Of a stretch of DNA of 64,000 nt, positions 1-64,000 are shown piece by piece. The stretch comes from Cavia porcellus (taxonomy: Eukaryota > Chordata > Mammalia > Rodentia > Caviidae): the NCBI RefSeq assembly GCF_034190915.1, contig NW_026947488.1, positions 4,660,501 to 4,724,500 of the forward strand, given 5' to 3'. Numbering within the stretch: position 1 is the stretch's first letter; the number at the start of each line of letters is the position of its first letter. The notes under the pieces were generated by a model. The model was not told where the DNA came from and searched no databases. It saw nothing but the letters and a program-made list of their open reading frames with translations. The position numbers and the translations under genes are program-made.

Positions 1-230
1 GTCCATCGACTGAAGAATGGATAAAAAAGTTGTGGTATTTTTATATAATGGAGTACTACTGAGCTATAAAGAATGACCGCATTGAGACATTTATAAATAA
101 ATGGATGCAGCTTGAGACCATACTCATAAGTGAAATAAATCAAACTCACATGTATAAATACCGAATAGTCTCCCTACTGTAAGAAATGATAAGAATACAT
201 AGAAGTATGTGATAATCATGATTCTCGATC
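1..230 (+). mobile_element. LINE-1 3' end (ORF2 C-terminus plus 3' UTR), truncated by window edge
   Basis: The first ~150 bases translate, with interruptions, into the typical extreme C-terminus of L1 ORF2p (a WIKK then MEYY-AIKN type motif). No further L1 coding is seen before the unrelated HAL1 module begins near 235. The element is decayed and only its tail is inside the window. Confidence 0.65.
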
Positions 231-234
231 ATAT

Positions 235-1630
235 TGGTTTGAAGCCATATAATGTTTTTACTCATTAACCGCAATGGTTTTAACCTGGTTGTTCAATTTT
301 AGTATCTATGATAGCACGAATAGCTATTTTGAAGACAGCAACACAACATAAAAGCTAGTGCTGATTTAATATTGTCTTGTTTTGAAGTCCCATCAAACTG
401 TAGTACATCTGTTTCCACTGGTTTTAACATGTTGTATCTTACTATATTTCACTATATGCTATAGTATAAACAAAATTCTTTATAGGCAAAGAGATAATAT
501 AGAAACCATTGTTTGTTTTCTATTTGCAGGCTCTAAATACCCTTTAATTCTTGCATTCTCTTGAAAGGCTTCACACTGTCTAGATATGCTTGATATTATA
601 GGATGCGAAGTTAAACTCAAATAATTTAAGGAAAGAGGCACTATGGTGACTACTATTATGTTAGATTATCTGGTGGTGAAACACAATAATGCTTGAATTG
701 CTTGTTTCTGCCCTGCGTTGTTCTATTACAATGTCCTCTCTTATCTCAATCTCCCCCCTATTTTTAAATTAATCTATTTTCTCTCATTCTTGTAATTAAG
801 GGAAAACTAAATTAATAATGGGACATATTATAGTAACTTTTTGTTGTCCTATTAACCTGACTGAATCCCAGTATTCCTCTCGCCATCTTGTTCTGATTAT
901 TATATACTCTATTTTGTCTGAAAGTATCAAGTTTGAGGGTATAGGCAATCACTTTGAAGGCAATAAGATATACTATGATGCCCAATATGGATTGACTATT
1001 ATCCTTTTTTTTGAAGTCCTGTAAGGCCGTCAGTGTAGATTTTATTGGTTTTGTTCTGTACTGTTTTGATCAATTCTATTATACCTGATGATATAGACAA
1101 CTCAATTTAAAAATAGCAAGAGGCACAATGGTAACCACTTTTGATCAGCTGGTATTCTATTTTTGCATCACGTGCTATGCCCACCCTTCTGTTCTAACTG
1201 ACTCTGTTTTGCTTAGTCACATTTGGTTTTATTCTCTTCAAAAAAGTAATAAGAACCATGAGAGTAATAAAACCCTAAAAGTCTAATTGTTACTGTAAAA
1301 AAGAGAGGAAGGTAAGGTGGACTAAGGGATATAACTGCAGGTATGTTCGAGTGTGTAGGATGGAAAACCATGTAACTGAGCTTTTGTTGGATCATTGAAC
1401 GGAACTGTCTCCAATTTCACTGTATGAATGTTCACTTTATATGCTTTAATTTAGTGATATGGACAACTGTTTCTGGGAAGATAATATGTAACCTATTAAC
1501 TGGTGATTTCGTATTGTATATATTTTTTTCTAGAAATACTGTATTATTTGTACCCTTTTACTGCATTGGTTTTTTTTATGTCCTTTTTTTGTTTGTTTGT
1601 TTTTCTTCTCTCTTTAAATAAAAAAAAATA
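235..1630 (+). mobile_element. HAL1 3' module, copy 1 (5'-truncated)
   Basis: About 1.4 kb of AT-rich, non-coding sequence that matches, block by block, the region following ORF1 in the full-length HAL1 at 16,219-17,590. Shared landmarks include a block after 'gtcttgttttgaagtc', the 'gatatagacaa' block, and a terminal AATAAA-type, A-rich tail at about 1,615-1,630. It has no coding capacity. It looks like a 5'-truncated retrotransposed copy, older than the full-length one because it has more substitutions and small indels. The short ORFs inside it (382-564, 818-1,024, 1,424-1,621) are chance. Confidence 0.65.
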
Positions 1631-1739
1631 GCAAAGGTCTGTGAGAAATCAATCCAGCTGCTGCTAGATGAGACAAAGAAGAGTAACAAGATTGATTGGA
1701 GTCAACGAAAAAGCAGAAGATACCACAATGACATCAGAA

Positions 1740-2230
1740 ATGTTCATAGATTTCATAGCAAAAACTTCCCTATAGAGAAAAACAATTTGACCTACAGATA
1801 ACTTCGGCATATAGAACTTCAATTAGCCATAGTACCCCCAAAAAATCTACAGCCAGACATATCATAATTAAAGTTTCAGAAATTCAACACAAGAATAGAA
1901 TCTTAGAAGGTACTAGGGAAAAAATTACCTATAAAGGAAAGCCCATCAGAATCAAAGCTGACTTCTCAGCACAAACTCTCACATCAAGGAGCTTGGAATG
2001 AAGTATTCTAAGCTCTAAAGGAAAACAACCTTCAACCCAGATCGAGACACCCTGCAAAACTATCTTTCAAAACCGATGAAGACAGATACTTCCATGGAGA
2101 AGAAAAGCTCAGGAAATATACAACCAACAAGCCAGCATTCTTAAATATTCTGAAGGACATTCTAGAAAGAGATAGTAAGGATTACAGCTCCATGAACAGA
2201 AGGAATTCACAAAGCAAGGTAAACAATTAG
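1740..2230 (+). pseudogene. L1 ORF1 remnant (RRM and C-terminal domain)
   Basis: The three frames together show the ORF1p RNA-binding core. A stretch resembling 'PRHIIIKI' and 'IQHKNRIL' of the RRM is followed by 'KGKPIRIKADFSAQT' of the C-terminal domain. The same motifs occur in frame in the intact HAL1 ORF1 at 15,166-16,218, so the two are relatives. The N-terminal coiled coil is missing and frameshifts break the rest. Confidence 0.75.
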
Positions 2231-2275
2231 AGGGAAGGGGAAAAAACAGGGTGGTGGGGAGACAAACAACAGGAA

Positions 2276-5200
2276 GTCATGACAGGGGTAATTTAGTACG
2301 TATCAATTACACTATCAGTGTAAATAGTCTCAGTTCACCAATGAAAAGACACAGACTGCCAGAATGGATCAAGAAGCAAGTTCCAACAATATGCTGCATA
2401 CAAGAAACACTTTTAATTCAAAGAGAAATTCATAGACTGAAAATTAAAGGATGGAAACAATACACCATGCAACAGGAATCCGGAAAAAAAACAGGGGTTG
2501 CTATTCTATTTTCAGACAAAGTGAATCTCAAGCCACAACTGATTAAGAGAGATACACAACGTCACTACATCCTTGTAAAGGGAAAAATCCAAGAGGAAGA
2601 GATAACAATCATAAATATATATGCAACAAATACCAGTGCACCCAACTATATAAAACAATTACTAACAGACATGAAAAATCAAATAAGCCCTAATACAACT
2701 GTATTGGGAGATCTTAAATACCCCATTGTCTCAAAAATACAGATCAACTAGATAATAAAATAAATAATGAAATATTACAAGTGAATCAAACTTTTGAACA
2801 AATGGACTTAGTAGATGTCTATAGAATATTCCACCCCACAACATTAGAATACACATTCTTCTCCGCTGCACATGGGACATTCTCCAAAATAGACCACATA
2901 GTGGCTCCTAGAACATGCTTAAGTAAATTAAAAGAAACCACAGTGCATTGAAATTGGAAATCCATGGCAAAAGAAACCACAAGAACTTCATAAACACATG
3001 GAAATTAAATGGCACTATCATAAACTAACAAGTCAGAGATGAAATTAAGTAAGAAATTAGACAGTTTTTACAGCTGAATGATAATGACAATACAATATAA
3101 CATAACGTATGGGCCACAATGAAAGCAGGCCCAAGAGGGAAATTTATGGCAGTGAATATACATATAAGGAAAAGACACATACAATGAACACACACATAAG
3201 GAAAGCCCAGGCTGGGCTAAACTCCAGGGCATACTGGTGAGCCTCAAACGTCTAGAAAAAGAAGAGGCTAAGCCAAAAGCTCATATAAAGATCAAAGCAG
3301 AAATTAATATATTAGAGACTAAAAAAATAATACAAAGAATCAGTGAATGGAAGAGTAGGTTCTCTGAAAGATTAAATAAAATTGACAAACTCTTAGCCAA
3401 CCTTATCAAAAAAGAAAAGAGAAGACTCAAATACATGCAACTAGGAATGAAAACGCTGAAATCACAACAGACCCTGCAGAAATCCAGATCATCTATACCT
3501 ACTTTGAAAACTTGTATTCTAAGAAGATGGAAAATACAGAAGCAATGGGCAGATTCCTAGACACATATGAAGTACCAAAGCAGAATCAAGAACATATAAA
3601 CATCCTAAATAAACCAATATCAATCATGAAATCAAAGATATAATTGAAAACCTACCAACAAAGAAAATTCCAGGCCCTGATGAATTTACTGTTGAATTCT
3701 ACAAGAAATTTCGAGAATACTTAATACCACTAGTTCTCAAAGTCTCTAATGAAATTGAAAGGAAAGCACTACTCCCAAATTCATTCCTGGAAGCAAGCAT
3801 TACTCTGATGCCAAAACCAGAGAAGGACTCAACTCAGAAGGAGAATTACAGGCAAATCTCCCTAGTGGACATGGATGCAAAAATCCTCAACAAGATTCTG
3901 GCAAACAGACTATAGAAAATCATCAAGTAGATTATATACTGTGATCAAGTGGGATTCACACCAGGGATACAGGGATGATTCAACATATCTAACTCCAGAA
4001 ATCTAATACACCGTATTAACAGACCCAAGGGCAAAAATCATATGATCATCTCAATAGATGCAGAAAAATGTCTTGACAAAGTCCAGAACCCATTCATGAT
4101 AAAAACCCTACAGAAAATTGGAGAGAGATTTTTTCAATCTAATAAAAACTATGTATGACAAACCAGCAGCCAACATCCTACTAAATGGAGAGAAACTGAA
4201 AGCTCTCACTCTAAAGTCAGGAACAAGAGAAGGATGTCCACTATCTCCACTCTTATTCAACATAGTCCTGGCAACTTTAGCCAGAGCAATTAGACAAGAG
4301 AAAGAAATAAAAGGAATAAAGATAGCATGATACTCTACGTAGAAGACGCCAAAAACTGCACCAAAAGACTTCTAGATTTAATAAGCAAATTCAGTAACAT
4401 AGCTGCATATAAAGCCAACACCCAAAAACCAATAGCCTTCCTCTACACAAATAACAAATTCACTGAGAAAAAAATCAGGGAAACAATACCTTTTAAGGTG
4501 GCATCCAAGAAAATGAAGTACCTATGAATCAATCTAACAAAGGCTGTAAAAAACCTCTACATTGAAAACTACAATACTCTGAAAAAGGAGATTGAATTAG
4601 ACATTAAAAAATGAAGAAACATCCCATGCTCTTAGGTAGGAAGAACAAATATTGTGAAAATGACCATACTTCCAAAGCTGTTACACAGATTCAATACAAT
4701 CTCAAAGTTCCAATAGCACATCTCACAGAATTAGAGAAAACAGTCCTACAGTTCATCTGGAACCAGAAAAGACACAGAATAGCAAAGGTAATCCTAGGCA
4801 ACAAAAGCAAGACAATGGGTATATCAATCCATGACTTAAAATTATACTATAAAGCTACCGTGATAAAAACAGCATGGTACTAGCAAAACAACTGACCCAA
4901 AGACCAATGGAACAGATTAGAAGATGCAGAAATAACTCCAGACACATTAAGGTGCCTTATCTTGGACAAAGGTGCTATAGACATTCACTGGAAGAAAAAT
5001 AGCCTCTTTAATAATAGGTACTGGAAAAACTGGCTCTGTATGTGCCAACGATTAAAGTAGGTCCCGTATCTTTCACCATGCACTAACCTAAGTTCAGAAT
5101 GGATCAAAGATCTTAATATTAAAACAAACAATAAATCTACTGGAAGATAGAATAGGTAAAACTCTTGAAGACATTAAGTGTAGGCAAAGACTTTATGAAC

Positions 5201-5420
5201 AAAACACTGATTACACTGCCACAAATAATGAACAACTGAGATGTCATTAAAGAGCACACAGCAAGAAAAACCATCATCAGTGTGAGGAGGGAACCCACAG
5301 TTTGGGAGGAAATGTTTGTCAGCTGTTTCTCAGACAAGAGGTTACTATTGAGAACATATAAAGAGCTCAGAAAAATCAATCCTTCCAAATTTAAAGGCCC
5401 AATTCAAAAAATGGGTCTGA
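2276..5420 (+). pseudogene. L1 ORF2 remnant (endonuclease, reverse transcriptase, C-terminal part)
   Basis: The endonuclease is the best-preserved part (open from 2,251 to 2,749), with the 'TICCIQET' and 'IINIYA' blocks visible. The GDFN-type catalytic motif is degraded to GDLK. Reverse transcriptase blocks follow at about 3,650-4,330 ('SISLDAEK'-like and '[16 protein letters not shown]'). The expected catalytic FADD is replaced by VED at about 4,340. Stops and shifts occur throughout. The product would be inactive. Confidence 0.85.
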
Positions 5421-5565
5421 GGGAACCAGAGAGTAATAGGGGCAACTTGACCAGCACCTGAAAATAGGTTGAAAAGACAGGTTTTGTAGATAAAGGAATA
5501 CAACTTGAGATCAACTCCAGGAGGAAGAACATTTGGAACCACTTAGGTAAATAGCAGGCTGCTCC

Positions 5566-5863
5566 TGAAAGGTTGTTAGGCTTAGTAGAAATTATGGCGG
5601 TGGTCTAACATGGCGGAAGGCCAACGCGGGAACACATACCACTTCCTGTTTCTTCCTCAGCCTTAATTGCAACTCCCCTTCCTGTTTGCACAGGAAGCAA
5701 ACTCCAATCAGCCCCTCAAGCCTCATCAATGCCCATCCTAAGTGCCACCCCTAGTCAGGGGTACCCCAGGTTCCGGCCAGAGAAAACCAGACCATCGGTG
5801 GTCATGGAGTTCTCTTCATGTCCTTGGAATAAGGGTTATTTTTACTTTATAGTCTCTCTTTCA
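5566..5863 (+). repeat. ERV-B 5' LTR
   Basis: Starts TGAAAGG and ends TTCA three bases before the primer-binding site. It matches the 3' LTR at 11,328-11,629 almost end to end, with scattered substitutions. It contains 'attatggcggtggtctaacatgg' style GC/YY1-like blocks and a 'ggaataagggt' region near the likely R/U5. Confidence 0.85.
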
Positions 5864-5866
5864 TAA

Positions 5867-5884
5867 TGGTGCCTTGACTCAGCA
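5867..5884 (+). other. ERV-B primer-binding site, tRNA-His-like
   Basis: TGGTGCCTTGACTCAGCA follows the LTR after 3 bases. It resembles the tRNA-His primer site known from class I ERVs, with a few mismatches. It sets the 3' limit of the 5' LTR. Confidence 0.6.
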
Positions 5885-7300
5885 GAGGGAGTGGATCCTG
5901 GGAATCCCTCCCAGTTTGGGCCCCCTGCCTAAGAACCACCTTTTTCTTCTTCCCGGACTGTTTACTTGCTGCCCCTAAACCCCATGCAACAGAGACTTTC
6001 CTCATTCCACACAGGTGAGCTGCCTTCCAGGGTTTTCTGTTTCCGTTTGCAGCAGAAAACCCATCCTCCCATCCCCGAACAGGGATACCAGCTTTCACGC
6101 TCCTTAGGCCATAGGGTTGAGGTGAAACTGATGTTTTTGTTCCCTAGGGCCCCGCTCCACACTCTTCCGGTGACCTGCAGAGGAGAATGGGTGTTGGGAC
6201 TTTCCCTGTCCCTTTCCAAAGAGGTGACAATCTCTTTTGTTAAGTGTGACCCAGGACAGCTTCCATGTTCCTTGGGGGAGGTATAGCTCTTATGTCCTTA
6301 GGTGAAGTTGTTCTCTCAGCTCACTTATAATTCAGTCATGAGGACCACCTTCCTTCCCTGAAAAACACACCTCTGGGGCACCTTGTTCATAACCTTGGTG
6401 CTGTTGGCCTCTAGAAGGCTGCAAAAACTAAAAAGCTGATATTTTATTTATGCTTTTGTCACAAGGGTTACAAGTTGGCAGAAACCCTTCATTAGGCCTT
6501 TTTCACATTAAGGACGTGTCCTTCTCTCACTCTGTCTTCTGTGATGGCCCAAATACTTCTGGCTCGCTCTGCTCCCCCAGGATCTCCCCCTCCCTCCCCA
6601 CTGGACCCCTCTAGATGAGCAGCTCCTGTCTTTACGGCTCCTCTCATGCATCTCTCATTCCAAACCCTGCAGCCTTCTCAGCCAGAGGCTTCTGGCTTCT
6701 GCACCCTTCACCGTCCTCTCCCCTTCCTCACCCACAGTAGCCTCTAATACTTCCCTTCACATCTCTTCCCATTCTCCAACTTCTCAATCCCCCGACCAGA
6801 GCCATCTGTTCCATCTGAGGGTTCTTTGTCCCCTTCCCCTGCATTGCCATTTTCACTGCCTGTCTGGTGCATTCCAGCCTTCCAGCAGGCCACATGGTTG
6901 TCAGCAACCACCCTGCTGCAGCTTGAGTAGAAGACAGCCACCATCTTGTGGCCCTCTGCCATGTGGCAGGGCGCCACTATCTTGTGATGAGTCTCAGGGT
7001 CAACTGCCACTCCCCTGTGGCCCCTCGTGGAATCAGCAGCAATCCGACTGCAGGTCATATGATGACCAGCTGCCATCTTCACCCCCTCACTGTGTTACCA
7101 GAAGCAGCCATCTTGCTGTGGGTCACATGGTAACCCACAAACAGCCTGCATTTCCTTGTCACATGGTGATGAGTGGCCATTTTATAGCCAATCATTGGAT
7201 AATTGCCCACACATGCCTGCAGGACATTGGCTGTTCGGTGGCCACAGCCTTCTCAGCCTCAGTCTCTGCTCCTGCTTTGGCAACAGGCTGACCCCATTCT
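5885..7300 (+). other. ERV-B leader and proline/serine-rich gag-like region, decayed
   Basis: A plausible viral splice donor (ACAG|GTGAGC) lies at 6,014/6,015. From about 6,500 to 7,290 the sequence is C-rich and carries recurring 'gccatcttg' or 'ccaccatcttg' blocks (about 6,940, 6,975, 7,070, 7,105), followed by CATGTGG/CACATGG words. It may derive from the 5' part of gag, but I could not recognise a matrix or capsid domain. Confidence 0.35.
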
Positions 7301-7369
7301 CAAGAGATTAGTTAGTATTCATGTTCCTTTTTTAACTTTCTGGGGTATCTCAGATTAGCCATAAATTAG

Positions 7370-8640
7370 GTTCCTTTTCCAGTATTTTTATTTCAAGAGA
7401 TCTCTATTAATTGATCTACAAAAAGGTTCACACTAGAATATATAGTTCAAATTGGCCAAATATATATGAGTGCACTCTAATTTTATGATTGTCAGTCTAT
7501 ATATCTGTTTTCTGTCCATTTGCCTGCTCTGTAAACAGCTGTTCCTTTTTATTTTTCTTCCTCTTTTACATACTCAGATCATTTAATCAAATGATCTGAT
7601 TTAAAAAATACGCTTCCACCTATGTTGCTAGCTGGTAAAAATGATGCTAAAATTGGTTAAACAAAATCATTTGGGGTGAGGAGACATTGCACAGGACTTC
7701 AACTAATGAACAAGAAAGTGTCCACCTGGTAACTTTAACGAGCTCTTGTTCATTAATTGGAGGCCCCAATTATCTCCATAGCCTTATGGGAAACACCTCA
7801 ACTAAATTTTATATGACTAAGAAATTCATTGTTGCTGATCTGATGGTATATTCATGCCTTCAAATATAAAACTGGGATTGTTTACGATGACAAGTGTTTT
7901 CTTTCAGAACCAGATGTCTGCCTTTTTCTTGTGCTCCAGCTAGGAGATTCATGACAGACCAACTAAAGGTCACCAGTCAAACACTAATCTTTAAAGAAAA
8001 ATCTATCTAATGTATACAAATTTCTTCAGTGATCAAATGTTAAAACACCCATAGCTAATAGAAAACAATATTTTCATTTAATGTTCTATGTTAAGCTTAC
8101 TGCCTCTACTGCACTGTACTGTTATCAATCTTCTGGATGTTCAACAACTAAAATTAAGAGATAATTATAAATTCTTTTCAGATTCCTTTTGCTGGGATCC
8201 ATCAGATCTTCTCCAGAAAAAGGTTATATGATGCATATTGGGGCCATAATTAACTATACTCAAATGGCATTAAATGACACCACAACTGATCTCTCTCCTA
8301 AATAAAAAGGTAAAATTAATAAAACAGGCCATTCTCCAAAAATCAGATGGTATTAGACATTCTAACAACACAGGAGATACTTATACAGTTGCAAAACCTA
8401 AATGTGTGTATGACAAATGAATGACACGTCAGTTTCTAAAATTCCCTGGCCCTTATCCTTATCCTCCTTATGAGAATCCACTGCTAAAGTTATTATCATA
8501 AATACCCTGTTGATTCTATTATTTGACTCCTGTATACTTAATTGATTCTTTGCCTTTGTCTCCTTTAGACTTAAAGCTGTACACCTACCCAAGATAAAAA
8601 CCAGATGTCTTATGACTGTGGAGGAGACAGATACCTTTCA
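7370..8640 (+). pseudogene. env-region fragment of ERV-A type nested in ERV-B
   Basis: This stretch parallels 45,880-48,500 in the ERV-A provirus block by block: 'aagagatctct-ttaattga', 'aatgatgc-aa-attg', 'ctcttgtgct', 'ggtgttc-ac-a'. At 8,480-8,600 one frame reads a hydrophobic run 'TLLILLFDS' followed by a short basic tail with 'RLKAVHLPK'. The same tail is at 48,370-48,480 and is typical of a retroviral Env transmembrane C-terminus. It is broken by stops. Its position upstream of nucleocapsid is wrong for a normal provirus. Confidence 0.55.
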
Positions 8641-8819
8641 CTGTGGGCCAAATCCCAAGACAAAAGGCTAAACTTGGCCCTAAACCCCACAGGAAGACCT
8701 TCTTAATATGGCTTTTTGTGTTTTCAACAATAGAGATAATCAGAAGGCAAAATAACAATGTGATCTTTTAGCAGTGACACTTGGAGCTCTGAGACAGGTT
8801 AACTGAGACAAGGTGGAAC

Positions 8820-9300
8820 TGCCTGAGCTCCTCCCGGACCATGCTTCAAGTGCAACAAAGGGCATTGGGCAAGAAAGTGCCCCAACCCCAGGATTCTTCT
8901 GGGGCCTTGCCCCTATTGCCATTGGAAGAGCGACTGTCCTAGCTGCCAGAGAGCGGATAAGCCATCCTCTAACTCTTTTGCCCTCATAGATCTCATCACC
9001 ACCAGATTCATTGCTGACTGATCTACTTGGACTTGCTGCTGAAGATTGACAGGGCTCGGGGACCACAGCCTTCCATTAAGGTATACTTCTCAGAGCCCCA
9101 AGTCCCACTGGAGGTCTCAGGTAAGGCATTCTCTGTACTTGTGGACATAGAGGCCATGTGCAGTGTTATTCCTGAGTTTTCAGGCCGCTATATTGTCCTC
9201 AGTCTCTACAGGGGGTGCTGGCAGCCAACCTATGTAGCCTTTGCAGATGGGGCCTATTCCATGCAGGTTCCAGGCTCCCTTCTTCTCTGGTTGATCCCAT
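8820..9300 (+). pseudogene. ERV-B nucleocapsid zinc knuckle and protease remnant
   Basis: At 8,843-8,881 one frame reads a perfect CX2CX4HX4C zinc knuckle ([13 protein letters not shown]), followed by a second Cys-rich cluster ([14 protein letters not shown]). After a stop, a protease-like stretch with 'VDIEAMCSVI' occupies the position of the catalytic D-T/S-G, here mutated. It reads into RT with stops and shifts. Confidence 0.75.
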
Positions 9301-9519
9301 AGTTTGAGATACCTCCAATCCCACCTGTGCTGCCTATGCCATGCCTATTTTAATTCATCTCAGAGATCCTTCCATTTTTCCTTGTGTTCCCCAATATCCC
9401 ATAGCTCCCAAACATTTACAGGGACTTAAACCTAATAATTAAGTGCCTTTTAGACAATGGTTTTCTTAAACCTACCCATTTACTCTATAATACTTCCATT
9501 CTCCCAGTACTCAAGTCTG

Positions 9520-10021
9520 ATGGGTCTTATCACTTAGTGCAGGACCTTAGGGTAATCAATGGTGCTGTTACTCCAATCCACCCAGTGGTGCCAAACCCTT
9601 ATTCCATGCTCTCTCATATCCCTCCCTCCCCCAGTCACTTTATAGTTGTAGATCTTAAAGATGCCTTCTTTACCATCCCCTTATGCCCTTATTGTCAGAA
9701 TTTTTTGCATCTACATGGAGTGATCCAGATACTCTCAGCTCTCAACAACTTACTTGGACAGTGCTCCCCCAAGGGTTCAGGGATAGTCCTCACTTATGTA
9801 GACAAGCTCTTGCTGCTGACCTGGCAGAACTTGATCTCAAACCTAGCACTCTCCTTCAATACATAGATGACTTTCTCTTATGTTCTCCATCCCATACATT
9901 AGCCATACAGCATTCAGCTAGTCCCCTTTATTTTCTTGGCAGTCATGGGTACAGGGTCTCTCCTGCTAAATCCCAAATAGTTTCCCCAAAAGTCAGATAT
10001 CTAGGTCTACATCATCACTGA
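9520..10021 (+). pseudogene. ERV-B reverse transcriptase remnant (YIDD)
   Basis: The fingers/palm segment 'FIVVDLKDAFFTIPL' is open in one frame up to about 9,720. The LPQGFRDSP block and catalytic YIDD (9,860-9,871) continue in another frame, so at least one frameshift separates them. The thumb ends near 10,020. RNase H is missing: the sequence jumps within about 60 bases to integrase. Confidence 0.85.
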
Positions 10022-10099
10022 CTTAAATAACTGTTTCCATATAGAAGCACAGGCTCTATAAGACTCTTAGCCCCAGTAGTTACACATCATTCTCTAAAG

Positions 10100-10560
10100 G
10101 CTATCATTCTTCAGATTACTCACACTTGTCATCTGTGTGCTAGGACTACTCCTCAGGGACACACAGCACCCCCTTCCTTTCCTACTCATCAATTTCATGG
10201 ACACACCCTCGTCAGAACTGGATGATAGATTTTATACATATGCCCCACCACAAAACTCTCAAATATCTTCTCGCCTTTGTTTGTACTTTTTCAAGATGGA
10301 TAAAAGCCTTTCCCACAACCAGGGAGACTGCTGATAGAGTTACTAAAATCCTATTACAGGAAACAATCCCAAAGTTTGGTCTGCCTCAGAGTATTCAGTC
10401 AGATAATGGTCTAGCCTTTATTTCTCAGATCACTCAACAGGACTACAACCAAGGTGGAATGGCCCCTACCTGGTCTTCTTGGCAACCCCAACAGTAGTCA
10501 CAGTTGCTGGACTGCCATCCTGGTTCCATATCACCCAAGCGGTGCCCTCCCAGCCCTAGT
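10100..10560 (+). pseudogene. ERV-B integrase remnant
   Basis: The second half of the HHCC zinc domain (CHLC at about 10,130), the catalytic core with 'MIDFIHMPHHKTLKYLL' and 'QSDNGLAF', and a C-terminal GPY/F-type block ('GPYLVFLATP', another frame) are visible. Part of the core between the last two is deleted, and stops interrupt the frame. Confidence 0.8.
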
Positions 10561-10960
10561 TCTAACCATCCTATCGCCTACTCATCTCGATTTTACCAAG
10601 GTCTCACAGCCACAACTCTCGGGCTGAGTCATGTTTTTTTTTTATCCAATTTGGTTCCTAATTCCTTATATTCCATTAATTATCTTTTTTATAGCAGGAC
10701 TCTTGGCAGTCTTTCCTAAAGACTCCCACATCATGCATAAAATTGTCCTCATGTTGTTCTATGGGACAACTGTCTTAGTTCTCTCTACCCTCACCTGTTT
10801 AGTCAAACATGAGATTCCTGTGGGCCTAGGCTCTTACCTCCCTTATAGTGACACAGCCATGGCCCTCTCCACCCCTGTTATTTCCAGCTCAACTCCTGGA
10901 CCAGAGACAAACCCTACCTACCTCCACTTTTAACTGTTAACCTATAAGATAAAAATAACT
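10561..10960 (+). other. Possible env N-terminal remnant of ERV-B
   Basis: An open stretch at 10,631-10,933 (100 codons) begins with two strongly hydrophobic segments, then a Ser/Thr/Pro-rich tail. The position between integrase and the 3' LTR fits env, but I recognise no conserved env motif. About 370 bases without recognisable content follow, to the 3' LTR. Confidence 0.3.
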
Positions 10961-11327
10961 TCAATCTTCATAACCCCACACTTATTTTTCAGAATTCTAC
11001 CTCACCATGGTAATGATTCTACCTCACCATGACCCTGATGGAACAGAAAATTTAAATCAAAGACACCTTTCTTTCTACCTCCCCTGGGTCCTTAAATGTA
11101 ATAGTGAACTGCCTCCTCATAGCACTTTGTCTCTTTGTTTCTCTAGTCTAAGATGCAGGCATGCACCAATGATGAAGTTGTCCTAGTTGAAATACCTGGC
11201 ACCAGCTTCTACATGGGCATCAACCATCATCCCATCAACCTTCCTAAACACTAATACTCCATCCCCTTTCAGCAGTAAGTAATAAGAGAGAGGCTTTGTC
11301 CTTTTCCTAACAATACAAAGACAGGAA

Positions 11328-11629
11328 TGAAAGGTTCTTGCTTTAGTAGAAATTATGGCGGTGGTCTAACATGGCGGAAGGCCAAAGCAGGAATGCCTAC
11401 CACTTCCTGCTTCTTCCTCAGCCTTAATTGCAACTCCCCTTCCTGTTTGCACATAAAGCAAACACCAATCAGCTCCTTGAGCCTCATCAATGCCCACCCT
11501 AAGTGCCACCCCTAGTCAGAGGTGCTCCACATTCCAGCCAGAGAAAACCAGGCCATCGGTGGTCATGGAGTTCTCTCCACGTCCTTGGAGTAAAGGCTAT
11601 TTTTACTTTATATTGCCTCTATTTTATCA
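11328..11629 (+). repeat. ERV-B 3' LTR
   Basis: Starts TGAAAGG after a purine-rich tract (AAAGACAGGAA) that would serve as polypurine tract, and ends ATCA. It aligns over its length with the 5' LTR. Differences are mostly point substitutions, so the insertion is not recent. Confidence 0.85.
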
Positions 11630-11865
11630 CACTGGAAACTCTTTCAGCCCCACTCAATCTAAAAACTGAGGCAGTTGATGGGACCCAAAAATGCACAGTG
11701 CACCCTGGAGGAGTGAAAGGGGAGGAATAGTCTAAAAAAAGAAGGCAGAGGCTATTGTTAATAGTGCATCAGGATTTAAAACCCATATTATACCACTCTG
11801 CTTAGATAGATTATATTCTGTCCCAGTTTGTCTACTTGCACTAGATCTGAGGGCACAGACATCTG
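11630..11865. other. Short spacer with no recognised feature
   Basis: Sequence between the ERV-B 3' LTR and the next HAL1 fragment. An open frame runs through the LTR edge into it, but nothing recognisable is encoded. Confidence 0.5.
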
Positions 11866-12846
11866 TCCCAAAAATAGCAGGATATAATACGGTAATCATC
11901 CTTAATTCCCTATTAACTTAAGCTGAAGCTCTGTATAACTTATACTGTTTTATCATGACTGATCTTAGTTGAATCTGGTTTCTTACACTGCTGTTTGGTA
12001 TTGACAGATTTTATTCAAAACTGTTATGATTGATAGTATCAGATCTGAGAGTATAGGCAACTACACTGAAGATGACAAGATTCACTACAATACCCATTCT
12101 GGTTTGATTATTACCTGCTTTTGAAGTTTTACACTATCTACAATGTTTTGTTTTTATTAATATTGTTATGTACTACTATATTCAATTATACTATGCCAGA
12201 TGATATAGACAATTCTATTGAAGATAACAACAGGCAACACAGTAACCACTGTAAAGCATCTTGTACTGTGGTTTTATATGAATTTTTTGTTTCATGTGTT
12301 TATAGGAACATGTTTTGTTTTGTCTTGCTTTGTTTTGTTTCTCCCTCTAATATAGAAAGGATAGAAAGACATGTAGATACTCATGCATGCATAGAACCTA
12401 TAAACAGTTTATGAGAACTGATCTTATAATGCATGATGAAATGTTGAAGAAAAATAAACACTACTACAGTACCCAGTGCTGATCCTGTAGTGTCATGATG
12501 TAAAATCCAGAAATACTATTAATCTTTGTTCAGAGTGATTTTAGCCTGCTTTGGTTTGTTTAATCTTAACATAACATGAAAATAGGGATAACTGCATATA
12601 TGTTTAAGTGTATAGGATTGTTAACCATAAACTAAGTTTTGTTGGATAGTTAAGCAGAACTGTTTGCAGTCTCGCTGTTTGAATGTCCACTTTGTATGCT
12701 TCACTTTTGTAACTTGAACAACTATTTGTAAGAGGACAATATGTAATTATCAACTAGCGATTTCTTACTGTTTATTTTTTCTTTGAAATTATGTATTTCT
12801 ACCCTTTTTCTGTTTTGTTTATTCTTTCTTAAAATAAAATAAAAAT
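11866..12846 (+). mobile_element. HAL1 3' module, copy 2 (5'-truncated)
   Basis: Starts at an 'aaaaatagcaggatata' block equal to the one at about 16,757 in the full-length HAL1 and follows it to the A-rich end 'cttaaaataaaataaaaa'. About 1 kb long, non-coding, internally somewhat shortened. Confidence 0.7.
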
Positions 12847-14441
12847 GGGCATCTGAGATGAATACCCACTTCTCAGATAAAGAAATGCAAACAGCAAATA
12901 AATGTATGAAAAGCGGTTTTTCTGCATCCCACTATCCCTGTGTTACAGAGGTCCCTTTGTTGATACCCTGGCTGGCTCAGCTCACATTTCTCATGTAACT
13001 TCTGCCATAATCATCCTCAAGCCACTCCCTTCTTTGCAAGATAATAAATTCTGGAAAAGGCTTGGATCAGGGCCTTTGTTCTATGTATTCTCATCTGGAC
13101 TGGACTTCAGGCCCCTTGGCTGCCCATAACTATAAATGCTTTTTAGTATCTTTCTTCTCGCCATGGGTTGCACTGGAGGTGGTAGATTGAAATTAATTCA
13201 CCGGATTTTAAAACATATCAGTGGAATTACAAACGTAACTTCCTAGACTATGAGGCAGAAGGGAAAGGGGTTACAATATTTGGATTACAATATTTTAAGG
13301 GATTTCAATAGACAATATTGGGATTACAATAAATAAGTGAGCAGCTGATTGCAAAAGACCAGGTAGGTCCAGTCCCTGAACCCAGCAGCACAGCTGCCTG
13401 CGCCTGCCTGCAGCTGTCTGGAAGGGCAGGTGAGACGTATACCCTGAGGACTCGATGTTCATCAGCCCAGTTCAACCCATCATTAGTAATTATGGTTTAT
13501 GTTTTAAAAGCTATGGATAAGGCTCCATCAATAGTGCAGGGGGGTGGGCTAAGGCCACATGTAGTTATCTGTCATGTTAGGAAGATCACAGAGACGCAGT
13601 TAAAGGATTCTTTTATTTCCCCCCTTTTTTTTCTGACAGGGGATTTAATCTAGGACCTTGCACAGACAAGTATTTGTCCTTTAAGCTATAACCAAACCCT
13701 GTACTGTATAATACTATGCGGGGGAAAGAAAGCTCACTTTCTTCTTGCCATGTGCCAAGAGGGGAACAGCCATGGTAGTCTTTTGTGTACAAAGTACAAC
13801 ATGTAAGTCAAGCTGAATCTACTCAAGTAAACGTGCAAGGAAGGGCAAGCCCAAGTCATTACAATGACCAATGACAGAGCATCCGTACCTGGTTTCAGAA
13901 ATACAATTGCTGGGGAAAACAGAGCTATCTGAAATGTTGGAATGCTCTAAGTTTAGGAAAAAGTTCAGAGACTTTTAACTTACAAATAGACCTACTTGAT
14001 ATTTGAATCTTGTAATTACAGTGCTTACCCAGAGCATGGAGGTATCAGAAACTGGTGGGAAAGAGTATATCATAGGGAGGAGACAGAGGAGGAGGTTTAG
14101 CTAAAGTATTTAAAAAGTAATTATTGCTTGAAATGGGATCACTAAGACGTAACATAGATCAAGAATGTGCAGACTGCATCAATGGTCCCTCTATGCCTAT
14201 ACTCATAATAAACTAAGGATACCAAAAAAGACTAAAGCTAAAATGTAAACAGTACTTTTCTAGGCATTTCAAAAACAGGGATCCTGCAAACCTGCTCCCT
14301 GCTCTGGTGTGGGAACATGCCAGTCCCTTGGACCAGGGGCAAGGCAAGGCCTCCTGAATAGCCCGGCCCAACTTTATCCATGCAGGCTGCAGCAGGAGAA
14401 TGGAGGCCACATGCAAAAATAACAACAATAGAAAATACTTC
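12847..14441. other. Unassigned sequence between HAL1 copies
   Basis: Apart from one inverted ID SINE (13,625-13,705) I see no gene or named repeat. A small AT-rich patch at 13,270-13,335 repeats 'ggattacaat' three times. Confidence 0.5.
13625..13705 (-). mobile_element. ID-type SINE, inverted
   Basis: The reverse strand shows the tRNA-Ala-derived ID body: the 'ggtttggttatagctta' region, then a B-box-like 'ctagattaaatccc'. Old and diverged. Confidence 0.55.
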
Positions 14442-15165
14442 CGGGAGAACATGGCGGACAGATAACAGCAACTACCGGAGGCTCTCTGAAAGACTCGGCT
14501 CAGAAGCCAGGAATGGTGCGGACTAAGGAGACATAAGCAGGTGGAGATATGCTCTGCTGACTCAGGAACGAACTGGGCTGAGAGAAACCAACTTGGAATG
14601 CATTCCTGGTGCTAAAACAGGAACAGAAAAGCCTCGGTGTGGAGGCTGGACCCCACGCCATTGTAAGCCGCGATTTGGGTTTCCCGCCGCGCAGCGGCTG
14701 GCTGCCTCTACAGTGGCTCGGCAAGGAGAGAGACGCGCAGAAGCTCTGAGAACGGCAATCTGCGAACGGCAGGGAGGCGTGCACTGACTTGTGGTGAGGT
14801 GAGTGAGAGAAGCTGACACTCTACCACAGTTTGTGGTAGGACTTTCTGGGCCCGAGCAGTCCTGCGGGAGCAGGGCGCGGTGGCGACTCCAGCCACACAT
14901 CCCCCTCTCGGGCGGGATTGGTGAAAAGTGCCTGGCCTGCGTGACGCTGCGGGCGGACCTGGTAGGCTGTCCCAACCCAGATCCCAGAGCCTGACGGTGG
15001 CCGGGAGGGGAGACGCGTAGGCTGCCTGGTCCGTAACTCCCTGGTGCGCAGCGGTGAGCGGGAACACCTAACTGGCGCAATTCGATCAGGCTGTGGCTGA
15101 CTGGGAGAGAAGCTGGGCCTCTTATATAAGCTTGCATATATAAGGAACAGAGAAGAAGAGGCAGC
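14442..15165 (+). promoter_or_regulatory. HAL1 5' UTR / presumed internal promoter
   Basis: G+C-rich, CpG-containing leader upstream of ORF1, sharply different from the AT-rich flanks. L1-type elements carry an internal Pol II promoter here. No specific box is certain, apart from a reversed CCAAT (attgg at about 14,918). The long antisense open frame here (14,562-15,428) is a composition artefact. Confidence 0.5.
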
Positions 15166-16218
15166 ATGGGAAGAGGCAGCAACAAGAAAGGCTCCTCGGC
15201 CCCCAATTCTGAGAAACAGGCAATAGCAGACACCGCACCAATATACATAAGGCACCATATAGAGAGCCTCATAGACCAATTCAGGAATGAAGTTATCAAC
15301 GACCTGAAGCTAGAAGTATGCAGAATAGTTAGAGAAATGCTAAGTACCACCCAAGAAAAAACAGATGGTGGAATGGAAGAACAGAAAAAAAGGGGAGAAT
15401 TGTTTGATGGAGAAAACAGAGAAAGCATAGAATACGTGAAGCAGGTTCAAAGGGACTACCAAGATACTAAGAAGTCTATAGAAGACTGGCATAACAGCTT
15501 GAAAGAAACTAAGGACAGACTATCTGAACTGGAGGGCAGACTTGTAATATGGGAGAATGAAATGAAAAACTTCTTAAAAATAACAAAGAAACAAACAGCA
15601 ATAATACAAAGACAAGAAGATGATAAGAGGATCCATAACTTAAGGATTAAGAACATAAAAGAAGAAGTAGGGACACAAACAAGTGAACTACAAAAGCTAC
15701 TCACAGAAATAATCCAGGAGAATTTTCCTAATTTAGCAAAAGGTAAAGATACTCAGATGTATGAGGCATACAGGACCCCAGCTACCTACAACCCAAACAG
15801 AGCAACACCCAGGCATATAATAATAAAAATTCCAGAAATTCAATACAAGAACAGAATATTAAAAGCTGTAAGAGACAAGAAACAGACCACTTACAAGGGA
15901 ACACCCATCAGAATTACAGCAGATTTCTCGGCACAAACCATCAAATCACGAAGAGCGTGGGGGGAAATAATTCAAGCTTTGAAAGATAATAATCTCCAGC
16001 CAAGATTGAGATATCCTGCACAACTGTCCCTGGAAATTGATGGAAAAACAAGGTGCTTCCAGGATAAAGAGGAACTGGGGGAATTTGCAACCACCAATTC
16101 AACTCTACAGAGAGTATTGCAGGATATTCTAAAAAAAGAAAAATACAAAGAACCCAGAAATAGTGGCGGGGAGGCCACAATGAATGGAGCAGAGAACAAA
16201 ATGAAGAAGACAAACTGA
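15166..16218 (+). CDS. HAL1 ORF1 protein (L1 ORF1p-like RNA-binding protein), 350 aa
   Basis: Uninterrupted 350-codon frame. The ATG at 15,166 is chosen because it starts the basic MGRGSNKKG N-terminus right after the GC-rich leader. Residues 1-30 look disordered. About 40-150 form a charged, heptad-rich coiled coil for trimerisation. About 155-250 is the RRM, with 'NLRIKNIKEEV' and 'TPRHIIIKIPEI'. About 255-325 is the C-terminal domain, with 'GTPIRITADFSAQTIKSRR' and 'RYPAQLSL'. By family knowledge ORF1p binds its RNA and acts as a chaperone in a cytoplasmic RNP. No ORF2 follows. Related broken ORF1 sequence is at 1,740-2,230. Confidence 0.9.
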   Translation: MGRGSNKKGSSAPNSEKQAIADTAPIYIRHHIESLIDQFRNEVINDLKLEVCRIVREMLSTTQEKTDGGMEEQKKRGELFDGENRESIEYVKQVQRDYQDTKKSIEDWHNSLKETKDRLSELEGRLVIWENEMKNFLKITKKQTAIIQRQEDDKRIHNLRIKNIKEEVGTQTSELQKLLTEIIQENFPNLAKGKDTQMYEAYRTPATYNPNRATPRHIIIKIPEIQYKNRILKAVRDKKQTTYKGTPIRITADFSAQTIKSRRAWGEIIQALKDNNLQPRLRYPAQLSLEIDGKTRCFQDKEELGEFATTNSTLQRVLQDILKKEKYKEPRNSGGEATMNGAENKMKKTN

Positions 16219-17590
16219 CAGCTACTGACAGAAAAAGAGCTCAACAGAAATGAGGCAGAGACGATTGGATGATAGGAACAGCTATTTTGGAGAAAATGAC
16301 ATCTTAATAGGTAATACTGATTTAGTATCATCTTGTTTTGAAGTCTCATCTAGCTTCTGTCCTTCTGTCTCCAATGGTCTAAATAGGTTGTATCTTACTG
16401 GATTTTATTATGTACGATAGTATAAGCAAAAACCTTGTAAAGACAAGGAGATTATACAGAAACCATTATTCATTTTCTGTTAGTCGATTCTAAATACTCT
16501 GTAATGCTGTCATTCTCTTGAATGGTTTTACATTGTTTTGATATACTTAATGCTACAGTATACGAAGTTGTACTCAAGGATTTCAAAGAAAGAGACAATA
16601 TGGTAACTACTTTTAGGTTAGGATTATCTGGTGGTGAAACACTATTCTGCTTAAATGGTTATGTTTTGATCTGCGCTGTTTCGTTGTTATGCCCTCTTTT
16701 ATCTCAATCTCCACTCCATTATTTACTTTCTTATCTTTATCCTTTTAATTAAAGGAAAAAATAGCAGGATATATTATAGTAACCCACTTTGACTTTTCAT
16801 TACCTTGATTTAAAGCCCTGTATTACTCTCACCATCTGGTTTTTAACTGATGTTCCCCTATTCTGTTTTGCTGGATAGTATCAGGTTCGAAAGTTTAGGC
16901 ATCAGCTGTGAAGATAATGAGATGCATTATAACGCCCATTCTTGTTGACTTTTATCTACTTTTGAAGACCTACAATGTCTCCAATGTTTTGGTTTTGTCG
17001 GCTTTATTCTTTACTGTTTTGTTCAATTGTATTATAACTAATGATATAGGCAATTCTATTAGAGATAGCGGGAGGCATTATAGTAACCATTGTTGATCAC
17101 CTTGTATTATGTTTTTACATTATCTATTATGTCCACCCTTTTGACTTGACCGATTCTGTTCTGTTATGTCCCATTTGGTTTTACTCTCTTCCAAAAAAGT
17201 AATAAGAACCGTGGGAGCAATGAAACCCAAAATGTGTAATAGTCATGGTACAAAAGAGAGGAAAAGAAAGTGCTCCAAACTATGTAACTGCATGTATATT
17301 TAACTGTATAAGATAGAAAATGATATCACAGAGTTTTACTGGATCAATGAACAGAACTGTCTGCAGTATCATTGATGGAATGTCCATTTTACAAGCTTTA
17401 ATTTTGTGACTTGAACAATTATTTCTAAGATGACAATACGTAATCCATTAACTAGTGATTTCCTACTGTTCATTTTTTTTCTGTAAATCTGTATAACTTG
17501 TACCCTTTCCCTGCTTTTTTTTTCTTTTCTCCTTAAATAAAATTTAAAAAAAAAAGAGAAGAAAAAAAAAGAAAAAAAAAAAGAAAATTA
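16219..17590 (+). repeat. HAL1 3' module and poly(A) tail
   Basis: AT-rich, stop-filled sequence shared with 235-1,630, 11,866-12,846 and, inverted, 59,195-59,598. It ends with AATAAA ('ttaaataaaattt' at about 17,533) and a long A/G tail. The short ORFs inside (16,522-16,752 and 16,908-17,096) are not conserved between copies. Confidence 0.75.
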
Positions 17591-18086
17591 GCAACCTGTG
17601 TAGGCATTAGGAGCCACGGGTGCTCAGTGCACTGGTGTCCATGGTAATGCCCGAAAGTGCAGTGGACAGATGGCATATGGGGATGGCTATGGAGGAAATA
17701 AGGGAGGCCCATGCACACACCTCTTCCTGTGCACAAACATATACAGGTCCATGCCTCCAGTATAAATTCAAAATGGAAACAGTAATGGGCCTGACCTTGC
17801 ACAATGGAGCCCAAGTGAGCACAAATCAAGAGGATGCTAGGGGAGTAGTAGCTAAGTGCGCACCTGTGCAGTGGGCCTGACCCTCACGCACGGTACCGTG
17901 GGTCAGTGTAGAGTGCCAATATGTGCTGTCAACCTGTGATAAAGACGACCCGTGGAACTGGGTGAGGCGGGCACAGCTAAAGCCCCCATGGTTCTTTAAC
18001 AACGCAGTCTGGCTGAGGAGGCAGCCTGCTGGAAGTTGGTGTTGGGTGCAGATTAATGAGTATTAAATAAATGACACCTGCATTAG
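17591..18086. other. Unassigned flank
   Basis: An 86-codon open frame (17,620-17,880, +) is present but has no recognisable domain and no support from another copy. Nothing else seen. Confidence 0.4.
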
Positions 18087-19010
18087 TTGCTGCTATGCCT
18101 GACAGTGTATGTGAAACAAATTGGGGAGACTGTTACTTATCGTGTTGTAGCAGATTTAATGAATGGGTTTTTTTTCAGTATCTCTGCTGTTGAAGGAAAT
18201 GGGGAACCGTCTGCTTCCCTGTGGAAAGGTCAACAATGGACTCTCAATGTTCCCCCACGGTGCCAGCATAGCCTGACTCTATGCCCTGGGATGGTACTGG
18301 TTGACCCAGTGCCATACACAACACCAACCCCAAGTTGGTATTTCATTACATCTGTGATACAGTGTGAACCTTGAGTGCTTTCCAGACCCAGAGGAGGCAT
18401 CATCCACAGAAATAATCCAGCCTTAAAGAACAGGATGAGCCACCACTACCTTCAAGCTGCAGAACCTGGGCCATCTGTCATGGCTGGGGGCCATTTGGTC
18501 AACCCACATAAAAGCAATGCCTTCTGCTGGTACAGATCATCAGGCTTTTCCACCCCCACTTCACACAAACAACGGCGGCCTTTTTGGGAATCTGGGGACA
18601 CCTAACCCACCGAGTCCACAATTAACAGAAATACTGAGACCACTTTATTTAGTAAAAGAAGCAGCAAACTGGATTGGGAGCCTGAACAACTCCAGGCTTT
18701 TTCTCAAGCAGAAGTGGCTGTAAAACAACTGCAAGCCTCGGGCTATCAGCAGAAAATGAAGTCTGTGAATCCTGTATTTCCGGGTGCAGGTGAGGACTAT
18801 CGCAGCAGGGAGACAACAAGAGAGTCCCTTAGGAGTTTGGTCACAGAACAGAGCCCTCTCAAGACAACTGTGTGTTGCACACTCTGCCCTAAGCAAGTGG
18901 GAGAGCATCACTAAGAGTATCCCATTCCTGTGCACCTCATCTTCCTATCTGTGGATGGCTGCATCGTGACGTTCTGAAGATGCATCTTTCCGGGGCAGAA
19001 CAAACAGGCA
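18087..19010 (+). pseudogene. ERV-L-like pol remnant (reverse transcriptase to RNase H)
   Basis: At 18,140-18,290 one frame reads 'VVADLMNGFFFSIS' and 'LWKGQQWTLNVPPR', like RT palm blocks of class III (ERV-L) elements. At 18,625-18,745 another frame reads 'LDWEPEQLQAFSQAE', the RT connection/RNase H transition. 'PLGVWSQNRALS' follows at about 18,817. Frames shift repeatedly and no LTR was recognised, so this is an old fragment. Confidence 0.6.
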
Positions 19011-20183
19011 CAGTGACCAAACTGCATGCTTGTTACAGCAAGGCAGCTCCCTGGCTTCTGGCCCTTTAGGTAGAGTCCATGCCTCCAAGGACCACTGATG
19101 CCAACCGGTCAAGACCAGGAAGCATCAAGTGCTGTCCACCACCACACTTCCACACAACACAAGGGAAGGCTCTTGCACCCAAAGAAGCCCAGCTGGCTTA
19201 GGGGCAGCGCAAATGCACTTGGAGCTCTGAAGCTCTGCCTAGCTGCCACAGGGGATCTTCTGAGACCCAGTGACAGGGACCAAATGCTAAGGAACAGGAT
19301 CCAGGGCAGCAATGGTGAACCTGTGGCATGCACGCTGCATCAGGCTGTTTGTATCACTGAAAGCTCTAAAAGGTTCACAGTCACCAGTCTACACTGCACG
19401 AGTGCTTCCGACTGCTAGCCACCACCTCCCCATCTTTTAAAGAGCATGTGTCATGTGACACACAGGTTTTGAGAATTGATTGATCTCTAGGGACAGCATG
19501 GCCAAGGAGCCACTTCCACTCAGCCTCTGAGTGCCAATTCCCTATTGGAGTTCGGTCACCTTCTTCCCAGGCCTGGGAACAGCTCAGGTCCTAGCACCCA
19601 GAACTATCTTGGAATTGCCCCAACCCAGGACAAGTCAGGAATATGCCTTTGGTTAATTCGTAAAGAATGCTTTAAACTGCCCTTCCAAGTGAGCAAAGTA
19701 GTTATACAAACTTTATCTCAATGCAAGATGTTATGAAACTTTAGTAGCACACCTGAAATAATCTTTTGAGAGATGCCGCTTATCCCCAAGAATCACTCCC
19801 GTGAGAGGCTCCTCAGCAGGAAGCAGCTGTACAATGACCCAGCTCACTGGAGAGCAGGTGCCCAGGCATGGGGAGTGCACCTTTCCCTCCCCAGCTGCTC
19901 CTTGCCTGCGAGGCGGCTCTAAGCATGATGAGAGCAGCGGGCTTTCTCCCTCTTCCAAAAGCTTTGGAAACTATTTTCCCACTCATCAGTGTACCCGGAG
20001 GACCATGTCCCCACGCTGCAGAGGATGGGACACCTGGTCATACTCTACTACCCTTGCTTTCCTAATGTTACCTCATAGAATGCCCAGTCTGGTGCAGCAA
20101 AACTGCTTGTGACATCTCTGTGTCATGAGGAAGCTATGTGAGGACAGACATGTCTAATGACCTCCCACGAGGCAGGCTCTTAC
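19011..20183. other. Region 3' of the DIDO1-like SPOC exon; no last exon found
   Basis: I searched by eye on the minus strand for the large last exon that follows the SPOC exons in DIDO1 and did not find it. Only a hAT-type MITE (19,307-19,387) is recognised. Minus-strand reading through the splice donor at 20,183 would stop after 15-20 codons near 20,134. Confidence 0.5.
19307..19387 (+). mobile_element. hAT-type MITE, copy 1 (diverged)
   Basis: About 80 bp with ends 'cagcaatggtgaacct' and 'aggttcacagtcaccag', similar to the terminal inverted repeats of the cleaner copies at 24,562 and 63,638. The interior 'caggctgtttgtatcactgaaag' matches the copy at 52,396. A target duplication is not clear. 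Confidence 0.55.
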
Positions 20184-20379
20184 CTGGACCTGCAAAGGGC
20201 CAGAGACTGGGTGGCACAGGGTCCTTGGCACTCAGCGGGATCAGGTAGAGGTCCTTGATCCGCCTGTGGGTATTAGCGACGACCCCAAAGCGGCCACAGC
20301 TGCTGAAGTAGTAGTAGAGAGAGGTGTAGGCCCCCTCTTCCTCCGAGGTCACAGGCTGAAAGCAGATCAGACACAGCTC
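20184..20379 (-). CDS. DIDO1-like: DIDO1-like exon 11: end of SPOC domain (1014-1078)
   Basis: Acceptor 'gctttgtcttgcag', donor CCAG|GTAAGA (strong). Encodes ELCLICFQPVTSEEEGAYTS, FSSCGRFGVVANTHR and KDLYLIPLSAKDPVP. The next DIDO1 exon is absent nearby. Reading into the intron would add a short tail (KSLPRGRSL...) ending near 20,134. That would give a DIDO2-like product, but this is inference. Confidence 0.82.
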
Positions 20380-23300
20380 CTGCAAGACAAAGCACGCCAG
20401 AGCCTTCACTGGGCTGCCACTAGCCAGCCCAGTCACAGGCTGTGCCTGAGCCTCCCACATAAGTCCTGGTGATTCCCACTGTCATTTTCTGTCTCCCGGT
20501 TCAGTGTGCAAAAGTAAAGAAATGTAAAGAAAACCCAGGCTCATGCTTCAGGCTTTCAAAGCAAAACCTCACTTTTGGCCCGAAGCTCACTATGCTCCTT
20601 CCCCTCCACCCAGGTCGGGTCGCACAGGGCCCTGGCAGCAGTGAGGCATCGGCATGCAGGGCCCACCAGCAAGCAGGGCCCACACAGAGCAGCTGTTACT
20701 CCGCACGCAGGGATCACGACAAAAGAGACCTGCAAGGGGCGCCAGCTGCCTCCTTGTTACAGGGTGAAGCCGCACAGGACTGAGAGGATCGTCCTTCCCA
20801 TGAACCAGATGCAAACCCCAGGCCCAACTCAGTCTCAGGGGTACCAGGGAAACAAAGCCAGTTCAGGGCTCAGGGCAGCAGCTGAGCCCAGCCTCCTCAT
20901 CATTCCCTTTACCAGCTGTCATGAGAGTGAGAGAGACACAGTGCGTGTAATTTTTACCAAAACCAAATTTGCACACATTTTTATATGACATCAGAAGCAA
21001 ACTCATATTACTGCAATATTCAAACACACCACGAGGTACAGCATCTTCACAAATTTAAGGGTTTCATTTTAAACCTGTAGTAAGTTCCAGACTGATAATT
21101 CAACTGTTAGCCCAGCAGAGAGAGGATATACAAGACAGACTGGAACACTTTCTCTGACTGTTGCAGACAGCTGCAGATACCTTGGACACGGAAGACTGGA
21201 GCTTGCCGACATAATTCCACACTGTCTCTGGCACAATCCTCCCGCCGATGTGAATCGTATCCGGCAGGTCCTAAACAGGAAGGACTCGGAGTAAATGGAT
21301 AATAGGGGATTTCAGCACACAAAACCCCTCCAAACTCAAGAAAACCACAACTAGTTCAAGGCAAGTGGCGCCAGCTTCACATTTGTGTTTGAGGTGAACG
21401 GTTAAACACCACCAAGGATTAGAAGCTGCCTTGCCCAAGGGTGGTGTGATGTCTGCCTGCGTCCAACAGGGCCACCATCAGAAGGTCACTTTATGAACAC
21501 AGAATAATGCTTTGTGCATTAGCCAGAAGGACTGACCAGTTGCTTCTGGCCGAGCTCGCCATAGCCAGGGTCACTATGCTTCCTTTCGCGAAGCAGGAGC
21601 CTGCTGCACTGAAAGCTGGGAGTACACGCATTAGGAAACCACAGCTGAAACCCAGTCAGAACACCTGGGTTCTGCCTCTTTGCACTGCATAGCCTTCTCC
21701 TCACCGCAGCAACTTCTACTCCACCCGGAGAGGCGCACAGAGCAGGAGATGAAGTGTGACAGGCAGGCTTTGCCCGCCCACGGGGTCCCCTAGGACATGC
21801 TCGCAGGGGCATATGCACCCTGGGTTCTCACCTCACTGACACAAACAGAACTCCCAGAGACAGGATACGCCTTAGTAACAAATTTGCCTATGCTCTCCAT
21901 GTGAATAAGGCCTTTCCAGATGCTGCTGAGGGGAAACGAAGGCAAGGTCCTGTCTCCTATTCGGGGGGACCGTGACTCTGAAATGCTGCTAAATAAAACC
22001 ACAGCAAAACACTGTCAATCTTTTTGTTCAGTGGAAATCACAAAAAGGTGAAGACAATATATTTACAAGCAGAAGTGAATCCTGTTCATTTGCTAACTTA
22101 CCTTAGCCAAGAAGTTATTGAAATCCTTATAGTTTAGAAACTTGGACAAAGAAAGTAAACTGAATATATAGTCAGCAAATCATGATGATCACATGACTTC
22201 AAATTTCAGTTTGTACTGTTTGTCCCTTCCATACAGTGATTAGGTGCCTGGTGGGAGCCTCGGTGTGAACTGGATTCTGGGGCAAACTTCAGACTTGTGT
22301 TTCACTGCCACCTTCCCCTTGCTCATCTCAAAGAAACCACAGGACCCTGGGCAGCTCACACCCAGCCGGGCACCCACCTGACACCTGGCGACGGTGGAAC
22401 TGACAGATGCCTCAGGTCCAGGGACGAGGTTGGCTTGACAAGTATGGATTTGGGCAATGTCACAGAGAGTACAGCAGGCTTTGGCAGGCCTGGTGTGGCT
22501 TCAGTTATATGGGTGCTGTCCAGGTGGTTTTCAGCAGAGGCCATGATAGTGCAGGACCTACCCACAGCAGTCCTGGGGTCACGGTTGGACACTGTGACTG
22601 CGGTGACCACCCCATCTGGGCAGCTGGGGAGGACTTTGAGTGGGGAGGGTCTGGCACCTCGGTCCCCTGGAGGCCCAGTGACATACTTTCTCTCTGGCTT
22701 TGGGCCAGAGGCCCTTCCCAGGTGTGACTCTGAGGCAGCCACTGCAGATCCTTCAGCAGATACTCGAGAAACCCGATCAGGCAGGGAGCTTCCAGGCTGG
22801 GATTTTAAGTCCTCTTGCTTGGCAGAAGGTGATATTTTTTGTTTTTTAGGACCTGGTTCATCTTCAGATGGAACCTGATCTGAAGAAAGCAAAAACAGAG
22901 TCAGTGAGAAGGGCAGTGCCATCACAGCCTGCTGTTGAGTAAAGTGGCTTCTTACAGGCACCAAAGGCACAGGATGAAGGTAGGGTGAACTCTAGAAAAC
23001 CATGTCAGCCTTTCTGATTGTTTCACGTAGGCCTGAATCAGTGATTTTAAACAGAATCAAGGCTTCTTGAGTTTTGAAAGTTCACCCCAGACTATGCTCA
23101 CCTGTACAAATCTTGTAGTTCAGAGCAGAAAGGTGGGCCGGGTGCTGGCTTGTCTGACCCTTCGACCTCCCGCCAGGGCCACCAAGGAGAGGCGCTGCAC
23201 TCTTCACATGGACAGCATGTACTGATCTTTGCTGCTCCTCAAAGAAAAAGGGGAAAATGACCAGGTCGTTTCCTTTCCCCGTCATGTCCGAATGACTGTG

Positions 23301-26300
23301 CACAGGAAGTAGTCTTATAAGAACCGCTGGAAAAGAGGTGGCACTGGGTGCAGGTGCTGGGACCGTCAGAGCTAGCTCCCACACACACCTGTCTTGGTTC
23401 AGTGTTTCCCCTCCTCACTGCAGACCCTGCAAGCACTAGGAGGGGTTAAACTTACTGTTCCTGCCACTGCTAAGGTCCGCAATGCTTACATCCCAATCTT
23501 GTACAGATGGAAGATAGTCTACCTCAGGAACAGTTTCAGCTTCATGGTGATTTTTTAAAATTTGTTTTGTTTTTTGTCTTTTTGAGACAGGGTTTCACTA
23601 TGCAGTTCAGGCTGGCCTTAAACTCTTGAATCCTCCTGCTTCAGCCTCCCAAGAGCTGGGGTTACAGATGTGCGTTACCACATCCAGCCTCATGGTACCA
23701 TTCTTGGATCATTCTTGCTGTCACATAGGGACCTGGTCCCCAAAATGATAAACACAAAATCAGAGCCTTAAACCCTGAGCTCAAAACAAAGAGCAGATGA
23801 TGCTGAACAACTGAGCTTCCAGAGACTCATATGGCCGTTTGCCATCTGCACTCACATACCTTGTTGGCCTGTCTTTCCATGTGGAAAGCTGTTTAGACAC
23901 TAATTCCTCTGGTGTCCTTCTCGGGAGTTCCTCCAGAATTTTCTTTGCACATTACTCAATTGAAGTCCCTGTAAACCACTACCTTTCCAACCACTACTGA
24001 AAAACGCAGTTATTTGCTAATTTGCAGCGATGTGGGTAAGCGAAGTAGCACAGATGGTGTCAGAGAGTAAGGGCCACAGGGCCTGCAGAGGGCAGTACTC
24101 AGCCACACCCTGGGGGGATTCCCTCCTGCTCCCCAGCAGCCTCTCAGAAGGAAGCACCAGCCTGGCCCAGCTGAGAGCTGACTTCATGGCCACGCTGCAT
24201 GGACTGTGCTGAACACCCAAAGCCTCAGAAAACAGACCCCAGACCCACAGTGGAAGACAAATCCAAAGGGACTTGGGAAGAAGGCAGGAAGAGGTCCATC
24301 GATCCGCCTGGCCTTGCTGACATGAGAGGTGCCCTTGATCCCGGTTCTAAAGCACAGGCAAGTAGCACTTTTCAGCCTTCTTTTTTAAACTTGTACTTAG
24401 ATACAGTTTGGAAAAGTACATCCATTATTACAACCCAGATGACATTGTTTGGTGTGAGTTCTGACAGCTGTCACAAGGAACATTATGATACTCAGTTTTG
24501 CGTGATGATGGTTAACACCTAAGTTTGAGTCTAAGACTAATGGGAGATTGAGAGCATAGGACAGCGGTGGCGAACCTGCAGCACGTGCACCACAGCAGGC
24601 TGTTAGTTTTTGTGGAAAGCTCTAAAAAGTTCGCCATCACTAGCGTAGCATGAGAGCAATTCCAGCTGTCCTCAGTATTTCAATTTCCACGTGTCACGGG
24701 GCAATGGATTTTTTTTTTTTAAAACATCTATGATGAGAACAACAGGTCCAGATTTGAACATGTCTTAATGTGTTTGGCTCATGCTTATTTAAATGTACTA
24801 GAACAGTATGAGATTAAATCTCCACAGGTTTCATTTTAATTAGCCTTACGGCTTTCAAAAGATACATAAATAAAACACAGGGAAGGACTCAGACTCAAGG
24901 AAGGAACCCAGGAAAATGGCCCTGGCAGGAGGTTTGCGGGCCGAGCTAGGTTGGGGCTCATCCTCCCTCCACAGGCTGAGGCCTGCAGCTCGGGAAGAAG
25001 CCTCAGCTACTGGACAGTAAGCAGATGAGGCATAAAAGGTGGCCTGGGGCCTGCAGCCATAGCAGGGACACTTCGCTCACTGGGACACATCTCAGACTTA
25101 TTGAGGCCCCATGATGGACTGTGGTGATGCTTAGGGTCTGAGTGATTGTGGTGGTGCAGGGCCACCAAGACCCACACAGGACAGCCAATGAGCCAGGAGG
25201 GGAGGGACCTGCAGGGGAGGACATAGATGTCCTCGAGTAGGACATCAGGTGTGCGCATGACCCTCAGCAGGCAGCAATCAGATGGCTCCTCCCTCCCGAG
25301 CCACACACCTGGCGCTCAGCACCCTGGAGGTGGAGAACAACGCTGCGGTGCTCGCTCCTGTAGCAGGGGTCCATCCCTGGGAACACATTAAGCATCTCCT
25401 TCTCAAGGTGGAGGGCGGCTTTCCCACCCTCACTTTCTGTCACGATTAAGTCTCCACTGTCACAGACTCTGAAGGGAGTGGGAAAAGGGCCACATCAGCC
25501 AGGCATCTGCAGTCCTGTGGTTTGTAAAGTGGGGCAGTTGTGAATGGGAGCCCCCTGTCCACAGCTGAATGCAGGCGAACAGCCCACCTTTCCCTCAGCC
25601 TCTTCTGTAGGCAGCGCCTTGTGCTTTGGCAAATCTGCGACTCTGGTGGGGACCAGGCAGCACCTGAAGCCATAAGGTGTCCAGGGGCTGCGGAAGCCAT
25701 GGGGCCTGAAGTCACCACAGGTCTTCTCTTGGCTTCCAGCATTTCCAGATCCCTTGCCCGAGGCCTGGATACTGGACCCCCCTGCCTGGCCTTAGAGGAG
25801 CAGCCTGCTGGGGCCCCCGAGAGCAGGGGCCTCTTGGGGATGGGGCCCCCAAAGCCTGAGGGTGACTTCTTAATGGTCGGTTTGGCTCCAGTCACATTCA
25901 CGAAAGGATGGGGCTTCTTCAGCAGATGTCTGCCCACTGGGGAGCCTGGAAGGGTCATGGTCTCTGCACTATCCGTGCTCCTGGGGTCCCTTGGGGCTGC
26001 GGAGCAGAACACAGAGATGCTGGGTGAGACAGGGCAACAAAGCACACTCGGCAGAAGTCTCACAGTGCTTCCCAGGCATTGCTATGGTGCACTTCCAGAA
26101 GCATCCAAAAACCTTAAAATTCAGAAAAGCATTGCAAGCCAGGGCTGCCAGCAGTATTTATGACAGTAACTACACTCTCCGTCTATACTCTCCCCAATAA
26201 ACCACAGGGCTGGGTCATATGTGTCCTTTAAAGCTTTTGCATCAGCCAGAGAGATAATCATCTTGGACCTCATTTCTTCACTAAGCTATAAAATTAAAGG

Positions 26301-29300
26301 AGAAATTTCAGCTCATCAAACACAAATATAAGTTTCAAAAATCATTTCAGGTCGGGACACGGGTCCACTCCTGTTCCCACTCATTCTTGACCCTAGGGGT
26401 CCTAGAGGCAGGATCCCTGTCAGCACAAGCATCACCTGTCACCTCACTGTCCTGGACGTGGCTCTTGGAGACCATATTTCCACACCAAGACGCAGGTGAA
26501 GAGAACACCGTGAGGCTGCTCTACTGACGACACACGCAACTCTGCAGCTGCAATTTCCTCAGCCTGAGGAGCTGATTACCTGGTGCTTTTGACCGGCAAG
26601 AAAGGTCACCAGAATATCAACAGAAAACAGGGAAAATCTCCCAGCTAGAACCAAATCCCACACATGTCAACACAGAATGACACACGAGGCTGTCCCAGAA
26701 CACTGGGGAGGCTGGTCCACAGTCCTGGATGGATAGTGCCTGTCCTTCAAACGGAATGCTGGGTAAGAGTCCAGGACCAGAGCTACTGAGGATGCCCAGG
26801 AACAGAAGGCCTGTCAGTATTTTTGACATTGTACTGTTAAACTCTAAAGCTCTGAGACTCTTACAGAATCTCAAGCAAACCTCTATACACTTGTGCAGTA
26901 CGACCTGAAGCAAATCATGAGCAACAGTGAACCCTGACCTTGTTTCTGGTCACAAACACATGTGGGCTTGAAATCTTTGGCGTCTACTCTCAGTGGGAAG
27001 CTTTAGGATCATGTTCAGTGACATGAAGTCTCTACTGGCCTAACTGTATTTCCCTTCTTACTCAGGCAAAATCCAAGTCGATAATGTATTTCCAGGACAC
27101 ATCCATATGATGAAGGCCATCAATTACCCCAGAGGGGTCACCATGCCGCACAGGGGATGTGGCTCCTTAGCCAACAGGCTCTGGGTCCACGAACCACTGG
27201 TTTCTGCTCCTTTGAACCCAATGTTTTGTGACTCCTTGCTTGGGCTTCAAACAGCAATATGTATAATTAAATATAATTATAGTACATATACTATAGTACA
27301 CAAATTATTTGCAAAAAAGTGAAATCTGGGGTGATGCCAAGAGACAGCTGCCTCCAGTTCACCTGCTTTGTGGTACACATCCAGCCTTCTTCCATACAGA
27401 GGGAGGTGTTTAAAACACACCGAGAATTCTACACAGCAACAGCCGAAGGTCCTCATACACCTCTGCCGCTGAATGGGAGCCAGGCTGCAGTATGAGGCCT
27501 CAATGACAGTAAGAAACTCCTTTCCTTTTCTGAGTGAGTAAATCTGCAGTGCTTCTCCCCATTGTTTTTCCCTCTGTTGTTCTGTGTTGCAGGGGACTAA
27601 ACCCAAGGACTTGTACATGTAAGGGAAGGTGCCTCCCACTGAGCCATAACCCCCAGCCCCACACAACAGTCTCCGTGTGTCCTCACTTCTAACACCAAAA
27701 AAGGTTCCAGGAAGCCAGCAGCAGATCTTTTGCAGTCTGAGCCTCCAGTTTGCATCTGCATGGGCCCTATCCAGGTGGCACTGTGCACCAGCCTGCACCA
27801 CGCAGAGAGGGGCAATGCTTGGTGCCCACAGCCAGACACACATGCCTGCAGAGCAGCTCCCCCTTCCTTTGGCTCCCCCCGCCTTGGCCCTGTGGGAAAG
27901 AAAGCACTGCTCTAAGGCTTAATACTACAAGGGATGGCAGCCAAGGAGCCTGGGCTGTGGCCTCAGACAAAACTCGGGCTGCCAAGGCTGGCCTTTTGCC
28001 TGGATATCCCATCATCCAGGGTAGAGCCCAACACAGCTGGCCGCTGAGCACAGTATCAGCATCACGCAGGAATCAAGGGTCTCCTCACACCAGAAGGTCA
28101 GAGTGTGGGCTATTACGCCATCAGTCGGTCACTGGGTGGTATCCCAGGCCACAGGAACAAAGTGGGTAGAATATCTGCACTCCCCTGGCCATCAGCCAGA
28201 CCCCATCCAATTGCCAAGATGGAAACTGCATCAGGACAGGCAGCAGGGCCTCTGAAAACAGGGATGAGATCCAGAACCACAGCCCCATTTGCCCCACCAC
28301 ATGTCCAGGGTCTCCATCCTCCAGGGCACCTCACAAGCAGTCAACTGGTAAAGAGCAATGGAGCCAAACTCTTACTTTACAATGGCAAGAGAAATCTGCC
28401 CAACCTTAAGCGAAACAAATTAAGTACATTTGCTTCTCTAGCTTTTGCAGCTGAAACTGTAACCAGCTGTGTGTGGATAGGTAACAAATACAAAAAAAAA
28501 AAGTCCTCATTATGATAATTTTATACACATGGGTACAATATTGAGGCACTATAGGAGGTATCTCCAGAGGGCACCTTTGTACTGGACGTCCCTGGCAATG
28601 CTGTCCCATTTTCCTGGAGGATGGATCTTCAGGGAGTAACAGAGGAGATGCGCAGTGTGCAGGAAGGCCGTGGAGAGCTGGTGAGTTCAGGGAGACAAAC
28701 CCTCTGGAAACATCCACCCTCACACCTGTTCCCAGCAGGTAGGGGACAGCTGCAGGACAGACTGGCAGGTTGCCTGGCCCTAGGGAGGGGCTCGCTTGGC
28801 CCATCCAAGTTCACAGACAAGTGACCTAGTTTTCTGAGCAGTAAGTTATTTTCTTTAAATTTACAACAATTAAAATAAACACCCCAAAACAGTGATGATG
28901 TAGACACCCAAGAAAAATCCAGCAATTAACACAGAAATATTTGCTAAGTCGATTCCTTTATCAGCACAAATTTTGTCTAATTAGGAAATTGGTTTGCACA
29001 TAACATTTAGTTTTCACTCATTTTATTCTTTTGGTAACTCCTGCAAAGACAGAAAAATGGCTGTACCAGCTGGTAAAACATGACCTCCAGTCTAATTCAG
29101 ATTTCTAGGTCAGAGAGTGGCATTCTCTCTCCCAGGTTATAGCTTTCCCATGTAAGTACCAAAGGGAATTTGTTCCTCTTAAGATCTCAATCACCCATGC
29201 CCTGGGCCTACAGCCTGAGTTCCCCCTAGAAACCTGTGCTCTGCCCTTCAGTTCCTCACATCTCCAGGACTTTCTTCTGTGTGATGAAGGGTCACCCAAG

Positions 29301-32300
29301 AAACGCTTTGCCTGGGTTACGGGCACAGCAAATCACTGGGACGGCCCACATACTATGTCGTTTTGCCTTTTCATCTCCATGATGATACTGAATGCCTTCC
29401 TGGTTTAAATTGTTCACATCCCCACTTAGGGGGTCCAAACCACCATAGACTGTGAGTAGAATGGAACATCACTGAAAAATCCTAAGGCAGGAGTCTTTAA
29501 AGAAGAAAAAACATTTTGGCCCACTTAATGCCTTACCAGTCATGGGGAGGGAGAAACAGGGAAATCCTAGAGGAGTAAGGGTACACAGCCCAGCAGGGGT
29601 ACTGTGACCTTGGAGAGGGCAAATGCTGTTACCGTGAGCTGTAAACTCATACAGAAATCCTGGTACATGGTGTAGAGGACGACAGAGATGCAGCAGGAAT
29701 CACACACCTGGTGAGAGGAGCGGCAAGGTCCACCGCTTCCCATGTGGCCCCAGGGACTCGGGGGACAGGGTGCAGATGAGGCTCCACCATGAGGAGCTAT
29801 GATGGCCGCTCTGCCATGCGGTTCTTCTCATATGGATACGTGGAGCTAGAGATGGGTCAACTCCCGAGAAAGCAGGCTACATGTGACTAGAGTTGGCTTC
29901 TTCTGAACCTCATCACCCACCCGCCCAGCCTGTGAGCCTGCAGGCAGCTGGGAAAGCAGGGCCAGGGCTGTGGGTGCTGCCCATCCCTCCTGCCCATTGG
30001 GCCAAGGAGATCGTGCACTGCCACCCCACAGGTGCGGAAACATTTGGACAGCAGAGGGGCACAGACATGCTTCTGCCCTTTGGACTGCTTTACCGGTCTC
30101 CTTACCATCTTCTCAGTCACTGTTGTGGAAGATGACATTTCTGGGACAACAGAAAACTCCAGAAGCCAACAGCTCCAAGTGTGTGTGCCCCTCGTGCACG
30201 CCATCATCCAGATGCCCATCAGTTTCAAGTTAAGAGATGTGCGTGTGCTGGGAACACTGTTCACTTGCTTATTTGTCCCAACTTCCTGCCAATGGAGCCT
30301 GTGAACTGAAGACCCACTGTGCAAAAGAGGAGCAAACCTCCCACCCCTGTGCAGAGAAATGGGTTCTCTATGATGCCGTGAGCTTCTCTTTGTTTCTTGG
30401 TTCCCCTTGAAGGTGGCATGGTGATGGCAGAACCTAATATTCCCCCCTCCCTCATCCACCCTTCCCACACACAGGGTCTCCCACATGACCCCTCGAAGTT
30501 TCAGCAGGCTTTGCACTCTCATGCACTCATGGGGCTGAACCCAAATTAAGCCCATCACCCAGGCATTCTGGCTGCGGTCAAACACTCAAGCGTTCCCTGC
30601 AGTGTAATGTGCCTGTCACGGCGGCCCGTCATACTCTCAACATGCAAGCAGTGCTCAGGTCTCAGTGTTCATTCCTCTATAGAGGAGCTACTATAGAGCT
30701 GCTCTGTTAGCATGGAGTTAGTACCTGTTAGCATGGAGTTCACTGCTTAATCCACCGTTAGTAACGTGTACTGAGCTCCATCAAAGTACAGCTGCTGGTG
30801 CATTTGATTACAGTCCTTGTGGTTCCATCTGCAGTCCTGGGCTTATGGATTTTAAATTCTTAACCAGGTAACACCTAGTACCTACCTGCATCAGTCCCTG
30901 CCCCCAGGTGTTGTATGACAGGCTGAGAAAATAGGGCATGTACTCCAGAACGCAGGGGTACTCTACCAGGTGGTATTTTATAAAAGGACAAAATACACGG
31001 GAGCAGTCGTGGTGAACCTTTTAGAGCTCTCAGTGGGACAAACAGCCTGTTGTGGCACCTGTGGCATAAGGCTGTCGTCACAGCCCTAGAGAGAGGGAGA
31101 CAGCATAAACAAAACCTGATCCAAAACCAGGTCTACCAGATAATAAAATGTGCTCTGTGCATCCTAATCCGAATATTTAGAATTCAGCTTTGAATCATGA
31201 GACAGAGAAACAAGGACAGGTCCAAGCTGTGTGATCTAAACTGTGGATTCACACACCAGCCTGAAGTATCTTCATTTCACTCACTGCAAACCTGGGCCAG
31301 GGTTGCAGCCTGAACACTGCAGAGGAGCCAAGATCTTCCCGACACCCCTGACGCCATGGCTCCCCCTTCAGCAAGCACACTGCTCTCTGAGTTCAGGACC
31401 ACACCCACTCTGGTGCCTTAGCTCTTTCTGCTCACTTTAGTGATGCGTAATGTGTGAAAATCTGTGTGAACCAAATGTCTGTTGTCAAGTCAAAAATTCC
31501 ATGGAACTCTAAAACTGTACCAAAGCTATCTGACTAGTTTGCACAGAGATGCCTGCAGCATGGCAAAGGAGTAATGGGGAAAGCTCGGTTTCTGTGCAGG
31601 GTCACGATGAAGTGAGCTCAGCAGCAGTGGATCTGTGCCTGGGTCAGGCCCTGAGGGACCCGGGTTTGCTGGATATAATACAAGCACTCGCCAGAGCCTG
31701 CCCCCTGCACGTAGCAGGACACTAAGAACTGCACCCCGACCAGGAGCATTAGTAGCGAGGCTTTTCTTTGGCTAACACTGGAAGGGCCACAGGTGAGGGA
31801 TAGTCAGTCAGGCTCTGGAGTAGCCCGGGACACAGGCATCTGCTTTGGGCTAATGGTGATGAGCGTCCACACTGCACTAAAACATAGCCTCAACTGCCCA
31901 TCCCACATACCCCCGTGGCCATCCAGAGTGCAGGTGGCACACAGAGGCTCACATAGGGGGACACCTACATTTGCTCCAGCACAGTGGGGAGGGAGCAGCA
32001 GTCTTCTGCGGCACTGCAGCGCTGGCCTGGTGGTTGCTGGCTCGGGAGGGCATGCTGCTTTTGTTGGCTGCCTCCTTCCCCATGGTGTCGCCCCTAGGAG
32101 TTATCATTGCCTTCTTCACCGGGTTTTCGATTTCATCTGGAGGTGGCCGCTTGTGCACAGAGGATGTTGTAACCCCTGCCTGGATAATCAGTAAAGCCCA
32201 GTGGTTAAGGTCAGAAACCTCACCTCTGCTGTCGCTTACACAGCAGTTAATGTCACAAGACTACTTTCGTTCACCTTCAGACACCTCCTCCACCCTGGGC

Positions 32301-35300
32301 CGCTACAGCTGCTCCTGTGGTCAAGACTGCACACTTGGGGTCCTCACATTCCCACTGAATGCTGCAGAGCTCAGGTCTCTGGGTCACAGAGCTGAGATGG
32401 AATATCCTTCTGCAGACATCTGTCTGCTGGACAAGAGGACGGTGAGCCACTTGAGTGATGCAGAGGATTGAGCCCTGGCATGGTGCAAACGGCCTGCGCG
32501 GGTGTCAGGATGCTCTCAGCCCCAGAAAGGTGCTGGGATGCGCAAGCAAGAGGAAGCAAATACCATTTTACTCCTAGATGGAAACTCTGGAGGTTTAGAT
32601 GCTGAGGGAAAGTCTTGAACCTTTGGTCTGCTGTTCCCTGACTCTGTGTTCTGGCCCTGACCTTTGGCAGCTGTGGGATTCTAAATGAGAAGCCTTCAAG
32701 TCAAGGCATCCAAGGCTAAGCAGGCAACAGGCGATGCACGGGATCACGAGAGCAGGTAGAGGCAGGATTTGGACAGTCCACACAGGCCAAGCACTGACGG
32801 TTGTTTCCAGATGAGCTCAGGATAACTCGTGACTAACACAAAGCTCCTCATTTTGAAACATCCCTGATTCTTCTAGATCACAGCTAGAAAAAGTAGCATC
32901 CTGTCTGGGACCTACCTACCCTCCTGCGTCACATACAAACACAAGGGGTGGTTATGAGTACCCAGATGGCGTTGGCGTTGGGAATCCTGCATGGCCCTTA
33001 TTCCTGCATGGTGGCCACTTTCCTGCACTGCATCAGGTTAACTGAGCTGTCAGCTAAGGGCAGGAGACAGAGGTAAAGGGCATGGGACCTGCATGACACC
33101 TGCAATGCCCATGTTATACACCTTCAGTAAATAAGCACAGAGACACAGGACACACACTGTCACACACATGGCTGTGTCAAAGGTCCCAGTGGTCACCTGG
33201 CTCAGCTCACCTGCACACTAGGCTTTGGGGGATGGAGCTCTCTGGGCTTCATCTTGGACTTCTTCTTAGGCTTCAGCCTGCGTCCTTTCTGCACACTGAG
33301 CAATCTCATAGCTGCTGCTGCGTGCTTGAGAATGCAGTTGTTGCTGCAGTACACTGTGCCAGGCTGCGCCACACTGGAGCACCCAGGGCCCGCGCAAGGC
33401 ACAGCGCCAGGAGCCACTGTGACCTGCAGAAGCCAACAGGAGGCATCAGACGATGGGCACCATGCGGGCATGAAATGTACCTTGTCACACGCTATGAATG
33501 ACACCAAGGTTACATCTGTGAGAGACTCTCTAACAGTAACTTTCAACGCGAATAGAAATCATCTTTGTTCAAGCAAACTGCACATCTTGTCCGCTGCACA
33601 GGGCACCACTGTGTAACCACTCCTGCAGCTCATGCTGAGTGGGATGAGAAGGCTGTCGCTGTGCACACACTCTGCAATTCCCTCCCCTTCAGCTTGAGCA
33701 CCACTGAGGACATCTGGGGACCAAATGGCAGCCCACCCTGGTGAGACAACGTGGAGTCGCAAAGTTGAGACTTAACCAGGTAAAAGTCTGACAGGAGGCC
33801 CTGGGCCTGGAGGGACATAAGAGGCCCTGGCAGAAGGTGGGGCTGAGGTGGTTAAGACAGGAGCACAGGGATGACAGGGATGACAGGGGCTCCAGAAAAC
33901 CAGTGATGATTCTTCAGTACCACCGTCACCAAGGCGGCAGGAACGCATGCTCTGCACGGGCGAGGGCTCCAGGAGGGACACCTCCCCAGCAGAGTCTCCA
34001 ACCCCAGTGGCGCCCCATGAGGTCTCGGGCCAGCTCAGCGGTCCAGGCTCTGAGCTGGGGACATGGGGCCTTGGTGTGTGGCCTCCAGCTGTACCTTGGT
34101 GACTCCTCACAGAGCACTGGCCCATGAGGAGCAGTATGCCTGCCCACGCCTGCTGACCAACCCTAAAGCTTGTCTGAAGGTCCAGGCCACACAGCCACCC
34201 CTCACATTTCCCCAGGGAACATCACATCAGCAGGGCACAGGGTTCTGCACCAAAGCCCAGTCTCTGAGTGACACATCGGCTTACGTGGGGCAGGTCAAAC
34301 TATGATGCTGAAGACAGAAAACTGGGGACCCTCCCTTAGTAAATGGGTGCTACCAGAGGACACCACGTTTTCAGGCAGTCGCTCTTAATACGTCCTCCCT
34401 CTGGTTTGCAGTGGCCAGGACCTTGCAGCCTCAGTGTGCAGCACACACACGGCGAGCTTGGCAAGGCAGAGAGGCTCAGAGACATGGCCCCCCCTACCTC
34501 ACTGTCTCTGTGCCTGCCGGAGAACAGGCAGGCAGCCAGGAGCCCGGGATGGCTCGAGGCGAACTGCGCTGAGTCGGCTGTCACACAACTGGACCAGAGA
34601 TACCGCAGTGGCGGGTAGCTCTCACCAGCATTGCTGAGGGCAGCAGATGTGACAGCCATGGCCAGGAGGGAAAGGACATGCAGGCAGTGACCCCCTGGCA
34701 GGGAAAAGAGGCACTGAGCCAAAGAACACATGCAAAACACACAGGACCTCAAGCCCAGGCAGAGGGGCAGGTGTTGGCATAGTAACTGGGAGAGTAAGCC
34801 ATGGGGGACCACATGTGTCACCCCATAACTCTGGGAGGCTGAAACAGGAAGGGCATGAGCTCGAACAGAGCCTGGACACAGACCAGCCTGGTGAAATCTG
34901 CCTCAGAACAGAAACGGAAGAAGGGGCTGGGGTGGGCTCGGTGCTGAGGTCCTGCAGTCAAGTCTGAGTCCTGCAGGAAAATGTAGCCAACATTCATAAG
35001 GAGGTCAGCAACCTATTTGTCCTAAGGGCTCTTTTGGGGCCCGTGGCACTGAGCAGGAATTTGAGAGAAGGACACTTCCTTGTGGGCCTCCCCAGGCCAC
35101 ACCCCTTGCATGGCCAGCAAAGCCAACTCGGGAAGAAGGGAGGACCCCTTTGGGCTCTGGCTTTCTGTTCACGGCCAGTCCGCCATGGGCAGGGCTAACC
35201 CTGCACACTCCCAGGGCTTCCAGATACTCACAGGCGAGGCCGTCCTCGCGGGCTTCTCACCGCTGCAGCTTGAAGTCTCCTCACTTCCGCCCTGGCTCCC

Positions 35301-37068
35301 CTGCTTGGCACAGGCACTCTGCGTGCCTGGCCCGCTGCTCCTGCGTTCTATGTCCTCAGCACCTCTGGGTCTGCGCCCAGGCTCCTGGTCATCGGTGGCT
35401 TCTGCAGTCCCCTTGTGCTGGGTTTGCAGGGTAGTGCAGGCTGCACAGAGGTGATCGTCCCTGTTCTTCTCCAAGGGCTGCCCTCGAGCCTCAGAAACAC
35501 CCACGCAGTCACCCAGGAACCACTCCTCACAGCGGTCACAGAAGATTACCACCCTGAGAGGACAAAGCGGTGTCTCAGGACGGGGAGGGAATGGCGACAA
35601 TCACTGCCCAACAGGCTGGGAGGCCAAACCGGCCCAAGCACAGGTCAGTGACGTGTGCGTCCTTCCCCTCCCTTTCAGTCACATGCAACCAGCCTGCTCC
35701 GTCATTTTCTCCACCGGAAATTTTTCACAGTGAATTCGTGGCTTGTGTGTGTGCCTGCACACAGCAGCAACACTGCACCATCCCCAACAGGTCCACAGGG
35801 CACCCGAGCCTCCCGGGCACCTGTGCCAGCACAGGCCACATGGGCACCATTGGGTCTTCACTCTGCAGGGTCTGGGCTGCCCAGCCCCTGCCCTGGGTAT
35901 CTGGAACGGCAGATGCGCCCACACCACCGATGCAACAGCCCTGGATGCAGGTAGCTCTAGGATGGAGCAATGAGCTCTGCCCGCCGTCTGCTGCTCAACA
36001 CTGGAACTAAGCAAAAAGTGTTGCTGGTGGCAGCAGCGTGGAGGGCTGGTGGCAGGCAGTCATCTGCACTTCAGCTTCTGTCTCTCCCCCAGGGACTGTG
36101 CAGCTTTTTCCAGTCTAACTGTGTACCAATCCCACCCGCTGGAGAAGGTATGGAGTACTCTGCCTGGTAGGACCCTGACTTTTTCTGAAAGCCAGCAGGA
36201 AGCTCCCCGCCCATCATTCTGACCCACCTGTTGCTGAGAGGCTGGCAGCAGACACAGGACATGGCGTTGGGGTCACAGCCCTCGCCCTCAGGCTGAGGTC
36301 TGCCCAGGTGCCTGGGGTCTTTGTCTTCAGGTCCCCGTTTCATTGCTGCCTCCAATGCATGCGCTCTGTCATCTGTTGCTGCCTGGCTCACAGCCCTCTG
36401 GGCAGCCTCGGTGTCAGTGTCCAGCTTGCGGGGCAGCGCACTGTGGCCGGCACTGCCTGCCTCGGCCTCTGCAGTGTAGCTGGGGTGCCCCTCCCTCAGC
36501 GGCTTCCTCAGGCGACTGTGGACACCCTGCAGCCGCCCCCCTGCTGCTTCTGGCTCTGGCTTTCCAGGAAGGTGATCCTGAAGTGCTTCCAAAGTGAAGC
36601 CATCACGGACTTCACTGTCCGCACTGTCAGAGGTGCTGCATGGCTCAGCCCATCCTCTGGCCTTCTTAGAAGGGGCGGGGCGTTCCTTCACACAGCGGGA
36701 GCTGGGCACTGGTCCCCTCCTCATCCGGGGGCTGCTCTCAATGTACCCTCCCAAGGCGCTTTGCACAGGGGTCTCCAGACAGGATGCTGGCTCTGTGGAC
36801 TCTTCAAGGGACACAACCACATCCTTTCCTGGTGGCCACACTGTGCTCAGGAACTCCCTGGCCAGCTCCCTGCGCCCTGGCCTCCTGCTGTGGCGCGGGG
36901 AGGGGCTGCACAGCCTCTGCCTGGCAGAGTTCCCCTCCTTGTCCCCAGCGCCCTTCCGCTGTGGGGCCAAGATTCTCCGGCTCCCCCAGGTCTTCCTGAA
37001 TTCTTTCCTCAGGGGCTTGCTGGCCTCAGATGTGTCCTCACTGCTCTGGTCCCCCGCATCATCCATGC
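20184..37068 (-). CDS. DIDO1-like: DIDO1-like paralog, 11 exons, intact 1,078-codon frame (3' end not found)
   Basis: Spliced minus-strand gene with coding start at 37,066. Exons: 37068-36228, 35553-35232, 33423-33211, 32179-31969, 25996-25588, 25468-25309, 23237-23102, 22879-22378, 21988-21832, 21270-21181, 20379-20184. All introns begin GT and end AG, all phases match, and no stop or frameshift occurs. Order of domains: acidic/basic N-terminus, PHD finger (about 265-320), Cys-rich zinc module (397-421) with a basic stretch after it, TFIIS-like domain (about 648-718, C-terminal half absent), and SPOC domain (about 950-1,070). DIDO proteins read H3K4me3 and bind RNA polymerase II in the nucleus. 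This copy has diverged heavily from the conserved mammalian protein (PHD His lost), so it is a paralog rather than the DIDO1 ortholog. The architecture resembles the middle-length DIDO2 isoform. Whether it is expressed is not visible. Confidence 0.8.
21181..21270 (-). CDS. DIDO1-like: DIDO1-like exon 10: SPOC domain (984-1013)
   Basis: 90-bp symmetric exon. Acceptor 'cttcctgtttag', donor CCAAG|GTATCT. Encodes DLPDTIHIGGRIVPETVW, then NYVGKLQSSVSK. This is the best-conserved exon, with few changes against DIDO1. Confidence 0.84.
21832..21988 (-). CDS. DIDO1-like: DIDO1-like exon 9: start of SPOC domain (931-983)
   Basis: Acceptor 'gtggttttatttag', donor GTGAG|GTGAGA. Encodes SESRSPRIGDRTLPSF, then the first SPOC strand and helix, SIWKGLIHMESIGKFVTKA. 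SPOC domains bind phosphorylated Ser motifs, such as those on the polymerase II CTD, by family knowledge. Confidence 0.82.
22378..22879 (-). CDS. DIDO1-like: DIDO1-like exon 8: Pro/Ser-rich linker (764-931)
   Basis: Acceptor 'gtttttgctttcttcag', donor GTCAG|GTGGGT. Encodes QVPSEDEPGPKKQK, KQEDLKS, GPPGDRG, GVVTAVTVSNRDPRTA, SVTLPKSILVKP and HLSVPPSP, each matching a DIDO1 block in order. 166 complete codons without interruption. Confidence 0.82.
23102..23237 (-). CDS. DIDO1-like: DIDO1-like exon 7: linker with KICTG block (719-764)
   Basis: Acceptor 'cccctttttctttgag', donor TACAG|GTGAGC. Blocks EQQRSV, SAAPLLG, TSQHPAHL and NYKICTG match DIDO1, where the last reads with a Cys in place of Tyr. 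The DIDO1 exon(s) that should precede it (second half of the TFIIS domain and a Ser/Asp-rich linker) were not found between 23,240 and 25,300. Confidence 0.75.
23562..23692 (-). mobile_element. B1-like SINE in a DIDO1-like intron
   Basis: The plus strand shows the inverted 7SL-derived body 'gagacagggtttcactatg' through 'ctggggttacagatgtg', preceded by a T-rich stretch that is the reverse of its A tail. It lies between exons 6 and 7. Confidence 0.75.
24562..24642 (+). mobile_element. hAT-type MITE, copy 2
   Basis: 81 bp with terminal inverted repeats 'cagcggtggcgaacct' and 'agttcgccatcacta'. Flanked by GCATAGGA (24,554-24,561) and GCGTAGCA (24,643-24,650), an 8-bp target duplication with two mismatches, the length expected for hAT transposons. 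Lies in the exon 6-7 intron. Confidence 0.75.
25309..25468 (-). CDS. DIDO1-like: DIDO1-like exon 6: TFIIS-like domain, continued (665-718)
   Basis: Acceptor 'cccactcccttcag'. The codons align without gaps to DIDO1: VCDSGDLIVTESEGGKAAL, HLEKEMLNVF, YRSEHRSVVLHL. Donor CCAG|GTGTGT. It ends on a codon boundary, so skipping to exon 7 keeps frame. Confidence 0.82.
25588..25996 (-). CDS. DIDO1-like: DIDO1-like exon 5: linker and start of TFIIS-like domain (529-665)
   Basis: Acceptor 'tgtgttctgctccgcag'. Conserved blocks are AKPTIKKSPSGF, GPIPKRPLLS, and QICQSTRRCLQKRLRER, the last being the first helix of the TFIIS central domain. Donor AAAG|GTGGGC splits the same Arg codon as in DIDO1. The plus-strand frame 25,540-26,163 is antisense shadow. 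About 6 kb of intron separates it from exon 4. Confidence 0.82.
27592..27662 (-). mobile_element. ID-type SINE, inverted, in intron
   Basis: The reverse strand reads 'ggggctgggggttatggctcagtgggaggc' in pieces and ends in a B-box-like 'gtcctt-ggtttagtcccc'. It is a tRNA-Ala-derived ID element, diverged. Confidence 0.65.
31004..31083 (-). mobile_element. hAT-type MITE, copy 3
   Basis: 80 bp, inverted relative to copies 1, 2 and 4: 'cagtcgtggtgaacct...' to '...ggctgtcgtcacag'. It shares the interior 'ttttagagctctcagtg'. Flanks CACGGGAG and CCCTAGAG agree at 5 of 8 positions. Confidence 0.65.
31969..32179 (-). CDS. DIDO1-like: DIDO1-like exon 4: Lys/Ser/Pro linker (459-529)
   Basis: Acceptor 'tgattatccag'. 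The exon opens AGVTTSSVHKRPPPDE and continues with MGKEAANKSSMPSRASN and KTAAPSP, each with a DIDO1 counterpart in the same order. Donor AAAT|GTAGGT. Joining to exon 5 restores Ser529 and the frame, which supports this unusual donor over nearby alternatives. Confidence 0.78.
33211..33423 (-). CDS. DIDO1-like: DIDO1-like exon 3: Cys-rich zinc module and basic stretch (388-458)
   Basis: Acceptor 'ttggcttctgcag', donor GTGCAG|GTGAGC. The module reads CAGPGC, then YCSNNCILKHA: Cys397, Cys402, Cys413, Cys417 and His421, all as in DIDO1. The basic run LKPKKKSKMKP (about 435-447) is a likely nuclear localisation signal. No gaps against DIDO1 within the finger. Confidence 0.82.
34810..34985 (+). mobile_element. 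B1-ID (B4-like) composite SINE, in intron
   Basis: A B1 fragment ('ctctgggaggctgaaacagg' ... 'gaccagcctggtgaaatctgcc') is followed by an ID-like half ('ggggctggggtgggctcgg' ... 'agtctgagtcctgc'). It lies between DIDO1-like exons 2 and 3. Confidence 0.5.
35232..35553 (-). CDS. DIDO1-like: DIDO1-like exon 2: rest of PHD finger (residues 280-387)
   Basis: Acceptor 'tttgtcctctcag'. The split Arg codon is completed and followed by VVIFCDRCEEWFLGDCVG. Zinc ligands Cys285, Cys288, Cys296, Cys316 and Cys319 are kept. Position 293, the His of C4HC3, is Leu (codon ctg). The Tyr expected just before the first CxC is Ser270, while Trp291 remains. A Ser/Glu-rich linker follows. Donor CCT|GTGAGT at 35,232. 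Confidence 0.82.
36228..37068 (-). CDS. DIDO1-like: DIDO1-like exon 1 of the coding part (residues 1-280)
   Basis: The acceptor 'cctccctcttcag' is followed by GC and the start ATG at 37,066 (MDDAGDQSSEDTSEASKP). DIDO1 also begins with an MDD motif and a KEFRKTWG block, here KEFRKTWGSRR. The exon encodes a charged, low-complexity region and ends inside the PHD finger with the first zinc pair (Cys271, Cys273). The donor is CAG|GTGGGT at 36,228. Upstream in-frame codons reaching 37,126 are intronic and not used. The long plus-strand frame at 36,308-37,072 is antisense shadow. Confidence 0.82.
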
Positions 37069-40000
37069 CTGAAGAGGGAGGCAATCGCACCTTGAGCACA
37101 AACCCCGAGTTCCTCCTCGGGTGCACCCTGATGCCTGGTGCCTGCTTGGGGGAAATAGGAACAGCAGGAAATCAAACGGATCCCTACTGGGAAAGGTGCA
37201 GCTGTACATGAGCTGTAGGCTGCTGACCTCCTTGCCTAAGCAGTGGCTGTGAGGCAACCCTGGGCGAATCTTGAACTTTAAGAATATAGCAAATGCTCAG
37301 TGGAGAACAATCCAGACTCCCAACACCACACAGTGCCCCGCTCACCTGCCTAGGACCTGGTCTGCCCTTGGGAAGAGGGGATGAGGATGCAATTTCCACA
37401 GTGCGGCCAGCTAACACCCAGGGCCACCTGGAGGCCCCGCCCCTCCCATGACAGGGAGCAAGACTGGCCTTGCCCACAAGCACAGGGCGTCCAGCACTGG
37501 GCCACTTCTGTGCCCACTGCAAGAACGGGCCAGGTCCCTTCTAGCTCTGGAAGCTGTGCTCAGGGCCCTATGCACCAGACTACAGGGGGCTGAGAGTGGA
37601 CATAGCCTCAGGCCATCGAGGGATCAGACAGCCCACTGTGGAGCATGGGCTGTGAGGCAGGAAATGGTCTTTAGTCCCCTCTGTGCTTGGACGCAGACAC
37701 TGCTTCAGCCTCAATTCCGGGCCTCTGTTTCACTTTCTTTCTGCAACACTAAAGCGTGTGCGCCAGACTTTTACTCCTGCTTAAAATGACAGAAGTAGAA
37801 GAAAATGGTACATACCTGGATGGGTCCTTTCGACCCTATCCAGCTATCAATCACACATCAATGCTGATTATGTTTCTGATTTTATTCCTCGCTCCATCCT
37901 AGGGGGTGGACTGGCAGGCAATGATACCCTAAAAAGTCAAAATACATAAAACTGAAAATTCAGAGCACTCATTTCTTTCTCCCTGTGGCACTCTATTACT
38001 AGTGATACACGGCGCCTGCGGGTGACCTCTTCACGCAAGCCTGAACCACTCTCAAAGTCAGCCAGAGGCTGCAGAAGCCAGGAATGCATCACAGGATAGA
38101 GGAAGGGGGCCCACCGCTGGAGGGACACTGCCCAGTTAAGGCAGGGGAGAGAGCCCCATCGTGGGCCCAGAACCCGCGTGTGAGGCGTCCAGCACAGGGG
38201 CCCTGAGCTACTCTCTCCCAGTAGGGCTGGTTCAGTTCCACTGCTATGAGGCACTGAGAATGGTTCCTTACAGACACAGAGCACAGAGCCCCAGGACAAC
38301 AGTCACCACTGCCAAGTCACTGCCACCAGAAAGCCTTTCAGGGGAACTCTTCCTGCTCATGGAAACCAACAGTTTGTACCAAATTGTTATTTTTCTAAGG
38401 TGGTGCAGGGGCTCACACCCAGGGAATAGAGCTCACTAAAAACACACTCTGTCACACCCCAGCCCAGAGGGACCAAATCGAGAAGTACCCTGAAGAGGGT
38501 CGAGTGCTGTTCTGCACAGAACACTGAGTTTCTTCCAGAGACACTGTTAGAGGGGCCCCATCAGGCCTTGGGGAGACGGCACTGGGTGCACACAGACAGG
38601 ACCCCAGGAAGCTCACTGACACTGCATCAGGGAATGGCTTCCTATAAGGACAACCCTCTTCTGTAATCCACCCTCATCAGAGAGAGGAAATGTGAGCACT
38701 AATAAATGTGAGCACTAATATTATCACCAGAATGGGGACTTAGAATATACAGCTGTGAGCACTGATAAAGGAATCCACCCTCCTCAAAGGGGGCACACAC
38801 AGTATACAGGCATAAACAAAAAATAAGTAAAATCCACCATCATCAGGGATGAGACTCACTGTACTTAGGGGTGAACACTAAAAAAACACCCAGTGGAAAA
38901 AACATGAATCAGATTAGGAGATGAATCAATGTTCCAGCCATTGCCTTGGGTGATGCTGGTGGCATTTCAAACAACCAGGAAGGCTCCTTGCATCTGGTTC
39001 TTTGCAAAGAATGTGACTCTGAAGGTGGAAACACAGACACTAACTCGTTGCTACTTCTTAATGGGACTGGCTCTTTACCTGTCCCAGCACTGAGTACATG
39101 GACAACACCTCCTCAAATCCTCAGTACAACAGGAACCAGACTGCCAAAGCGGCCTGGTCCCGCCCACAGCGAGGCCTCTGCTCTTCAGTCAGTCACCACT
39201 GGCCAATGAGAGGGCACAGAGCCCCAGACAGTGCAGAGGTCCTCCGGGAGAGCACCTACGGGAAAGAAAATGTGTCACAGCCCTCAGGTAACACCGATGA
39301 AGGAAAACTAAAGGGAGATGCAAACTTCCCAAGTGCTCCACTATGCCAGTGACTGACAGGCACATTCAGGGCGTCTGGAAATTGTGGAAATTGTCCACTT
39401 CTGTCTTTGAAGGCCTCCGGCCAGTAGGAGACATGCCAGGTACATTCAAGAGGGGACCAGGTCAGCCCAGGGCCTAGAAAGTAGCCCCCACAAACCTCAA
39501 GGGTCAGGAATTGGGCAGCAGCCTCTGCCCCAGTAGAGCCTGCTCATGAGGGGACCCAACTCAGGAAAACTCAACTCGGGCATGAGACAAGGGCCCAAAA
39601 TAGAAAGCACATGGACAAAATGATGTCCACAATTATTGTAAACCTCTTAACACTGTGGCTACAGCATCACTTAGTGGACACCCTATCAGGAGTTTTAAAA
39701 GCCAGTGTTTATGGTGACTAAATCTCCCTGGGGTGGCGGGAGGGGCGGGGTGGGGCTTCTCTGTGGAAGGAAGGACACTGCTCCTCCCAGATGCCTTAGG
39801 ACAGCCTGGGTCTAAACACTCCCTGGGGATGCCGCTGGAGCCACATTCAGGGGATTTATCTCTCCACCACTTAGGCCCCACAGCCTCTCTCCTGAGCACA
39901 GCCCACCTCTTACCTCTCCCTCTGTCTGGCTCCAACTGGCCTGCCCTACCTGGGGCTCCCTAGTGACCTCAGACAATGGACAAACATTCCACCTCCCTTT

Positions 40001-40300
40001 AAAGGGACAGCGACCACCCAGGCTTCACCCAGGCCTGAGCCAGACCTTGGGCTGACCCAGACATGCCTCTGACAGCCACAGGAGCCCATCACAATCTCAT
40101 CAGGACCTACATGTGGTCATGGTCAGAGTTCCCCCTCCCCTTCCCCACTTCAAGGATTCAGAAAGGAGCCTGCAGTGAGATGAAAATGAGCAGACCACAT
40201 ACCAGGATCCCTGAGCTTCAGAGAAGGAAATTCAAAGTTAGAAATCCTTAGCCAGGAGTTCCTACAGCAGAAAATCACAGAGATGTCAGATAAGCCACCT
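37069..40300. other. Upstream intron sequence without recognised genes
   Basis: No exon or named repeat recognised. It is G+C-moderate up to about 40.1 kb. The minus-strand ORF 39,633-39,935 and others are unsupported. A degenerate tandem repeat is listed separately. Confidence 0.5.
38664..38885. repeat. Degenerate tandem repeat
   Basis: Three decayed units beginning 'aatccaccctcatcag' (about 38,666, 38,770, 38,830), each followed by a 'gtgagcactaa' or 'gtgaacactaa' block. The spacing is irregular (about 60-105 bp). Confidence 0.45.
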
Positions 40301-41266
40301 AATGATGTATCTCAAGTGAAAAACAGAATGAACTAAAACCAAAGCCAACTCCAAGAAAGAAATGCGCATCAGAACTGAAATGAGTAAGACAGGGTCCCAG
40401 AGCAGAATAAAGGGTCAACAACCCAGAACGCTGCCTTTTAGAAAATACTGAAAATCTCTTATCCAAAAATCTTGAAAAAGGGAAAATGCCTAAATCGATA
40501 CAATTAAAAAGAAAAAGAGAGATGTGAAGAGACCACAGTGAAAGACTGATGATAATTAGTGCCTATTTTTCAAACCTGTATTTTAATAAAGTAGAGCACA
40601 TACAAAAAAAGATTAGTATCTAGGCACTTATGAGTTACCAAAATACAACAAAAATCCTAAGTAGATTTTTAAAAAAAATCACTGCGACTGAAGCGGTAAC
40701 ATAAGGTTATCGCAAAATAAAACCTCGGTACACAGGAATTTATGTGTAATAGTGATGAAACAGTGAAATAAGAACTATTAACAATGCTCTTCAAATGATT
40801 TCATGACATGGTAAAGGAAGGATATTTCTCAAATCAATTCTATGAGGCCAATAACACCCTGACAGGAAAAAAAGACAGGACGTAGGAAAAAAGAAAACTA
40901 TTCACTAGTATTTTCATGAACATAACTGTAAAAATTCTTGATGAAATACTTGCAAACTGATTTCAATAACATACAAAGACAGATCACACACTATGACCAA
41001 GATGTTTCCAATCCATTGTTGCAAAAGGGTCCAGTTTACACCAATTAATAAATGTTACACACAACATAATAGAATCAAGGATAATATCACACAATTTTCT
41101 GCATTTGCCCAGTAAAAATCTACAAGTTTTACATAACTTCACAATAAAAGCCCCAAAGAAATTTGTACTGAAGGATCATACCACATGTAATAATTACCAC
41201 ATAAAACCCATGGCCACCATCATACTGGATGGGAAAAACACTAAAGCATTGTCTCTAAGATCAGTC
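40300..41266 (+). mobile_element. Decayed L1 ORF2 fragment, left of ERV-A
   Basis: L1 ORF2 sequence from the region between endonuclease and RT, through 'caattctatgaggccaataacaccctg' in pieces, to 'catcatactggatggg'. It is full of stops. It breaks off at about 41,266, where ERV-A LTR sequence begins. A homologous L1 stretch, roughly three quarters identical by eye, reappears right after the other LTR at 49,246. Confidence 0.7.
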
Positions 41267-41835
41267 AGTCAGGTAGGGCTGGGTCCTCAATGAAGAATCA
41301 GGGCAAAAAGTGAAAATGCATCACAACTGTGGCCAGAGACACAGCAGCTGAAAAATAACACAAAAAAGGACAGGCCTATATATATATATACTTCCCAAGG
41401 GAGAAAGGCTAGCACCTGTCCAATAAAATTAAATAGGCGTCAGCATCCTCAAGGACACCAAGACCCCCAGATCCATCAACTACTGAGTTCTCTGTTCTTT
41501 CCATGCCTGCTCGCTAGCTGACTTTACTTCCCTACCGGCTCAGCGCTACCTAAGCGCACATCCTCGTAACCTCGGTGTTTGACCACAACTATACCCCACA
41601 CTGTTCCCACATGGCTGTGCTCTCTAAAACTCCCCCTGAGAAGTGGTGTCTTTGGGCAATCCACTTTCCAGGTGCCCCCTCCTGTCCCTCCAGCAGGAGC
41701 TTTCTATCTCTCAAAAAATATTTTGTATTCCTAACATCCATTTTTCCTAGAATTCATTCTTCAGTTTTAGAGAACATGAAGTCAGCGTATCAGACATCTA
41801 ACAGATTAGAGTTGTAATATTTCCTTTGTATTAAT
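41267..41835 (+). repeat. ERV-A 5' LTR, truncated at its 5' end
   Basis: Matches 48,655-49,216: 'actgtggccagagacac', 'gagaagtgg-gtc-ttgggcaa', 'tgtccctccagcaggagctt', 'tcagacatctaacag'. A primer-site-like TGGAGGTTCTGATATCAT begins at 41,839. The equivalent of the first bases of the other LTR (TGTTATAG...) is missing. Confidence 0.75.
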
Positions 41836-44320
41836 GTTTGGAGGTTCTGATATCATTATCCCTGTATCATTTTCAAAGTTTTCCATTCAGGTAAGTGGAT
41901 GGAGCTAAGAATTTGCTTTTGTTGCATAGATTATGGATTGCAAGTTGCTTAGGTAATCAAAATCCTCACTCTTGTTTGTTGCTTATTTCTTAAATTTTAA
42001 GCATTTTGTCAACTGCTTGCCTCTTGCCTTTTGTTAAAATGATGGTAAATCTGAGAACATGAAAAGATCATGGAAATGTCATGATCTTTCATGAGACATT
42101 TTACTTTGGTTGGCACAATCTTACAGTCCTGCTTTATATGCAGTACATTTACACTGGCTTGACTTGTTTTGAAGGCTGAGGTTTTCTCAGAAAAAAATAA
42201 CATTAACGCACCATCTCGTGGGCTTTGATACTAACTACAGAGTAAATTTAGAAAACGCTGTAAAATGGGTCTTTTTATGAATTCTAAATTTATATTTTTT
42301 GAAAATACACATGCCTATTAATATTATCACAGGCCCCTTCCATCAGTTAAAAGACAGTATGTCAAGGGACACTTCTTAGACCTGGGGCACAGGTCTCACT
42401 GAGATATTCTGGCCTAATCCTTCTCTACACACCACAGAAAATGTTGAGCCTGATTTGCCTCAGTTTCCTTTCTGCCCTGACCTCCCGCTGGTGAGGAAGC
42501 AATTGGGGCTCCTTTCCAGGCTGAGAGTGAAGACTTGTGAGCAAGCTGTCTCGATGGCTCGTCGTAAGCATGAGAAGAAAGACTTCCTTTTCATCTTTTC
42601 TGCCACCTCTACTGTCCTCTTAGAGCCAGTAGAGAAGGAAAGAGTAGACCACTCCCACCCTCTCAAGTTAAGAACCTTTACATTGAGCCTATAGAAAAAT
42701 GAACATTTGTGAACACCAAAGACAGGGAAGTCAGGCTCTTTCTTCAGTCCCTTAGAGGACACTGACAGCTAGGTTTCTTCCTAGAGACACATCTCTGGTT
42801 TTGTGGACCATGAAAACTGAGAGGACACTGAGGAAAGGCGATGCTGGCAGATACCCAAAAGTTCCTCAGTGGAAGCTGAGTCCTGACATCCTGACTGGGT
42901 AACCAGCAGATAAATCTCCAGGTACCTATCACCCGACCTGAACTCCTCAGGCAGGTGAGAGGGAACCTTCAATGATCTTCTGGTATCCTCTGTCCCAGAG
43001 TGACCAGAGACAACACTATTACAGCCTTTCCTAAAGCCTCCATTGAAGAGTTGAGCTACAGGTTTGGACTGTTCTCTCTTTGCTAATAAGGTAGACCCCG
43101 ATGGGGCAGGCAAAGTAAGTAACTCTCTAAGTACCCTAACAAATCCCTGTTAGGACAAAGGTCTAAGTTAAATTCTCCTGAGTCTTTCTCCAACTCACTG
43201 AAATTAACTTTAAAATTCCTTGATTAGAGATCACTCTTCACTCCAGGTGGTTAAACTGAGGCAGCTGGCAACAACTGTTTGCCTTTTACAGAAGAGAACA
43301 ACTATAAGGAAACAATTTACACTTGTGCCTTACATACGCTAAGAGAAAACAAGAGATTTTTAGTCAGCCTTTCTCTTTTTCTCATGTGCATGTAAAAACT
43401 GATGAATGAGCCCTTGCTGACTTGTAAATTGGGGTTGCTAGGTGACTAGTATGTGTTTAACCTGTGAGCTTCCGAGACAGAAATTCTAGATCAGACTTTA
43501 AACAGCCGTAGTCTTGTCTTGCTGCTCAGAAAGGTGGCCTAGGTGATCAGATAGATAACTCAAATGTCTTAAGAGGCTTTCTCAGCCTCGGGTCCAGCGT
43601 GGAATTCCTTGAACCACTCGTGTCTAGAAGCGATCTCTTCCACAGGAGGAGAAGTGCTCCAACTGTTTCTAACTTGCTCCTGGTATTTTCTCATTCTTCA
43701 AGAATCAGAAAGCAGTGGTTTAGGTCTCTTGATTATTGGTCTTGCTAGAAGGGTTCTTTCTTTAAACATGACTGTTACAGCTGAAATCAACTGTAACTTA
43801 GGCTGGAGTTAAAATCTGAGTTCCCAGGAAGACAGAGTCACATGCTGGTAAAAGGGCAGATAGTCTGTGGCTGGGTTTATCTCCTGGACCTCTCCAGATG
43901 GCAGCCACTTGCCCTGGAGCTGAGTCAACTCAGGGGCTGCCCTGAGAACACAAAACTCAAGTGGAAATCAAGGGATGCCCATTTTTCCTTGCATTTCAAA
44001 ATGGGACACACAATGTCAAAGTCTCTTACTCCTTTAGAATGTATTAAGCACTGGAAGGTGTTTAATGCTCACATATTTAAAAAAGAGCACCTGCTCATGG
44101 CCTGCCTACTCTTCTAGAAACAAAATGGAATGTACAGCAAAATATTAATTATGATAGTATTTTACAGCTAGAACAATACTGGAAGAAAGAAGAAAAATGA
44201 TCAAAACTTCGCTGTACTCAGACTTTCTTTGCATGAAAAATAATTCTTTCTTGTGTAGGGAGTAAATGACAAATTCAACTATACCCGTGATCCTGTTCTT
44301 TTCTTTCAGTGACTTAAAAT
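41836..44320 (+). other. ERV-A leader and 5' internal region, unrecognised
   Basis: No clear retroviral motif. Open stretches (42,455-42,694 and others) are short. A gag matrix region is expected here by position but cannot be confirmed. Confidence 0.3.
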
Positions 44321-44324
44321 AGAT

Positions 44325-44570
44325 CAAGAAAGATCTAAAAAAGAGTTTTCAGATGACCCTGATAAATACATTCATGACTTTAGAAGTCTACTCAGATATT
44401 TGAACTAGAATGGAAGGATACAATGTTACATTTAAATCAAGCATTGGCTTCTAAAGAGAGAGAATGGGTACAGACTTTAATCCGAGAATTTCTCAAGTGT
44501 ATTAGATATCCAGTGATATGTATTTTCAGAGTGAGTTTAAACAGATCCTAGCTAGCACTGCAGTAAAGAG
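44325..44570 (+). pseudogene. ERV-A gag capsid trace
   Basis: One frame reads 'EFSDDPDKYIHDFRSLL' and, after a stop and shift, 'REWVQTLIREF'. The DP-KYI-DFR pattern is the start of the gammaretroviral capsid helices. Heavily decayed. Confidence 0.5.
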
Positions 44571-47500
44571 AAGTTACCTACGTGACTAGATGAAGAACCC
44601 AAAATTTCCCAAAGACCTATCTGTTCTAGAGCTGAGATTTCTTCTGGACTATTAACATTATCTCTGTCTATTCCCAGAGATGGTGATAAGTATCTTGTGC
44701 AGGCTTGGATTTTAGAACTTTTTGATTCCAGGTTTTTTATTTGAAAAGTAAGCCCTAAACAATAGAGTTGGAACACTATCATGTTTTTCTCTCTCTCTTT
44801 CAAAAGGTTAAAGAAGCACCCATTCAGGTCCCTTGATTATTGGGTTAATTTTCTACTTGGCAATGCAGTTGGAGTCAATCATAGCTTTTGTTTCTGGACA
44901 CATTTTGCTAGGATTGGAGAGTCTTCCTACACCTAAAATGCTTAGGTTCCTGTGCCACACAGTCACTCCTCTGTCCCTTCTCTACTGCCTTGCCCCTGAG
45001 AAATAACACAGTTTGCAATAGCTTTAATCCAAGACAGTTCTTTCCCCGGTAGCTTTGCCGCTCTAGGACCCTTCTAGAGTGGGACTTTCACTTATCTCCA
45101 GACCATATTTTAAAAAACTGGTCTATTTTTAATATTAAAACTCTTAAAAATGAATACAAAGGTTTTAGTTCAAGTGTATCTGCCTTTCAGTCTTAGACAG
45201 AAGTGGAGATTCACTCCTCTTCCCTTTCTCCTCAAGAATGATGCTGACTGATTTTTATATCACAGAGAAGTTCAATGATACAGCAAAATATTCCAAGGAA
45301 ACTTACGAGTTTAACAACAGTTTTAAATGAGGACAATTATTAAAGAATAGGCACAGCCCCAGTTCCCAGAGGACTGCCTCTCTTGTCATGATTTCTCTCT
45401 AGAATATCTTAACAGGCCAGCCACTATTCCCGAAGATATGCTAACTGAGGTTCTAAAAAGGAAGGCTTATAGTTAAATATGGTCCAAGGGTCACAGGCCA
45501 TGTATCCTGCTATAGCAGGGCAGGTAAAAGCCTTGGCAGGCCTTCCTCCCTCTGTTTAGAATGCATACTTACTCTGAAGAGTGCCACCTAGTCTTTCTAC
45601 ACCCAAACCTGGCCTGTGCACCCACACCTGGCAACAGTTAAAAGTACCTTTCACAGTCGGCTCCTCTAGAGGAACAATTAGATGAGGCTATCAAAATGGC
45701 AGTTTTGGCTATCAGCTGTGTTTATTCAACAACTATGACTATCAAAAGAACAATTAGAAGCCTAGATAGCTAGATATAGCTAGATATTCCAATCAGATAA
45801 ACTATCATCCTGGCGCTCATCTTAAAAACTATCTTTGCTTTCACAAATGTAAAACATTTTTACTTCTTCTGACTCTTATCATAAGAGATCTCTGTTAATT
45901 GACTTATAAATAAGTTCTGACTAGTCTTATTCTGTAAAAGAATTATTATAATTTGACTTGGCCAAATACTATATCCAAGTACGCCTTGGTTTACAAACAA
46001 CTAGTCCTATGTGTGGTCGTCCATCTGTCTGTCCAATCAATCACCAGTTATAATACTTATAGCTATTTTGTTTGAGTGCAACAATTTTTTGTCTTTTGCC
46101 TTTTGGATTTTTAAGCTGTTTGTCTGTAACTTAAGCTGACTGATAGGTAAATGTCAGAGTTAAAGATATACTTTTGCTCAGGCTTCCAGCTGATCAAAAT
46201 GATGCCAAGGTTGATTTCACAAATATGATACAATATTGTTGTCTGTGTACTTGGAGTCTTTCATTGGTTAAAATAAATATGTTAAATATTATGATCCAGT
46301 TCTCCTAAGTCATCCAAAAAGTGCTAAAACAATTAAATAGAGACCCCTGGACTTAGAAAAACTGCTGGTCAGGACTCCCTTTGGTGAATAAATGAGCAGA
46401 TGCCTAGAAACAGCTTTTTCCAGCCTTTAATCATTAATGGGACCCCAACCGTTTCTATTGATTTATGGGAGACACACCTCAGTAAACATTACTAAACATG
46501 TTACTATGTTTACTTTTTTGTAATATGTTTACTTTGGTTGAGTTTTCTGTGGGTAAGACAATACAGTTTTCTTGTTTAAAAATGTCCTTAATATAAAACT
46601 AAATTAAAAGATAAAGGTTTCCATATAGCAGGGACATTTATTATTGCTGATATTATTGTGTATTAAACATATTCATACCTTCTGGGTAAACAGGTATTCT
46701 AAGAGTAAAAGTGGAACTGTTTAACCTTTTTCGTAGACTCAAATATGTGCCTTTCTCTTGTGCTTCAGTGAGTTGTGATAGGAGGTATATGTTAAACTAG
46801 CATGAGACCACCAGTCAAATGACAGACTAAAAATAAAGCCTATGTGATGCATGTTATATATGAGATGCTCAAACACTGAGGAGTCCAGACGTCACACTGT
46901 TCTTTGATGATGTCCTATTAAAGGCTACCATATTAGGTGAGAACTTCTTTATATGCTAAATAGAGATGATAAAACTAAATAAGCAGTTCTATACTAAGAC
47001 AGACATGTGTTTAAATGTGTTTCAACAATGTCTTGATTGTCATGGCAAAATACTATGTTTTCTTTATAAAATTTTATAATTGTTGTCTGTTGATACTCTA
47101 CAGGGATTCAGCTACCAAACCAACCACAACTGGTAAAATAAATAAATAAATAAATAAGTAAGTAAGTAACAGTCCTCTGGCTATACATTATACTTCACAG
47201 TACCTGATATTCAGATGAGATTACAATAGTTAAGCTCACTGCTCCTACTGCAACACTGATAACACTGATTTTCTCTTTTGGGTGTTCCACAATGAAAGTA
47301 CAGAGACCACAGCTAGAAAGGTAACTGGGATAAGACAACAGTCAATATTTTGGCCTGACCCTCCAAGATTAATGAGGACCCAATGAGAACTTTTCCTACA
47401 GGATCTTACAACCTTGGCAAGTAACCTAATCTCCTGGGTGGGGAGACTGCTTGAACCCATAAGATAGAGATCAACACATGTACAGAGTGCCCAAGAGAGA

Positions 47501-48300
47501 AAAGCCTCCTATGCCATCACAGAAAGCATCATGGTCAAGCAAGACTGTGACCCACCCTGGCAGCTGATGCAGGAGCTGAGAGACTGTATATAGCTCCAAA
47601 AGTAATGCCTGAGGAGACATACCTGACCTTGGGAGACAGCAAGAGATTAACTTTGACTGACACAGGTCTCATTCTTAATCTGAAATACCCAACAGAAAAC
47701 TAAAACCAAAAGAGATAGATAAATTTTCATCTTTCCATGTGCCCTCTGAAGTGTTGATTATTCAGTGTAGAACACACCAAAGAGGAGCTGACAAAGTATC
47801 TCAAACACCAACTTAAGAAAGACAGTACATGTGATCCTGTTGATTCCATTACCTGTCAAGGTAGCAGGCCTGGACTCTGGAGACATCACACCCAATTCAC
47901 ACCAGGGGAACCTGAGACTGTCTCTGAGAGTGAGCAGTCATCTAAATACTCCTGAGAACTTATAAAAGATACCTTTAATAGCGTGGGCACAGGAATATGC
48001 AGAGTCATTACAACAAATACCTTGCTAGGTATGTGGCTTGCTCCCCTTGTCAAGTACCCACTGGGCCTTAACATATTTCAACTGGTCTTTGTCTCCTAAA
48101 TAAAAAATAAAATTAATGAGACAAAGCTGTCCTCCAAAACTGGACAGCCTTAGACATCCTGACAGCAGCACAAGGGAGTACTTGTACAATTATAAAAGTG
48201 AAATGTTGTGTGTACATTCCTGACACTTTTCCTAATATCTTAATGGTTGTTCAAAATATTAGATAGGTTAATGCCATATTGGGTTCTGAAATTCCCTAGG
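44571..48300 (+). other. ERV-A internal region, pol not found; env-derived sequence in the 3' half
   Basis: 45,880-48,300 parallels 7,370-8,460 in ERV-B and so is env-related. 44,571-45,880 has no recognised domain. A simple (AAAT)n run lies at 47,134-47,170. Confidence 0.4.
47134..47170. repeat. (AAAT)n / (AAGT)n microsatellite
   Basis: About six AAAT-type units pass into three AAGT units. Pure enough to be polymorphic. Confidence 0.85.
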
Positions 48301-48317
48301 CTTTCTCCCTATTCTCT

Positions 48318-48527
48318 TTGTGTGAAGCTATTACTGGTTCTTCCTGGAAAAAAATATTTTTGCTTATATTCATAATAGCCTTGTTGATTTTATTGTTTGA
48401 CCCAAGCACACTTAACTGTTTCTTTGGCCTTATCTCCTCCAGACTTAAAGCTATACATCTACCCAAGAAAAAAACACCTGCCATTTATCAAAGGCCTTAT
48501 CAAAGGCCCTCTGAAGAGTGTCCCTGA
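48318..48527 (+). pseudogene. ERV-A Env transmembrane C-terminal tail
   Basis: Open 69 codons with a hydrophobic membrane anchor (IFLLIFIIALLILLF), then 'STLNCFFGLISSRLKAIHLPK', typical in layout of the membrane span and cytoplasmic tail of gammaretroviral Env. The same tail, more broken, is at 8,480-8,600. The upstream surface part is not open. Confidence 0.6.
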
Positions 48528-48617
48528 CTGCCAGTCACAACTACAACCCCCTTTAGTCTTAAGTAGCCAGAACAGTCATCAATAAGGCAATTCAGGATAC
48601 CTCTTCAGAGCAGGGAC

Positions 48618-49216
48618 TGTTATAGACAGCTAAGTTAGGTAAAATATTATAGGCAGTCAGATAGACCTAGGTCCTCAAGAGAGCCAGGACAAAATGTGAA
48701 AACACACAACTGTGGCCAGAGACACATCAGTGGGAGGCCAGGCCTCAAGATAACAACAAAAGGAGTAGGCCTCCATACTCCCCAAGAGATAAGTGGTAAC
48801 ACCTGGTCTAATAAAAACTAGCTAGGCATCAGTCACCTCAGCAGACAACCAAGACTCCCAGATCAATCACCTACCTGAGATCTTCATTCTTTCTATGCTT
48901 GCTAGCTACATGACTTGCTTCCCCCTTGGATCAATATTACCTAAGCAGCTATACTTATAATCTTACTAGTTGATCACAGCTATAACTTACATAGCTCCCA
49001 CATGATTGTGCTCTATAAAACTTTCCCTGAGAAGTGGGGTCCTTGGGCAACCCACTTTCCAGGGGTCTCCCCCTCCTGTCCCTTCAGCAGGAGCTTTCTC
49101 TCCATAAATGTTTCCTACTCTTAACCTTCTTTGTCCTGAAATTATTATTTTATTTTAGATAACTCAGCATATCAGATATCTAACAAGTTGAAAGTTATAA
49201 TATTTCCCTTATATCA
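48618..49216 (+). repeat. ERV-A 3' LTR
   Basis: Starts TGTTATAGACAGC after a purine-rich stretch (AGAGCAGGGAC) and ends TATCA. Contains 'ctctataaaac' (TATA-like, 49,013) and 'ccataaatg' (poly(A)-signal-like, 49,101). A primer-site-like TGGAGGCTATGACACCAT follows, which is normal after a 5' LTR but not after a 3' LTR. Confidence 0.75.
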
Positions 49217-49441
49217 TATTTGGAGGCTATGACACCATCCCTGTATCTAAATGATTCCATGAAATAGAAAGGGAAGGATACTTCCAAACCAATTCTATTA
49301 GGTCAATGACACTCTGATACCAAAACTGGACAAAGACATAAGAAAAAAGAAAACTATTCACCAATATCTTCATTAAAATAGCAGTAGAAATCCTTAATAA
49401 AATAATTGCAAACTCAACCACCTATTAAACAGATTACACAC

Positions 49442-49598
49442 TGATAACATAGGGGAAAGAAACTCCCAACATGCTAGATGTCCACTACAAGTCATGTTCT
49501 CTAAAATCAGAAAAAGACTTTTAGGAACAACAGAGGTTTAAAAAAAAGCTTCTGTCGGAGAGAGAGAGCTTTATTGAAGAAAGAAAGCTTCTGTCCGG

Positions 49599-49634
<36 letters not shown>

Positions 49635-50139
49635 AGAGATCCCAAGAGGGTTGACAAAGACCCTGCCTTTTCTAGGGATTTTACAGAGCAAAACCATAAG
49701 GTGAAGCAGGTCCAAGGTGGAGAAAAATGGCAAATCACAAGGTGGGCATGGGCATGAGGTGGGACCAAACTATGGTCAGTAAGATCACGAGTACAACTGC
49801 TCAGGTAAAACTGATCAAATAGGGATCAGATGGGGAGCCGACTCACCTAGCAAGCAGGCGTGATACAGAAGAGGGCCTTTTCCTATAGGTTGCTGGGTTA
49901 GTGGCTCTTCCTGGCTTCCTCAAGGTAACTGATACCTGTTTAGAATATTCCTGATGTTTATCCTTAGGAATTATGTAGTTACATTTGTTTTATCTTTTGT
50001 CCTGAGGTCTGGCGTACAGCAGGAGATGTCTGTTCCCTCCATAGCTGCAAGGTATCTGGCCTTTTGCACTGACTCCTTCAAGGACCTAACCCTATCTGAT
50101 TGCCTATAACATGTTTATCTAACTTAGCTGCCTATAACA
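49442..50139 (-). mobile_element. Inverted solo LTR, ERV-A-related
   Basis: On the minus strand it starts TGTTATAGGCAGCTAAG, nearly equal to the first bases of the ERV-A 3' LTR, and contains AATAAA (reverse of 'tttatt' at 49,571). L1 sequence resumes immediately at 50,140, so it inserted into the L1. The rest diverges from ERV-A, so it belongs to a related subfamily. Confidence 0.6.
49553..49634. repeat. (GA)n / (CAGA)n simple repeat
   Basis: Two 'gcttctgtc-ggagagagag' blocks are followed by about seven CAGA units inside the inverted LTR. Confidence 0.85.
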
Positions 50140-50441
50140 CTATGATCATGCTGTTTTCATCCCATGGATGTAAAATGGTTCAATTTGTACCAATGAATAA
50201 ATGTTATGCACTACATAACAGAATCAAAGATAAATCACTTGATTATCTGAATACATCCAGAAATAATCAACAAATTTTAAATAGCCTCATGACAAAAGCC
50301 CCAAAGAAACTAGGTGTTGAAGGATCATACCATATATAATAAAGACTATATACAAGAAACCTATGGACAACATCATACTGGATGGGAAAACACTAGAGCA
50401 TTGCCTCCAAAACCAGGAATGAGGAAAGAATATCTATTCTT

Positions 50442-50516
50442 GGGCTGGGGATACAGCTGAGTGGTATAAGCGCCTCCCTGGCATGCACAAGGTCCTGAGT
50501 TCAATCCCTGGTACAA
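50442..50516 (+). mobile_element. ID SINE
   Basis: 'gggctggggatacagctgag' to 'gagttcaatccctggtac': a tRNA-Ala-derived body with A and B boxes. The tail has become a TA microsatellite. Confidence 0.85.
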
Positions 50517-50672
50517 TATATATATATAGTTTATATATATATAATTTATATATATAGTGTACATATATAGTTTATATATATTTAACTATATATATATAAA
50601 TAATTTATATATATAGTGTATATATATAGTTTATGTATATAGTTTATATATACACTTAACTATATATATATA
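50517..50672. repeat. AT-rich (TA)n microsatellite
   Basis: About 155 bp of 'tatata' runs broken by 'gtttatata', 'gtgtatata' and 'aactata' units. Derived from the ID SINE tail. Confidence 0.85.
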
Positions 50673-50955
50673 TTCTCAACCACTCTCACTGAATAAGGTA
50701 CTTGAATTTTTAGGCAGAAAATTAGATATGAGAAAGGAATAAAATGGATACAAATAGGAAAGGAAAAAGGTCAATTATCCTCATCTGCAGATGGTGTGAT
50801 CTTATATTTAAAAGATTCTAAAGAATCAATGAAAGAACTTTGTAAGCTGATAAACTCAGGAAAATAGCAGATCACAAAACTAACACTAAGAAACCAACAG
50901 CTTTGGTAGGCACCAACAGTGAATTAGCTGAGAAAGAAACCAGGAAAACAATACC

Positions 50956-51153
50956 ATTCACAACAGTAGCTAAAAATGAAATAAAATAAGGTACCAACCT
51001 AACCAAAGAAGTCAAAGACATCTACAATGAAAATGCAACAGCACTAAAGGAAGATTCACAACAGTAGCTAAAAATGAAATAAAATAAGGTACCAACCTAA
51101 CCAAAGAAGTCAAAGACATCTACAATGAAAATGCAACAGCACTAAAGGAAGAT
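50956..51153 (+). repeat. Perfect 98-bp tandem duplication inside the L1
   Basis: The unit starting 'attcacaacagtagctaaaa' at 50,956 recurs at 51,054 with no differences seen through 'gcactaaaggaaga'. Surrounding L1 sequence is decayed, so the duplication is much younger than the L1. Confidence 0.92.
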
Positions 51154-52201
51154 AGTGGAGTAGACACCAGAAGAGGGAAAGATCCCCACCATGTTCATGC
51201 ATCAGCAGAACTACTACGGTTAGTTGACCCAATGACCAAAGGTCAGGTACAGATTCATTACAATCCTCACCAAAATTCAAATAATATTCTTCACAGAACT
51301 AGAAAAGAAACCTAAACTTCCTTTGGGAAAACAAAACATTTAGAACAGTCAAAACTATCCTATGCTGAAAGAACAAGGATGGAGGCATCAGGACATCTGA
51401 TTTCAAATTACACCACCAAGCATAATAACAAACGCAGAACGACACTGGCAAAAAAAAGTCTCTTCTGGTCCAGGGTAAGAGAGGAGAGGAAACAAAAACA
51501 AACACACACAATGAAAGCAATCAGATTCCTGACAATCGGGCCAAACATACATATTGCAGAAAAAAATAGCTTCTTTAAGAAGAGGTATTGGTAAACAGAA
51601 CATCTGTATTTAAAAATTAAAACTAGATCCCTATCTCTTGCCTTGTACAAAAACAAATTCATAATGGACCAAATGTCTGGATATAAGAACTGGAACTCTG
51701 GAAGAACTAGAAAAAAACACACAAAAGAAACAAAGGCACAGGGAATGATTTTCTGAATGTGATTCCAACACTCAGGAAAGTATAAGTCGGCAAATGGGAC
51801 AACATCAAATTAAAAATTTCTGCACAAGAAAGGAAAAGAGAACGAAGACACAGCCTAGGAATTGCCAGAAAACTTTCTCCAGCTACTCTTCCAATACAGC
51901 ATTAATATCTACAATTACTTAAATATGTTTACAACACAACTCCAAAAGGCTCAGTCAATGAATAGGCAAATGAATGGAGGAGACACTTCTCAAAAAATTA
52001 CAAATGGCCAGTACATATAAGAAAAAATATTTAAGACTTTTAGCCAGTAGGGAAATACAAACATACATTGAGATTCAATCTCACCCTACTTAGGATAAAT
52101 CTTGTTAACAATATATGAAATATATTTGCCTACACTGCTGAGGGAATATTAGTGTAGTCACTATGAAAATCAGTAAAAAGTTTCTCAAAAAACTAAAAAT
52201 C

Positions 52202-52292
52202 GGGGCTGGAGATTTAGCTCAGAGACATAAGCACCTGCCTGGCAAGTGTGAGGTTGTGGATTCCGTTCCAAAATCAAAAACAAAACAAACTA
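52202..52292 (+). mobile_element. ID SINE
   Basis: 'ggggctggagatttagctca' to 'gtggattccgttcc', then an A-rich tail with C interruptions. Within L1 sequence. Confidence 0.8.
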
Positions 52293-52395
52293 AAAATGCA
52301 ACTACCATATGAGCCAACTCTAAGAGTCTCTAGTACATAACCACAGAAATTAAATCAGTCACTGCACTGTGTACCTCTGCAGTGATTATACAGGG

Positions 52396-52475
52396 CAGGG
52401 GTAGTGAACCTACAGCATGCGTGCTGCAGCAAGCTATTTGTATCACTGAAAGGACTAAAAGTTTCGCCATCACTG
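52396..52475 (+). mobile_element. hAT-type MITE, copy 4
   Basis: 80 bp, 'caggggtagtgaacct' to 'gtttcgccatcactg'. Flanks ATACAGGG and ACATAGGA agree at 5 of 8 positions. Confidence 0.7.
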
Positions 52476-53029
52476 ACATAGGAATTCCTGTATTGATTTT
52501 TACTGTAACCATATAAGGATAACTGCAGCGTCATGTTTATGGTGACAAAATTCACAAGAGCCATAGGTGCCCATGAATGGATGAAAGGATAACGTGTACT
52601 GTACGTATAAGTAGTACTTGGAAATAAGTTAAAAAATTATATCACTTTAGGAAAATTAGTGACACTGTAGGTCAACATATCAAGTGACATAAACTATCCT
52701 AAGAAAAGTACTCCATGTTTTTACCTAACACCTATAACCATAAATAAATGGCAGAAAATAAGGGAGACTATGATGCAAGAAGAATGGACAAGGGGAGGAA
52801 AGAAAGGATAAGGCAATAGGGAAGATGGATATAATCTAAACAGGTTATACACATGTATGAAAACAGTATACTAAAACCCTGTTATATAAAAACAGGCACC
52901 CACAAAACTACATATAAAAAGGAAATACCAGCAGGATTCAAAAACATTGAGTGAACAGGTGAAGTCATCATAGGAACAGGTGTGCATGCTCTAGGTCACT
53001 GTGTAGCTTGTTTTTTAGCTCATCCTCTT

Positions 53030-53455
53030 GGATAGTGTTGTAGGATGTGATCACTGTGATAAGACACATGAGCATATTAACATAAAAGACAAAAGATGTA
53101 CTTAGGCTCACAGATTCAGAGGTTTCAGTCCATGGTCACTGGCTCTGTTGTTTCTGGGTGGTGGCGAGGGCAAGCTTCATAGCTGAGGTGGCGTGGCACA
53201 GGGAAGTAGTTTATCTCACGGCAGACAGGAAACATAAAAAGAGAGAAACAGTCAGAGGGTAAGGAAGGGGCTGGGAAACAGATATAAAATCTAAGTTCAG
53301 TGCCCCTTGACCCCAGGGACCAGAGAACCTGATGTCATCCCCACAGTCAGGCTCCATGAAGCACCCTTTTCACTTAGGACCCACCTCCTGTTTACATCAC
53401 CTCCCAATGCTGCCATCAGATCATGGCATATCAACATCTAAAAGTGAAGATTTTA
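53030..53455 (-). repeat. Rodent-type medium-reiteration interspersed repeat, copy 1
   Basis: Contains 'aggctcacagattcagagg', 'tttcagtccatggtc', 'atctcacggcagacaggaa' and 'cccacctcctgtttacatc'. Two shorter relatives lie at 58,975-59,165 and 60,510-60,690. I recognise the style (LTR/MaLR-like or URR-like) but cannot name the family. Strand is arbitrary. Confidence 0.45.
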
Positions 53456-53940
53456 AAACTACTAATGATAAAGCTTGACATCAATAAAATCTTTGAGGAG
53501 GAGGACTGTGAATATGACAGCAACACAGACCATAACATGCACAGACCCTCCCAGGATTCTTCTTACAAAATAAATTCTAACCATTAATGAGACCCATTGA
53601 TCTACTCGGCATCTTCATGACCCAACCACCCTCCAAATGTCCTCTCTCAGAACACATGAGCCTTTAAGGGATAATTTTATTCAGAGTAGCAGAATGTCAT
53701 AGTAGTTATGGGAGCCTAAAATTTTAGAGGAAAATCAGCTGCAATGAGTTGGTGTGCTAACTTGGAAAACGTGAATTCCCAAATCTCCCTTTCTGTCAAC
53801 ATATGCTTGTTCCTATGCACATGGGAAAAATGCCAGACACTATGTCCTACAGGTGGGAAAGTCAGCAAGGATCTGGATCATTCCAACACTGGCCACAAGC
53901 ATGTCTGCTTTCCAGGATACTGGATGCGGGGAGGAATCAG

Positions 53941-54104
53941 CTTCTGGGGATTCCCACCTGACACAGTGATGCAATTTGTTCTCAAAACAATAGAACTGTT
54001 TAAATGGCAAATTGTGGTTGTGAAAGACCAGGGTGCACACTCTCTTAGAAGAGATAAATTAATATGAAGTCACTGGAATACAGAAACAGTGACTGTAGTG
54101 ACAC
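53941..54104 (+). repeat. 164-bp segment duplicated at 56,515-56,678 (source candidate)
   Basis: Matches the second copy at about 93 percent (12 differences counted by eye), from 'cttctggggattcccacc' to 'gactgtagtgacac'. It lies inside a 107-codon open frame (53,744-54,067) with no recognised domain. Sequence on both sides continues without break, so this is the likely source. Confidence 0.85.
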
Positions 54105-54684
54105 AGTTTTAATTTCATGCTGAGTTCCCTATGATCTGTGTGAAGGATCACTGCGGGTAGTATATCCCCAAAAGAATCATCTCTAACTGAAACGATAACC
54201 ACTGCATCCTAAAAGCACAGGAGTGAAGGTAGGTAGCAGTAAGAAATCCTGCAAATAATCAGAGGAGAACCTGATGCATGTCAAGCCAGTAACAGATGGT
54301 TGGCAGAGCTGTGCAAGCTGAATTATCCAGTGATGGTAACGGAAACACAAAATCTCAGCCTAGCCCCTCGGCTCCTGAGCCCTACATTCATTGTTAATGA
54401 TTACAAGATAATCCTGGCCATGCAAGTGTTGTGTGATAGCAACAAACAAATCAATGCAATGCAGAGATTCAACAATGGGGCATGGTGTGACCCATAGGAA
54501 AACTTAAAATTATACATGTACATTAAAATAATGCATTGCTCCCATAAAACATCAGGCAAGGAAACAAGAAAACAAAACCAAACAAAAGAGCATGGATATA
54601 AGGTGCCAAGGACATAGCAGTATAAGTCATATGAAATATAACTGAGCCAAGAGAATAAACCACGCATCTGTGCCACTGGACAAT

Positions 54685-54772
54685 GGGGTTTTACTACTTT
54701 GCCTAGGCTAGTTCCCAACTGATGGGCTCAAGTGACCATCCGGCTTATCAGCCCACGGCACCCAGGTGTATT
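54685..54772 (-). mobile_element. B1-like SINE fragment, inverted
   Basis: The plus strand shows the inverted body: 'ggttttactactttgccta', 'gggctcaagtgacc', 'gcccacggcacccag'. Diverged. Confidence 0.5.
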
Positions 54773-55251
54773 AACACCACAGCAGCTTGCAGGACTACTC
54801 TCAACAGAGTGGCTGGGAGATCTGACACCAGAGGGGTCAGGAAAAACATTCTAAATAATGACGTTTGGTAACAGTACAAACTTCACCTCTAAGAGTTTAG
54901 CAAATGCAAACACAAGAAATAATAAATCCATATCAAATCTCAATCAAATCACTGAAAAATCTTAAAATAGCCAAAGAAAAGAGGCCTCACCAACAAAGGG
55001 ACTAAGGCTAACTGCAGACATGTCAGACACAATGGGAGTCACAGCCAAGTAACATCTGAAATGTGCTGACAGGAAAAGAATCACCTCATACTTCTTCACC
55101 CCAAAAAAACATTTTCTGAAAATAGTCGTTTTCTAACATGCATAAAGTAAATAGGGCCAGGGTCCGTATGGGTTTGATCTCTCTCACCAAACAAAAAGAA
55201 AACAAAAGGGATTTAAAAAAAAAAAAAAACCCTAAGAAAAACAAAAAACCT

Positions 55252-55341
55252 GGGCCGGGGACTTAGCTCAGTGACATAAGCGCCTGCCTGGCAAGCACCA
55301 GGCCTTGAGTTTGATCCCTGGTACCAAAAAGACAAAAAAAC
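55252..55341 (+). mobile_element. ID SINE
   Basis: 'gggccggggacttagctcag' to 'gagtttgatccctggtacc', with an A-rich tail. Close to consensus. Confidence 0.85.
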
Positions 55342-55664
55342 GAAACCCGAATGACTCATCAGTAGTGAATCTGCAAATGGTTTCAGAAGAAAACGACAAA
55401 CGACAAGATTGCCAGAATATACAAATTCACCTTAGCCAAAGAGGGAAGGGTGGGCTGCCACGGTGAAACAACGGTGCTGCGATTACGTCAACAACAAAGC
55501 AAAGTTGGGAGCAAACAACCCTGCGCAGGACAGGGGCCATCTTCTAACTCAACCGGGCCACTCGGGAGCACGGGAGGTGCGCCACTATGAGGAGACTCGC
55601 GCCCTCCTCCACGTGGACCCGACCCGCGAGGCACAGAAAAGCGCGAAGCGCCGGGACAGCCCAC

Positions 55665-55784
55665 AGCCCTCAGCCCTCAGCCCTCCGCGCTCATCCCTCT
55701 GCGCTCCGCCCTCCGCCTTCGGCCCTCGGCCCTCCGCCCTCCACCCTCCGCCTTCGGCCCTCGGCCCTCAGCCCTCGGCCCTCC
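55665..55784. repeat. GC-rich heptamer minisatellite
   Basis: About seventeen 7-bp units of the type ccctcag / ccctccg / ccttcgg / ccctcgg in direct array, inside the CpG island. The regular alternation of variants suggests higher-order duplication. Confidence 0.85.
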
Positions 55785-56070
55785 TCAGGGCCCGCGGCCT
55801 TCCCCCGGCGGCCCCGCTGTGGGCCAGAAGTTACAGGGAACCGAGTCACACGCGTGCCCTCAGCCAGCTGTCCCGGGAGCGCGGGCCGAGCGCCGCCTCC
55901 TCCATCGCGGCCCCGCCAGGCTCGACGGGCTCGCCCCGCGCCGCGTTCCCGCCGTCCGCGCTGAGGAAATGCGCGGGCGACCCCCGGGCGACGACGCCGA
56001 GCGACGCGCACCAGGGACCTGAGGGGCACGGCCGCGATCCGCTCACTCAAACGGCCGCGCGCCGCCCAGC

Positions 56071-56080
56071 GCGCCTGCGC
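56071..56080 (-). promoter_or_regulatory. NRF1-type site
   Basis: GCGCCTGCGC fits the palindrome-like NRF1 core GCGCMTGCGC, common in TATA-less CpG promoters. Confidence 0.45.
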
Positions 56081-56464
56081 GGCCCACAGTCGCCAACGCC
56101 AATGCTGGCGGCCACGCCCCTCCGTGCTCCACGCGGACCCGCCCCAACCGGCAGCACCTGGCGCTCAGGCTTCCTGAAGGCTTTCGGCCTACAGGGCGGG
56201 ATTGCGGCCACGCCCTCTGGTTTAGGACACGCCCATTGATCGCACCTCTGAGAGACCCCGCCCAGATGCAGAATGGCCCCGCCCTGTTTGGGGGTGGCCA
56301 CGCCCCAACCGCGGAAAGCACAAATGTGAAATTTCATAAGAAACCGGGATATCCAAATTTATGGTAGTCTTTGAACCCTAGAATATTCTATAAAGGTATT
56401 CTAGTTATTTCTAAGTCTCTTCTTTGATAGGGATGTTTTATTAACTTCACTTTTTAAAATGACC

Positions 56465-56830
56465 TTCCAGTGTGAAGTCTGTGTGCATGCCTACCATCCC
56501 AGCACTCCAGGAGACTTCTGGGGATTCCCACCATACACGATGAGGCAGTTTGTTCTCAAAACAATAGAACTAGTTAAATGGCAAATTGTGGTTGTGAAAG
56601 ACCAGGGTGCACACTCACTTAGAAGAGATAAATCAATATAAAGTCGCTGGAATACAGAAACAGTGACTGTAGTGACACTACTCCTCCTGAGGCAGGAGGA
56701 TTGGAAGTACAAGCCCATTCTAGGAGTCTTAGCGACACCCTTGCCTCAAAATAGAAAACAAAAGGGCTCTTGAAGTAGCTCAGCGTGAAGGTGCTGGATT
56801 CAGTTCCCAGCTCCACAGTGAAACAGAAGA
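56465..56830 (+). mobile_element. B1-ID (B4-type) SINE split by a 164-bp insertion
   Basis: The left B1 part reads 'gtgtgcatgcctaccatccc' and 'agcactccag' (to 56,514). The right part resumes 'actcctcctgaggcaggagg' (56,680) to 'cttgcctcaaaatag', then an ID-like half (56,763-56,830, 'gtagctcagcgtgaagg' ... 'gattcagttcccagc'). Removing 56,515-56,678 rejoins a normal B1. Confidence 0.7.
56515..56678 (+). repeat. 164-bp inserted copy of 53,941-54,104
   Basis: Sits precisely inside the B1 body. 'actcc' occurs on both sides ('agcactccagg' left, 'tactcctcctg' right), a possible 5-bp microhomology or duplication. It has no transposon-like ends or poly(A). Confidence 0.8.
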
Positions 56831-57682
56831 AACCATGCCCGCCAGAGTTTTTCTCAAGGACACTGGCCAGCAAGAACTGTTTTCAAATAAATCAAACCAA
56901 CGTTGTTACTGGAGTTTGAGACCATCCTCAGGGGCTGAATGATATCAGTTGTACGATATTTCTCGCTCTTGGATCCTCCCCAAGAAAACCTGCAAGGGAA
57001 GAAGAATCAGAAGTAGAGGATTTAGCAAGCACTCCCTGGATAATGAGCAAAGCAGAAAGGGTAGCAGGCTAGGGAAAGATTCAGGGGCAGAGGCAGAGGT
57101 GGCGGTGCCCAGAGTGTTAATGTGTGTGTGCTTTACTAGAGTTACAGAGCAGTCTAGGTCTGTGGCTGGTGTAGCTTCTAACCAACCGTGAGGGTGGCAG
57201 ATGGTGGTGTTTTTGAAATTACACAGTCCTCCTCCAAAGAAGCCTGCTGGCTGAAGCCCAAGCGGGTGGCGTTCAAAGCTGCGCTATAAACATATGTAAA
57301 TGGGGTGATTATATCAGACAGGGGCAACATAGGTCAGATGGAATCTGGGCACACCAAGGTATGATTGTGACAATAGGTAGACTGGGAATTAGGAAGGGAG
57401 AACTCAGGTCACTGTCTTTTGACAGTTTCCTCCCTGGGTCCAGATCCAGTCTCCCAGTTTGTGCTCATATCTAGCTAACGGCTGGCTCTCTTGTTAGTGC
57501 CGCCCCTGGGCACTTTGAGTGCTAGGCGTGAGCAGGGTGGTGCCACATCAGAGGTCTTGGTGGTCCTGGCTGTGGTCCTTGCAGTCAGAGCCTTGGTTTC
57601 CTGGTCTGGGTCCCTGTCCCAGCCTCCTCAGTCATGCTGTCTGCTGTGGGACCTGACTCCTGTTGGAGTCTTGATCTGTGTT
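56831..57682. other. Unassigned interval and presumed 3' flank of the last-exon fragment
   Basis: No repeat or gene recognised. By position, 57,480-57,682 would be 3' UTR of the DIDO1 last-exon fragment. Confidence 0.4.
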
Positions 57683-58776
57683 TCAGGCCTGGCTGGTCCC
57701 CCAGCGAGGCCTGCTCTGCCTGGGCTCTTGTCCTCCGCCTCTCCCCCACCCTCAGCTGCAGCCCTTCTCTCTGTCTCTTGCCCTTGGTCGGCTTCTCTCC
57801 CACTCTGTCCCGACTCCAGTTCCTGCTAAGGTCCCCCAGTAGCTGGCCCTCTGTCCCGCTGACAGTACCAAGTAGGTGTTCATGTTGCCCTGCACACTGA
57901 ACCTGAGAAGCCCTCCCTTGTGCTCAGCCGGGTGAAAGAGGACAGGGCCCTGGCCAGACTTGGACTGTGACTCTGTCACCTTCCGTGGCAGCAGCTGGGC
58001 TATCACTCTTGACAGCCCACCAATCAGTTCCAGGGTTCAGCCTAGAGAATTTTCCAGAGAAGGAAATACCAGGACTGAGAAAGGCTCTCTTGCAGGGAAA
58101 GATTAAAATTCTGCACATGATTTTGCGGAGTGTTCGCATCTCTACTTTCCAGATAGTTCTGGCTCTGATGTATCTAACTGTCAAGTATCAACATTTTCCA
58201 GGGCCTGTAGGACACAGATTGGGGGTCCTTCTGCTTCTGATCAATCTGCTTTGACATCAGTGCAGCCTTCTCACCTGCTGCTCAAGGAACAAGGACTGAA
58301 TACTCTGAACCACAGGCTGGCACAGCCAACTGTCCCGCAGTGTTCCAGAGGGAAGCTCGCTCCTGGGCGGAGCTCCCTCTGCACCCTGTGCTCTGCCTGC
58401 TGGGACCACGATCCCCAGGAGGTACCAGGCCTGCCAGGATCTACTCTGCCTCTAGTCTAAATTTTTGCTTGTTCTGGGGACTCCCTGAGTCTGGCCAGGT
58501 CCTCTGCTCCTGTGGGAACAGCTCCGCGTTGGACAATGACGTAGGAGGTGGTAACATCAATGTATCTGAAACAAAGTGTGCCGTGGAGACCCTGATGGCA
58601 AAACTCTGCTGAACAGGAGTGTTTTCCTGTTCCTCTAGCTGCATCTTCTGCTTCTCTGTTTGTCTTTTTAGCTCCTCTGGCTCTGCCTCCTGTTCAGCCA
58701 CGTCTTCTTGATGGAGTTGGGCTGCTTCGCCTCGGTCTAACTCTCCAGCACCTAACAGATATTTAATTTTTGACAA
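57683..58776 (-). pseudogene. DIDO1-like: DIDO1 last-exon fragment, broken
   Basis: At 58,776-58,441 one frame reads EELKRQTEKQKMQLEEQE, then AHFVSDTLMLPPP and NAELFPQEQ. These match the start of the coiled-coil and following blocks of the DIDO1 last exon, ending in a stop (EAE*). Further on, in other frames, are a RAQGAEGAPP-like block, SRNWSRDR (about 57,826-57,803, like the Arg/Asp/Ser-rich tail) and a C-terminus RPRWGTSQA followed by TGA at 57,683, close to the DIDO1 end. The last exon is about 3 kb or more in mammals, so most is deleted here. Same strand as the DIDO1-like gene but 20 kb upstream of its first coding exon. Confidence 0.7.
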
Positions 58777-58974
58777 ATGATGGACTCAAGCATTATATTT
58801 AGACAGTGAATCGAGACCTGAAAAACAACAAAAACAACAAAGCAGACAAACAAAAATACTTGTTCAAATTTTAGAAGGTTTTATTCATCATGGATAACTA
58901 TTTTAAGGGTATTTGTGACAAATGTGTAATATATGGAAGAATTTCTGAGACAAAGTAACAGTCGAGAGTTTTAA

Positions 58975-59165
58975 AAGATGTGTAATGGGTGTAATGGACA
59001 GCTTTCTCACTGCTGAGACAAAACACTTGGTGAAAATACATTAAAGATGGAGTTTGTTTGGGCTCATAGTTTTAGGGATTTCAGTCTGTGGTTAGGCATC
59101 TCCAAGGCAAGAACACGACAGAAGGGTGTGGTAGAGCAAAATGATCCAACATGTCTCCCCCAAAT
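58975..59165 (-). repeat. Medium-reiteration repeat, copy 2
   Basis: 'gggctcatagttttaggga', 'tttcagtctgtggtt' and 'gaagggtgtggtagagcaaa' relate it to 53,030-53,455. Confidence 0.4.
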
Positions 59166-59194
59166 CCAGGCTCCTTCTTTCTCTCTCTGTTTCT

Positions 59195-59598
59195 TTTTTT
59201 TTTTAATTTTATTTAAGGAGAAAAAGAAAAAAAAAGCAGAAAAAGGGTACAAGTTATACAGAATTTCAGAAAAAAAATAAACAGTAGGAAATCACTAGTT
59301 AATGGATTACAGATTGTCATCTTAGAAATATTTGTTCAAGTTACAAAATTAAAGCATATAAAGTGGACATTCAAACAGTGAGACTGCAAACAGTTCTGTT
59401 CAATGATCCAACAAAACTCAGTAATATCAGTGTCTATTTTATACACTTAAATATACATGCAGTTATATGATTTAGAGCACTTTCTTTTCCTCTCTTTTGT
59501 ACAATGACTATTACACATTTTGGATTTTATTACTCCCACAGTTCTTATTACTTTTTTTGGAAGAGAGTAAAACCAAATGTGACATAACAAAACTGTTT
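59195..59598 (-). mobile_element. HAL1 3' module, copy 4, inverted and 5'-truncated
   Basis: The plus strand begins with a T run and 'aattttatttaagg' (reverse of the HAL1 end). It follows the reverse complement of about 17,170-17,550 through 'gtaaaaccaaatgtgacata'. Only the last ~400 bases of the module are present. Confidence 0.75.
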
Positions 59599-59599
59599 C

Positions 59600-59692
59600 T
59601 TTCTTAAAGACCGAATCTCCTATGTAGTTCAAGCCAGCCTCAAACTTTTAGTAATCCTCTTGAGTTAGCATATACCACCACACTAGCCCAGA
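59600..59692 (-). mobile_element. B1-like SINE fragment, inverted
   Basis: 'atctcctatgtagttcaagc', then 'cagcctcaaacttttagtaa' and 'tataccaccacactagccc', on the plus strand, reverse of a B1 body. Confidence 0.55.
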
Positions 59693-60039
59693 GTCTCTTA
59701 GTCCAATCAAGCCCACAGTTTAAAATGAACCAGAAGAAGCTGACTTCATTACACAAGGTGGTCTAGTCTGTGAACCAGCAGCCTGCCTTATCCTGATGGT
59801 GGGCAAGTGATGGGGGGCAGTGAGGAACCTCACAGTCACACATGACAAGGGCCCAATTCTCAGAGAATCACCTCACCCTTAGAGTTTATGTTCCAGGTTT
59901 TCAAAATGTTCTCTGTAAAGCTGTGAAGAGGAGGTGTAAGTGAGAGGCCATGTGTGAGCATGTGCCTCAGGGGATCACAGTAACACAGGTGCTAATAAAC
60001 TAGGTTGCTTCTTTTGCCTACTTGTGGGTTTCTTCTTTC

Positions 60040-60112
60040 AATACTGGAGTTTGAATCCAGGACCTCACGGGCCCCATCATTGAGCTATGTCCCCATCCAG
60101 TACTGGGATACT
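60040..60112 (-). mobile_element. ID-type SINE, inverted
   Basis: 'ctggagtttgaatccaggac' to 'ttgagctatgtccccatcc' on the plus strand is the reverse of an ID body. Confidence 0.55.
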
Positions 60113-60509
60113 TTAAACAAAATCTCAATAAGTCTTTTTATTTACCCCTTGCAACACGTGAGCCAGGGCCAATCATTTTTGTCTATAGTTTATGAGTGCA
60201 ACACATAAGTTAAGCTAAATATACAAAGAAAATATGCATGCAAATGTCTGGCTGGGAACCAATTCAATCTAATTTATAATGACCAAGGATGCGCAAGTCA
60301 TTTGGAAAGTTCCTTAGTCTCTAGGGTCAGAACTGGAATTATTGAGGAAATGAAAGTGTTTGCAATGGCCAGACACTTCAGGCTTAGAACAAAATTCCAT
60401 GACCTTTCATTGGGTTCTTCCCAATACTCAAGTGTTTGTAAAGAAAGAATCTGTGCTGGATCAGAGGACTTTGGCTGGGAAATAATACCAGCCACTCACA
60501 AATTAAAGA

Positions 60510-60690
60510 AAAAAGGTTTCATATGGCTCAGGCTTTCAGTGGATTCAGTCCCTGGTCTTCTGGGTCAGTAACCGAAGGGCATGATTAATCAAAGCTGTTT
60601 AGTCCATGGTGGCCAGAAACATCAGAGATAGATTTCAATGCCCCACCTTTGTGATGACTCAGGTACACCCAGACGTGCGCGCCACAAATT
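60510..60690 (-). repeat. Medium-reiteration repeat, copy 3
   Basis: 'tatggctcaggctttcag', 'ggattcagtccctggtc' and 'atttcaatgccccacctttg' relate it weakly to 53,030-53,455. Confidence 0.35.
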
Positions 60691-60996
60691 CCCCAGGCAG
60701 ATCTCAAAGCCAATGAGAGTAAGTGCCACAAGTGCTTACATGAAGTAGAAGGCATTCATAAAGTCATTGCGAAGAATACATAGCCACAGGGAGAGTCACA
60801 AGAGAATATGTAAAGCAGCATGTATTCAGACATGATTATAGTTAGTAGAGGACTAGTCCAAGGGTGGTAACTTAGATCAGAAATGCTCATACTGCCATGA
60901 TGGCTCCTCAGCCCATAAGCTCATAATGTATCAAGCATACAAAAAGATAAAAAGGACAAGTCACAAAACAATACATAATTAAGGGGAAAGTGACAC

Positions 60997-61318
60997 TGTT
61001 GGGCACAGGCGCTCAACATACCATACCCCACCCGGGACTAAGGACCACGCCAGCTTCCGCAATGCGCTACGTCCCTCTTTAAATTAGCCAACCCATGCGC
61101 ACTTCGTGCTCACTCCGTACTCTGTGGCAACTCCTGATTGGCCACAGCTGGATATGGTAGCCGGAGCCTGCGTCCCATTCCTGCCCTGCTTCCTCGTGGC
61201 AGCCTGTGATTGGTCACGGCCAAATATATAAACCAGAGCCCGCGTGAATAAAGCAGCAGTTAACTGTCGTCCACAAAAGCGTCTCCTGTCTTCTGTTTCA
61301 TTGGGGCTGTGCCAGTCA
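60997..61318 (+). mobile_element. Solo LTR (ERVK/class II-like) with perfect target duplication
   Basis: 322 bp from TGTTGGGC to CAGTCA, flanked on both sides by TGACAC (60,991-60,996 and 61,319-61,324). The 6-bp duplication fits class II (IAP/ERVK-like) elements. Contains two 'tgattggcca / tgattggtca' CCAAT-type boxes, TATA-like 'aaatatataaa' (61,224) and AATAAA (61,247). Formed by LTR-LTR recombination of a provirus. Intact flanks suggest it is young. Confidence 0.85.
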
Positions 61319-61324
61319 TGACAC

Positions 61325-62481
61325 AATAAAAAGCATAAAAGTTTTGCAATAGCATGGGTGCATATAAAATTTATCACACTGTATATTCACTGCTCAGGTA
61401 ATTTCACATTATCATGGTAAACATAGATATTCACAATATTTTTCCTTACAATTAAACGCACTGCTAGAGATGTTCCTCCTGCTGTGATTTTAAAGATGGC
61501 CATTAATCTTATCAAATCACTGTCTTTGGATGCTGTAATGTAGCTGTTACTATGTGTGTTCAATCTTCTTAACCCCACGAAGTTACTTAGGACGGTCTGA
61601 GCACACGATGAGGTCTATCTTCTCTCACCCGTTCAGAGGAAGACCAGGCCCGCCAGAGGGAGCCACCACCACCTGTGGACACAGCTGCTGCTCTCCCTCC
61701 ATGGAGGCCTCCTAAGGCCCTGCTCCAGCTGGACTGGAGTGCGGGAGCTGAAGTGAGGCCATAATTGTCATGTGAGTAAGGAATTCCCAGCCTCTCTTGA
61801 CTAGAGAAAAGGCATAGGGCTTCAGAGGAACAGCGGAGGAGAGGAGGGGACAGAGACTGCTCTCACTTTAGCTGTGAAACACCAAGCCCCATAAAATAGG
61901 AACTCGGTAAGTGTGGGTAGCAACACAACCAATTGTGTGGTGATTCGCAAGCTAACCACCACTCCACAAATCACCCTAATCATCCAGTCGTCAAGCTGGA
62001 CGTGGCCATGTCATCCTCTGGTCTGTCAGCAACTTTCTATCAGAAAGAGACACTTTCTTTATGTGCCTCCAGGAAATTCACGGAAGTCTTGGCACCACAC
62101 ATGTCCCTGACAGGTTGAAAGATGAGCCCTGTGCAGCCCCCGGAGGCTGTCCTCCTTCCTGTCACACCTGTGGTGCACCTCCTTAATGGGACTGTTCTGG
62201 ACCATTAGTGTGGGGCTCCCCCAAACACCTAGCACACTAGGGATTCTACTGCAGTCCCTTGTAGCAGCACATATGGGGTAGGACTGCAGCAGAGCTTTGG
62301 ATGCCGATGGGACATACTGCCCAGCAGGGCACCATGGGGATGGGTGACGATAATTATGGATATCTGGGAATAACCATGTACCAAGCTTCCCATAAGTGCC
62401 CCAGATTTTAGGAAAAATGTTGTTATTTGTTAATGAACATGATTTAAAGGAAAGCTATGAAAAAAAAAAAGATGTTGAAAA
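61325..62481. other. Unassigned interval
   Basis: No gene or named repeat recognised. Short ORFs only. Confidence 0.5.
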
Positions 62482-62575
62482 GGGCTGGGATTTAGCTCAG
62501 TGGCAAAAGCGCCTGTCTGGCAAGTGCAAGGTTGTGAGTTTGATCCTCAGGACCACAAAAAATAAAAGTAAAAAT
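62482..62575 (+). mobile_element. ID SINE
   Basis: 'agggctgggatttagctcag' to 'gagtttgatcctcaggacc', then A-rich tail. Confidence 0.85.
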
Positions 62576-63212
62576 GAAAGAAAGCAGTGTAAAATCACAG
62601 CAAACATGCCAATGGGAGCTCCTTTGGGAGACAGAAGCATGGGCTGAGCTTGAAGCTCAAGCCGATGCCAAGCAAACGCTGGTGGAACAGAGCTAGAAAA
62701 AGCCTGGGAAAGCGGTGGTGCATGGGGCGGCTGAGAGCAGGGAGTGGGAGTGGTGGGGGTCAGGTCCACCCCACCGGCCTGGGCTCCGCCAGGGCCTGCA
62801 CCCAAGCCAGGGGGCTAATATCAGGGGCGGCCGCTCTTGTGCACCGTGTCACCTCTAACGTGCTGACAAAGGCAAGGCAGCAGGTGAATCCTGCCTCGGG
62901 ACGGCAAGGGAAGGGAAGAAGCTTCACTGATGGCCCGAAGGGTTAAGGAAAGCCTGTGAGGCCCATCGTCTAAGGCTCTAAATTCACCTTAGCATTTTGC
63001 AAGTTTAAGGTGACACTTTCGTTTAATTTGTGTACGTAAAACAGTTGTGCAGCATGATCTTGCTCTTCTGCCACTCTCTGCTTGTGCTGAGATAATTTTG
63101 TCACTGAAGGGCATGCACAGGCTTGAATGTTTACTACCCCTAGCGGGAAAGTGCCTCTAGGAGACCAGAGGAAATGGAGTGCACAGATGCCTTTTTAAAG
63201 ATCCAAGCATAT
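62576..63212. other. Unassigned interval
   Basis: G+C-rich at 62,640-62,950 with a 98-codon frame (62,650-62,946) lacking any recognised domain. Nothing else seen. Confidence 0.45.
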
Positions 63213-63310
63213 GGCCAGAGATATACCTCAGCGGCATAAGCACCTGCTTGGCAAATGTGGGGTCATGAGTTCAATTCCCAGTAAAAATAAATAAGTAAAT
63301 TTTTAAAAAT
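63213..63310 (+). mobile_element. ID SINE
   Basis: 'ggccagagatatacctcagc' to 'gagttcaattcccagta', with an AAAT-type tail. Diverged. Confidence 0.75.
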
Positions 63311-63637
63311 CCAAGCGTATACAAAGCACACACCCAAAAGAAACCATCTTTGGTTTTCATCCTGTTCTATAACCCATTTTATTGGAAAGAGGGCTTCGTG
63401 GATCTTGTATGCACAGAAAAGACAGGATCAAAATAGGCATTTGGAGTCGACAGATGAGACAGACGAGGCCCACAGGGGAAAGCACTGTACTGTGAAATCC
63501 TGCCAGGTGGGCTGGCTACATGCCTGCTCCTCTGCTCAGCTGTCCTCTCCCAAGGAAGCTTTCTGTCTGTCCCCTTGGTGTGCAGTCTCAGGCGTTAGCA
63601 AAGATTTTGGACTTCGGAAAGCAGCCTCCTCCTAGGA

Positions 63638-63716
63638 CAGGATGGCGAATCTCTCAGAGGTTCCAGCCACACAAACAGCCTGCAGAGGTACATGTGCCTT
63701 GGGTTTGCCACCACTG
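63638..63716 (-). mobile_element. hAT-type MITE, copy 5, with perfect 8-bp target duplication
   Basis: 79 bp, 'caggatggcgaatct' to 'gggtttgccaccactg', flanked by TCCTAGGA at 63,630-63,637 and 63,717-63,724. Inverted relative to copies 1, 2 and 4. The perfect 8-bp duplication identifies hAT-type integration. Confidence 0.85.
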
Positions 63717-64000
63717 TCCTAGGACATCCATTTTACTCAGATTTTTTTAAAAATGGATCATTGTATATTAACACAAAAACTGAGATTTGACATCATGTCA
63801 CATTCAAAAGATGTGTGATTTTAAGAGTTGGTATGGAGCCCTTTTGTTGACCAAGGGCTCTCTGCTGCTCCCAGAATCCTGTTCGTCTACCCTCTTGCCC
63901 ACAGCCACTGGGGAACCGTTTTGGGAGCTTCTCCCTTTGGTGTGAAAGTTGGAGTCCCACGCAGTTCTTACATTTGCCACTAGAGGGACACTTTGTCTTG

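Follow-up and report, generated by a model that had tools for sequence, protein, structure and literature searches.

The question raised by this locus is whether a run of DIDO1-like exons in the guinea pig (Cavia porcellus) is a working gene or the relic of one. The window analyzed is a stretch of 64,000 nucleotides, for which an initial annotation had described eleven DIDO1-like exons with an open frame.

Gene Model and Exon Structure of the DIDO1-like Copy

Using splice-aware alignment with the guinea pig parent DIDO1, the eleven exons were recovered at the place described, on the minus strand. The earlier description of GT/AG at all junctions, with zero stops and zero frameshifts, is confirmed across the eleven window exons, which total 3,232 nt in the present model and 3,235 in the earlier one. 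Their tblastn E-values range from 2.6e-7 (E9) to 1e-48 (E1), far beyond chance. The exons in the window, numbered after the parent, are as follows.

36228..37066, minus strand: exon 1 with the ATG (parent exon 1), 48% amino acid identity to the parent
35232..35553, minus strand: exon 2, encoding most of the PHD finger, with Leu in place of the His that binds zinc, dN/dS 1.19 to the parent
33211..33423, minus strand: exon 3, from alignment to parent DIDO1
31969..32179, minus strand: exon 4, from alignment to parent DIDO1
25588..25996, minus strand: exon 5, from alignment to parent DIDO1
25309..25468, minus strand: exon 6, leftover part of the TFIIS-like domain, from alignment to the parent
23102..23237, minus strand: exon 9, NCBI start 6 bases further in
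22378..22879, minus strand: exon 10, from alignment to parent DIDO1
21832..21985, minus strand: exon 11, start of SPOC, from alignment to parent DIDO1
21181..21270, minus strand: exon 12, SPOC, equivalents of R1096, K1108 and K1115, 87% amino acid identity to the parent
20184..20379, minus strand: exon 13, where SPOC ends, with counterparts of Y1139, R1145 and K1157, dN/dS 0.21

The copy extends to the left beyond the window, and the gene is incomplete within it. The last exon, which supplies a stop codon, is situated at G000:C5:4653064-4652028 (minus), behind an intron of 27.6 kb, and adds 344 whole codons. The full model therefore has 12 exons running from ATG to stop, with 1,422 codons. A terminal-exon fragment at about 58.5 kb of the window was considered as the 3' end of the copy and rejected, since the actual 3' end is encoded to the left of the window; the fragment is a separate relic that contains stops.

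The copy belongs to the known DIDO1 family and is already present in NCBI as an automatic record, "death-inducer obliterator 1-like" (P0001, Cavia), for which an isoform X2 model is also listed. The NCBI model is 1,421 aa long and uses an adjacent acceptor at exon 11. At exon 9 the acceptor in our model is a weak GAG, and that of NCBI is a CAG six bases further.

Probable Skipping of Parental Exons 7 and 8

The copy had also been called intact. The frame is indeed open over 12 exons, but only when the equivalents of parental exons 7 and 8 are skipped, as they are in the NCBI model. Their remnants are still visible.

23855..23968 (borders approximate), minus strand: exon 7 remnant with a frameshift, skipped by the NCBI model, from alignment to the parent
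23490..23575 (borders approximate), minus strand: exon 8 remnant with a repeat over its acceptor side, skipped by the NCBI model
23577..23695 (borders approximate), no strand assigned: SINE-like repeat over the exon 8 acceptor

In the parent, exon 7 spans 117 nt and exon 8 spans 105 nt, each with phase 0-0, so the frame survives skipping both; damage in the copy is limited to these two in-phase exons. The exon 7 remnant retains its AG and GT, and its inclusion would lead to an early stop. The repeat at exon 8, presumably B1-like, is represented by just two copies 80 nt or longer in the searched DNA, and for this reason it was given neither a consensus nor a date. No Rfam family matched the window at gathering thresholds. 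In the alignment, exon 8 is absent in all DIDO1-like rows, and exon 7 is absent too in Cavia, Chinchilla, and Octodon.

Descent of the Copy in Hystricognaths

The DIDO1-like proteins of guinea pig, naked mole-rat, porcupine, chinchilla, and degu group together in a single clade with 100/100 support, which bears out the earlier suggestion of a lineage-specific duplicate. This clade adjoins hystricognath DIDO1 (87/85). The tree thus places the copy in descent from a common DIDO1 ancestor, and the exon-intron structure of DIDO1/DIDO3, with the same exon order and phases, is found in 12 of the 14 coding exons, with 43-87% amino acid identity by exon. In the relatives, the "death-inducer obliterator 1-like" models of NCBI are P0006, P0002, P0024, P0053, P0111, and P0135; both porcupine models are marked LOW QUALITY, and the degu model is divided into two pieces. 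A search of the literature found no description of the hystricognath DIDO1-like gene or its NCBI models.

Parent DIDO1 and a Second Guinea Pig Copy

The parent DIDO1 of the guinea pig is situated at C5:1665921-1696516, 3 Mb from the copy, and has 14 coding exons. A second copy, T, lies beside the parent and has a block in common with the DIDO1-like copy.

33719..40164, no strand assigned: block common to the DIDO1-like copy and copy T, about 91% identical in the main part and 83% at the upstream end

Over about 2 kb of exon, three deletions break the frame of copy T; the DIDO1-like copy has none there. A model in which the two copies are the ends of a 3-Mb inversion carrying TCFL5 was dropped, because TCFL5 (C5:1744467-1754494) sits next to the parent and T. 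Copy T reads as a tandem copy that has lost its middle exons.

Selection on the Open Frame

The initial annotation reasoned that a neutral pseudogene this diverged should have broken frames. Neutral simulation of the DIDO1-like lineage agrees, with a mean of 29.1 stops and no stop-free run among 400, whereas the observed copy has none of the roughly 29 expected under neutral drift. For the time since the split from T, the neutral expectation is 4.2 stops and 11.3 frame-breaking indels, and none is observed in the 12 exons. Together with copy T being broken where the DIDO1-like copy is open, these results support its description as a retained duplicate.

The proposed change in constraint also finds support. 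The dN/dS to the parent is 0.571, with a value of 1 rejected; by exon, it is 1.19 in exon 2 and 0.21 in exon 13. Estimated jointly for the DIDO1-like copy and T, dN/dS is 0.53, and neutrality of both is rejected; taken singly, neither branch rejects 1 (2dlnL 1.16 and 1.50). The joint value alone was used, as the parent is too distant to polarize most of the changes (of 72 codon differences at a single base, 47 are ambiguous). Branch-specific values per exon are erratic, reaching 2.42 for the DIDO1-like copy in exon 14, and a rough dN/dS for the DIDO1-like lineage alone is about 1. The protein evolves about six-fold faster than DIDO1.

Among the length-limited candidates from the protein database, which is not a read archive, no transcript-like protein of the copy was found; the parent has one, P0112. 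This result, and the low-quality or split models of the relatives, would be expected if a long-selected gene were now dying or silent in the guinea pig, with the NCBI model being a homology-guided prediction. The frameshifted exon 7 with sites that look usable, the already gutted copy T, and the loss of the PHD finger and TFIIS-like domain described below point the same way. Against this stand zero lesions in 12 exons where about 15 are expected since the T split, the joint dN/dS of 0.53, and the skipping of the same exons by the chinchilla and degu models. We consider a dying gene unlikely, though it is the strongest of the alternatives.

PHD, TFIIS-like, and SPOC Domains

In the guinea pig copy, the His zinc ligand of the PHD finger is replaced by Leu, so that the set of eight ligands is incomplete, and the domain scores 16.1 bits in Pfam, under the cut-off of 24. 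Of the five species with the gene, four have lost PHD zinc ligands. The TFIIS-like central domain is cut short with the loss of exon 7, and none is found among the Pfam matches listed. Compared with DIDO1, the copy thus lacks the PHD His, has a shortened TFIIS-like domain, and skips exons 7 and 8; compared with DIDO3, it also lacks the coiled coil and the long C-terminal tail.

In contrast, the SPOC domain, which is common to DIDO1/DIDO3 and the copy, reaches 105.3 bits in Pfam and is kept in all five species. Against solved structures, it scores 187 bits with the SPOC of PHF3 and 71 bits with that of SPOCD1. PMC8526623 and PMC9834408 define the PHF3 SPOC residues that hold two Ser2 phosphates of the CTD. 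By alignment with the contacts given there, the four equivalents (R1096, K1115, R1145, and K1157) are all kept in the guinea pig copy, and most polymerase-contact residues are retained across the five species. The R1143 equivalent is Cys in all six rows examined, and K1099, close to a contact Arg, is Glu in the copy. PHF3 has the same four Ser2-phosphate contacts, but the tree and the exon match group the copy with DIDO1, and in Pfam the copy differs from PHF3 in having neither a working PHD finger nor a complete TFIIS-like domain.

SPOCD1, like the copy, combines a SPOC domain with the lack of a functional PHD finger. Fast evolution and PHD loss thereby yield a SPOCD1-like architecture, and with R1143 changed to Cys in 6 of 6 rows they would suit a working gene whose function is other than CTD competition, for example a SPOCD1-like germline role, with SPOC binding another partner. 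However, the SPOC is much closer to PHF3 (187 against 71 bits), and it keeps the critical Arg that, according to PMC9834408, is missing in SPOCD1, whose SPOC does not bind the CTD. Such a function is accordingly improbable, more so than a dying gene.

A Predicted Reader of the Phosphorylated CTD

That the copy was a neutral pseudogene from the outset, with a frame open by chance or by the choice of exon borders, is highly implausible: border choice does matter at exons 7 to 9 and the average rate of protein change is near-neutral, but no simulated run of 400 was stop-free, the junctions keep the parental phases, an omega of 1 is rejected against the parent, and four further species have related models.

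The retention of SPOC in all five species, despite fast change and a zinc finger broken in four of them, indicates a gene that likely works. Our preferred reading, to which we assign a probability of roughly 55%, is that the copy is a duplicate with a complete open reading frame from which a protein is still made, one that is predicted to dock on phosphorylated Pol II through SPOC. Its transcripts would leave out exons 7 and 8, and the protein is predicted to bind the Ser2-phosphorylated CTD through SPOC. It would be unable to read H3K4me3, and would neither bind Pol II through a TFIIS-like domain nor recruit partners through a tail. From CTD binding without these functions, competition would follow: the stripped-down reader may sit on CTD sites in place of DIDO3 and PHF3. 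We propose, tentatively, that hystricognaths acquired from DIDO1 a SPOC-only Pol II reader of their own that competes with DIDO3/PHF3 on the Ser2-phosphorylated CTD, with the finger lost independently in at least three lineages and the CTD grip kept.

In DIDO3 and PHF3, a single protein contacts chromatin, binds Pol II, and recruits partners. A paralogue without the PHD finger, TFIIS-like domain, and tail that keeps a predicted CTD grip would be a natural separation-of-function variant, present in a laboratory animal, the guinea pig, and in the naked mole-rat. The varied PHD lesions beside a conserved SPOC would allow the importance of each module to be tested. The locus also illustrates a duplicate in which protein change has long been near-neutral on average and the frame is still kept.

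Gene Structure of the DIDO1-like Copy

The exon structure was determined with a splice-aware aligner in two rounds on the guinea-pig assembly (3.145 Gb, including the window). A human sequence gave a draft of the parent, guinea-pig DIDO1, and the guinea-pig parent then served as the query for the DIDO1-like copy. The drafted parent matches the NCBI DIDO1 protein P0040 across the first 1,177 aa. The eleven exons claimed by the initial annotation were borne out, with GT/AG at all junctions and exon phases equal to the parental phases. The window truncates the copy, however, and the gene extends beyond it to a twelfth exon on the same contig (C5):

37066 to 20184 of the window, minus strand: eleven exons of the DIDO1-like copy
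C5:4653064-4652028, minus strand: its terminal exon, after a 27.6-kb intron, adding 344 whole codons and a stop
C5:1665921-1696516: parent DIDO1, 14 coding exons
55501-56500 of the window: CpG-rich stretch ~18.5 kb upstream of exon 1 of the copy, containing a tandem repeat of the CAGCCCT type

The complete frame is 1,422 codons in our model. In a protein search, the NCBI protein P0001 (1,421 aa) is 100% identical to the full open frame, and the copy is already in databases as an automatic model. The CpG-rich stretch is a possible candidate promoter.

The frame runs without parental exons 7 and 8, which the NCBI model also omits. In the parent these exons are 117 and 105 nt long, and because both are phase 0-0, the frame survives omission of both. 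The damage in these 222 nt amounts to one frameshift and one repeat insertion: exon 7 of the copy carries the frameshift, yet retains its AG and GT, and a SINE-like repeat spans the acceptor of exon 8. In an alignment of relatives, exon 8 is absent from all DIDO1-like rows. Exon 7 is kept in Heterocephalus and Erethizon a and absent in Cavia, Chinchilla, and Octodon. It is also absent in Erethizon b, which is an irregular model.

The main doubt about the gene is that exon 7 could be included, which would end the protein early, together with the lack of a transcript in the searched databases. No transcript of the copy was seen in protein-database searches, where length limits could hide short fragments. 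For parent DIDO1, the contig P0112 (source "lgn," 3,888 nt) resembles a transcript, and we read it as derived from RNA because its sequence is spliced. In the open-access literature, no description of the DIDO1-like gene occurs in titles or abstract starts among the matches listed, and the only paper matching "death-inducer obliterator 1-like" concerns wheat-rust small RNA.

Relatives and Age of the Duplication

Protein searches found DIDO1-like relatives in Heterocephalus glaber, Erethizon dorsatum (two), Chinchilla lanigera, and Octodon degus, the last as two models that cover the N and C halves and lie on contigs of equal length. In a 22-row maximum-likelihood tree, in which Octodon was represented by the N half, the six DIDO1-like rows form a single clade (100/100). 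This clade adjoins the DIDO1 of Fukomys, Erethizon, and Cavia (87/85), and DIDO1-like and hystricognath DIDO1 together are nested in a group with Ctenodactylus DIDO1 (100/100). Two rows carry flags, Chinchilla for a long branch and odd composition and Octodon for odd composition. The tree is explained by a single duplication at, or close to, the base of Hystricognathi. The path from the node is 0.83 changes per column to the guinea-pig DIDO1-like protein versus 0.14 to guinea-pig DIDO1, an approximately six-fold faster evolution. The two Erethizon copies (P0002 and P0024, LOW QUALITY models) have complete PHD ligands and are read as a further duplication in the porcupine. One Erethizon model lacks exons 5–8.

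A Second, Broken Copy beside the Parent

A search with exon 1 identified three places in the guinea-pig genome: the DIDO1-like copy, a second copy, T (90% amino acid identity), and the parent (48%). T is situated ~5.4 kb past parent DIDO1, ahead of TCFL5:

C5:1701903-1703663: T exons 1 and 2
C5:1722060-1722990: T terminal exon
33719-40164 of the window and C5:1699365-1705144: blocks compared between the DIDO1-like copy and T
57911-61726 of the window, minus strand: a relic, derived from a further DIDO1 terminal exon with its upstream intron

T exons 3–13 were not found from the end of the exon 2 block to C5:1720000, and the next 2 kb to the terminal exon were partly covered. Exon 10 matches only the parent and the DIDO1-like copy, and a SPOC search of the genome gave seven places, none at T. 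Over 2,039 nt of compared exon, T carries frame-breaking deletions of 1, 35, and 2 nt and in-frame deletions of 12, 12, and 9 nt. The 280-aa "death-inducer obliterator 1-like" protein P0137 of NCBI is the broken T terminal exon; the protein begins in a different reading frame, which makes the gene model doubtful.

Divergence between T and the DIDO1-like copy is patchy. Because it is 8–10% outside (5' flank 8.4%, intron 2 10.5%) and 2.6–4.5% across exon 1 to exon 2 (exon 1 4.5%, intron 1 3.3%, exon 2 2.6%), gene conversion between the two over the latter span is likely.

The relic has ~72% DNA identity to the parent and contains stops. It retains a coiled-coil stretch that is absent from the DIDO1-like copies, and it therefore did not arise as a side product of the duplication behind T.

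Selection on the DIDO1-like Copy

The pairwise dN/dS to the parent, proposed as a check in the initial annotation, is 0.571 over 1,415 codons (dN 0.362, dS 0.634), and a value of 1 is rejected (2ΔlnL 55.8). By exon, it ranges from 0.21 (exon 13, SPOC) to 1.19 (exon 2, PHD). A rough hand estimate, with dN split by the tree and dS halved, gives a lineage dN/dS of ~0.97 for the DIDO1-like copy versus 0.17 for the parent. Between T and the copy, the joint dN/dS is 0.53 over 647 codons, and a model with both branches neutral is rejected (2ΔlnL 8.57); taken singly over these codons, neither branch rejects a dN/dS of 1.

The 12 exons of the copy contain no stop and no frame-breaking indel. Neutral simulation of the whole lineage produced a mean of 29.1 stops, with none of 400 runs stop-free. 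Since the T split, 4.2 stops are expected, and 32 of 2,000 runs were stop-free. Non-coding sequence shared with T (4,721 nt) contains 394 substitutions and 37 indels, 29 of them frame-breaking, and at this rate 11.3 frame-breaking indels are expected since the T split.

Retained and Lost Modules

Pfam detects SPOC in the DIDO1-like protein at 105.3 bits and PHD at 16.1 bits (cut-off 24), and TFIIS_M is not among the matches listed. The parent P0040 scores 117.5 for SPOC, 41.5 for PHD, and 102.9 bits for TFIIS_M. All eight PHD zinc ligands are present in every DIDO1 row (16 of 16), and the two DIDO1-like rows of Erethizon have all eight as well. The His ligand is Leu in Cavia DIDO1-like, and several ligands are gone in Heterocephalus, Chinchilla, and Octodon, in a different pattern in each. 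Erethizon falls among the ligand-losing species in the tree, which suggests that ligands were lost independently at least three times. The PHD piece of the copy still matches DIDO1 PHD structures (87.7 bits), and the finger is therefore decayed rather than missing. The DIDO1-like proteins of Cavia, Heterocephalus, Erethizon a, and Octodon (P0135) lack the coiled-coil segment encoded in the terminal exon; the Chinchilla model stops short of it.

Among solved structures, the SPOC of the copy is closest to PHF3 SPOC (187 bits), whereas SPOCD1 scores only 71 bits. In the PHF3 study (PMC8526623), one Ser2 phosphate is held by Lys-1267 and Lys-1309 and the other by Arg-1248 and Arg-1297, pSer5 contacts Arg-1295 and Lys-1260 in a different complex, and Tyr-1291 is conserved. 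PHF3 Arg-1248 corresponds to DIDO Arg-1096 (offset 152), and the copy aligns to PHF3 SPOC without gaps. The R1096A mutation greatly weakens CTD binding of DIDO SPOC (PMC9834408). The copy keeps the equivalents of Arg-1096, Lys-1108, Lys-1115, Tyr-1139, Arg-1145, and Lys-1157. At the position of Arg-1143, each of the six DIDO1-like rows reaching that site has Cys; the Arg-1145 equivalent is His in Heterocephalus, and that of Lys-1157 is Arg in both Erethizon DIDO1-like rows.

DIDO3 contacts Pol II via SPOC, and without its C-terminal disordered region its contact with PHF3, PARP1, and PAF1 is weaker (PMC10689479). In contrast to DIDO3, the copy lacks the C-terminal disordered tail.

The simplest account is a DIDO1 duplicate that has retained a protein-coding role and shed the PHD, TFIIS-like, and tail modules. 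With SPOC kept, the DIDO1-like protein is predicted to dock on the Ser2-phosphorylated CTD; with the other modules missing, it would be predicted to block rather than recruit.
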